Below are positions 1 to 38,122 of a stretch of DNA of 38,122 nt, piece after piece. The stretch covers positions 1 to 38,122 of IMG/VR virus record IMGVR_UViG_3300036781_000111. The stretch is one strand, 5' to 3'. How positions within the stretch are numbered: position 1 is the first letter of the stretch; every line of letters begins with the position of its first letter. Source of the stretch: a virus. A model generated the notes under the pieces. The model was not told the DNA's origin. It made no database searches and was given only the letters and a program-made list of their open reading frames with translations. The position numbers and the translations under genes are program-made.

Positions 1-35
1 AGCAGGTCGGACGCTGACGGGATCGCGCCGGTCAC
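1..35 (-). CDS. Tail-tip protein, N-terminal fragment cut by window edge
   Basis: A GTG at 35-33 overlaps the TGA stop of the preceding gene in the GTGA pattern used throughout this genome. It opens a frame reading VTGAIPSASDLL that runs off the left edge. I infer that it is the start of the gene whose remainder enters at 38122. Joining the ends directly shifts the frame, but adding one base (mod 3) gives a continuous protein reading DLL-IVGGYVKDPTRKK. Too short to identify alone. Confidence 0.55.
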   Translation of the reverse strand, partial: MTGAIPSASDL

Positions 36-1153
36 ACCGTCACCACCCTTCTGATCTTGTGATGCATCATCTCGCCCGCCTTGAGCGGGAACGACCATTC
101 GTGTTCAGCGTACTGAGTCGAGATCGCCAGTCCGTCAGCCTGGAAGGTGAGCACGTCGTTAGTGCCGTGCATGGGCATGATGGCGCTATCGAACTCGACC
201 TCCTCGTAGACCTGGCTGGCGTCCGACGCGGCCCGCGCCGCTTTTGCGTCCAGGGTGGTCTGGTCGGGCGCGTCCTGCTCCGCGATGACGGTGGCGATCG
301 ACCGCCCCCGGTTGACGGTGCTGGTGGGGCTGGTCGGGCTCGCGTTGGTATAGACGCTGCGCAGCGTGGCCTGGTCGGGCTCGCTCTTGACTAGGACGAA
401 CACGTTGGGCACGCTGAAGAGGTCCAGGGTCTGGTCGATCCCGTCCGCGATGACGCTGCTGGCGTCGGTGGCGTAGGTGAAATCGGATGCGCGCGCGGTC
501 GGGCTGACGTAGGGCTTGGCGATGAACTTGCCGACCTCGTCGAAGCTGGCAGACTCGTAGTTGATCGCGGCCAGCAAGTCGTTGATGATCCGCAGATAGG
601 TGGTGCCCGGGTCCCATTCCATGGTCGCCGGCAGGGTCGCCGCCGAGGCCGTGATGTTGGTGCTGACGATGCCGGCCGCCGTGGCCAGGGTGGCGATCGC
701 GGTGGTGTACGCGGTCCCGGAGGCGATCGCGTACCGGTCGGTGACGGCGTTGTCGCGCAGGATCAGGAGCTGGTCGTAGCCTTGCACCGTCCGTTTGATG
801 TACGAGCCCCCAGCGGTCAGCGTGCGCGCCGGGGTGGACAGCAGGAACACGCCCAGCGGCCACTCGACGTAGCCCCCGTCCGGCATCGCCAGTCGCGCCC
901 ACGGCTTGATCCGGTCGCGGATGAAGTTGATGCTCCCGTCGTCCTGGATGTTGAACGTGGCGCTGCGCTTGATGTCGGCCAGGTAATTGTTATCGACGGT
1001 CCCCCCGAGCACGTTGGACAGCGGCCCTAGGTAGGCGTTGCCGCTGTCCAGGTGGTCGAAGCGGAACGTCAGTTCTCGGTCCCCGGCGCCGAAGAGCAGC
1101 TCGGCCTTGACCGCGGCGGGGGTGTAGACGCCGATCGGGTCCAGCGGCTGCAC
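32..1153 (-). CDS. Minor tail protein (tail-tip/hub type), 373 aa
   Basis: Encodes a 373-residue protein starting with GTG at 1153, one base after the stop of the 143-aa gene. The N-terminal part (LFGAGDRELTFRF, then SATFNIQDDGSINFIRDRIKPW and PLGVFLLSTP) has the pattern of tail-hub or Siphovirus ReqiPepy6 gp37-like proteins of actinophages. These sit next to the distal tail protein in the baseplate. It follows the tape measure, FN3 and 143-aa genes in the usual tail-tip order and is coupled to the next gene by GTGA. No enzymatic motif or membrane segment is visible. The role is inferred from position and general sequence style. Confidence 0.7.
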   Translation of the reverse strand: MQPLDPIGVYTPAAVKAELLFGAGDRELTFRFDHLDSGNAYLGPLSNVLGGTVDNNYLADIKRSATFNIQDDGSINFIRDRIKPWARLAMPDGGYVEWPLGVFLLSTPARTLTAGGSYIKRTVQGYDQLLILRDNAVTDRYAIASGTAYTTAIATLATAAGIVSTNITASAATLPATMEWDPGTTYLRIINDLLAAINYESASFDEVGKFIAKPYVSPTARASDFTYATDASSVIADGIDQTLDLFSVPNVFVLVKSEPDQATLRSVYTNASPTSPTSTVNRGRSIATVIAEQDAPDQTTLDAKAARAASDASQVYEEVEFDSAIMPMHGTNDVLTFQADGLAISTQYAEHEWSFPLKAGEMMHHKIRRVVTV

Positions 1154-1154
1154 G

Positions 1155-1586
1155 TCAGACCCCCTCGGTGTAGTCGAGTCGCTGGATCTCGAGCGCCACC
1201 GTGGAACCGTCTTTCACGTCCGTGATCTTGGTCCCGCGCGTGAGCCCGCCGAACATCTTGCGCCCACGTCCGTCCCGGTAGCAGACCGTGACCCGGGCGC
1301 GGATAGCGGCCCGGATCCAGGCCACGTCGGCGTCGTGGGTGGCCGACCACGGCACCCGGGCGGTGCGCGTGATGGACTGGTCCTCGCCCTGCCCGTACTC
1401 CATCACCGGGTAGGTGCGTCCGATGAACGGCAGCGCGGTCGCCTCGACGGCCAGCGACTCGGTCGCCTCGTCGTCCTGGTACAGGTAGTGCTGCAGCGTC
1501 CCGCCCGGGTTGGTGACCTCGTGAAGGTAGACGCCGACGAAGCTCGGCGCGGTGAGCGTGTAGGTGGTACTCGTCGAGGTGCTCAC
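1155..1586 (-). CDS. Minor tail protein, 143 aa
   Basis: Starts with GTG at 1586, overlapping the TGA of the FN3 protein gene. The protein is Ser/Thr-rich at the N-terminus (STSTSTTYTL), followed by a beta-rich body with PFIGRTYPVMEYGQGEDQS and ending IQRLDYTEGV. Its size and its place between the large FN3 tail protein and the hub-like protein suggest a baseplate or tail-tip structural component. I see no domain I can name with certainty. Confidence 0.6.
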   Translation of the reverse strand: MSTSTSTTYTLTAPSFVGVYLHEVTNPGGTLQHYLYQDDEATESLAVEATALPFIGRTYPVMEYGQGEDQSITRTARVPWSATHDADVAWIRAAIRARVTVCYRDGRGRKMFGGLTRGTKITDVKDGSTVALEIQRLDYTEGV

Positions 1587-4500
1587 GTCGTGCTCCCCAC
1601 GATCTGGTAGTCGTAACTCTTGCCCGCCGCCACCTCGTGGTCGGTGTACGCCCCGTTGTACCCGATGATCCCGACCCGGACGTAAGGATCACTGGTGCCG
1701 CCCGCGCGCCGCATGATCCAGTTGGCGACCACCTCGGGCCGAGAACCGGTGGGGGCCGGGTTGGTGACGTCGACCTGGATACCGTCATCGGTCACGGTCA
1801 GGACCGCGGTCGGCGTCATCGGGCTGGAGTAGTCCGGCGTCAGGTAGCGGGTGGCCGTGATGACGGTCCCGTGCGTGTTGGTGATACTGACCTCGAGCCG
1901 CACGCGCACGCCGCTGGTGAGGCCGGTGACCGTGTAGCCCATCGTCGTGTTGGTCTGCATGGTCGTGTCGCTGAGGACCGACCCGTCGCTGTCCAGCAGG
2001 ACCCGGACCCGTCGACTGGCCTGGGTGTAGCCGTCCGTCTGCGAGTACGTCCAGACCAACGCCACGCTGCTGGAGTCGTAACCGACCGGGTCGTCGGCGG
2101 ACGGGTAGGTGATCGTCAGGGTGCCGTTGCTGGTGGCGGTGAACGTTCCGTAACTGGAGTAGGCGCTGGCCGTGTCCAGGGCGTCGTAGGTGCGCACCTT
2201 CCACCGGTACGCGGTCCCGTTGGTGAACGTGCCACCCGCCACCGTGCGGGTGCTGGTCGCGCTGGTGATCTTGCCGGAGTCGTAGACGCCGCTGCCGTCG
2301 CTGACTTTCTCGACGATCACCTGGAAAGCGGTCTGCGCGTCGAACGGGTTGGAGTCCGCGAACGTCCAGGCGAAGGTGGCGGCGCTGACCGCGTCGAAGT
2401 CGGCGTGTGCGGACAGGGTCGGCGCGCCGGGGGTGATCTCCCCGACCCGGTCGTCGATGCTGGCCAGGGTGTACGCGCCGCTGAGCAGGTTGGCCGCTTC
2501 GAGCAGGATGCGCCGCTCGTCCACCGGGGCGCCGCGCGGGACCCGCATCCGCCCGTTGGTGCTGGACGTGCTCCCCAGCGTACTGGTGACGATCGCCTCG
2601 GCCGCCGCCGCGTAGGTACTGGCCGAGATGTCGACGCGGCCGATCTTGCGGGCGTCCTCGTCGGTGACGTAGTAGACCCGGATCAGTTGCGCGGCCCGGT
2701 CGTAGTAGGCGTCCCAGTTGGACCCCGCCGCGCCGCCCTGCAGAGTGGTGCCCAGGATCGTCGTGGTGCCCAGGACGGTCAGGTTGGCGGCGTTGTAGAA
2801 GGTGGCGACGATGTTGCCGGACGAGTACGCCAGGACCGCGAAGGCGGCCGCGCTAACGCCCAGCGCGCGCGCCCACGTCCCGGCGCTGGCCCCGTTGGTG
2901 CCGTCCGCGCTCTTGGCGACCCCGGCCACGACCCCGTTGGTGACCGTGACGACGGACGGCCCGTTGGCCAGGATCGCGAAAGTGATCGACCCACTGGCGA
3001 GGGCCGCCACGTCGATGCTCTGCCGCTGCCCCTTTCCGGTGGCGGGCGAGACCGGGAGCCAGCTCGGCGCGTTGCCGCTGGCGAGGAAGAGGCTGCCGGT
3101 CGAGTTGGCCAGCGCGGTCAGGTCCAGGGTCGCGTAGCTGAGGTTGCCGACGTCGATGTTGCCGGCGCGACGGGCGATCAGCAGCACGGACGGGATCGGG
3201 GTCCCGCCGCTGCCGGGCGCGTAGGCGGCGGCGATCTGAGCGAGGACGTTGGCGGTGGTAGTGAGGGCCTGGCTCAGTTGACCTGCCGCGGTCCAGGAGT
3301 TGCCGCTGCCTTTGGCGAAGCGCTTGGCTAGGATCGCGTTGGGGTTACCGTCGTCGACGCCCAGCACGATCAGGTTGCCGGAGGCGTCCGCGACCAGGGC
3401 GAGGGCCTGGGGTAGACCTTCCGCCCGGAACGTGCCCGCGCCGGCGTCCGTGGCGATCGTGGCGATGCTGGTGAAGCTGGTGCCGTCCGTCAGGGCCGAA
3501 TATCCGAGCGTGATGACGGGCGGCTGGGCGGCGTCTGACCGAAGCTCGACCTGTACCCCCGCCAGCGATACCTCGGCGGCGGCCACGGTCAGCAGCGCGG
3601 TCCGGGCGGCGACGGCGAAGTTGATGCTGCTGCTCGCGCTGCTGTACCCGACCGTGTTGTGGGCGTAGACCCGGACGTAGTAGGTGGTCCCCGCAGCCAG
3701 CTTGGTGATCGTCTTGGACAGGTCGGCGGGCGTAGACAGGATCACGGTCTGGACGATGCTAGTGAAGCCGGAATCGGTGGCGACATCGATCTTGTAGGAG
3801 TCGACGGCAATCCCACCATCGCTGGCGCCGGCCGCCCAGGTGAGGTCGACGGTGGTCCCGTACAAGCTCGAGGCCAGGGTGGTGGGCGCGTCAGGCGCGG
3901 CACCGAGCACGGCGCTGACCGCGGACGTGGCCGGGCCGTAGGTGCTGGCGGCGGTGCTGGTGGCGTTCTTTGCCATCACTCGGAAGTAGTACGTCGCGCC
4001 GGGCGTCAGGCCGCTGATGGTCGTACTGGTGACCACGCCGACGTCGACGGACCCGACCCCGGTCGTGAAACCCGCGTTGGTGGCGTACTGGACGTGATAG
4101 CCCGTGATCGTGTCGCCGCCGTCGTCGGCCGGGGTTGCCCAGGTGACCGTGGCCTGACCTGCGGCGGGGGAACTGACGGCAGGCGTCAGCGGGACGCTGG
4201 GCACCTGGACGTAGTACATCTCCGAGTAGAGCGCGCCGTCCGTGCGGGCCACGCCGTTGTTGTCGGTGGTGTTGCCGGAGCCGCCGCGGCCGAAGTAGAA
4301 GCTGCCGTCTGCGCTGATTTCAAAGGTGCCAGTGCCGCCGTGAGTCAGGAAGCTGCAAGAGTGCTGGCCGGTGTAGCCGGCCGAGCCCGCCGAGGCGCGG
4401 GTGAATGCACTGGTCGAGCCGACGCCACCGGTTATCTGCAGCCCGATCTGACGCGATCCACCACGGCCGGAGGCATAGGCGGCCATCGCGATCACCCGCG

Positions 4501-4624
4501 CCCAGGCAGTGCCGTCGAAGGCGACTCGACCACTCGGCAGCGGAACGCTGGTGCTGTAGACGTAGACGTCGGTGAAACCGATGACGCTGGTGTCGATGCC
4601 GCCGTGGGTGATGACTGAGCTCAC
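1583..4624 (-). CDS. Large minor tail protein with fibronectin type III domains, 1013 aa
   Basis: GTG start at 4624 overlaps the tape-measure stop. Two clear FN3 domains occupy about residues 143-238 and 242-340; each ends in the typical TYYFRVMAKN or TYYVRVYAHN strand. Two more Ig/FN3-like units lie at about 720-915 (YRWKVRTYDA and VRVRLEVSITNTHG). The middle third, about 345-715, is Ala/Thr/Ser-rich and may form a beta-propeller-like or shaft domain. The N-terminal 130 residues are Gly-rich and could be a receptor- or tail-binding part. FN3 arrays in phage tails are thought to help adhesion to cell-surface carbohydrate. Placed directly after the tape measure, it is probably a distal tail or tail-fibre-like protein. 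Confidence 0.8.
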   Translation of the reverse strand: MSSVITHGGIDTSVIGFTDVYVYSTSVPLPSGRVAFDGTAWARVIAMAAYASGRGGSRQIGLQITGGVGSTSAFTRASAGSAGYTGQHSCSFLTHGGTGTFEISADGSFYFGRGGSGNTTDNNGVARTDGALYSEMYYVQVPSVPLTPAVSSPAAGQATVTWATPADDGGDTITGYHVQYATNAGFTTGVGSVDVGVVTSTTISGLTPGATYYFRVMAKNATSTAASTYGPATSAVSAVLGAAPDAPTTLASSLYGTTVDLTWAAGASDGGIAVDSYKIDVATDSGFTSIVQTVILSTPADLSKTITKLAAGTTYYVRVYAHNTVGYSSASSSINFAVAARTALLTVAAAEVSLAGVQVELRSDAAQPPVITLGYSALTDGTSFTSIATIATDAGAGTFRAEGLPQALALVADASGNLIVLGVDDGNPNAILAKRFAKGSGNSWTAAGQLSQALTTTANVLAQIAAAYAPGSGGTPIPSVLLIARRAGNIDVGNLSYATLDLTALANSTGSLFLASGNAPSWLPVSPATGKGQRQSIDVAALASGSITFAILANGPSVVTVTNGVVAGVAKSADGTNGASAGTWARALGVSAAAFAVLAYSSGNIVATFYNAANLTVLGTTTILGTTLQGGAAGSNWDAYYDRAAQLIRVYYVTDEDARKIGRVDISASTYAAAAEAIVTSTLGSTSSTNGRMRVPRGAPVDERRILLEAANLLSGAYTLASIDDRVGEITPGAPTLSAHADFDAVSAATFAWTFADSNPFDAQTAFQVIVEKVSDGSGVYDSGKITSATSTRTVAGGTFTNGTAYRWKVRTYDALDTASAYSSYGTFTATSNGTLTITYPSADDPVGYDSSSVALVWTYSQTDGYTQASRRVRVLLDSDGSVLSDTTMQTNTTMGYTVTGLTSGVRVRLEVSITNTHGTVITATRYLTPDYSSPMTPTAVLTVTDDGIQVDVTNPAPTGSRPEVVANWIMRRAGGTSDPYVRVGIIGYNGAYTDHEVAAGKSYDYQIVGSTT

Positions 4625-6828
4625 GAGGTGCCTCCCTTACCCTTGCGGGCGGTCTGGGCCAGGGTGCGCAGCGTGTCCATGGCGGTCTGCACGTCCTTGA
4701 AATCTTCGGCGTTCAGCTCGACCTTGTCGATGTGGATGCTCACGTCGCCGCTACCGGACTGCTGGAGGATCTTCTGCGTGTCGGTGTGACTGGACACGCT
4801 CGCGCCCGCGGGCAGGTTCAGCAGCTCCGCGCCTTTCTCGCCCACGATCACCTGACCGGGCCGGGTCAGGGTGCCGCCGCCGGCCAGGAGCGGGATCTTG
4901 GGGACACCGAGCCCGCCCCAGGACTGGCCGCCGACGATAGGCACCCAGGAGGGGACGGTGAACTTGATCCGGTCGATGCCCGCGATCGCGCCGTTGATGA
5001 GCGAAATGATCGCGTTCAGTGCTCCCCGCACTCCACCCAGCGCGCCCTCGAATGCACCCGACACGGCCCTGCCGAGGCCGCCCCAGAGGCCATTCCAGAC
5101 CCCCGCCACCTTCACACCGAAGTCCGAGAACATGCCGACCGTGTTGGTGAAGAAATCGTGGAACATGCCGACCGTGTGATCGAAGAAGTCGTAGAGCATC
5201 CCCGACGTGTTCGCGGCCCAATCGTGGAACATCCCCAGGGTATTCGTTGCCCAGTCCTGGAACATCCCCGCCGTATTTGACAGGAAGTCTTGGATCACGC
5301 CGATCGCGCTCTTCACGAAATCGCCAAGCATGCCGCCGAAGTCCTGGATCGCCTTGATCCATACGCCGTAGTCGCCCGCCGCGGCTTTGGTGTCGACGTC
5401 TTTCCCCTGGAGCGTGTCCCACATCTCTTGAATGCTGCCCCGGTAGAAATCCGTCAGTTGCCCGAGGTAGTAGCCGATGTCATTCAACCATGCGAGCGTG
5501 TCGCTGGCCTTGGGCGCTGACTTCTGATCTAGCCCTGCCGTGAAGCCTTTCAGTGCCTGCTCGGCCCCAGGGATCACTACCTTGGTGAGCTTCACCAGCA
5601 TGTCAAAGACGGGCTTCAGCGCCTTCAGCGCGTCGCCCGCATCCCCCAGGAGTTCCTTGATCTCGATGCGGAGAACCGGATCCGTCAGTCCGAGCGTGAC
5701 CAGCGCCGCCACCAAGGGATTGATCCGACCGAGCAGCCCGCCGATGATCGGGATATTCGCGCCACCGACCGCGAGCAGGCCGGAGAACACGGACAGGATG
5801 GCTGGGCCGTTCTCGATCAGCTTGTCGATCCAGCCGCTGAGCTTGTCGAGTTGGTCGTTGGTGATCGTGAGCCCGTCGACCCAGGTCGTGGCGCGGTCGA
5901 TCCAGTTCCCGATCGGCGCGAGAACCTTGCTGAGTTTCTGGCCGATCAGGTCGATGATCGGATAAAGTGGCCCGCCCTTCTGGACGGCCATATCGACGGC
6001 CTTGGCCAGATCGTAGAACTTGACGATGTCCTGGCCAAGTGCGTTGACGAGGGCACTGCCGAGGCTGACCGCGATGTCGTTGCCGATGCGAGGTAGCGAG
6101 CGCAGCACCTTCGACGCCGAGCCCATCGCCTTCTCGTAAGTTCCGGCGACCTTCGCGCCGTCCGCGATGATGCCGTTGACGAGGGCTTGCTTCTTCTGCG
6201 CGTCGGTCAGCGCGGCCGCCGTGGTCCCGATGCTCTTGGCGTACACGTCGTACATCTCGGCCGCCGAGGTGGTGATGCCGGCGTTGCGGAGGATCTCCGT
6301 GTTCTGGCTGGTGATCGCGTCCAGGAGCTGGTTGGTGACGTCGGTCGAGTTCTGGCCGGTGATGACGGCGAGGTCCTGGGCGGTGCGCGACACCTTGATC
6401 GCGTCGGCCAGTTTCAGGTGATTCTGGGCGAACTGGATGGTGATGGTCTGCGCGGTGGCGGTCTCGATGCCGTTCGCCTTCACCGCCGCCGAGTTCTTCA
6501 GCATCTCGTCGTAGCTGTACCCGGTGCTCTTGGCGACCGCCGCCATGGCGATGTCGAGCTCCTGGACGCGGGCGGCGTCTTTGAAAAAGGACACGCCCAA
6601 GGCGGTGCCCGCGGCGGTGACCCCGACCAGGGCGGTGCCGACGACCTTGATCCCGCCCAGCAGGGCGTCATGGATGCCGCCAACGAGAGACGCGCCGAAC
6701 GACCGCCCACCCGCCGTCACCTGGGGAGTGTCGGCCTCCATCTGCTTGACCGTGTCGGGAACGACCCCGGTCCCGTCACCGTGGACGGCGACGTAGGCGT
6801 CAAGGAGCTTGAACCCTTTCGCCGGCAT
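4621..6828 (-). CDS. Tape measure protein, 735 aa
   Basis: The longest tail gene but one, lying directly downstream of the frameshifted chaperone gene, which is the standard tape-measure position. The start ATG at 6828 follows GGGAAAG and overlaps the end of the GT frame by 29 bases. Residues about 57-80 are hydrophobic (GTALVGVTAAGTALGVSF), residues 315-395 form a second hydrophobic region, and the C-terminal part has GGTLTRPGQVIVGEKGAELL, a common tape-measure ending. Residues about 515-575 contain five 11-residue aromatic repeats of type NTxGMFxDWxx (see findings). At 735 residues, the usual scale of about 1.5 angstrom per residue predicts a tail of roughly 110 nm. Confidence 0.92.
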   Translation of the reverse strand: MPAKGFKLLDAYVAVHGDGTGVVPDTVKQMEADTPQVTAGGRSFGASLVGGIHDALLGGIKVVGTALVGVTAAGTALGVSFFKDAARVQELDIAMAAVAKSTGYSYDEMLKNSAAVKANGIETATAQTITIQFAQNHLKLADAIKVSRTAQDLAVITGQNSTDVTNQLLDAITSQNTEILRNAGITTSAAEMYDVYAKSIGTTAAALTDAQKKQALVNGIIADGAKVAGTYEKAMGSASKVLRSLPRIGNDIAVSLGSALVNALGQDIVKFYDLAKAVDMAVQKGGPLYPIIDLIGQKLSKVLAPIGNWIDRATTWVDGLTITNDQLDKLSGWIDKLIENGPAILSVFSGLLAVGGANIPIIGGLLGRINPLVAALVTLGLTDPVLRIEIKELLGDAGDALKALKPVFDMLVKLTKVVIPGAEQALKGFTAGLDQKSAPKASDTLAWLNDIGYYLGQLTDFYRGSIQEMWDTLQGKDVDTKAAAGDYGVWIKAIQDFGGMLGDFVKSAIGVIQDFLSNTAGMFQDWATNTLGMFHDWAANTSGMLYDFFDHTVGMFHDFFTNTVGMFSDFGVKVAGVWNGLWGGLGRAVSGAFEGALGGVRGALNAIISLINGAIAGIDRIKFTVPSWVPIVGGQSWGGLGVPKIPLLAGGGTLTRPGQVIVGEKGAELLNLPAGASVSSHTDTQKILQQSGSGDVSIHIDKVELNAEDFKDVQTAMDTLRTLAQTARKGKGGTS

Positions 6829-7195
6829 CTTTCCCGCCCTTGACCTCGATGAACTGGCTCAGGATCGGATCGGCCCTGAGGTTCGCGCTGGTGGCCTTTA
6901 CGGTCCTGCGCTTGCCATCTCGGCTTGCACCGTGACCCGGTGCGGGGGTGGTGTCGCTGTCTTCCTCGTACATCTCGGGGTGCTTCTCGCGGTGGATCCG
7001 GTTGGCTCTCGCCTCCGCCTCTGCGCGCATCGTCCCCTTGTAGTTGACGAGCCTACTGGCCGTGTCGATGAACTCTTGAGCAGGTAGCGCCCACGGGTCC
7101 CAGATGCCCAGCAGCACCCGGAAGTCGGCTTCGATGTCCTCCTGCACGAGGTACACCGCTGACCATTCCCGGAGCCATCGCGCTACCTGAGGTCT
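6800..7195 (-). CDS. Tail assembly chaperone GT extension (-1 frame)
   Basis: This frame has no start of its own. It is joined to the upstream chaperone by a -1 shift at 7195-7201, giving a fusion of 124 + 131 = 255 residues. The extension starts RPQVARWLREW and contains DFRVLLGIWDPWALPAQEF, typical of the T part of actinophage GT chaperones, then a charged tail. By analogy with lambda gpG/gpGT, the short form coats the tape measure and the T domain recruits major tail protein. It ends 29 bases inside the tape-measure gene. Confidence 0.88.
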   Translation of the reverse strand, partial: RPQVARWLREWSAVYLVQEDIEADFRVLLGIWDPWALPAQEFIDTASRLVNYKGTMRAEAEARANRIHREKHPEMYEEDSDTTPAPGHGASRDGKRRTVKATSANLRADPILSQFIEVKGGKDAGERVQAP

Positions 7196-7566
7196 TTTGG
7201 GCGCTTGCGGCTCGCCGGAGTGATGACCGCCCGCACCCGGGTCATGATCCCGTCCATCTCGACCGTGCTCAGCCCCTCCATGGAGCGCAGCGCGTTGACC
7301 GCGTCCTTGCCCAGGGCGGCGTTGATGAGCCACCAGGAGGCCAGCTCTTCGCCTTTCTTGTCGAGCTGCGCCATGTACTCCAGCCCGAGCTGGGCCTGCT
7401 CGACGCGGGGGACGGAGAAGACCTCGCCGTCCACCTCGAAGATCGGGACCTGCTCGGCGTCAGCGACGCGCTGGGCGGCCTCGGCCCGGGACAGCGAGAC
7501 CGGCGACAGCGGGACGTTGGGGAGAGTGCTGACCCTGGCCAGCTTGGTGCGGGATGCCTTGCCCAT
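7183..7566 (-). CDS. Tail assembly chaperone G, 127 aa
   Basis: Start chosen at ATG 7566 (protein begins MGKASRTKLA) because GAAGGAG lies four bases upstream; the longer frame upstream is Arg/Pro-rich read-through of a terminator hairpin. The protein has the alpha-helical, acidic character of tail chaperones, with FEVDGEVFSVPRVEQAQLGL and a GEELASWWLINAALG stretch. It lies between the major tail protein and the tape measure. Most ribosomes should stop at TAG 7185-7183; a fraction shift to make the GT form. Confidence 0.88.
   Translation of the reverse strand: MGKASRTKLARVSTLPNVPLSPVSLSRAEAAQRVADAEQVPIFEVDGEVFSVPRVEQAQLGLEYMAQLDKKGEELASWWLINAALGKDAVNALRSMEGLSTVEMDGIMTRVRAVITPASRKRPKDLR
7195..7201 (-). 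promoter_or_regulatory. Programmed -1 frameshift slippery site CCCAAAA
   Basis: On the minus strand the heptamer C CCA AAA is in perfect X XXY YYZ phase with the G frame (codons CGC CCA AAA GAC), 10 bases before the TAG stop. Slipping back one base gives CCC AAA AGA and opens the 131-codon GT frame. It is at the position expected between the two chaperone parts. I did not find a clear downstream pseudoknot by eye. Confidence 0.88.
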
Positions 7567-7602
7567 GATGCTCCTTCGGGTGGTGGGCGGACGGGGACGG
7601 GT

Positions 7603-7631
7603 CGGTGGCCGGGTCGGGTCCCCGGCCACCG
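7603..7631 (-). terminator. Hairpin after the major tail protein gene
   Basis: An 11-bp perfect stem (7603-7613 with 7621-7631, sequence CGGTGGCCGGG) with a 7-base loop lies between the major tail protein stop (7640) and the chaperone start (7566). There is no U tract. In GC-rich actinophages such hairpins often act as partial terminators or mRNA 3' stabilisers that raise major tail protein over chaperone. Function is inferred. Confidence 0.65.
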
Positions 7632-7639
7632 CGAGGGTG

Positions 7640-8185
7640 CTACGAGGTGGCGTCTTCGACGTAGTACGGCGCGATCGAGCTGCTGACGTAGTATCCGGCG
7701 AACTCCACCGGGATCAGCGTCTGGCCGTCCTTCTTGAACGCCTGACCGGGGGCACCGATCTGCAGCGTCCGGCGCAGGATCACCCGGCGCAGGAACCCGC
7801 CCGGCGCGATGCCGTCCAGGATCAGCGCCGAGTAGACCGGCTGGAACGCGGCCAGGCCGGTGGTCGGCTCCAGCACGCTGGTGCTGATGTCGGCCACGTC
7901 CTGGTTCTGCGCGCGCGCCCAGTTCTCCAGCGTGGCCTCGGCCAGGTTGGTCTTGACCTTGCTCATCCGCTTGGTGAGCGTGGCGCCGGGCACGTCGACG
8001 ACCTGGTCGACGTCGAGGTCCGCGAAGGTCAACTCCACGGTCAGCTCGGCGCCCCCGTTGGTGCCGCCCAGGTCGGTCCAGCCGGTGGCCGGCGTGGTGT
8101 CGATGTCGGCTGGTTCGGTGGCGCCGAAGAGGCCGTGGTAGAGGGTCGCGGGACCCTGGATCAGGTTGGTGACGGTGACGCTCAT
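7640..8185 (-). CDS. Major tail protein, 181 aa
   Basis: ATG at 8185 has a strong GAAGGAG seven bases upstream and overlaps the previous stop (ATGA). Beta-rich sequence with TGWTDLGGTNGGAELTVE and FADLDVDQVVDVPG is typical of tail-tube subunits with the TIGR/phage_TTP-like fold in actinophages. Size (about 19 kDa) and position directly before chaperone G/GT fit. It would form the hexameric rings of the non-contractile tail. It is followed by a strong hairpin, consistent with high expression. Confidence 0.87.
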   Translation of the reverse strand: MSVTVTNLIQGPATLYHGLFGATEPADIDTTPATGWTDLGGTNGGAELTVELTFADLDVDQVVDVPGATLTKRMSKVKTNLAEATLENWARAQNQDVADISTSVLEPTTGLAAFQPVYSALILDGIAPGGFLRRVILRRTLQIGAPGQAFKKDGQTLIPVEFAGYYVSSSIAPYYVEDATS

Positions 8186-8355
8186 GCGCTTGCTCCTTCG
8201 GAGTCGGTCCCGGCGTCGGTCACGGCCTCACCCTTGGCCGCCTTGCCCGAAGGCTTGACGAGGATGCTCATGCGCTGGAGGTCCAGCAGTTCGGCATCTC
8301 CCACGGTGATGACCTTGCCCGGGCGCAGGGTAGTGCGAACCTCATGCGAGGCCAT
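8182..8355 (-). CDS. Small protein between tail terminator and major tail protein, 57 aa
   Basis: Start chosen at ATG 8355 (MASHEVRTTLRPGK) because AAAGGAA precedes it; the longer frame is noise over the intergenic space. Overlaps the major tail protein start by ATGA. The sequence GKVITVGDAELLDLQRMSIL followed by a Lys/Glu-rich tail resembles short actinophage proteins found at this spot that look like a truncated N-terminal beta segment. Function unknown; probably linked to tail-tube assembly. Confidence 0.7.
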   Translation of the reverse strand: MASHEVRTTLRPGKVITVGDAELLDLQRMSILVKPSGKAAKGEAVTDAGTDSEGASA

Positions 8356-8399
8356 GATGCACTTCCTTTCGGTTGGGTGAGGGTGGTGGCCATCTCGGC

Positions 8400-8873
8400 C
8401 TATGCGGCGGGTAGTGCTATCCAGTCGCATCGGGTGGTCAGAGTGTATCGGGCGTACCCGCTCGGGTCGCCTTCCATCCGCATCGGCTCCTGGTCGACGT
8501 AGATGGCCTGGATGCGGGCGTTGCGGTAGTCGGTCGGCATCTGCAGTTCCGCGCCCCAGTCCTGGTCTTCGAGCGCCTCCTGGATGATGGCGAGGCCCTG
8601 CGCCGCGGTCGCCCACAGCGGCCGGATCGCGTCCGTCTTCTTCGCCGCCCAGAAGTCGAGATCGAAGATCGACTGGTGCCGCGCGCTCACGTCCCGGTCC
8701 GCGAGCGCGCCGGGGATCAGGTGGACGGTGACGAAGAGGTCATCCGGCCACGCGCCCTTGCCGAGGTCGGGCAGGGTGGTGGCGATCGACGTGGCAAGTC
8801 CCGGCGCGAGCGCGCGCAGGCCCGCGACCATGACCAGCTCGGCGGTCGGGACGTAGGGCTTGGTCAGCGTCAT
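8400..8873 (-). CDS. Tail terminator-like protein, 157 aa
   Basis: Overlaps the upstream gene by ATGA. The mixed alpha/beta sequence (AELVMVAGLRALAPGLA, then LFVTVHLIPGALADRD and IFDLDFWAAKKTDA) fits the gpU/SPP1 gp17 tail-terminator type fold. Those proteins cap the tail tube and join it to the head. Its position between the HK97 gp10-like protein and the major tail protein is the standard one. Identification is by position, size and pattern. Confidence 0.72.
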   Translation of the reverse strand: MTLTKPYVPTAELVMVAGLRALAPGLATSIATTLPDLGKGAWPDDLFVTVHLIPGALADRDVSARHQSIFDLDFWAAKKTDAIRPLWATAAQGLAIIQEALEDQDWGAELQMPTDYRNARIQAIYVDQEPMRMEGDPSGYARYTLTTRCDWIALPAA

Positions 8874-9193
8874 CGGAAGTTGCTCCCCGCCTGCAGGGTG
8901 GCCGGGACCAGGTAGGGCTCGGCGTGCATTCGGCTGGTGCCTTTCTCGACGTACAGCCCGTAATCCACGCCGAGCAGGTCCTCGTCGACGCCAACCTCGA
9001 GCAGCGCCCCGTCGCTGTCCGTGACCTCGACCTGCTGGATGATGCTGTCGCGGAGGTGGCCGGTTCGGATGGGCACGATCCGGGTGGCGTTGCCGACGAT
9101 GATCGGGCCCAGGTCGCGCTCGAAGAAGTCGGCGGTGGCCTGGTCGATGTTGTGCTGCGCGGCAGGGTCGGGCACGATGCGGAAGGTGCTCAT
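8870..9193 (-). CDS. HK97 gp10-like head-tail connector, 107 aa
   Basis: Contains RIVPIRTGHLRDSI and, later, VDYGLYVEKGTSRMHAEPYL, the two signature parts of the HK97-gp10 family (a TG-L-S stretch and a Y-x-x-xxE-GTxxM-P-x stretch). These proteins sit in the neck of siphoviruses. A GGGGG stretch lies 12 bases before the ATG, so translation may lean on the neighbouring gene. Ends in ATGA overlap with the tail terminator gene. Confidence 0.82.
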   Translation of the reverse strand: MSTFRIVPDPAAQHNIDQATADFFERDLGPIIVGNATRIVPIRTGHLRDSIIQQVEVTDSDGALLEVGVDEDLLGVDYGLYVEKGTSRMHAEPYLVPATLQAGSNFR

Positions 9194-9259
9194 GCGGTCG
9201 CCACGCCCCCTTTACGGCAGGGTCAGTGCGCGGTGCCGGTCCCGATCTACTCGGAACGC

Positions 9260-9637
9260 TCAGACCTCGCGCAAGTCCAAGAGTAGATCACTCGTGCCCG
9301 CGATAGTGTGACCGCCGTCGTCCGTTTCGTTCACCGACCACCACCGCCCCGTGCGCAGGTCGTGAAGGCGATCGCCTTTGCGCACATCGAAAGTCCCCGT
9401 CACCCGCCCGTCGCCGTAGCGGATGGTGCGCAACTCGTCGGTCTCGGGCAGGTAGACGCGGCGGGACCGCTCGGTGAGCCCGATCGGCATCCGGGCGATG
9501 ATCGGGTCGGTGTTGTCCGGGTCTGCGAGCTCGGCGGGGATCGGCTGGGCCGTGCCCTCGTCGCCCATCGTGAGGCCGGTCGGGTCGGGGGCGGTACCGC
9601 GGTACACGTCCGCCCAGGTGTTCGCCAGGCCCAGCAT
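9260..9637 (-). CDS. Head-tail stopper-like protein, 125 aa
   Basis: Start placed at ATG 9637 because it overlaps the previous TGA as TGATG; the longer upstream frame lies inside the neighbouring gene. The beta-rich sequence contains IARMPIGLTERSRRVYLP, DGRVTGTFDVRKGDRL and TGRWWSVNETDD, in line with small beta-barrel stopper proteins such as SPP1 gp16 or HK97 gp9-like. Position third after the capsid supports this. A 66-base space to the next gene holds no further frame that I can support. Confidence 0.7.
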   Translation of the reverse strand: MLGLANTWADVYRGTAPDPTGLTMGDEGTAQPIPAELADPDNTDPIIARMPIGLTERSRRVYLPETDELRTIRYGDGRVTGTFDVRKGDRLHDLRTGRWWSVNETDDGGHTIAGTSDLLLDLREV

Positions 9638-10074
9638 CAGATCGGCCGCCAGCGCAGATGGTCGTCGAGGAACTCGCCGCCCCAGTTGCCGCCGCTGGCT
9701 ACCTGGGTGGGACTGAGCAGTTTCACCGAGCGGGACCCGCGCCAGCTCAGACGCTTCAGGGCGCCCTTGGCCAGCGGCGCAAGCACGTTCGCGTCCGGCT
9801 TCAGGGCGACATGCTGGGCGCGTCCGTCCATGACGTCGGTGGCGTCCAGGCGCCCGAACACGTCCGGCTGGCTGACCATCCACGCGGCCTGGAACGCGAC
9901 CGCCTGCCCGAGCCAGTACAGGTCGCGGGAGTTGATCTTGCCGACCGCCTGCGCCTCGATGGCGCCGCACTTCTGCGCGATGATCGCCGCCGCCTGGTTG
10001 ACGGTCGCCTGCTCGACGGTGACGCCGGTCAGGTCGGCAACGTCGTCAGTGGTGGCCCAGGTGGTGTCGGCCAT
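9637..10074 (-). CDS. Head-tail connector (adaptor) protein, 145 aa
   Basis: Alpha-helical N-terminal part (TDDVADLTGVTVEQATVNQAA) followed by LYWLGQAVAFQAAWM and a basic region, matching the gp6/gp15-like adaptor type that docks under the portal. The start is ATG 10074, three bases after the TAA of the upstream 114-aa gene, without a strong ribosome site, so translational coupling is likely. Confidence 0.75.
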   Translation of the reverse strand: MADTTWATTDDVADLTGVTVEQATVNQAAAIIAQKCGAIEAQAVGKINSRDLYWLGQAVAFQAAWMVSQPDVFGRLDATDVMDGRAQHVALKPDANVLAPLAKGALKRLSWRGSRSVKLLSPTQVASGGNWGGEFLDDHLRWRPI

Positions 10075-10077
10075 GAC

Positions 10078-10422
10078 TTACGCCGAGGCGACGGTGGCGA
10101 CGTAGCTGAGGATCACGGAGCGCTTGCTGTCGCGCAGCTTGTCCTCGCCCGGCGCCGGCGCGACGCCGAGGAACTTCACCGACTTGACCCGCCCACCCAA
10201 CTGCTGGACCTCGCGGCGGATCGCGTTCTCGTTGCGCGCGTGATCGAAGGGCTCGACGTACTCACGGGCCAGCATCGTGAAGGTCTTGCCGTACTTGGCT
10301 CCCTTGTCGTCCGCGGCGGGCGCTTCCGGCTCGACGATGTCGGCTTCGTCCAGGACCTTGACGGGCTCGGCCTCGACCTCGGCGGGGGCCTGCGACTTGG
10401 GGGTGCTCTTCGTGGTGGCCAT
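10078..10422 (-). CDS. Hypothetical head-region protein, 114 aa
   Basis: An ideal AAGGAGG lies five bases before ATG 10422. The N-terminal 45 residues are Pro/Ala/Glu-rich and disordered-looking; the rest (YGKTFTMLAREYVEPFDHAR) looks folded and ends in Ala. Directly follows the capsid gene and its terminator hairpin. Could be a minor decoration or neck-assembly protein, but I recognise no family. Good ribosome site suggests abundant translation. Confidence 0.6.
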   Translation of the reverse strand: MATTKSTPKSQAPAEVEAEPVKVLDEADIVEPEAPAADDKGAKYGKTFTMLAREYVEPFDHARNENAIRREVQQLGGRVKSVKFLGVAPAPGEDKLRDSKRSVILSYVATVASA

Positions 10423-10453
10423 GGCCGCCTCCTTGGTGAGAATCGGGTGAGGA

Positions 10454-10492
10454 CCCGGTCAGCGTCACCACCCGAAGGTGACGCTGACCGGG
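10454..10492 (-). terminator. 16-bp hairpin after the major capsid gene
   Basis: A perfect 16-bp stem (10454-10469 with 10477-10492) and 7-base loop lies in the 80-base space between the capsid stop and the next gene. The stem is flanked by direct copies of ATCGGGTGA. There is no U run. It probably acts as a partial terminator or mRNA 3' protector for the highly expressed capsid message. Confidence 0.8.
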
Positions 10493-10502
10493 ATCGGGTG
10501 AC

Positions 10503-11666
10503 CTACTTGGCGGCCTCGAGCACGAATGCGCCGTTGGGGGTGCCGAGTCCGAAGGCGCGGCGGGCGCGCATCTTCAGCAGGGTCTCGTCGGTGAGGGCGC
10601 TCGCGCCGCTGCGCCCGTCGATGACGACCGACTCGGGGCCGGACCGCTTGCCCAGGATCAGCAGGTCGCGGTCGACGACGATCAGCAGCGGGTTGCCGGT
10701 CGGCGTCGAGGTGGCGGTGGCCGAGGTCACCGCGCCCTTGCTGAACTTGATCGGGTAGCCGAAGAAGGTCTGCGGGTCGCCGTTGGCCGGGTTCTCGACG
10801 AAGATCGGGTCCCCGAGCGTGTTCTTGATCCCGCGCAGCGCCTGCTTGAACCACGGCGACGCGATGACGAGCGCGCGCGACGGGTCGAAGTAGTTGCTCT
10901 GCTCGAAGGCGCCCACGATCGCGTTCAGGTTGTCGTAGGTCGGCTGGCCGTAGCCCGCCACCGCCGACGCCGCCGAGCCGTCCGTGGTCAGCGCCAGGGT
11001 CGAGCCGTTCGCGGTGGCGCTGAGCGTGACGGTCGTGGTGCTGGGGACCGTGCGGACGTAGTACACCGTGCCGGCAGTGATGCCGGTGGTGGTCGTGATG
11101 GTGCCGAACTTGACCCGGTCACCCACCTTCAGCCCGTGCGGGGTGGCGAAAGTGACGATGTCGCCGGTGTCCGTGAACGTGACCGCACCGAAGACCGTGC
11201 CCGCGGTGAAGTAGTTCCCGTCCGCGGTGTAGCCCTGGCCGCTGTCGTCGTGCCGGACCGCGTAGTACACCGACGTGAACGGGATGGTGGTCCCGTTCTG
11301 GGCGGCGGTGACGGCGAGCGCGGCGTTGTCGATGATGATCGCGTAGGAGCGCGTCCAGGAGGTCTTCTTCTGGGTGAGCACGTCCACGATCGAGTCGTCG
11401 ATGTCCTCTTCCGCGAGCCGGACCACCTTGCCGAACTTGTAGGCGGTGATCGTGATCTCGTCGACGGTCGCGTCGTCCTCGCCATAGGCGATGCCCTTGG
11501 CGACGACCTCGACGTCAACCTCGCCCGCGCGGGGCACGTTCTTGACGTTGGAGCCCATGGTGACCGGGCGGGCGTTGGCCTCGATGACCGAGGTCTGCAT
11601 GAGGGCCTGGATCGGCTGGGATTCGTACTCTTCCGGCAGCCAGGCCTCGATGGTGGAGCGAGCCAT
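10503..11666 (-). CDS. Major capsid protein, HK97 fold, 387 aa
   Basis: Start ATG 11666 with AAGGGAA upstream. N-terminal part (VPRAGEVDVEVVAKGIAYGE, then TITAYKFGKVVRLAEED) and C-terminal part (FFGYPIKFSKGA, then VVDRDLLILGKR and MRARRAFGLGTP) are the N-arm, spine and P/A-domain pattern of HK97-type capsids. Residues about 156-236 are an insert rich in Thr/Gly/Val with HGLKVGDRVKFG and TGITAGTVYYVRTV, a beta-sandwich type known from phage tail and surface proteins. The insert splits the fold between YYAVRHDD and the conserved TYDNLNAIVG. Preceded by a scaffold gene, so the mature form may need no delta domain. Confidence 0.92.
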   Translation of the reverse strand: MARSTIEAWLPEEYESQPIQALMQTSVIEANARPVTMGSNVKNVPRAGEVDVEVVAKGIAYGEDDATVDEITITAYKFGKVVRLAEEDIDDSIVDVLTQKKTSWTRSYAIIIDNAALAVTAAQNGTTIPFTSVYYAVRHDDSGQGYTADGNYFTAGTVFGAVTFTDTGDIVTFATPHGLKVGDRVKFGTITTTTGITAGTVYYVRTVPSTTTVTLSATANGSTLALTTDGSAASAVAGYGQPTYDNLNAIVGAFEQSNYFDPSRALVIASPWFKQALRGIKNTLGDPIFVENPANGDPQTFFGYPIKFSKGAVTSATATSTPTGNPLLIVVDRDLLILGKRSGPESVVIDGRSGASALTDETLLKMRARRAFGLGTPNGAFVLEAAK

Positions 11667-11680
11667 TGGTGGCTTCCCTT

Positions 11681-11713
11681 CGAGATGAGTTGAATGGGGG
11701 CTTGCTCATCTCG
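11681..11713 (-). promoter_or_regulatory. Hairpin touching the capsid ribosome site
   Basis: A perfect 9-bp inverted repeat (CGAGATGAG at 11681-11689 and CTCATCTCG at 11705-11713, 15-base loop). On the minus strand it ends immediately before the AAGGGAA ribosome site of the capsid gene. It could protect a processed capsid mRNA 5' end or tune initiation. Confidence 0.6.
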
Positions 11714-11736
11714 AGCGAGTGGACGCAGGAACGCCA

Positions 11737-11767
11737 ACGGGGCCAAGGATACACACCCTGGCCCCGT
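11737..11767 (-). terminator. Hairpin between scaffold and capsid genes
   Basis: A perfect 9-bp stem (ACGGGGCCA at 11737-11745, TGGCCCCGT at 11759-11767) with a 13-base loop, just after the scaffold stop at 11791. No U run follows. Together with the next hairpin it separates scaffold from capsid message, either as a weak terminator or as a processing signal. No promoter hexamers I trust were seen in this 124-base space. Confidence 0.55.
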
Positions 11768-11790
11768 CCGTGGTATTGCGGCGCGTTGCC

Positions 11791-12534
11791 TTAGCCGAGC
11801 AGTTGAGCGGCCTGACGCTCGCTGGCGGTCTTCGGCTTCGGCTTGCCGCCCTTGCCGTCGTCCTCCTTGCCGCTGATCCGGGCACCCGGACGGCGGCGAC
11901 CGGCACCGAACAGCTCGGCGTGATCGGTCTTGAGCTGGTCGATGACCTCGTCCAGGCCGTCGACCTCGTGCGTCTTCGGGTCGATGTCGAGGTCGTCCAG
12001 ATCCACGTCACCGACCAGGAGGCGGGCGTTGGCGAGGCTGACGCCCTTGTCGACCAGGGCCGACTTCAGTTCGGAGCGCTTCGTGGACTCGTCGCTGGCC
12101 TTCTGCGCCTTGGTCCGTTCCTCGGACCGGATCGCCTCGACGTCCACGGTCGGCTCGGTGGTGGTGGCGGTCTTCGGCTTCGGCTTCGCGCCCGAGGCCT
12201 TGAGCGCGGCGAGCTCGGCGGCTTGCTCGTCCAGTTGCTGCTGCAAGGCCTTGCGGCGGCCGCGGCTCTTCGCACTCTGGCCGTTCGCCTTGTGGAGGGC
12301 GTCGCGGGTCTTCTTCAGTTCCTCGCGGAGTTCGTCCTCGTCCTTGTCGGCGTCCGGGTCGTCGTCATCTTCCGAGTCGTCCTCGTCGTCATCTTCCGAG
12401 TCGTCGTCCTCGTCGGCCTTCTTCTTCGCCTCCACCTTCGCGGCCATCTGCTGCTCGGGCTGGACGTACCAGCCGGGTGCGAGCGCGAGGCCGGCGAGCG
12501 GGTCAATCGGGCATTCGGTCATCTTGTCGGCCAT
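11791..12534 (-). CDS. Capsid scaffolding protein, 247 aa
   Basis: Start chosen at ATG 12534 because GGAAAGG lies seven bases upstream (a GTG precedes it by one codon). Strongly charged and coiled-coil: a long Asp/Glu run at about residues 41-67, a heptad region with LREELKKTRDALHKANG and LQQQLDEQAAELAALK, then a Lys/Arg/Pro-rich C-terminus that could bind capsid protein. Gene order portal-MuF-(lysis)-scaffold-capsid supports the call. Such proteins fill the procapsid and leave during maturation. Confidence 0.85.
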   Translation of the reverse strand: MADKMTECPIDPLAGLALAPGWYVQPEQQMAAKVEAKKKADEDDDSEDDDEDDSEDDDDPDADKDEDELREELKKTRDALHKANGQSAKSRGRRKALQQQLDEQAAELAALKASGAKPKPKTATTTEPTVDVEAIRSEERTKAQKASDESTKRSELKSALVDKGVSLANARLLVGDVDLDDLDIDPKTHEVDGLDEVIDQLKTDHAELFGAGRRRPGARISGKEDDGKGGKPKPKTASERQAAQLLG

Positions 12535-12596
12535 CACGGCACCTTTCCATCGCGGATTATCGGGTGGGTGACGCCGTCGCTAGGTGGTCGGTGCTG

Positions 12597-12827
12597 CTAT
12601 TTGGTGTTGACGACTCGCCAGACGGCAGCGAAAGCGACAGCGGCCGCGCCGATTCCGATGCCGAGGTCAGCGAGAGCTTCCCCGGTCTGGAACGAGCCAG
12701 CCGCGACGCTGTCGTTGACGAGCGCTGGCACAAGGCCGCCCTCTGTCGCGACGAACGCCGCGCCGGCGGCCACGAAGGCCTTGCGCGTTGTGGCGAAGAA
12801 ACTCGCCGGGGTGGTGGTGTTGGTCAT
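12597..12827 (-). CDS. Holin-like small membrane protein, 76 aa
   Basis: Two hydrophobic segments are visible: residues about 18-36 (FVAAGAAFVATEGGLVPAL) and 53-71 (LGIGIGAAAVAFAAVWRV), with a short basic tail. ATG 12827 follows AAGGAGAAGGGC. It lies directly downstream of the peptidase gene, so a holin or antiholin role for exporting or activating that enzyme is likely. The first segment is only weakly hydrophobic; a single-pass protein is possible. Three other membrane proteins lie elsewhere in the late unit (36338-37065), so the lysis partner is not settled. Confidence 0.6.
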   Translation of the reverse strand: MTNTTTPASFFATTRKAFVAAGAAFVATEGGLVPALVNDSVAAGSFQTGEALADLGIGIGAAAVAFAAVWRVVNTK

Positions 12828-12851
12828 TGTGCCCTTCTCCTTCGGGTGCGT

Positions 12852-13763
12852 TTATCGACTGAGCCAAGCCACGAGCGCAGTGATGATCACGCCCGCCCCA
12901 CCGATTATGGCAATGATGACGATCACGACCGGGTTGCCACTCGGCACGGGCTCGGGTACCGGGTCGGGCTCGGGTACCGGCACGGGCTCGGGTACCGGCA
13001 CGGGCTCGGGTACCGGCACGGGCTCGGGTACCGGGTCGGGCTCGGGTACCGGGTCGGGCTCGGGTACCGGGTCGGGCTCGGGTACCGGGTCGGGCTCGGG
13101 GTCTACGATGGCGGGAATGCCGGCGACCGTGGGGTTGGTGGTGCCACCGCTCCATACGTAGCCGGTCCCATCGAAGAACCATACTGGGTTGGCGGTGCCG
13201 GCAGGGCTGATGCCATTGATCCAGCCCAGGCACGTAATGCGGGCGCTAGCCTTGTAGGGCATGAGCTTGGCACCATTGACAGGGTCGGGCGTCTTGCGTA
13301 CGTTGCAGCCGGTCTTGGGGTCCGCGATACGCACGTTGGCGGGCAGGGGCGCGGCCGGCGTGGGAATCTGCGGCAGCTTGTTCGGGCCGATTTGCTCAGC
13401 CCAGCCCAGGTACTTGTAGCTGTAGTGATGCAGTGGCGCGTAGCCCACGGTGTGCTTGGCATTCAGCCAGCCGGTGCATTGGCTCGAGTCGTAAACGACA
13501 GTACCGTTGTACGCGATCCCGATATGACCGTCGCCGGGGTAGGCGTACCAAACGTAGACGACGCGATCAGCGGGCGGCTCGCCGGTATGGAACTGGCCCG
13601 CGGCCTTAGCCGCTGCGAGAGCGGCATTGGCGCTGCCGTAGGTCTGGCTGACCGTGCCAAAGTGCGCGGTCAGGTCATTGAGCACGAAACCGAGGCATTT
13701 GCCGTTCGGTCGGGTCGACGCCTTGGCGTAGTCGAGCACGTCCTGCCATGACCATGTTGCCAT
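12852..13763 (-). CDS. CHAP/NlpC-like peptidase with SH3b, PEPDPV stalk and C-terminal membrane anchor, 303 aa
   Basis: ATG 13763 is taken as start; an in-frame GTG at 13772, one base after the previous TAG, would add three residues. Residues 1-110 resemble a CHAP/NlpC cysteine peptidase: Cys23 in [12 protein letters not shown] and His80 in [11 protein letters not shown], with [11 protein letters not shown] before it. Residues about 141-207 look like an SH3b wall-binding domain ([14 protein letters not shown] then [11 protein letters not shown]). Residues 222-274 are nine [12 protein letters not shown] hexads, a stiff spacer, and 277-300 is a membrane segment. No signal peptide is seen, so the enzyme would be tail-anchored in the membrane. 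Probable endolysin with the adjacent holin-like gene; a virion-associated role cannot be excluded because of its place between MuF and scaffold. Confidence 0.75.
12942..13100 (-). repeat. Nine 18-bp tandem repeats coding [12 protein letters not shown]
   Basis: The stalk of the peptidase is coded by 18-base units containing GGTACC in nearly every copy. Units alternate between an Asp codon (GAC) and a Val codon (GTG) at the fourth position: four D units, three V units, one D unit, then a partial V unit. This is a likely place for copy-number change by slippage. Confidence 0.9.
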
Positions 13764-13773
13764 GGCGGTCACT

Positions 13774-14724
13774 CTACGCTGCCGCGCGCCCGGATGGCAC
13801 TTGGCGGGTCCTGAACGTGCCACGCCGTACCGCAACGGCTGCGTAGTCCTGCACGGATTGGGGCGCGTCCAGTGTCGGGCTGGCCAGCAAGTTCCGGGCC
13901 GCTTGGATGCGCACGTTCATGCTCTCGTTGCTGAGCGAGTACCCGCGCAGGACGCTGCGCTGAGCCTCGCGCATTAGTGCATCGGCGTACTCCTGGGCCA
14001 GCAGCGGCTCGAGATGGCACCGGCAGTTCGGATGCCGCGGCGGGTGCTCGACCGTACTGCGGAAGCTGTCGTAGACCTTCAGGCCATAGGTCAGGCCGCC
14101 CGGGAACGACCCGCCCGGGTCCACGACTAGGCCAGCGTAGGCGAGACAGATCACGCAGGCGTCACGCTCGGCCACCCAGACACGCGGGAGATCGGCGGCA
14201 TCCGCTATCTGCGTTACTGCGGCGTTGGCGGCCTGATTGATGCCAGTCTCGATGCTTCTCCTGATGGCGGTGGCGGCGTTCAGGATGGGCGCGGCGGCAG
14301 TGAGCGGGTCAGCGCCGGCGAGCACGAGACCCTGGCTGGCGGTGACCGCGTCGGCCGCGGTGGCCTCGAGCCCGTCCAGTTGCGCCAGAATCTGCTGGGG
14401 CACTATCTCGAAGCTCGCGCCAGGGTGCGGCATCGCGGCCTCGATCTGCGCCAAGGTCTCTTCGCTCAGGTGAGCCAACTCGGTGATGGCTTGGGCCTGG
14501 TCGGCGCCGAAGATGAACGCCTGCAGCAGCCCGGCACGAGCCTGGTCTTCCAAGGCCGGGGCGATGAGCAGCAGCAGCGTATCGGTGACGGTCGGGTCCT
14601 CGCCGGCGAGCTGCAGACGAATGCGCTCAACGTTCGCCAACCAGTCGCCGGCGGCGAGTGCGACCACGCGGTGCTCGAGGGCCAGCAGCTCGTCCTCGAA
14701 GTCGGCCCCCGGGTGAAAGGCCAT
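13774..14724 (-). CDS. MuF-like minor capsid protein, 316 aa
   Basis: Residues about 190-250 carry the MuF C-terminal signature: [17 protein letters not shown] followed by [15 protein letters not shown], i.e. CxxC and HPNCRC zinc-type ligands. The N-terminal 180 residues are helical and Ala-rich. The gene starts three bases after the portal stop, as is usual for portal-MuF pairs in SPP1-like systems. Such proteins sit inside the capsid on the portal and may leave with the DNA. No toxin domain is fused at the C-terminus. Confidence 0.88.
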
Positions 14725-14727
14725 CGG

Positions 14728-16683
14728 CTACTTCTTGGGTGCGGCTGTCGGCGCGAGCTGCGGAGGCGTCACACCCTTGGGCGGCACGGCGGGGACAGCG
14801 GGCGCGGCCGGCGCAAGGCTTGGGATGGCGACCTTGCCGAGCTTGCGCAACGGGATGCGCTGCGTGTCGGTTGCGCCATCGGGGAGCACAACCGCATACT
14901 GCTCGCCGTTGGCGGTGCCGAAGCCCTCGATGGCGAACTGACCCCCAGCCGCAGCCGGGTCCATCGGCAGGCCCGTGGTGGGGTCCAGCACCGGCAAGGG
15001 CGGGGCGACGGGCTCTTCCAGCGAGAAGTCGCCCAGGATGCGCGCCACCATCTCGGTCAGGACGTTGTCGGGGATCGTGCCGCCGCCGAGGGTCTTCGCC
15101 GCGGCGAGGTCTTTCAAGGCGGTGGCCAGGGTGCCCAGCAGCGCCGGGGTCATCTGCGCGAGGTAGCCGTCCTCCGGCTTCACCTCGGGCACGCCCATCG
15201 CGTCCAACTGGTCGCCGGTGTAGCCCGCCTCGGTGAGCGCCTGGCGGGGCGTGATCCCGTTCTCGATCTTGGCGGCGACTAGGCTCATGCCTTCGGCGTC
15301 GGTGGAGACCTCGCTGGGCAGCCAGACCGCGTCCACCTTCTTGCCCTGCCCGATGCCCCAGTAGCGCAACGCCCACCCGCCGATGCCGCGCCAGGTCTGC
15401 CCGTAGGAGCCTTTCACCTTCTGGGAGTGCTTCACGATCGGCGCGTCCGCTCGACGTCGGGCCTCGCCGCTGGGCTGGTCGCCGCCGCCCATGAACTCGT
15501 ACAGCGGCGTGCGCGTGAGCGTGGCGGCGGCCTGGATCTGGAACTGCTGCGGATCCAGGAAGCCTTTCGGGTCGGTGGGGTCGAACTGGCCGGCACCTTT
15601 CAGGCCGCGCAGCATCCACAGCCCGCCCGGGACCGTGCCCAGGGCCGACTTGCCGGTCTTGCTGCTGTCCGGGCCTGCGCTCTCGTCGACCGTGCCGCTG
15701 TCGTTGAAGTCGTCGTCGATGTCGTCGCCCTCTTCGGCGTTCGGGTCCATGAGGGCGTAGCGCTGCGGGAAGCCCTGATAGTCCAACGCCGCCATCAGGG
15801 TGGCCTGAATCTTCGTGATCGCGTCCTGGGCGCCGTAGGCCTTCAGGTTCACCGGCGTGCCGTAGGGCTTCGAGTCGGGGCGGAAGTGGTGGAGCGGGAA
15901 ACCGTAGTCGTGGAACTCGATGGCGGGCTCTTCCTCCACGTCCTCGGTCTCCGCGCCGGTCTCGTCGACCACCTGGACGATCCGCTGCACATAGGTGTAG
16001 CTGACGGCATGGTCCGCGAACGTGCCCGCCTGCGGCTGCGCGCCACCGGTCGGACTCTCGCTGGTGCCCACCGCGGTTCCGCCCGCGTCACCGACCACGG
16101 TGCCGGAGCGGGTCACGAACTGGTGGATTGCGTCGTCGTAGAAGAGATTCGCGCGCCAGGTGTTCTTGCCTTCCTTCCAGCGCGTCACCCCGAACTCGAC
16201 CATGCGGGGATTCTCTTTCGAGTACACCACCCGGGTCGTGGTCGGGTGCTTGCCGATAACCTCGATGACCTCGGCGGCGCTGGTGTCGTCGTCCTCGTCG
16301 GCGGGACGCGGCCAGGTGATGGCGTAGTAGTCGCCCAGATACGCGGCTTTCAGGTGGAAGTCGTCGGCGTCGTCGTCCAGGTCGTTCGGCCCCCACAGCT
16401 CCGACTCGATCCGGTCGTCGAGGGTCTTGTCGCCGGTCTTCAGCGCCTGCAGGTCGATCCGGTCCACGAGGGCGTCGGCGGGGATGCCGGCGTAGTTGAG
16501 CTGGAAGCCTTCGCCGTACTTGGCGAGCAGCCGGTGCAGGGCAGGGTGGGCGATGATCTCCCCGACCTTGCCGTCGTAGTACTCCTGGCGTTTCTGGTAC
16601 TCGTCCAGGTTGTCGACCAGTTCGCGCAGCGCCCGCTCGAGGTCGAGCTTCACCCGGTCCGGGTCGGTGGGGGAGTTGGCCAT
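14728..16683 (-). CDS. Portal protein, SPP1 gp6-like, 651 aa
   Basis: Large acidic protein lying upstream of MuF and downstream of terminase. Portal features include an N-terminal helical part (LDEYQKRQEYYDGK), LKAAYLGDYYAITWPRP, the stem-region pattern (AITKIQATLMAALDYQGFPQRYAL) and the QIQAAATLTRTPLYEFMGG motif, close to the usual T-x-P-xx-x stretch. A Pro/Ala-rich tail ends the protein. Twelve copies would form the DNA gate. Start ATG 16683 has GGGTATCACC-type complement upstream but no strong ribosome site, so it may be coupled to the preceding 52-aa gene, 27 bases upstream. Confidence 0.92.
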   Translation of the reverse strand: MANSPTDPDRVKLDLERALRELVDNLDEYQKRQEYYDGKVGEIIAHPALHRLLAKYGEGFQLNYAGIPADALVDRIDLQALKTGDKTLDDRIESELWGPNDLDDDADDFHLKAAYLGDYYAITWPRPADEDDDTSAAEVIEVIGKHPTTTRVVYSKENPRMVEFGVTRWKEGKNTWRANLFYDDAIHQFVTRSGTVVGDAGGTAVGTSESPTGGAQPQAGTFADHAVSYTYVQRIVQVVDETGAETEDVEEEPAIEFHDYGFPLHHFRPDSKPYGTPVNLKAYGAQDAITKIQATLMAALDYQGFPQRYALMDPNAEEGDDIDDDFNDSGTVDESAGPDSSKTGKSALGTVPGGLWMLRGLKGAGQFDPTDPKGFLDPQQFQIQAAATLTRTPLYEFMGGGDQPSGEARRRADAPIVKHSQKVKGSYGQTWRGIGGWALRYWGIGQGKKVDAVWLPSEVSTDAEGMSLVAAKIENGITPRQALTEAGYTGDQLDAMGVPEVKPEDGYLAQMTPALLGTLATALKDLAAAKTLGGGTIPDNVLTEMVARILGDFSLEEPVAPPLPVLDPTTGLPMDPAAAGGQFAIEGFGTANGEQYAVVLPDGATDTQRIPLRKLGKVAIPSLAPAAPAVPAVPPKGVTPPQLAPTAAPKK

Positions 16684-16710
16684 GGCGGCAGGGTATCACC
16701 GCGAGGGCTA

Positions 16711-16869
16711 CTACTGACGCGCTGACGCCTCAAGCAATACGATCACGGCGCGCTCAGCATTCGCAGGCTCCCAGCCTGCGTCGATGAACTGCTGGCGAAA
16801 GCCGGTCATGGTGGCGACAGCGTCCTTGGTCTTTTCAAGGATGGCGAGAAAGTCCGGGTCATCAGCCAT
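16711..16869 (-). CDS. Small conserved-type protein upstream of portal, 52 aa
   Basis: Begins MADDPDFLAILEKTK and continues TMTGFRQQFIDAGW, ending LLEASARQ. ATG 16869 has GGAG seven bases upstream. The F-R-Q-Q-F-x-x-A-G-W pattern with a following Ala-Glu helix is, from memory, seen in short actinophage proteins near structural genes, but I know no function. It is the first gene after the operator-controlled promoter at 17067 and its long-stem leader. Confidence 0.75.
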   Translation of the reverse strand: MADDPDFLAILEKTKDAVATMTGFRQQFIDAGWEPANAERAVIVLLEASARQ

Positions 16870-16895
16870 GGGCACGCTCCGAGTGTGCGAGAGAG

Positions 16896-16972
16896 GCCCC
16901 GCATCACCTTGAAAGAATCACGCGGCTCAGAAGAGAGGCTACCGTCCGCGCGAGTGCTAGGTGATGCGGGGC
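16896..16972 (-). promoter_or_regulatory. Leader RNA closed by 14-bp perfect stem
   Basis: GCCCCGCATCACCT at 16896-16909 is exactly complementary to 16959-16972, enclosing 49 bases. It lies between the minus-strand promoter at 17067-17039 and the 52-aa gene. It would form in the leader of any message from that promoter. It could be a terminator for large terminase, an attenuator, an mRNA stabiliser or a DNA site; there is no U run. Confidence 0.65.
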
Positions 16973-17038
16973 TGTGCAGGCGGCCGAGTGTGACGTCCGC
17001 CGTCCGCTGTCGAGACCGTCAGGAAGTCCGACAAGTTC

Positions 17039-17067
17039 AGGCTAGTTGACCGGCCAACTAGTGTCAA
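17039..17067 (-). promoter_or_regulatory. Late-region promoter with palindromic operator (site 1)
   Basis: On the minus strand a perfect TTGACA (17067-17062) is followed by 17 bases and TAGCCT (17044-17039). The spacer contains the palindrome CTAGTTG-N6-CAACTAG (17042-17061), shared with three other sites in the window. It lies four bases downstream of the large terminase stop and reads toward the 52-aa gene, portal and capsid. The -10 is weak, so it may need a low repressor level or an activator. Confidence 0.7.
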
Positions 17068-17071
17068 GGGC

Positions 17072-18646
17072 CTAAGCCGCGTAGTTCGCCTGCTCCACAC
17101 CCGAGCGCTTGCCGATGACCCGGTCCAGGAAGTAACTCACCCCGGTGCCGATCGCGTCGACCAGGTCGTCGTTGGGGGCGTTCGGAAACGCGACCATCTC
17201 CCCTTCGGCGTCAGCGAGGCCCGGCGCGAGTTCGTCGCCGTCCTGGTAGTGGATGACGCGCCCGCGCTGGTAGTGGTCCAGCACCTGGGCGGCTCGGACT
17301 TCCTTCTTGACGCTCTGGTGCTTGTCCTTGACCCTCACCGGCATGCCCCAGAGGATCTGCTGCCAGACCTCGCCGCCCTGATTGGTCTCGACCAGGATCA
17401 GGCCGACCTCGGGGTGCTTGGCGAGCAGTTTCAGGACGCGCCGGCGAATCTCCGCGCCGGACAGCTTGACCCGTTCGGCGTGCTTGACCAGGACGCGGCC
17501 GCGCGCCCGAGACCCCCTCGGCGGCGGCTTCCAGCCGATGATGGCCAGGCCGGTGAAGTCGCTGGAGGCTTTTGTGGTGACGGCGGGGTCGATGCTCAGC
17601 AGCGTGCGAGTGCAGCCTTCCAGGTTGCCGTGGGTGAAATCGTCCATGCTCCAGTAGTCGCCATCCGCGCCGAGCGGGTCGTTGGCGTAGTTCTTGGCGT
17701 AGGCGCGGGTGTGCCTGATCTTGCGCAAGTGCTTCAGCGTCCACCGCGCCGGCCAGATCGAGCGCTCATCCCCGGCCTTATTGCGGGTGATGGCGGGGAA
17801 GTAGTGGGCGCGCCAGCCGTCGTCGCGGATCCAGTTGGCGGTGGCCCGACGCGGGTAACCTTCGGCGCTGCGGGCCAGGTCATGCACGATCGAGTCCACC
17901 ATCGTGACCGTGCCGACCAACTCGACCCTGGCCTTGTCGTTCAGCGGCAGGACCGCGTCCTGCAAGGTGCGCAGCCGCTTCACCTTGGCCCGGGCCGAGT
18001 AGCTGGCCTCGTCGGGCTCGATGTCGTCCAGGATGATGACGTCGGGCCGGTCGCTGCCGACTTTCAGGCCGAGGGTCTTGCTGTCGATGCCACGGGCGGC
18101 GAACACGAACCGGGACTGCGAGCGGTACAGGCTGACCCGGTCGGCGGCGAGCATGCCGCGCTCGCGGCGCAGCGGGTTGACCAGCTCCGGGTAGTCCTCG
18201 CGCAGCAGCACGTTGGTCTCCAGCTCGTGCTTGAACGTGGCCAGGTGGGTTTCTGCCTGCTCGCTGGAGTCGGCCATGGCGACGATGAACCGCGCCCAAT
18301 GATGCGCCGCCGCCCACATTGGGATCAGGAGAAACCACCAGGTGGACTTGCCCGTCTCGCGCGGGGCGATGTCCGCGTCCCGGGTGCTGGCGGCGGCGGT
18401 GACTGGCACCATCCACGACTTGGCCCGCTCCGCCCAGGCCAGGTGGGCGTCGCTGAAGCTGATCTTGTCGCCGGTCTGGGCGCTGCGCAGGTGGTGGCTG
18501 AAGTACATCTGCGCAAACTCGAGCGGGTCGGCGCGGGTGGCATGGACGCGCAACTGCCGGCGCTCGGCCGGGGTCGGCAACCGGGTCATGGCCGCCATCA
18601 CGTCCCGGTGACGGGCGATCGCCCGCTCAGCCTCCTTGGCGGTCAT
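17072..18646 (-). CDS. terL: Terminase large subunit, 524 aa
   Basis: Start chosen at ATG 18646 (MTAKEAERAIARHR), overlapping the previous gene by 20 bases; the 11 extra upstream residues read through that gene. ATPase part: a Walker A-like APRETGKST at residues 94-102 (Arg-rich variant) and Walker B VIILDD at 203-208 followed by Glu210. Nuclease part: Asp353 in SIDPAVTTKASSDFTG, Glu420 in LILVETNQGG and Asp493/494/497 in PNDDLVDAIG, the RNase H-like metal ligands. The protein packages DNA through the portal. No intein or truncation is seen. Confidence 0.93.
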   Translation of the reverse strand: MTAKEAERAIARHRDVMAAMTRLPTPAERRQLRVHATRADPLEFAQMYFSHHLRSAQTGDKISFSDAHLAWAERAKSWMVPVTAAASTRDADIAPRETGKSTWWFLLIPMWAAAHHWARFIVAMADSSEQAETHLATFKHELETNVLLREDYPELVNPLRRERGMLAADRVSLYRSQSRFVFAARGIDSKTLGLKVGSDRPDVIILDDIEPDEASYSARAKVKRLRTLQDAVLPLNDKARVELVGTVTMVDSIVHDLARSAEGYPRRATANWIRDDGWRAHYFPAITRNKAGDERSIWPARWTLKHLRKIRHTRAYAKNYANDPLGADGDYWSMDDFTHGNLEGCTRTLLSIDPAVTTKASSDFTGLAIIGWKPPPRGSRARGRVLVKHAERVKLSGAEIRRRVLKLLAKHPEVGLILVETNQGGEVWQQILWGMPVRVKDKHQSVKKEVRAAQVLDHYQRGRVIHYQDGDELAPGLADAEGEMVAFPNAPNDDLVDAIGTGVSYFLDRVIGKRSGVEQANYAA

Positions 18647-18908
18647 CGTCCAGGGGCACGTCCACGTCGAAGACCTCATCGGCGCCGGTCGGGATCTCGT
18701 GCGCGAGGGCGGACGCGAGCAGGAACGTCCAGCCGTCCGGGGCCTCGATGCCGGACTGGAGTTGGCCAGCTGTCACCTCGATGCCGACCGGCTCGATGCC
18801 CTCGGCCAGCATCGCCTTCGTGAGCGTGTCCGCGAGCACGTCACTGGCCGCGTCCTGGTCCCCGACACGGACGAGGGCGGTCAGGCGCCAGAGGGGGTGC
18901 TCAGTCAC
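18627..18908 (-). CDS. Small acidic protein between terminase subunits, 93 aa
   Basis: GTG at 18908 overlaps the small terminase TGA (GTGA). The protein runs from TEHPLWRLTALVRVG through LLASALAHEIPTG to an acidic tail VDVPLDDDRQGG. Mixed alpha/beta, no named domain. Being coded between the two terminase subunits and overlapping both, it may take part in packaging; this is inference only. Confidence 0.7.
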   Translation of the reverse strand: MTEHPLWRLTALVRVGDQDAASDVLADTLTKAMLAEGIEPVGIEVTAGQLQSGIEAPDGWTFLLASALAHEIPTGADEVFDVDVPLDDDRQGG

Positions 18909-19471
18909 GTCGCCGCCTCGATCGGCGGCAGGTCCAAGGCGGCGAGCATCTCGTTGAGTTCGTCCGTGACTTGGTCGACGACGGTGACGACGACCTCGGA
19001 GCGCTCGGGGGCGTTGTAGCCGATCATCACCGCGCGCTGGGCCTCGAGCCGGGTCAGTTCGCGCTGGGCGGCGATCATCACGCGCCGGTCCTGCTGGACG
19101 ATCATCTGCGGGTGAAGGCGGATCAGCCGCTTCACGCTCACGTTCATCTCGTGGGCGGCGGCCTCGGTGGCGATCTTGTCGATCGGCTTGGCGAGGTCTT
19201 CCAGTTCCCGGATGCGCCGGTCCAGCGTGGCCAGGGCGCGGTAGCGCTCGCGGCCCTTGTCCGGGTCCACGACGATGCCCGCCTCGCTCAGGGCGCCGTC
19301 CAGCAGCCCGTTCAGGGCCGACTCGTGCAGCTCGTAGCCGAGCCCGCCGCGCTTGGGCGGCAGGGACGAGAGCCGGCGCATCTCCCCGATGGTGACGTGG
19401 TCCATCCAGTGCGCGTACACCCACCGGCGCTCGCGGACGACCTGGGCGGGCAGCAGGTCAGTGTCGGGCAT
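18905..19471 (-). CDS. Terminase small subunit-like protein, 188 aa
   Basis: N-terminal HTH-like stretch (RRWVYAHWMDHVTIGEMRRL), then a long central coiled coil (LDRRIRELEDLAKPIDKI and QQDRRVMIAAQRELTRLEAQ). Small terminases use an N-terminal HTH to bind pac/cos DNA and a helical oligomerisation core, and they lie upstream of the large subunit, as here. There is no clear ribosome site before ATG 19471 (a C run precedes it), so coupling to the upstream gene is probable. Confidence 0.72.
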   Translation of the reverse strand: MPDTDLLPAQVVRERRWVYAHWMDHVTIGEMRRLSSLPPKRGGLGYELHESALNGLLDGALSEAGIVVDPDKGRERYRALATLDRRIRELEDLAKPIDKIATEAAAHEMNVSVKRLIRLHPQMIVQQDRRVMIAAQRELTRLEAQRAVMIGYNAPERSEVVVTVVDQVTDELNEMLAALDLPPIEAAT

Positions 19472-19480
19472 GGGGGGATT

Positions 19481-19930
19481 CTAGCGCTCGAACCGAGCCT
19501 GGAGCACCTTATCGAAGGCGTATCGATCGACCCACGAGTACCCCGTCTCCACGCTCACGGTGGTTTTGTTGAGCCGAGCCACCTTGTGCCAACTACCGCC
19601 AACCAACCGGACATGTGTAGCCCCGATCAGGTCCTTTTGCGTGAGGCGTACACGGTCACGCTCTGCGATCCTGCGCGTATAACTGGCGACCTTGGCCTGC
19701 CAGTAGTCGTAACGCTCCTGCGCCTCGGTCTCGGCCCGGTAGCTGCTGTCGAGGGCGGAACGTACTTTCGTCGCTGCACGTTGCGATCCTGAACCACCGA
19801 AGCCGGGGATGCCGCCGCCGAGTTGACGGGCGGCTTCGTGCTTGGCCTCGGCGCGGTCGATCGCGACCTGCACCACAGCTAGCTTCTGGGTCGCGTAGGC
19901 GAGGCGTTCCTCGAGAGTGTATTCGCTCAT
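19481..19930 (-). CDS. Hypothetical coiled-coil protein, 149 aa
   Basis: ATG 19930 overlaps the previous stop (ATGA) and has GAAAGGG upstream. The first half is a coiled coil (QKLAVVQVAIDRAEAKHEAA and AQERYDYWQAKVASYTRRIAE) with a Gly-rich break (GGGIPGFGGSG). The second half (HVRLVGGSWHKVARLNKTTVSV) looks like a small beta-barrel, possibly KOW/SH3-like. Lies just upstream of terminase. Function not recognised. Confidence 0.65.
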   Translation of the reverse strand: MSEYTLEERLAYATQKLAVVQVAIDRAEAKHEAARQLGGGIPGFGGSGSQRAATKVRSALDSSYRAETEAQERYDYWQAKVASYTRRIAERDRVRLTQKDLIGATHVRLVGGSWHKVARLNKTTVSVETGYSWVDRYAFDKVLQARFER

Positions 19931-20385
19931 AGCATCCCTTTCGCCTCGGTGATTCCGATCGCACGGTCGCGCCCGTGACCGTAGCGGACCCGGGCACCTT
20001 GTGTCTTCCCGTGCGCCCAGGTGGCGCGAATCTTCACGTCACGGTCCCGGTGAACGACCAGGACGACGACGGACACGACCATGGCCGCCTCGTCGAGCAC
20101 GACGCCGGCGTGGACGGCCCAGCCAGCGGCCGCGGCGGCTCGGGCGAACTGGCCAGGGGCACCGCCGAGCTCGGCCGGCGTCACGGTCCGGGGTCGGTAC
20201 ACCTTCGGTTCCTCGACGCTGGCCGGGCCGCGCAGCTCTCCCTGAACGGTCCGCTTGCCTTTCGCGTTGACGTACCCCAGTAGCCGCTTGCGCCGACCGA
20301 AGGCCCGGACCGCGACGCGGGCACTCTCCGCTTCCGGCGTCAGCGTATGCCACGGGATCGGTGCCATCAGGCCGTGAGTGTCCAT
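19927..20385 (-). CDS. Hypothetical protein, first gene of the leftward unit, 152 aa
   Basis: Start placed at ATG 20385 (MDTHGLMAPIPW). The frame stays open to 20496, but that part overlies the promoter region and an inverted repeat. No ribosome site precedes 20385, so the message may be leaderless or start at the inner ATG 20367. Contains RRKRLLGYVNAKGKRTV, basic, and a hydrophobic AAMVVSVVVLVVH stretch that is a beta strand rather than a clear membrane segment. No family recognised. Confidence 0.6.
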   Translation of the reverse strand: MDTHGLMAPIPWHTLTPEAESARVAVRAFGRRKRLLGYVNAKGKRTVQGELRGPASVEEPKVYRPRTVTPAELGGAPGQFARAAAAAGWAVHAGVVLDEAAMVVSVVVLVVHRDRDVKIRATWAHGKTQGARVRYGHGRDRAIGITEAKGML

Positions 20386-20588
20386 GCCGCTAACGCTAGC
20401 AGAAAACGTCCCGTTATCTGGGTCTCGACGATAACGGCAGCCCGAAAGGCCTTGCCTAAATGTACTTTCACGCGTAACCAAGCGTTCTGTAAACACCCCG
20501 GTGCGCGCGTCATAAGCGTGTTACATGGACCTTGGACACATAGGAAAGTTGTACAGGCTATGGGTATTTTCGGTGTTATGGTACCGAT
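20386..20588. promoter_or_regulatory. Divergent start region with inverted repeat
   Basis: 203 bases between the first leftward and first rightward genes, with locally lower GC. CCGTTATC (20411-20418) and GATAACGG (20430-20437) form an 8-bp inverted repeat with 11-base centre, well placed as an operator for the leftward gene. An imperfect direct repeat GTGTTACATGG / GTGTTATGG lies at 20518 and 20573. On the minus strand TTTACA is seen near 20495, and on the plus strand TTGTAC (20549) and TGTTAT (20574), spaced 19; none is a convincing full promoter. A replication origin here is possible, but no iterons were found. Confidence 0.5.
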
Positions 20589-21176
20589 ATGTCATTCAAT
20601 CATTCAGGCGAACCCTCCGTGCATCGAACCCGCCAGCGCCGCGACTGGGCACCCCTCATCGAGGCCGCCAAAGCCGACCCCACCCAGTGGTTTCAGTACC
20701 CCGATCGCGTCCCCCGCTCCACTCAGCAGAACATCCTCGAGCACTCCCTCTTCCAGCCGGGCCAGTTCTGGCAGACCCAGATCACCGACTTCCATGACGG
20801 CCGCGGCTACCTCTGGATCAAGTACTCCCCGCCAGCCGACCCGACCCCGTTCGTGCTCACCCGCGACTCGGACGGCGTCCGTGCCCGCGTCCCCGTCTTG
20901 ACCCTCTCGGAGATGATCTGGTGGGACCACGGCATCACCTCCAGCTACGAGCCCCGTCCCGAGTACGAGCCCGGCTACGACCCGGCCAACCCGCCCCCGC
21001 CGCCGCCGCCGAAGGTGAAGCGCTCCAAGCCGACCGGCCACCGCTTCGATATCCCCGACGACGCCTGGGGCGACCCCGCCACCGTCGACGCACAGGGCCT
21101 CCCCACCACCCCCGCCGCCCCCGCCACGCCGACCCCGCCCCGACCCTTGACCGGCCCCGCCGACCCGATAGAGTAG
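20589..21176 (+). CDS. Hypothetical protein, first rightward gene, 195 aa
   Basis: ATG 20589 has no ribosome site but lies about 10 bases after a -10-like TGTTAT, so a leaderless message is plausible. Residues about 15-120 look folded (RDWAPLIEAAKADPTQWFQYP, then LEHSLFQPGQFWQTQI). From about 115 the protein is Pro-rich (EPRPEYEPGYDPANP, a run of seven Pro) and disordered to the end. No family recognised; possible early regulatory or host-interaction protein. Confidence 0.65.
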   Translation: MSFNHSGEPSVHRTRQRRDWAPLIEAAKADPTQWFQYPDRVPRSTQQNILEHSLFQPGQFWQTQITDFHDGRGYLWIKYSPPADPTPFVLTRDSDGVRARVPVLTLSEMIWWDHGITSSYEPRPEYEPGYDPANPPPPPPPKVKRSKPTGHRFDIPDDAWGDPATVDAQGLPTTPAAPATPTPPRPLTGPADPIE

Positions 21177-21179
21177 CCC

Positions 21180-21282
21180 CGGGCCGTGAGAAGCCACCCG
21201 GCCTGACTTCCCTCCAAGTGCCACCGTCTCGACGGTCTGCCGGGGAGCCAGGCCGGGACCACGGCCCGCCCCGCTTCTCACG
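21180..21282 (+). ncRNA. Candidate structured RNA with two alternative folds
   Basis: Starts four bases after the previous stop. Fold A: CGTGAGAAGC (21185-21194) pairs with 21273-21282 (10 bp); CCCGGCCTG (21197-21205) with 21249-21257 (9 bp); CTCC (21212-21215) with GGAG (21244-21247); ACCGTC (21223-21228) with 21231-21236. Fold B: CGGGCCGTG (21180-21188) pairs with CACGGCCCG (21260-21268), which excludes the outer helix of fold A. Just downstream, ACAG-GAAGG-CTGT holds the ribosome site of the next gene in a hairpin loop. All pairings are exact in the sequence; the regulatory role is inference. Confidence 0.6.
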
Positions 21283-21302
21283 ACAGGAAGGCTGTACCCG
21301 AA

Positions 21303-21962
21303 ATGGCGCTTCGCATCCCCTTACTGGACGAAATGGCCCGCGCGCTGTGGGAGAGCGAGTCACGCGACATGACCTGGTACGAGCTACTCGACGCCACGAC
21401 CAAGGAATCGCCAAGCGGCATCGCTGAGCGTGCGCAGCTCCATGGCGTCCGGAGCCGGGCGCACCTAATCCTCACGCGCCTATTCGCTGACCCGTTGCCG
21501 GCGCCGAGGCCGCCGATGGGCGCCGAGTGGGGCGAGGTTGATCCCAGTGCCATTTTCGAGGCGTTGCGCATGCTCTTGCCCGGTTTCGAGTTCCAGGTGT
21601 TCAATAGCCACGCGGTCACCTTCAGCACCGTGGTCAAGGCGCGACGGGCGCAGGGCGCTCTCGAGCTCACCGACTACACGCTCATGGACAATCGCGCCAC
21701 CGGCGCCGCCATTATCTCCTTCGTGCGGCAACTGCGCGCCGACGCTATCCATGCCTACGGCCTCGATAAGGCATTCGAGGCCGAGTGGGATCGTGCCCGC
21801 GGCGAGGCGCGCGCACAGACCATCAAGGGCGTGCTCGGCCTCATCGAGGCCACCCGCGTCTGGGTCGAGCCCGAGGGTGACATCGATGACGAGAGCGGAT
21901 ACCTCGAGCCCCTGACGCCGGAAATGGCGCGCCTCGCCGCTCAGCTACGCGCCAATGACTGA
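21303..21962 (+). CDS. Hypothetical early protein, 219 aa
   Basis: ATG 21303 is 11 bases after AGGAAGG. Mostly helical; an N-terminal helix-rich part (MTWYELLDATTKESPSG, HGVRSRAHLILTRLF) could be HTH-like but is weak. The middle (LELTDYTLMDNRATGAAI) is unremarkable. Overlaps the primase-helicase start by eight bases, so probably co-translated with it and possibly a replication partner. Not recognised. Confidence 0.7.
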   Translation: MALRIPLLDEMARALWESESRDMTWYELLDATTKESPSGIAERAQLHGVRSRAHLILTRLFADPLPAPRPPMGAEWGEVDPSAIFEALRMLLPGFEFQVFNSHAVTFSTVVKARRAQGALELTDYTLMDNRATGAAIISFVRQLRADAIHAYGLDKAFEAEWDRARGEARAQTIKGVLGLIEATRVWVEPEGDIDDESGYLEPLTPEMARLAAQLRAND

Positions 21963-24477
21963 CTCCCCCAAGGGCGTCCCCGGTACTCCGATCGCCTCCC
22001 CCGACGACACCCTGACCATCGCCCTGTCCCTGGCCCGTCAGGGCTGGTACGTCTTCCCGGTGAACCTGATCCCGACCACTCGGCCGGACGGGTCCACCTT
22101 CACCGACAAGCGCCCCCTGATCCGCTGGCTGGAGGGCGCCACCACCGACCCGGAGCTGATCGCCACCTGGTGGGGCGCCGACTTCCCGGGCGCCTGGATC
22201 GGCGTCCAGTGCGAGAAGAGCCGTCTCGTCGTCGTCGACCCGGACACCGATAAGGGGCAGCGGTTCCCGAAAGGTCACGAGCGCGAGGGCGAGCTCAAAG
22301 GTGACGGCAAGGCGAATCTGAAGGCGGCCGGAATCAAGCTGCCCAAGACCTTCCACTACCCGACCCGCTCGGGTGGCTCTCACTACGTCTACCGCGCCCC
22401 CAAGAAGCGCCGTCTGACAATCGCCCAGGACGTGCCGGTGCCGTCCGTCGACGTCCGCGCCGGCCACGGCCTGATGGTCTACTACGGCCCGGAGCTGACC
22501 GGCAAGCCATCCCTGGCCCCCGCCCCGTCCTGGGCACTCCTGGACGCCAAGCACGATCGCTCAGCGATCGGTCCGGGCACCCCGTCCGCGACCGTGCAGC
22601 AGTGGCTGGACCGTGTCCCTGACGGACGCCAGGACCCTCATGTGGTCGCGGCCCGTAAAGAGGTCACCGCCACCGGCATGGGCCACGACCAGATGCTGGC
22701 CGCCGTCGACCGGCTCGTCCGGCTCGGCTCGGAGGGGGCGAAAGGTGCCGGTCACGCCCTCCTGGAGGCGCGCGAGACCTATCTGGCCGACTTCCCCGAG
22801 CACGCCCGGCACTGGGACACCGCCGTCCAGGGCTCGGTCGCCCACTACGGCCTGCCCCTGCATCTGATCCGCATCCCGAAAGCGGACCGGGTCGCCATCC
22901 GGGAGCGCAAGAAGAAGCGCGCCGACAAGACCGACACGGACCCGGTCCGGCTCGGGGTTCGGCTGCTGGACGACGGCCCGCTGGCGGAGGAATGCGCCGA
23001 GCGCTTCGAGGGGGTGTGGGCGTGGGGCCACGACCGCGGGCTGATGCACTGGCGCGACGGCCGCTGGCTGGTCCCACCCGCCGAGCTGGCCGGACGGCTC
23101 CTAAAAGAGGACGTCCGCACCTACCTGCGCGGCATCGAGGTGGAAGAGCACACCCGGGCGGTTCAGCGCGACGACGGGCCGCGGATCAAGTTGGCCCAGA
23201 CGCTGTTGAGTGGGTCGAAAGCTCGAGCCGTCACCGACCTGCTGCAGGGCATCCTGGCTAAGCGGCAGCTGGCCACCGACGCGGACCCGTGGCTGCTGAA
23301 CACGCCGACCGGTGTCGTGGATCTGCGCACGAAGACCCTCCAGTCCCACGACTGGCGTCTGGGCATGACGAAGATGACCGCGGTCGGCTACGACCCGCAC
23401 GCCGACACCACCGTCTGGGACCAGGCTCTCACCGCCCTCCCGCCCGAGGTTGCGTCGTGGATGCAGTACCGACTCGGCCAGGCCGCGGTGGGCCTGCCGC
23501 CCGAGGACGACGTGATGCTGATCCTGCAAGGCGGTGGCGAGAACGGGAAGACCACGATCGCGCACGCGCCCCGGGTGAGCCTGGGCGACTACGCGGTGAA
23601 GATGAGCGACCGTGTCCTGATGGCCAACCCGGGCGACCACCCGACCGAGATGATGGAGCTGATGGGCGCCCGCTATGCGCTCGCGGAAGAGTTGCCAGAA
23701 GGCCGCTCGCTGAACGTGCAGCGGGTGAAAGAGATCATCGGCACCCCGGAGATCACTGCGCGCCGGATGCGGCAAGACCCGGTTACGTTCACGAGCTCGC
23801 ACACGCCGGTCATCACCACCAACCCGATCCCGGTGGTGCCGGAGACCGATCACGGCTCCTGGCGTCGACTGCTGCTGGTGAAGTTCGATTACCGCTTCGT
23901 GAAACGGCCCCAGGACCGCGTCAGCGAGCGTGACAGGCTGGGCGACCCGAACGTGCGCCGGCTGCTCGCCAAGCCCGACGCGGGCGTCCTGGCGTGGCTG
24001 GTGGACGGTGCAGCGGCATGGTGGGCGGCGGACCAGGTGATGCCGGAGCCTCCGGCGAAGGTTCTGCGCGACACCGAGCTGTGGCGCGAAGACGCGGACC
24101 CGGTGATGGGCTACTTCACGGAGCGGCTCGAGATGGACCCGGCCAGCGCGATCACCTGCGACGACCTGGGGCGCGATTTCAACGACTGGCTGCGCCGGCA
24201 CGAGCACCGGCCCTGGGGGGCGCAGACGGTCAACTCCCGCTTCGGCGGCCATGTCACCTTCGCCAGCGTCGAGCGCCAGCGGGCCAAGTTCGACGGCACC
24301 CTGCGTCCGTCCCGCCCCCCGATGTCGATGGGTCCTGTCCCGGCCAACACCTGGTCATGGGTGGGCGTCCGGTTCGCGACCGAGGCGGGGTCGGGGATCG
24401 GGCCCAGCGACGAGGGCCTGCAGCGGAGCCGGTTCGACGAGATCGTGATGGGCCTGACGGGGCCGAGCGATGACTGA
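21955..24477 (+). CDS. Prim-Pol primase and SF3 (D5-type) helicase fusion, 840 aa
   Basis: Residues about 20-200 match the bifunctional primase/polymerase domain: GWYVFPVN (30-37), KRPLIRWLEGATTD (52-65), IGVQCEKSRLVVVDPD (82-97) with the catalytic DPD at 95-97. A D5-N-like region (PEEVASWMQYRLGQ type) precedes the SF3 helicase: Walker A GGGENGKTT at 526-534, an acidic ALAEELPEG Walker B region at about 572-580, the EIIGTPEITARRM stretch, and TTNPIPVVPETD near 620-632 as sensor, followed by RRLLLVKFDYRF. Such fusions prime and unwind phage DNA. It starts in overlap with the upstream gene. No polymerase of family A or B is coded in the window, so host polymerase III is presumably used. Confidence 0.92.
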   Translation: MTDSPKGVPGTPIASPDDTLTIALSLARQGWYVFPVNLIPTTRPDGSTFTDKRPLIRWLEGATTDPELIATWWGADFPGAWIGVQCEKSRLVVVDPDTDKGQRFPKGHEREGELKGDGKANLKAAGIKLPKTFHYPTRSGGSHYVYRAPKKRRLTIAQDVPVPSVDVRAGHGLMVYYGPELTGKPSLAPAPSWALLDAKHDRSAIGPGTPSATVQQWLDRVPDGRQDPHVVAARKEVTATGMGHDQMLAAVDRLVRLGSEGAKGAGHALLEARETYLADFPEHARHWDTAVQGSVAHYGLPLHLIRIPKADRVAIRERKKKRADKTDTDPVRLGVRLLDDGPLAEECAERFEGVWAWGHDRGLMHWRDGRWLVPPAELAGRLLKEDVRTYLRGIEVEEHTRAVQRDDGPRIKLAQTLLSGSKARAVTDLLQGILAKRQLATDADPWLLNTPTGVVDLRTKTLQSHDWRLGMTKMTAVGYDPHADTTVWDQALTALPPEVASWMQYRLGQAAVGLPPEDDVMLILQGGGENGKTTIAHAPRVSLGDYAVKMSDRVLMANPGDHPTEMMELMGARYALAEELPEGRSLNVQRVKEIIGTPEITARRMRQDPVTFTSSHTPVITTNPIPVVPETDHGSWRRLLLVKFDYRFVKRPQDRVSERDRLGDPNVRRLLAKPDAGVLAWLVDGAAAWWAADQVMPEPPAKVLRDTELWREDADPVMGYFTERLEMDPASAITCDDLGRDFNDWLRRHEHRPWGAQTVNSRFGGHVTFASVERQRAKFDGTLRPSRPPMSMGPVPANTWSWVGVRFATEAGSGIGPSDEGLQRSRFDEIVMGLTGPSDD

Positions 24478-24673
24478 CGCCCTGCCGACGTCGCTGATCC
24501 TGTCCGGGCTACCGGAAGGCGCCGAGGTCTTGTGCGCTTATGTCCTGTACGAGCACGGCGGCCAGTGGAACGTCAGTGAGCAGTTCGCACGGGCGATGAC
24601 GGTCCAGGAACGCCGCAACGGCGCCCGCCTGCTGAGGTGGCTAGCGGACGCCGTCGACGTGGATACACTCTAG
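24470..24673 (+). CDS. Hypothetical small protein, 67 aa
   Basis: ATGACTGA overlap with the helicase. Protein MTDALPTSLILSGLPEG then VLYEHGGQWNVSEQFAR, ending DVDTL. No named domain. Its stop codon shares the palindrome CTAG with the stop of the opposing 87-aa gene, so there is no room for a terminator between the two transcription units. Confidence 0.7.
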   Translation: MTDALPTSLILSGLPEGAEVLCAYVLYEHGGQWNVSEQFARAMTVQERRNGARLLRWLADAVDVDTL

Positions 24674-24933
24674 GAGTTCCGGGTCAGGGTGAAGGTGGTC
24701 TTGTAGCCCCACTCGAGCAGGCCCTTGTCACGGCGGTTCGCGATCACCCACCCGTCGCGCAGCAGTTTCTCGAGCGCGTGACGGCCGCCCATGGTGCGCA
24801 TGGCCAGTTTCACGGTCTTGACCTCCTGCCACGCCGGCGCCGCGGTCGGGACATAGCCCGGGGCCTGGGCCGCGGCGATAGCGGCGAGCTTCTTCGGGTC
24901 CTGCTCGGTCAGGTACTGCCAAAGGGTTCTCAC
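24670..24933 (-). CDS. Hypothetical protein, last of leftward early cluster, 87 aa
   Basis: GTG at 24933 overlaps the previous TGA (GTGA). Starts VRTLWQYLTEQDPKKLAA. A C-terminal part LAMRTMGGRHALEKLLRDGWV looks like a winged-helix or WYL-free small helix-turn motif: helix, then GWVIANRRDKGLLEWGYK with a beta-hairpin-like ending. A role as a DNA-binding protein is possible but unproven. Overlaps the opposing gene end by four bases. Confidence 0.65.
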   Translation of the reverse strand: MRTLWQYLTEQDPKKLAAIAAAQAPGYVPTAAPAWQEVKTVKLAMRTMGGRHALEKLLRDGWVIANRRDKGLLEWGYKTTFTLTRNS

Positions 24934-31040: not shown

Positions 31041-32750
31041 ATGGGCAAGGATAAGAAGAAGAGCAAGGGCAAGAAAGCCAATGCGACGGTGGCGGAGGTC
31101 CGCGCCGAGGTCATCGATCAGGTCTTCGCCAAGGCCAAGAAGACGTCCAAGGCCGCCAAGAAGGCGAGCAAGGCCTGGAACGAGCACGACGCGCTCGAGC
31201 ACAAGATCAAGGGGGCGAAGAGTCCCGACGCACTCCCCGGCGAGACTGAGGTCGACTATCAGTGGCGTAAGGCACACGAGAAAGAGAAAGCTGAGCGTGA
31301 CCCGCTCGCGGTCGGTCCCGGTGATGCGGTCCCAGACCCGACCCTGGAGCCCGCGCTGGCTTACGTCGCCTCGGTCATCGAGCAACTCGGTCCCGTTGAT
31401 GACGAGCCCGACGACGAGGCCAAGCATCCGCACCTGAAGCACCTGGACGAGGTCGGCCGGCTGGACGCGATCGTGAACGACAAGGCCCAGCCCAAGAAGG
31501 CCCGCCAGAACGCCCAGGCCCGCCTCGATCACCTCCGCGCCGAGGGCGAGGCCGCGCAGGCCAAGCGCGACAAGAAGGTGACAGTGACGGGCCTGAAGCC
31601 AGGAGTTGTAAACCAGGTTGAGGTCATGGAGGTATCCGACGTAAAAACTGGGAAACTGAAGACGCCCAAGGTCACCGTCAACGGTGTACCCCAGACCGTC
31701 ACCGTGGTCGATACCGAGGTCGGCCGCGAGTTCCAGGTGGGTGCCGCAGACACGCTCAGCGCCCCCACCCAGCCCGAGGGCGAGGCCACGATCGAGCGCG
31801 ACCACCTGGGCCGACCGAAGATCCAGTACCGCGACGCGGCGGGGAAGGTGAAGAGCAAGGCGTACACCCGCGTCACCACCTACATCAAGTGCCTGGAGGA
31901 TACTTCCTTGCTCGAGAAGTGGAAGCTTCGTACCTCCCTGATCGGAATGGTGGCGGACGCCGGGGAGGACAACCTCATTGCCGCCACCCGACTCGTCACC
32001 GCCCACGACAAGGCGCTGCGCGTCATCACGAAACGGGAGAAGAAAGGCGAGCTGGACTTGGGCCAGTTCGGGCTCATGCGCGCAGACGCGGACAAGGCGC
32101 TGCGCGATGGCTTGAACGCGATCGCGGACAAGACCCTGGACCTGGGCGGGGCGCACGAGAAGGCGCTGAAAGGCACCAACCTGCACGCCCTCACCGCCAT
32201 GCTCGACGAAGGCAAGATCGCCATGGACGACCCGGACGGGCTGGAGAACCTCGTCGAGTCTGGTCTGGCCACCCACTCGGACATCGCGGACCTGCGCGCC
32301 TACGACTCGAAGATGCGCGAGCTCGGCATCAGGCACGTCGCCGTCGAGCAGATGGTGGTCATCGACGAGCTGGCCGTGGCCGGGACCTTGGACCGGGCGA
32401 GCCTGTACCGGTTCCCCGGCACCACCCGCGCCATCCGCTGCGTGGCCGACATCAAGACGGGCCGCGTCGACTACGGCGCCGGGACCATCGGCATGCAGAT
32501 CAAGATGTACGCCCTCGGTAAGTCCTACGACCCGTCAGCGGCCGACCCGTCCCAGCGCGAGGATCTGAAGCTGAGCAAGTCGAAAGGCCTGCTGATCCAC
32601 CTGCCCCAGGGTCAGGCCCGCTGCGAGGTCTACGAGGTGGACCTGGACCTGGCCACGGTCGGGACCAAGTTGGCCGGCGAGGTCCGCGCCTGGCGCAACG
32701 CCGGGAAGCGGGTCGTGGACCTGACTAAGCCGCTGGCGGTGACCGAGTGA
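31041..32750 (+). CDS. RecB/Cas4-like PD-(D/E)XK exonuclease, 569 aa
   Basis: AAGGAGG six bases before ATG 31041. The C-terminal part carries the nuclease motifs in order: Glu436 in VEQMVV, Asp451 in GTLDR, Asp470-x-Lys472 in VADIKTG, and Gln486/Tyr490 in QIKMYA, the last typical of RecB/Cas4-type enzymes. The N-terminal 20 residues are Lys-rich (GKDKKKSKGKK); residues about 20-190 are charged helices. The middle (about 185-290) is beta-rich. It is probably a recombination exonuclease. No Cys cluster for an iron-sulphur centre is seen, which argues against Cas4 itself. Confidence 0.8.
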   Translation: MGKDKKKSKGKKANATVAEVRAEVIDQVFAKAKKTSKAAKKASKAWNEHDALEHKIKGAKSPDALPGETEVDYQWRKAHEKEKAERDPLAVGPGDAVPDPTLEPALAYVASVIEQLGPVDDEPDDEAKHPHLKHLDEVGRLDAIVNDKAQPKKARQNAQARLDHLRAEGEAAQAKRDKKVTVTGLKPGVVNQVEVMEVSDVKTGKLKTPKVTVNGVPQTVTVVDTEVGREFQVGAADTLSAPTQPEGEATIERDHLGRPKIQYRDAAGKVKSKAYTRVTTYIKCLEDTSLLEKWKLRTSLIGMVADAGEDNLIAATRLVTAHDKALRVITKREKKGELDLGQFGLMRADADKALRDGLNAIADKTLDLGGAHEKALKGTNLHALTAMLDEGKIAMDDPDGLENLVESGLATHSDIADLRAYDSKMRELGIRHVAVEQMVVIDELAVAGTLDRASLYRFPGTTRAIRCVADIKTGRVDYGAGTIGMQIKMYALGKSYDPSAADPSQREDLKLSKSKGLLIHLPQGQARCEVYEVDLDLATVGTKLAGEVRAWRNAGKRVVDLTKPLAVTE

Positions 32751-32914
32751 TTATCGCGATCCTGGCGCTGGCCGTCCTGACGGTGCTGAGCGTCCAGGCC
32801 ACTAACCGCGAGCCCGACAAGGTCAAGAGCCAGCACCTCGGCGCCATGGCGATAACCTTCGCCACCGCGATCATCGTTCTGGCGATCATTCTTCTGGCAA
32901 CTGGAAGGCTCTAG
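32747..32914 (+). CDS. Two-pass small membrane protein, 55 aa
   Basis: GTG 32747 overlaps the exonuclease TGA. Membrane segments at about 2-17 (IIAILALAVLTVLSVQ) and 34-52 (MAITFATAIIVLAIILLA), joined by a polar loop NREPDKVKSQ. Stop TAG 32912-32914 lies inside the palindrome of operator site 4. Unknown function. Confidence 0.7.
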   Translation: MIIAILALAVLTVLSVQATNREPDKVKSQHLGAMAITFATAIIVLAIILLATGRL

Positions 32915-32928
32915 TTGACCGGTCAACT
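32911..32928 (+). promoter_or_regulatory. Palindromic operator (site 4), no clear promoter boxes
   Basis: CTAGTTGACCGGTCAACT, with a 16-bp uninterrupted perfect palindrome AGTTGACCGGTCAACT at 32913-32928; the right arm lacks the final AG of the other sites. TAACCT follows at 32931-32936, but no fitting -35 lies upstream. It precedes the Lys-rich 158-aa gene by 100 bases. It may act as an operator for a weak or activated promoter, or as a roadblock site. Confidence 0.65.
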
Positions 32929-33026
32929 GCTAACCTAGGGGTGGCCGAGATGGCCCAGTCCCCGCGGGATTGTTTCACGCTCACGCCAACGGCAAGTCAC
33001 GAAAATATCAAGGAAGGGTAACGATC

Positions 33027-33503
33027 ATGGCAAAGGACAAGAGCAAGGACAAGAAGGGCGGGAAGGCCGCGATGGCCTCACCCGCCAAGTCCAACAAGAA
33101 GGACAAGGGCGGCGACTACAAGCTGAGCGCGCCCGGCACGGGCGGCCAGTTCAAGGCCGAAGACCACGTCGGGCGGCTGCTGCTCATCACGCCCCACGAG
33201 GTGGAGCACGACATCAAGACCAGCAACGGGGACGCCAACGCGACCCGGGCCGACATCGTCGTGCTGGACGAGAAGAGCAAGGGCAAGGACGTCGTCCTGG
33301 ACGACTCCCTGATCTTCCAGAAGGTGGTCCAGGGTCAGCTCCGCGAGGCGATCGCGCAGAAGTCCCGGGTGGTCGGTCGGCTGTTCGTCGACAAGGACAG
33401 CAAGAAGGCGGGCCAGTCGGCCCCCTACAAGCTGGCGGCACCGTCCGAGGACGAGATCAAGCTCGCGGCCAAGTACCTGGACGACCTCGACCCGCTGCGC
33501 TGA
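33027..33503 (+). CDS. Lys-tagged early protein, possible ssDNA-binding type, 158 aa
   Basis: ATG 33027 has AAGGAAGGG eight bases upstream; the longer frame starts in the leader. Residues 1-35 are almost only Lys/Asp/Ser/Gly (MAKDKSKDKKGGKAAM). The folded part (VGRLLLITPHEVEHDIKTS, RADIVVLDEKSKGKDVVL, SRVVGRLFVDKDSK) is a five-strand pattern that could be an OB fold, as in phage ssDNA-binding proteins. Followed by a strong terminator, so probably made in quantity. The OB call is tentative. Confidence 0.66.
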   Translation: MAKDKSKDKKGGKAAMASPAKSNKKDKGGDYKLSAPGTGGQFKAEDHVGRLLLITPHEVEHDIKTSNGDANATRADIVVLDEKSKGKDVVLDDSLIFQKVVQGQLREAIAQKSRVVGRLFVDKDSKKAGQSAPYKLAAPSEDEIKLAAKYLDDLDPLR

Positions 33504-33526
33504 CCCCCGCTCTCGCGCAGTTCCCC

Positions 33527-33557
33527 GGGTCCCCGCGCATCCCCGGCGCGGGGACCC
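33527..33557 (+). terminator. Strong hairpin terminator
   Basis: GGGTCCCCGCGC (33527-33538) pairs perfectly with 33546-33557, 7-base loop, followed by TTCCCCTTCT. It lies 24 bases after the stop of the 158-aa gene. The best terminator-like element on the plus strand. Confidence 0.82.
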
Positions 33558-33591
33558 TTCCCCTTCTCGGCCCCACCTGAAAGGTCCCCTC

Positions 33592-34197
33592 ATGGACGAC
33601 ACCACCATACCCGCCCGTCGCGCCGAACTGGCCACCATCACCAAGCTGACCAACTCCGGCGACGCCGACCGCCGCCTGCAAGAGCTGATGGCAGCCTCCC
33701 TGATTGACATCAGCGAAGGCCTCCAGGCGCTGGCCCCGACCGCTCCCGGACCCGAACTGCTCGACCTTCCGCCCGTCGCCAGGGTCACGCAGATCCCGGC
33801 GTTGACCGCTGAGCAGGAGGCAGACATGGACGGCGCCGCCTTCACCCCCAACCTGGTCGCGGAGGTTGCCGCGAGCCTGGCCGAGATCCCCGACCATGCC
33901 ACGCCCGAGCAGCAAGCCGCCGACTACGAGCAGGCCCTACGCCCGACCGAGAAAGGTCAGCGGGTGATGCTGGAGGGCAGCGAACCTGCACGACTGGGCA
34001 CTGTCGAGTCGTTCGGCGTCAGCGAGAATGAGCCTTACGTGGTCGTATCGTGGGACGCTGACCCGACCAGGCCGCAGAAGGTCTGGGTCCGGCTCCTGCT
34101 CGTCGTCACGGAAGAGCCCGCTACCGGCGCCGACCCGGCCCAGTTCGATGTCGTCATGCCGGACGAGAAGCCCGCCAAGAAGAAGGCCAAGAAATGA
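33592..34197 (+). CDS. Hypothetical early protein with Lys-rich tail, 201 aa
   Basis: GAAAGG nine bases before ATG 33592. Helical N-terminal half (ADRRLQELMAASLIDISEGL), an acidic middle, a small beta part (GQRVMLEGSEPARLGTVES, YVVVSWDADPTRPQKVWVR) resembling an SH3-like barrel, and a basic tail EKPAKKKAKK. Begins after the terminator at 33557, so a promoter or read-through is needed. Not recognised. Confidence 0.66.
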   Translation: MDDTTIPARRAELATITKLTNSGDADRRLQELMAASLIDISEGLQALAPTAPGPELLDLPPVARVTQIPALTAEQEADMDGAAFTPNLVAEVAASLAEIPDHATPEQQAADYEQALRPTEKGQRVMLEGSEPARLGTVESFGVSENEPYVVVSWDADPTRPQKVWVRLLLVVTEEPATGADPAQFDVVMPDEKPAKKKAKK

Positions 34198-34532
34198 CCC
34201 GGTCGCGCGCCGAGCGCGTCAAGCTGAAGAAGGCGGCCCGGAAGTCGTCGCAGCGCCGCGGCCGCGAACTGGACGGCGTCATCTACGTGCGCACCGAGAT
34301 CCCCGACCAGGACCTGGTCAGCGAGCGCGACCTGATCCTGCACACCATTGACGAGTCGATCGCCACCCTCCAGTCCGAGGGCTGTGACGTCCGGCACCTG
34401 ACCGTCGTCACGTTCGGCACCAGCGACCCGAAGAGCGCCGGCCGGATGTCCGTCGAGGTGAAGAGCCGCCTCGCCCCCGGCGCGGCCAGCATATTCAAAG
34501 ACCCCGCGCCAGCCGTTGCGGATGATGACTGA
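34194..34532 (+). CDS. Hypothetical basic protein, 112 aa
   Basis: ATGA-coupled. Very basic first 24 residues (TRSRAERVKLKKAARKSSQRR), then VIYVRTEIPDQDLVSERDL and HLTVVTFGTSDPKSAGRM, a compact alpha/beta fold. The basic start suggests nucleic-acid contact. Not recognised. Confidence 0.65.
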   Translation: MTRSRAERVKLKKAARKSSQRRGRELDGVIYVRTEIPDQDLVSERDLILHTIDESIATLQSEGCDVRHLTVVTFGTSDPKSAGRMSVEVKSRLAPGAASIFKDPAPAVADDD

Positions 34533-35466
34533 CCTGCTGGACGATTCCTTCCCCCACGGCACGAAGGCTGGGTATGACGCAGGGTGCCGGGGCGGGGCGT
34601 GTCCGGCCCCGATGAAGTGTCGGGACGTTCGCGCTCGCTACATGGGCGATTACGCCTTCCGGCGCCAGATCGATGCCGGCCTGACGATTGCCACTATCCT
34701 AGCCAATGAGCTAGCTGACGCCGAGAGCGCCCGCCTGGCCGCTGTTGCTGAGCGTCAGGCGGCGCGCTCGGCACTGCTGGTTCAGAAGCCGCAGAAGCCG
34801 CCGCGAGAACGCACCCCGAAGCCGCCGCGAGAACGCACCCCGAAGCCGCCGCGGCCCGAGCCCGCCCCGGTCCTGCATGGTTCATTGACGATGTACCGAC
34901 GCGGCTGCCGCGATGACACCTGCCCCGCCGATCCTTCATGCTCGACCGTAGCGCTTGCCTACTACGCGGCCCGGAACCGTGCCCTGGTGCGCACCGTGCA
35001 AGGGCATGGGACTAACGCCTCCTTCGTCCGTGGCTGCCGGTGCGAGCCTTGCCAGGAGGCGCACCGCAAGTACCACCGCGACTACGCCGCCAAACGGAGA
35101 GCCGAGCCGATCCCCACCGACAAGCACGGCACCGTCTACGGCTACGTTCTGGGATGCCACGATCGTGCAGCCTGCCCCGCGTCACCGACCTGCACCGATG
35201 TACAACGTGCAGCGGAGACCGCGCAACGCCGCGCCCGTGGCCTCGATCCCGCTCCCGAGCTCGTGGACGCGGTGCCAGCTATCCGGCACATTCAATCTCT
35301 ACGCTCTCGCGGGCTGACCTATGCCGAGATTGCCGCAGCCGCAAAAGTGGGCAGAACCGCGATCGCCGCACTCGTCCGGGGCCGCTACGGCGGCGATCGC
35401 GCGGGCCAAGTCCCTGAGCGGATTTCCGCCGAGCGTGCCGCTCGGATACTGGCGATCGATCCGTAG
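34525..35466 (+). CDS. Protein with four HGT/GC zinc-ribbon-like modules and C-terminal HTH, 313 aa
   Basis: ATG 34525 (ATGACTGA overlap; a second ATG is three bases upstream). Four modules of form HGT-xxx-Y/F-xx-GC-x(n)-C: residues 11-32 (HGTKAGYDAGCRGGAC), 118-139 (HGSLTMYRRGCRDDTC), 161-176 (HGTNASFVRGCRCEPC) and 201-223 (HGTVYGYVLGCHDRAAC). A Pro/Arg linker with the repeat PPRERTPK lies at 92-109. Residues 262-286 (RGLTYAEIAAAAKVGRTAIA) form an HTH. Modules of this kind are widespread in actinobacteria and their phages but usually single. Likely a DNA-binding, zinc-stabilised protein. Confidence 0.78.
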   Translation: MTDLLDDSFPHGTKAGYDAGCRGGACPAPMKCRDVRARYMGDYAFRRQIDAGLTIATILANELADAESARLAAVAERQAARSALLVQKPQKPPRERTPKPPRERTPKPPRPEPAPVLHGSLTMYRRGCRDDTCPADPSCSTVALAYYAARNRALVRTVQGHGTNASFVRGCRCEPCQEAHRKYHRDYAAKRRAEPIPTDKHGTVYGYVLGCHDRAACPASPTCTDVQRAAETAQRRARGLDPAPELVDAVPAIRHIQSLRSRGLTYAEIAAAAKVGRTAIAALVRGRYGGDRAGQVPERISAERAARILAIDP

Positions 35467-35470
35467 AGCC

Positions 35471-36250
35471 ATGGCCCGCCAGCCTTGCATCGAGTGTCAC
35501 GTCCGGCCCCCGTCCGGGTCGCGTCGGCGGTGCGCGACGTGCCTGCTGCGTCACGAGCCCGTCGACGTCCAGGTGGCGGCGTGCCGGCGTCGGCTCGGGA
35601 TGGTGCCGGTGGAGTTGCGCCGCGCCCGAGTGAAGGCCGAACTCTGGCCCGCGGGGACGCGCTGGTGTGCCTCCTGCCAGTCGTTCCGTGATCTGACGGA
35701 CATGGCGGGCGGCGGGAAAGGGTCACGGTGCCGGGCGTGTGCGTCGGCGGCGTCCCACTCGGCCATGCTCGAGCGCACCTACGGGCTCACGACCGCCCAG
35801 TACGACGATCTGCTGGCCCGCCAGGGCGGGCGGTGCGCCATCTGCCGCCAGAAGCCCGGCAAGAAACGCCTGGCGGTCGATCATGACCACGTCACCGGCG
35901 CGGTCCGGGGCCTGCTGTGCGCCCGGGATAACCACGAGCTGCTCGGGGCCGGGTTCGACTCCACCGCCAAGCTGGTGGCCGCCGCCTACTATCTCGCCCA
36001 CCCACCCGCGACGGGCACCTGGCGATCTCCCGAGGATGGCCTGGACGCCACCTTCACGTTCCCGACCGAGGACGCGCGCGCCCGGCACCCGGAACTGGTC
36101 GCGGTCGGCGGAACCGTCCGGGCCGCGGCCACCGGCGAGGACGTGGTCTGCACCCGGCCTCACGTCATGCCGGTCGGCGCGGTCAAAGACCCGGACCGGC
36201 CCGGCACCTGGCGGGTGTGGGTGGAGGACGGCGCGCCGGCACCGTTCTAG
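35471..36250 (+). CDS. Endonuclease VII-like HNH nuclease with extra zinc knuckles, 259 aa
   Basis: Start ATG 35471, four bases after the upstream stop. Residues 100-170 match recombination endonuclease VII: YGLTTAQYDDLLARQGGRC, CAIC at 122-125, VDHDH at 136-140, then GLLCARDNHELLG with Cys150 and Asn154/His155. Two further zinc knuckles precede it: Cys6/Cys9 with Cys21/Cys24, and Cys66/Cys69 with Cys87/Cys90. The enzyme resolves branched DNA before or during packaging. A beta-rich C-terminal 80 residues of unknown role follow. Last gene of the rightward unit. Confidence 0.88.
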   Translation: MARQPCIECHVRPPSGSRRRCATCLLRHEPVDVQVAACRRRLGMVPVELRRARVKAELWPAGTRWCASCQSFRDLTDMAGGGKGSRCRACASAASHSAMLERTYGLTTAQYDDLLARQGGRCAICRQKPGKKRLAVDHDHVTGAVRGLLCARDNHELLGAGFDSTAKLVAAAYYLAHPPATGTWRSPEDGLDATFTFPTEDARARHPELVAVGGTVRAAATGEDVVCTRPHVMPVGAVKDPDRPGTWRVWVEDGAPAPF

Positions 36251-36260
36251 GAATGGCGAA

Positions 36261-36303
36261 GGTCCCGGCCAGCAGAGCGTGAGCTACTGAACTAGCCGGG
36301 ACC
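36261..36303. terminator. Convergent hairpin, probably bidirectional terminator
   Basis: GGTCCCGGC (36261-36269) and GCCGGGACC (36295-36303) form a 9-bp perfect stem with a 25-base loop in the only space between the rightward and leftward units. No U run on either side. The position at the meeting point of both arms makes a termination role likely. Confidence 0.68.
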
Positions 36304-36337
36304 AGGACCACCTAGCGAGGGCGTCGGGGTCAGAGTA

Positions 36338-36673
36338 TCAGACCGGTCGCGGGAATCGACGCCACCGGTCCGGGACGGCGCTGCCGAGCACGAGCATGTC
36401 GCCGGGGTCCAGGCGGGGGATCTTCGACCCAGCCGGGCGCTGCTGCTCGATGTCCGCGAAGGCGTTACTGGCGGCGAGCATGTAGTCGTCGCGCCACTTC
36501 TCGAGCTCTGCCACGCGGTTGGACAGGTCCTCCCACGTCGGCAGTTTCTGGCGCCGGTCGGTGGCCCGGTCCGCGGCACGTCCGCGGCGGGCGTTGAAGA
36601 AGATTGTCAGGGCTGCGACGATAAGCGACACTCCTGCCGCCGTCACGATCGCAACGATGTCACCGAAACTCAC
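36338..36673 (-). CDS. Single-pass membrane protein with coiled coil, last leftward gene, 111 aa
   Basis: GTG 36673 overlaps the previous TGA and has GGAGGGG five bases upstream, one of the best ribosome sites in the window. Membrane segment at about 4-24 (GDIVAIVTAAGVSLIVAALT), then a basic stretch NARRGRAADRATDRRQ and a coiled coil (WEDLSNRVAELEKWRDDY). Proteins of this shape lie next to lysis genes in many actinophages; a lysis accessory role is possible. Confidence 0.7.
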   Translation of the reverse strand: MSFGDIVAIVTAAGVSLIVAALTIFFNARRGRAADRATDRRQKLPTWEDLSNRVAELEKWRDDYMLAASNAFADIEQQRPAGSKIPRLDPGDMLVLGSAVPDRWRRFPRPV

Positions 36674-37065
36674 TTTTTCCCCTCCAGACGTGACAGCAGG
36701 ATGACGAGCCGCCCAGTAGCCAGGAGCGTGAGCAGGATCAGGATCACAACCAGGGCGATGCTGACCGGGCCGTGGGCGGCGACGATGGCCGAGGCGATAG
36801 CTCCGGCCATGCCGACGACGACGACCGCGCACGCCCAACGTTCTATCGCTTCGAGCCGGTCACTCCCGCTGGCCACCACCGCGGTCAAGGCCGCGAGCAT
36901 GACGGCAAGGCAGAACCAGCGCACCAGTCCCGCCGAGCTGAAATCGAACACGCCCGTGAACGCCGTGGAACCGCCGAGGACGGCGAAGATGGCGTACTTC
37001 ACGGTCAGCACCCACCGGGGCAGGAGGATGGGCGTCGCCCACCAGTGCCGAATGTGCTGCATCAC
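36670..37065 (-). CDS. Four-pass membrane protein, 131 aa
   Basis: GTG 37065 (or ATG 37062) with GGAGG upstream. Four hydrophobic segments are visible: about 19-38, 46-63, 80-100 and 102-122 (PVSIALVVILILLTLLATG). Basic end SRLEGKK. Holin-like four-TM proteins of this size sit downstream of tail genes in actinophages, so this is an alternative holin to the gene at 12597. Confidence 0.7.
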   Translation of the reverse strand: MMQHIRHWWATPILLPRWVLTVKYAIFAVLGGSTAFTGVFDFSSAGLVRWFCLAVMLAALTAVVASGSDRLEAIERWACAVVVVGMAGAIASAIVAAHGPVSIALVVILILLTLLATGRLVILLSRLEGKK

Positions 37066-37277
37066 ATTCCACCTCCAATGATCGCGGCCACTTCCGCGTC
37101 GGTGAGTCCGAGTGCGCGCAATTTCACGGCCGCACTCTCCCGTGCCGCCAAGATCGCGTCAACCTGCTGCTGAGCGTCCTCGATCGCATCCAGTGGCACG
37201 AGCGGGGTAGGGTCCAGGAAGATCGGAGCCTCGGAACCGTCCGGGGTGATGTCCACTGCAGCGTCGTCGTCGGTCAT
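37062..37277 (-). CDS. Small tail-associated protein, 71 aa
   Basis: ATGA-coupled to the preceding tail gene. Acidic N-terminus (TDDDAAVDITPDGSEAP), then a helix IEDAQQQVDAILAARESAAV and LRALGLTDAEVAAIIGG. The ending ALGLT-x-x-E-x-x-AI-x-G is, in my memory, common in short actinophage proteins just after tail genes. Function unknown. Confidence 0.72.
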   Translation of the reverse strand: MTDDDAAVDITPDGSEAPIFLDPTPLVPLDAIEDAQQQVDAILAARESAAVKLRALGLTDAEVAAIIGGGM

Positions 37278-38122
37278 CCGATCTTCACCACCTTCATCGT
37301 CCCCGTCCCGGTCCCCGTCGAGAGAATGAACGAGATACCGCCGTAAGCGGATGCTGTCCGGTGTTGCAATCCGCCGAGGTAGAGACCGGAGCTAGTCGTC
37401 ATCGGGTTAGGGGTGACGAGGGAATCGAGGCGCGCGATCGTGGCCTGCGCGAGCGCTGGCGCCGAAATCTCCAACGTCCCGACATGGCGGGCGGACGCGA
37501 TGCCGATACCACCCGACCCGACCCAGTTAGCCGCCGCGAGAGACTGAGCCCCCGTCGCCACGGTGTTGATAACGACAAGGCGCTGGGAGTCGTACACCGA
37601 ACTGGCGTCGTCGGCAGGACTACCCCCACCAGTACGCAGGCGGTGGCCGAGCGTTGCCGCCCCAGAGGTGATGAAATCGTATTCGACCAGATAGCGATCC
37701 TCGCCGGTGCCATCGAACACGTTATTGGGGGACCAGCTCGACGCCCCCGTGAAAGTGATCGTCCCATCCGTAGCAACGCTGGCCGACCCTGACCCGACCG
37801 TGACTGACGAGGGGATGACCCCCTGGACTGCTGGCTTGGACTCTAGTGCCGTAAGCCGCGACCCGAGGGTGGCATACCAGGCCCCGATCCCGACCGTCCC
37901 GACGATCGCATAGCCGTTACCGACCGGGACCATCAGGACCCGCTCGCTAGCGGCGACCGGCGTCAAGGTGACGTAGCTGCGCGTGCTCAGCACGGTCTCG
38001 CCCTCGAAGGTGACCTTAGCCGCGCCGCTGCCCGAGTATGCCGGGTTTACGACCGCGAGCCGGACGGGCCGATCGGCGGACGACTTCTTGCGGGTCGGGT
38101 CTTTGACGTAGCCGCCGACGAT
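37274..38122 (-). CDS. Minor tail protein, C-terminal part, open at the right edge
   Basis: The frame is open to the last base (it begins IVGGYVKDPTRKKSS); the GTG at 37993 is internal, not the true start. 282 residues are present. The first 90 residues (PVRLAVVNPAYSGSGAAKV, VTLTPVAASERVLMVPVGN, GYAIVGTVG) form a small barrel of a type common in actinophage tail-tip proteins. Residues about 85-282 look like a beta-rich tail-fibre or jelly-roll part ending SFILSTGTGTGTMKVVKIG. I infer that its N-terminus is the fragment at bases 35-1. Confidence 0.75.
   Translation of the reverse strand: MVGGYVKDPTRKKSSADRPVRLAVVNPAYSGSGAAKVTFEGETVLSTRSYVTLTPVAASERVLMVPVGNGYAIVGTVGIGAWYATLGSRLTALESKPAVQGVIPSSVTVGSGSASVATDGTITFTGASSWSPNNVFDGTGEDRYLVEYDFITSGAATLGHRLRTGGGSPADDASSVYDSQRLVVINTVATGAQSLAAANWVGSGGIGIASARHVGTLEISAPALAQATIARLDSLVTPNPMTTSSGLYLGGLQHRTASAYGGISFILSTGTGTGTMKVVKIG

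What the first reader, a model, noticed from the sequence alone, without database searches (positions are those of the whole stretch)
17039..32928. Four-copy palindromic operator network over both genome arms
CTAGTTG-N6-CAACTAG occurs at 17042-17061, 25926-25945 and 29526-29545, and a shortened form at 32911-32928. All four are intergenic or at a stop codon. Three lie between or over -35 and -10 boxes with 17-18 base spacing. They face the capsid unit, the early unit, a second early unit and the Lys-tagged gene. This means one regulator could switch late and early transcription together. No phage CI-like repressor is seen. The style resembles operators of actinobacterial TetR-family repressors, so a host regulator could be the partner; a phage RHH protein is the other candidate.
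Basis: partly seen in the sequence, partly recalled or inferred. Interest (0 to 1): 0.8.

Follow-up and report, generated by a model that had tools for sequence, protein, structure and literature searches.

The report
Phage-wide RHH repressor operator network
A virus of bacteria carries the same 20-base mirror-image switch site at four gene-control points, and comparison with related phages suggests that a small DNA-binding protein made by the phage itself works these switches, with each phage using its own version of the site.

Summary
CTAGTTG-N6-CAACTAG is exact at 17042, 25926 and 29526, with a 2-mismatch copy at 32911. Three copies are noncoding; the fourth overlaps a stop codon. The three exact copies fill the 17-18 bp spacer of TTGAC(A/G)-TAGNNT promoters.

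Relatives lack the exact motif but often keep the design. Of 17 non-redundant records of one phage group (Microbacterium phages Wyvern, Isperia and OscarSo included), 10 have two or more such promoters. Spacers are more alike within than between phages (0 of 10,000 label permutations), though not in every phage.

The likely partner is a 67-aa ribbon-helix-helix protein (25605-25808, minus), not a host TetR. Its gene is divergent from operator 25926, which contains the -35 of its own promoter. RHH homologs lie on the strand opposite the early genes in 18 of 19 records. RHH similarity tracks operator similarity (partial r 0.43, 1 of 5,000 permutations; operator seeds chosen by me). No integrase, ParA-type ATPase or TetR gene was found, and no CI-like domain over cut-off.

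Best reading: a phage-encoded, autoregulated Arc-like repressor of early and late promoters. Binding and repression are inferred, not shown.

The parts
25605..25808 (-). 67-aa ribbon-helix-helix (Arc/CopG-like) protein, proposed cognate repressor
   Evidence: AlphaFold2 with a 14-sequence family alignment: helices 20-33 and 37-51, pLDDT about 90-97 over residues 21-50; nearly all of the 50 rows are RHH proteins (CopG, Arc, ArtA, PutA, omega, NikR); homologs in 17 other records; alone it has no Pfam, PHROG or PDB sequence hit
25926..25945 (.). Operator R/E1, CTAGTTGGTCGGTCAACTAG, in the spacer of the rightward early promoter and over the -35 of the leftward RHH promoter
25920..25948 (+). Early promoter TTGACA-N17-TAGTGT
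   Evidence: consensus match only
25913..25941 (-). RHH promoter TTGACC-N17-TATGAT, overlapping the operator
   Evidence: consensus match only
17042..17061 (.). Operator L, CTAGTTGACCGGCCAACTAG, 11 bp past the end of the terminase gene
   Evidence: an operator-type site within 700 bp after the terminase in 10 of 15 other records with an assessable terminase end (in 6 of the 10 the site was one of my own seeds)
17039..17067 (-). Late promoter TTGACA-N17-TAGCCT towards portal, capsid and tail genes
   Evidence: consensus match only
29526..29545 (.). Operator E2, CTAGTTGGTCAATCAACTAG
29519..29548 (+). Second early promoter TTGACG-N18-TAGTAT towards the exonuclease unit
   Evidence: consensus match only
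32911..32930 (.). Operator E3, CTAGTTGACCGGTCAACTGC, over a stop codon upstream of the SSB-like gene; last two bases degenerate; no clear promoter pair
17072..18646 (-). Terminase large subunit, upstream neighbour of the late promoter
14728..16683 (-). Portal, downstream of operator L (a 52-aa ORF 16711-16869 lies between)
   Evidence: Pfam SPP1_portal just below its cut-off
26048..29518 (+). Early unit downstream of operator R/E1 (mostly unknown genes, a 54-aa LuxR-type HTH ORF included)
31041..32750 (+). Exonuclease, in the unit downstream of operator E2
33027..33503 (+). Lys-rich phrog_870 protein (function unknown in PHROGs; SSB-like is my guess), downstream of operator E3
21955..24477 (+). 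Primase/helicase anchoring synteny with Wyvern, Isperia and OscarSo

Best explanation
The sites are operators of a phage-encoded ribbon-helix-helix repressor made from 25605-25808 (minus). Inferred mechanism: RHH dimers pair on the 20-bp palindrome, which fills the -35/-10 spacer of the late, first early and second early promoters, and block RNA polymerase there. At 25926 the same bound complex covers the -35 of the divergent RHH promoter, so the protein limits its own synthesis. The phage thus ties early units, the late head/tail unit and the repressor's own gene to one protein level. In the phage group the layout tends to be kept while operator sequence and RHH drift together, giving each phage its own code. 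Shown here: sites, promoter geometry, predicted RHH fold, synteny, within-phage recurrence and covariation. Inferred: binding, repression (rather than activation) and timing.
For: Sites and spacer geometry. Divergent RHH gene whose own consensus promoter overlaps the operator. Predicted RHH fold. RHH homologs in 18 of 19 records, window included, all on the strand opposite the exonuclease, and within about 3 kb of the primase in the 16 that have a primase match; first single-sequence search: 9 loci at E 1.4e-8 to 0.085. Within-phage spacer similarity 11.7 against 7.9 between phages, 0 of 10,000 label permutations, promoters picked by their boxes only. Query made of the RHH upstream region: the own genome beats all compared others in 7 of 18. 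RHH identity against operator similarity: r 0.47 (0 of 5,000 permutations), 0.43 after correcting for three core proteins (1 of 5,000). Other HTH-like window ORFs are not kept: 28903-29067 and 29826-30086 have no match in the 18 others, 34516-35466 one at E 0.018.
Against: No binding or expression data. An operator-type site lies within 200 bp upstream of the RHH start in 18 of 18, but in all 18 I had taken a search seed from there, so that count is circular. In one search, 11 of 18 queries are matched or beaten by 1 to 14 other genomes. In one search only 6 of 10 phages with two or more sites match themselves better than any other phage; G048 and G059 match each other, Isperia and OscarSo match others better. 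G046 and G050 show no 17-18 bp-spaced promoter of this type, nor do the partial loci L077 and L085 (dropped later). Palindromes over all spacers are barely above shuffles (4.08 against 3.80, sd 0.12, shuffle maximum 4.21). G052 has the network but no RHH hit; its contig may be cut there. Wyvern and Isperia RHH matches are weak before retraining (E 0.021 and 0.079). Operators also track general relatedness (r 0.33). The seeds for the covariation test were chosen by me.
Confidence: 0.74

Rival explanations
1. A host regulator (TetR- or ArsR-type) binds the sites, so that host state sets phage transcription.
For: An orthologous ArsR-SRPBCC promoter in three Arthrobacter genomes holds the strict 20-mer; palindromic operators of this kind are common for such regulators (recalled).
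Against: Only 6 stretches, one site each, in the genome collection, no more than my chance estimate of about 15; operators differ between phages and track the phage RHH; Wyvern and OscarSo, both on Microbacterium though of different species, have different operators; an RHH gene is found in 18 of 19 records.
Confidence: 0.1
2. The RHH is an activator or an early-to-late timing switch rather than a plain repressor.
For: The same element sits at early and late promoters; the RHH protein AmrZ is both activator and repressor (abstract of PMC3325190 in the listing).
Against: Sites lie inside a standard 17-18 bp spacer, where a bound protein should block polymerase; the -35 boxes are near consensus.
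Confidence: 0.11
3. The RHH and its sites form a partition or DNA-organising system (ParG/omega-like centromere).
For: RHH centromere binders exist and appear among the fold matches (omega, ParG, MatP).
Against: No AAA_31 (ParA-type) match in 19 records; the sites are at promoters, not clustered.
Confidence: 0.03
4. Only the promoters are conserved; the palindrome is promoter similarity or chance.
For: TTGAC and TAG are part of the repeated element, and TAG -10 boxes are usual in actinobacteria (recalled); spacers of relatives are hardly more palindromic than shuffled ones.
Against: Similarity was scored on spacers without the boxes and is higher within than between phages; three exact 20-mers against 0.37 loose ones expected in the window.
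Confidence: 0.02

Closest known systems
Cluster A mycobacteriophage repressor with dispersed operators/stoperators (L5, Bxb1, Trixie); PMC6550527, passages seen
   Same: Phage-encoded repressor with several sites over the genome, a site at its own gene proposed for autoregulation, and repressor and site motif diverging together between related phages.
   Different: There: 20-30 asymmetric 13-14 bp sites, most not at promoters, bound by a monomer, oriented with transcription, phages with integration or partition genes. Here: a handful of sites (4 in the window, symmetric) mostly inside promoter spacers, an RHH protein, early and late promoters, no integrase found.
P22 Arc and Mnt (RHH repressors), recalled; Arc structures matched
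   Same: Small phage RHH repressor with a roughly 20-bp two-fold operator overlapping promoters (recalled).
   Different: Arc and Mnt act at one immunity locus of a temperate phage (recalled); here one RHH appears to serve several promoters on both genome arms.
phiC31 conserved inverted repeats (recalled; searches listed no paper on it)
   Same: Dispersed palindromic repressor sites near promoters of an actinobacteriophage (recalled).
   Different: A temperate phage with an HTH-type repressor and many more sites (recalled).
OscarSo gene 47, annotated 'ribbon-helix-helix DNA binding domain protein' (record OP434449.1)
   Same: Syntenic homolog of the proposed repressor.
   Different: Annotation of fold only; no operator or target named in the record.

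Membership tests
Ribbon-helix-helix (Arc/MetJ/CopG) proteins | Short extended strand followed by two helices | tested here: met
   AF2 model H20-33, H37-51; CopG 2cpg Z 5.2, rmsd 1.7 over 45; Arc 1baz Z 5.2, rmsd 2.3 over 49. Caution: Z under 8 can be a common arrangement; best Foldseek E is 0.38 and unrelated chains appear in its list. The strand is extended but, in a monomer, not assigned as strand.
Ribbon-helix-helix (Arc/MetJ/CopG) proteins | Family-model match | tested here: inconclusive
   The window protein has none; 4 of 17 family members match RHH_1 (best E 0.0017) and 5 of 17 match phrog_3431 'Arc-like repressor' (best E 1e-4).
Ribbon-helix-helix (Arc/MetJ/CopG) proteins | Dimer binding DNA through the paired strand | not testable with these tools
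   Monomer model only.
Cluster A stoperator systems | 20-30 asymmetric 13-14 bp sites, mostly away from promoters | tested here: not met
   4 near-symmetric sites in the window, 3 in promoter spacers. Definition from PMC6550527 passages.
Cluster A stoperator systems | Repressor and site motif diverge together | tested here: met
   Partial r 0.43, 1 of 5,000 permutations, 16 phages; operator seeds chosen by me.
Temperate phage immunity system | Integrase or partition ATPase present | tested here: not met
   Phage_integrase, Resolvase and AAA_31: 0 of 19 records each. Some records may be fragments; other integration genes were not searched for.
Lambda-type CI repressor systems | HTH_3-type repressor | tested here: not met
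   No match over cut-off in 19; one sub-cut-off match in the window at 35305-35385.
TetR-family repressor/operator | TetR protein encoded with the operator | tested here: not met
   TetR_N in 0 of 19 phage records; a host protein is not excluded by this.
ParG/omega-type partition | RHH centromere binder beside a ParA ATPase | tested here: not met
   AAA_31 in 0 of 19.

The most novel reading that the evidence does not exclude
A whole group of integrase-less actinobacteriophages runs its lytic programme through a phage-wide RHH operator network whose code diverges from phage to phage, that is, heteroimmunity-like specificity without lysogeny, used for timing or for shutting out sister phages in the same cell.
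Probability: 0.35. Interest if true: 0.72.

Novelty: new variant of a known kind. Interest (0 to 1): 0.58.

Why it matters
Dispersed-operator control with co-diverging repressor and sites is known from cluster A mycobacteriophages. Here a similar logic appears with one of the smallest DNA-binding folds, at early and late promoters, in phages where no integrase, ParA-type ATPase or CI-like domain over cut-off was found. It offers up to 16 non-redundant candidate repressor/operator pairs of different specificity, and named phages are in the group (Wyvern, Isperia and OscarSo, hosts given as Microbacterium), so both the repression model and the evolution of RHH specificity can be tested directly. 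It also suggests targets for a gene annotated only by fold in OscarSo and apparently overlooked in Wyvern and Isperia.

Tried and rejected
Looser motif in viral contigs: 12 stretches, one match each, which I take as chance; the stricter form gave 0. Forty-five terminase relatives: the motif with up to 3 mismatches in 3 of 45, one each, fewer than the reversed-pattern control gave; no promoter by a similar rule from 60 bp before to 500 bp after the end of the terminase match in 44 of 45, so I treat these as too distant. Relatives by RHH protein alone or exonuclease alone: none confirmed; phage collection by RHH protein: no match. LuxR-type HTH ORF 28903-29067 as the kept regulator: rejected, no match in 18 other records. 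One search used a gap that I had counted wrongly; its zero means nothing. Single-sequence AF2 differs from the family model and was not used. The first recurrence test used 170-bp queries that ran into genes; replaced. The first permutation test counted two window promoters that share DNA; repeated without one of them. From I used loci L068-L086; L087-L151 were not examined. Of those 17 contigs, G054 (L077) and G061 (L085) were dropped; neither showed a promoter of this type. No account of this network was seen in the listings of searches; most subscription papers are not held. Papers: passages of PMC6550527 and PMC10690885; all others search listing only. After rechecking, confidence was lowered from 0.77 to 0.74 because the 18-of-18 site count is circular and only 6 of 10 phages match themselves best.
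Full report
OBSERVATION. The palindrome is real and in the places named. Three copies are exact and the fourth has two mismatches at its right end. The count with up to 3 mismatches is 5 against 0.37 expected, and no other inverted repeat with exact 7-base arms recurs in the window. With 95.05% of the window coding in my gene model, three sites have no coding base and the fourth overlaps a stop codon. At 25926 the repeat extends to ACACTAGTTG-N6-CAACTAGTGT.

PROMOTERS. The three exact sites fill the spacer: 17067- TTGACA-N17-TAGCCT, 25920+ TTGACA-N17-TAGTGT, 29519+ TTGACG-N18-TAGTAT. Its -35 lies inside the operator and it points at the RHH gene 25605-25808. At 32911 I found no good box pair. 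All are consensus matches, not measured starts.

WHERE IT COMES FROM. The window is a whole IMG/VR virus record. Megablast found no DNA-level relative in the phage collection. By protein, the nearest named phages are Microbacterium phages Wyvern, Isperia and OscarSo: terminase 47-53%, primase 45-46%, similar gene order in the opposite orientation. Scans with primase and endonuclease VII alignments gave further relatives. I used loci L068-L086 (17 contigs); two short contigs (G054, G061) were dropped, leaving 15, which with the three named phages and the window make 19 records. G057 and G058 are near-duplicates of G056 and were left out of the permutation tests.

THE LETTERS CHANGE. A promoter scan that uses only the boxes (rule set after seeing the window's) was run on all 19 records. 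Of 17 non-redundant records 15 have at least one site with a 17-18 bp spacer and 10 have two or more; G046 and G050 have none. Examples of repeated spacers: G049 CCTAGTTGTCAGCCACTAGG and variants; G059 and G048 GCCATTGGTCGGCCAC and variants; G060 three around AGCGCRC; G052 five, variants of TCACCTAWTATGCGACG. In one search, 38 spacers in 15 phages give mean similarity 11.7 within against 7.9 between phages (18 of 46 within pairs and 9 of 657 between pairs share 13 or more bases), 0 of 10,000 label permutations; without G052 and G059, 10.95 against 7.75, again 0 of 10,000. By phage, 6 of 10 (window, G049, G051, G052, G055, G060) match themselves best; G048 and G059 match each other; Isperia and OscarSo match other phages better. 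Over all spacers palindromy is barely above shuffles (4.08 against 3.80, sd 0.12, shuffle maximum 4.21).

POSITIONS. Of 16 records with an assessable terminase end, 11 have an operator-type site within 700 bp downstream (window, Wyvern, Isperia, OscarSo, G047, G049, G056, G057, G058, G059, G062). In 8 of these the box scan also finds a promoter pointing downstream (not Wyvern, G047, G062). In 6 (Wyvern, Isperia, OscarSo, G056-G058) the site was one of my seeds, and the G059 site is seen but falls below the threshold. G051 has a promoter there with another spacer; G046, G048, G050 and G055 have none. G052 has no tblastn match to this terminase, carries what looks to my eye like an unrelated one, and still has a promoter whose -35 overlaps that gene's stop codon, with its own operator. 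Between exonuclease and phrog_870 gene an operator-type site is seen in the window, G050, G053, G055, G060 and G062, 6 of 19; in G053, G055, G060 and G062 it was also a seed.

THE REGULATOR. The 67-aa protein 25605-25808 alone has no Pfam, PHROG or PDB sequence match. A search with it among ORFs of relatives gave 9 loci at E 1.4e-8 to 0.085. A profile of nine then found L078, L070, L084, OscarSo, L071 and L069 (E 8e-15 to 3e-5), with Wyvern and Isperia weak at 0.021 and 0.079. The 15-sequence profile reaches 18 of 19 records (Wyvern 9e-9, Isperia 2e-8), only three of the 18 outside its training set. All 18 lie on the strand opposite the exonuclease, within about 3 kb of the primase in the 16 records with a primase match. 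G052 has no hit; its contig begins about 1.4 kb before the first shared gene and may be cut. In Wyvern and Isperia the ORF lies under an annotated gene of the other strand. OscarSo's was annotated as RHH by its depositors. Family members match RHH_1 (4 of 17) and 'Arc-like repressor' (5 of 17). The model from 14 sequences has two confident helices after an extended stretch. Nearly all of the 50 rows are RHH proteins, at Z about 3 to 5; Foldseek E-values are all 0.38 or worse and its list also has unrelated chains.

LINK BETWEEN PROTEIN AND SITE. In 18 of 18 records an operator-type site lies within 200 bp upstream of the RHH start, but in all 18 I had taken a seed there by eye, so this count is no test. 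Querying each genome with that upstream region, the own genome beats every compared other in 7 of 18 cases (G046, G050, G051, G055, G060, G062, window) and is matched or beaten by 1 to 14 others in 11. Across 16 phages RHH identity correlates with operator similarity (r 0.47, 0 of 5,000), still after correcting for exonuclease, phrog_870 protein and endonuclease VII identity (partial r 0.43, 1 of 5,000); operators also track those core proteins (r 0.33). The operator seeds were mine, so these figures support but do not settle the link.

OTHER CANDIDATES. Of three other HTH-like window ORFs, two have no match in the 18 other records and 34516-35466 one marginal match in G048. TetR_N, AAA_31, Phage_integrase and Resolvase: 0 of 19 each; HTH_3: none over cut-off. 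A scan of the genome collection (84,980 species) for the strict 20-mer gave 6 stretches, one site each; my estimate of chance at even base composition is about 15. Three are one orthologous ArsR-SRPBCC promoter in Arthrobacter. That is the best host-side alternative, but it would not explain why operators differ among relatives.

MECHANISM. I read the RHH as an autoregulated repressor that blocks polymerase at early and late promoters by occupying the spacer. Whether this serves timing, exclusion of sister phages, or a quiescent state cannot be told from sequence. Records may be fragments, so the absence of an integrase is tested only on what is held.

NOVELTY. Multi-site phage repressors with co-diverging sites are known (cluster A, PMC6550527, passages), and RHH phage repressors are known (Arc, Mnt; recalled). 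The combination described here was not seen in the listings of the searches made. New variant of a known kind.

Noticed in passing
25953-26047: The leader of the first early transcript folds into a long hairpin just before the GAAAGG ribosome site (-51.6 kcal/mol, z -3.4); the L086 leader does the same (z -3.3), while the four other stretches tested do not stand out from shuffles.
   Followed up: partly
L065 29003-29419 +; L066 27854-28282 +: RHH-like ORFs in Wyvern and Isperia lie under annotated genes of the opposite strand (genes 43 and 42).
   Followed up: partly
G052 (L179, L180), contig 38670-40401: A relative with an apparently unrelated terminase still carries a promoter with its own operator right at the terminase stop codon.
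   Followed up: partly
L181, L184, L185: The strict 20-mer also occurs in the promoter of an ArsR-SRPBCC operon in three Arthrobacter genomes.
   Followed up: partly
28903-29067 +: Free-standing 54-aa LuxR/GerE-type HTH protein (Pfam GerE E 9.6e-9), no match in the 18 other records compared.
   Followed up: partly
30296-31003 +: Protein with a long Ala/Asp then Ala/Tyr repeat tract (DNA about 30736-30937).
   Followed up: no
12942-13121: About nine 18-nt tandem units in the C-terminal part of the protein 12852-13772 (minus), which gives only a sub-cut-off low-complexity Pfam match.
   Followed up: no
20386-20618: Noncoding region between the two arms with an inverted repeat (CCGTTATC...GATAACGG), seen by eye; relatives also seem to have inverted repeats there; possibly an origin.
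   Followed up: no

Follow-up and report, generated by a model that had tools for sequence, protein, structure and literature searches.

The question raised by this locus is whether a short gap upstream of the replication genes of a virus encodes a leader RNA with two mutually exclusive folds, and what a choice between them could control. The window analysed here is one virus record of 38,122 bases. Its left part carries minus-strand structural genes (portal, large terminase), and the plus-strand genes begin at 20589. The leader region, 21180-21282, is located inside a 126-nt non-coding gap (21177-21302). This gap precedes ORF 21303-21962, which overlaps the prim-pol gene, in agreement with the early position ahead of the replication genes that the original prediction had named. 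The features of the locus are:

20589-21176, plus strand: upstream ORF, 195 aa, no family or homologue found
21147-21174, plus strand: predicted sigma-70-like promoter, TTGACC-16-TAGAGT, 9 of 12 consensus bases
21180-21188 with 21260-21268, plus strand: competitor helix B, 9 bp, exact, CGGGCCGTG/CACGGCCCG
21180-21186 with 21199-21205 (21180-21205), plus strand: possible early local hairpin S1, from folds of 5' fragments, which would form ahead of the transcription of S3 and B
21185-21194 with 21273-21282, plus strand: helix S2, 10 bp, exact, CGTGAGAAGC/GCTTCTCACG
21197-21205 with 21249-21257, plus strand: inner G+C-rich helix S3, 9 bp, exact, CCCGGCCTG/CAGGCCGGG
21283-21295, plus strand: small 4-bp hairpin ACAG/CTGT with the Shine-Dalgarno sequence GAAGG (21287-21291) as its loop
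21303-21962, plus strand: first downstream ORF, 219 aa, no family or homologue found
21955-24477, plus strand: prim-pol / D5-type helicase gene, overlapping ORF 21303-21962; PF09250 (2.9e-21), PF08706, phrog_1156 (1.3e-82)

Genomic setting and folding of the leader

Neither flanking ORF gave a relative by tblastn against 50,697 phage records or by peptide patterns in IMG/VR, near records possibly being omitted from both, and positions 17000-38122 gave no near match to phage DNA. A PHROGs scan of the ORFs to the right of 20500 left 10 of 15 without a match. The scan identified an exonuclease (31041-32750) and an endonuclease VII (35321-36250) in addition to the prim-pol gene, and ORF 30296-31003 features a long low-complexity Ala/Asp/Tyr tract. 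By terminase and prim-pol the phage lies near the Microbacterium phages OscarSo, Isperia, and Wyvern, with protein identities of 47-53%.

The predicted promoter ends 6 nt 5' of the 9-bp helix, and the usual spacing would place the transcription start near 21180, at approximately the first base of this helix. Promoter-like sites number 3 in 9.7 kb over both strands, compared with 0.5 expected. A terminator-like hairpin followed by a T tract is absent from 21180-21300, which leaves an intrinsic transcription attenuator unsupported. The upstream ORF, read from the sequence at 20570-20592, is without an evident Shine-Dalgarno sequence and has a TATGGT hexamer 6 nt 5' of its ATG; its message may be leaderless.

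The exact 10-bp helix and the two exact 9-bp helices of the original prediction were all found at the same coordinates and above chance. Shuffles restricted to the pairing zones gave p = 0.0003 for S2, the floor of 3000 shuffles, and p = 0.0005 for B, the floor of 2000. S2 and B are mutually exclusive because bases 21185-21188 are common to both and their strands otherwise cross, so the alternative helix does break the outer one as had been proposed. The ribosome site was likewise found where it was expected, in the loop of the small hairpin, and the 3' strand of S2 ends 2 nt 5' of the Shine-Dalgarno stretch as the test defined it. The claim of two inner hairpins did not hold, since the interior of the minimum-energy fold is a nested series, CUUCCC/GGGGAG around CCGUC/GACGG, and not a pair of side-by-side hairpins.

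The fold of 21170-21300 has a predicted energy of -62.3 kcal/mol (z -3.08) and 0 of 200 shuffles were equally stable; with the 10-bp helix forced on this stretch the energy is -59.3 kcal/mol. A local scan of 20400-22199 in 120-nt windows determined that the leader is the top plus-strand signal (z -3.3). In a scan of the whole window (1,902 windows of 110 nt, step 40, both strands), which is coarse and whose windows may frame the leader poorly, the leader falls outside the 40 strongest windows and is therefore not the most structured place of this genome.

Ensemble energies calculated for the predicted transcript, 21180-21335, are -65.9 kcal/mol for the S2 state, -66.0 kcal/mol for the B state, and -67.0 kcal/mol for the free ensemble, so that folding of both states, suggested as a check of the original prediction, shows them to be near equal. 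Forcing S1 gives -57.8 vs -67.0 kcal/mol for the free ensemble, and S1 is thus unfavoured in the full window leader. In folds of 5' fragments of increasing length, the first bases pair locally, next with 21260-21268, and finally with 21273-21282. The order of synthesis would thus favour the 9-bp state first. By prediction, opening the ribosome site takes 10.7 kcal/mol with the 10-bp helix formed and 10.6 kcal/mol with the 9-bp helix formed, which indicates that neither state hides the site clearly in the window leader.

Other repeats and hairpins are present in the window. An 18-bp palindrome, TAGTTGNYCGNYCAACTA, occurs in four copies (17043-17060, 25927-25944, 29527-29544, and 32912-32929), with 8 strand-wise matches vs 0.15 expected when up to 3 mismatches are allowed, and looks like a putative phage repressor operator. 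A stricter pattern of this palindrome had no match in IMG/VR. Read by eye, a TTGACA-17-TAGTGT promoter-like site at 25921-25949 has its spacer filled by the palindrome. A leader hairpin at 25957-26025 starts 8 nt 3' of this site and ends 22 nt 5' of an ATG, with z -5.7 on the plus strand and -7.4 on the minus strand in a 110-nt window. On the minus strand, a 14-bp perfect helix around 49 nt (16896-16972) lies between a promoter-like site of that strand (17043-17060) and a short ORF downstream. A perfect 16-bp hairpin with a 7-nt loop at 10454-10492 is among the strongest signals of the window (z -5.7).

Leaders in related phages

The prim-pol gene was used to reach relatives because the flanking ORFs gave none. 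Nine loci with a related prim-pol gene were scanned for upstream structure, and the layout was found in six: OscarSo (L002), Isperia (L003), Wyvern (L004), and the IMG/VR loci L007, L008, and L009. In all six the leader sits immediately 5' of an early ORF upstream of the prim-pol gene. A leader of such layout was not seen in the other three of these nine loci, L005, L006, and L010. Scanning 27 further loci, 19 of which were inspected by eye as stretches, added one leader, L075, from a Frankiales MAG contig. Among 16 further genome regions the layout was absent from 15, and the sixteenth, L105, is the locus of L075 itself. L093 and L102 reach a layout score of 46, which is at background, and a second prim-pol alignment gave only two loci, both on contigs already in the set. 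The satellite phage Mulchroom has been placed near OscarSo by its structural genes (PMC10690885), and it was dropped as a further relative, being without an annotated primase. A DNA pattern of the motif in Isperia, Wyvern, and L008 matched 8 stretches in IMG/VR and was set aside; L086 is the contig of L008 itself, and the other 7 appear coincidental by eye and are without the layout.

In the layout shared by the eight leaders, the G+C-rich hairpin S3 is enclosed by S2, the helix of a 5' strand with a strand that precedes the Shine-Dalgarno sequence. The distance from the 3' strand of S2 to the Shine-Dalgarno sequence is 0, 0, 1, 2, 4, 4, 5, and 7 nt, and a promoter-like -10 (TAnnnT) precedes 6 of the 8 leaders. 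The S2 sequences are unlike: CGTGAGAAGC in the window, and CGGCTGAC, TGCTGAC, TGGCTGAC, GCTGAC, GTCGTGGAGA, TGGCTGGGT, and TTTGGCGA in the others. The layout is kept in relatives while the sequence is not. Under a uniform zone rule the p values for S2 are 0.0003 (window), 0.048 (OscarSo), 0.047 (Isperia), 0.008 (Wyvern), 0.14 (L008), 0.004 (L007), 0.012 (L009), and 0.007 (L075), that is, below 0.05 in seven of eight leaders with L008 as the exception. The Fisher combination over all eight, 5e-9, is an upper claim, because four of the leaders are related, so the rows are not independent, and the set was assembled after seeing the structure and not picked blind.

A descriptor of the whole layout, composed after seeing the leaders, was applied to 76 loci, with at most 3.5 kb taken from each. 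The only matches to score above 54, the printing limit, were the leaders of L002, L009, the window, and L007. At scores of at least 53 the real sequences gave 6 matches, a shuffled set 1.3 on average, and the reverse strand 1; at scores of at least 50 these numbers were 7, 3.7, and 5. A loose S1+S2 descriptor applied to whole loci was rejected as unspecific (81 real vs 64 shuffled matches at scores of at least 39). Gapped duplex energies between the 5' and 3' zones reached p < 0.05 in only 4 of 8 leaders; for the five unlike leaders the true pairing was the best among 120 permutations.

Three of the sequences, Isperia, Wyvern, and L008, are alignable, and this trio was scored for B, S1, S2, and S3. 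Of its 75 cells 97.3% are paired, compared with 37-54% when the partners are slid. Six pairs changed on both sides, a number reached in 3 of 500 shuffles; S1, with its 5 bp, accounts for four of them and B for two, and two cells of B are broken. S2 has no covariation in the trio because it never varies there; its 5' strand sits in the loop of the covarying hairpin S1. The covariation in relatives that had been put forward as a check is thus present as compensatory pairs of S1 and B and lacking in the invariant S2. Three sequences make this good but small evidence, which firmly backs S1 and moderately backs B as predicted helices. In the window S1 is a weaker idea than in the trio by the folding calculations. 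Counting G-U vs A-C pairs was discarded as evidence, the helices having been picked with G-U allowed.

A helix B that crosses or competes with S2 can be written in OscarSo, Isperia, L008, L007, and L009 besides the window; in Wyvern and L075 no B of note was found. The predicted energies of the S2 and B states are -77.1 and -76.7 kcal/mol (OscarSo), -72.7 and -71.2 (Isperia), -65.7 and -60.0 (L008), -62.0 and -61.7 (L007), and -76.9 and -77.6 (L009). B is within 1.5 kcal/mol of S2 in 5 of the 6 leaders with a written B, the window included, and in L008 it is 5.7 kcal/mol worse. The p values for B in the seven relatives are 0.36, 0.09, 0.50, 0.15, 0.05, 0.10, and 0.66, and the Fisher value over all eight, 0.0012, leans on the window. 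With B this weak outside the window, the near-equal energies are suggestive and may reflect selection. The predicted opening cost of the ribosome site is greater in S2 in 4 of 6 leaders (OscarSo, Isperia, L008, and L009), and in L007 it runs the wrong way, 4.4 kcal/mol in S2 vs 6.1 kcal/mol in B.

In more distant phages the prim-pol region is preceded by inverted repeats that are nearly perfect and very long: L025 2470-2640, L027 5330-5530, L029 5420-5610, L030 4640-4830, L031 5420-5610, L014 4860-5060, and L019 5310-5500. The L029-L031 repeats show paired changes by eye, GGGTTAGAC/GTCTAACCC and GGGTAAGAC/GTCTTACCC.

Readings of the leader

With two competing folds of nearly equal predicted stability, and with leaders of like layout but unlike sequence in several distant relatives, the leader is probably a real genetic switch. 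The best explanation, to which we give an even chance, is a cis-acting two-state 5' leader RNA that would control the early/replication genes. Transcription would begin at approximately 21180 and give the 5' leader of the early/replication transcript. The first 15 bases of the emerging RNA would pair in turn with the S1 strand, with the B strand behind the central hairpin, and then with the S2 strand. Because B and S2 are exclusive and nearly equal in stability, the decision between them could be made by folding order or by a bound factor (a phage protein, host protein, small RNA, or ligand). For ORF 21303-21962 and the prim-pol gene that overlaps it, this decision could determine either translation initiation or the lifetime of the mRNA. 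Since the S2 strand lies 0-7 nt 5' of the Shine-Dalgarno sequence in 8 of 8 leaders, control of initiation or of the mRNA 5' end is the natural reading, and the position of the leader suggests ribosome-access control. We infer the promoter, the transcription of the RNA, its switching, and the identity of the ON state.

The two-state leader is held at an even chance, with a static leader as its main rival, because the opening cost does not consistently separate the states. A very stable static leader would shield the mRNA 5' end or insulate the ribosome site, and the second helix would be a functionless by-product of high G+C. The start of the helix at about the predicted first base, the marginal competitor B in relatives, and the simple long-hairpin form of two other leaders of this genome (25957-26025, which follows a promoter-like site, and 16896-16972 on the minus strand) are consistent with a static leader. 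However, the significance of B in the window (p = 0.0005) is clear, its energy comes close to that of S2 in 5 of 6 leaders, and S2 abuts the Shine-Dalgarno sequence in all eight, which a protective cap does not need; we regard the static leader as rather unlikely.

The complementarity of the 5' strand to the strand directly before the Shine-Dalgarno sequence in eight leaders is also what an antisense or immunity-type RNA, as in phage P1 C4 and the phage P4 cI RNA, would feature. The 5' part would then be released with its S2 strand free, pair in trans with the pre-Shine-Dalgarno strands of other transcripts, and so silence the replication operon. The 5' strand sits in the loop of a covarying hairpin in the trio, and the operon has a primase-helicase, as P4 does. 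No Rfam family was matched, however, a processing site, repressor, or integrase was not identified here, and the pairing forms readily in cis, which makes such an RNA improbable. A DNA element, with the nested inverted repeats serving as a replication origin or a protein-binding site beside the prim-pol gene, would fit the long near-perfect inverted repeats of the more distant loci (e.g. L025 2470-2640 and L027 5330-5530). We consider it a poor prospect: all eight leaders face a Shine-Dalgarno sequence 0-7 nt away in the sense orientation, six of them have the promoter-like -10 (TAnnnT) ahead, and S3 of the trio has coding-strand G-U pairs, although the choice of helices had allowed G-U. A new ligand-sensing riboswitch with a loop-tail pseudoknot is very improbable. 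In the trio the loop bases of S1 pair with the pre-Shine-Dalgarno tail in a three-way layout with B and S3, and compensatory changes are found in S1 and B, yet the eight leaders have no conserved core letters, which ligand pockets normally have, and B and S2 share bases in the window.

A broader proposal, which builds on the two-state leader and is tentative, is an undescribed class of phage leader whose layout is kept before replication genes while its sequence and the following gene are not. A 5' strand would be poised between two partners, with a central hairpin and a second partner abutting the Shine-Dalgarno sequence, and the energies would be tuned to near equality, which would let a factor of the phage or the host set the timing of replication. 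If it switches, small actinophages would govern the onset of replication through a leader RNA for which Rfam has no entry, and the family would be one that can be recognised by its layout and not by its letters. Cultured hosts are on record for OscarSo, Isperia, and Wyvern, and the leader is therefore directly testable.

Comparison with known RNAs

Neither the window nor the seven relative loci gave an Rfam match at or above a family's gathering score. The best sub-threshold match over 21180-21268 is mraW (12.2 bits vs a threshold of 50), and mir-207 scores 13.3 vs 88. A known riboswitch is not supported, given the same gathering cut-off and the lack of a conserved aptamer core, the helices of the eight leaders being unlike. 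The family model of the C4 antisense RNA (RF01695, named in PMC2864571) was also unmatched. From the attenuator or riboswitch of the original prediction, a structured RNA with exclusive helices of near-equal energy stands, and an intrinsic attenuator and a described riboswitch are left unsupported. A literature search found no paper on this leader, which is no proof of novelty as subscription literature lay outside its scope.

Two exclusive folds of similar predicted energy, as in bistable leaders, are present in the window leader. A fold that restricts the ribosome site more than the other is not found in the window (10.7 vs 10.6 kcal/mol). Of the two folds in relatives S2 is kept and B is marginal, with 6 compensatory pairs in the trio. 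The preQ1 riboswitch features a loop-tail pseudoknot at the Shine-Dalgarno sequence. The leaders of the window type resemble it in a hairpin loop complementary to the Shine-Dalgarno-adjacent tail, but they are without a conserved core or Rfam match and have a large inserted hairpin.

The mRNA of phage lambda cIII has a bistable leader with two alternative folds near the ribosome site of an early gene. The window leader likewise has two predicted alternative folds close to the ribosome site of an early phage gene. It differs in that its alternative partner strand precedes the Shine-Dalgarno sequence, and in that opening the site is predicted to be equally costly in either state. The immunity leader and cI RNA of phage P4 act by premature termination with a trans RNA. 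Competing complementary strands precede the primase-helicase gene in the structured window leader too, in which, in contrast, no terminator-like hairpin or processing site was identified. The strands of C4 RNA can pair with a ribosome-site region further along the transcript that carries them. The upstream strands of the window leader are complementary to the ribosome-site region of their own transcript, but its letters and host group are different and it has no Rfam match. By analogy the leader, which fits under none of these on the tests made, would work like the bistable phage leaders of lambda cIII, P4 immunity, and C4.
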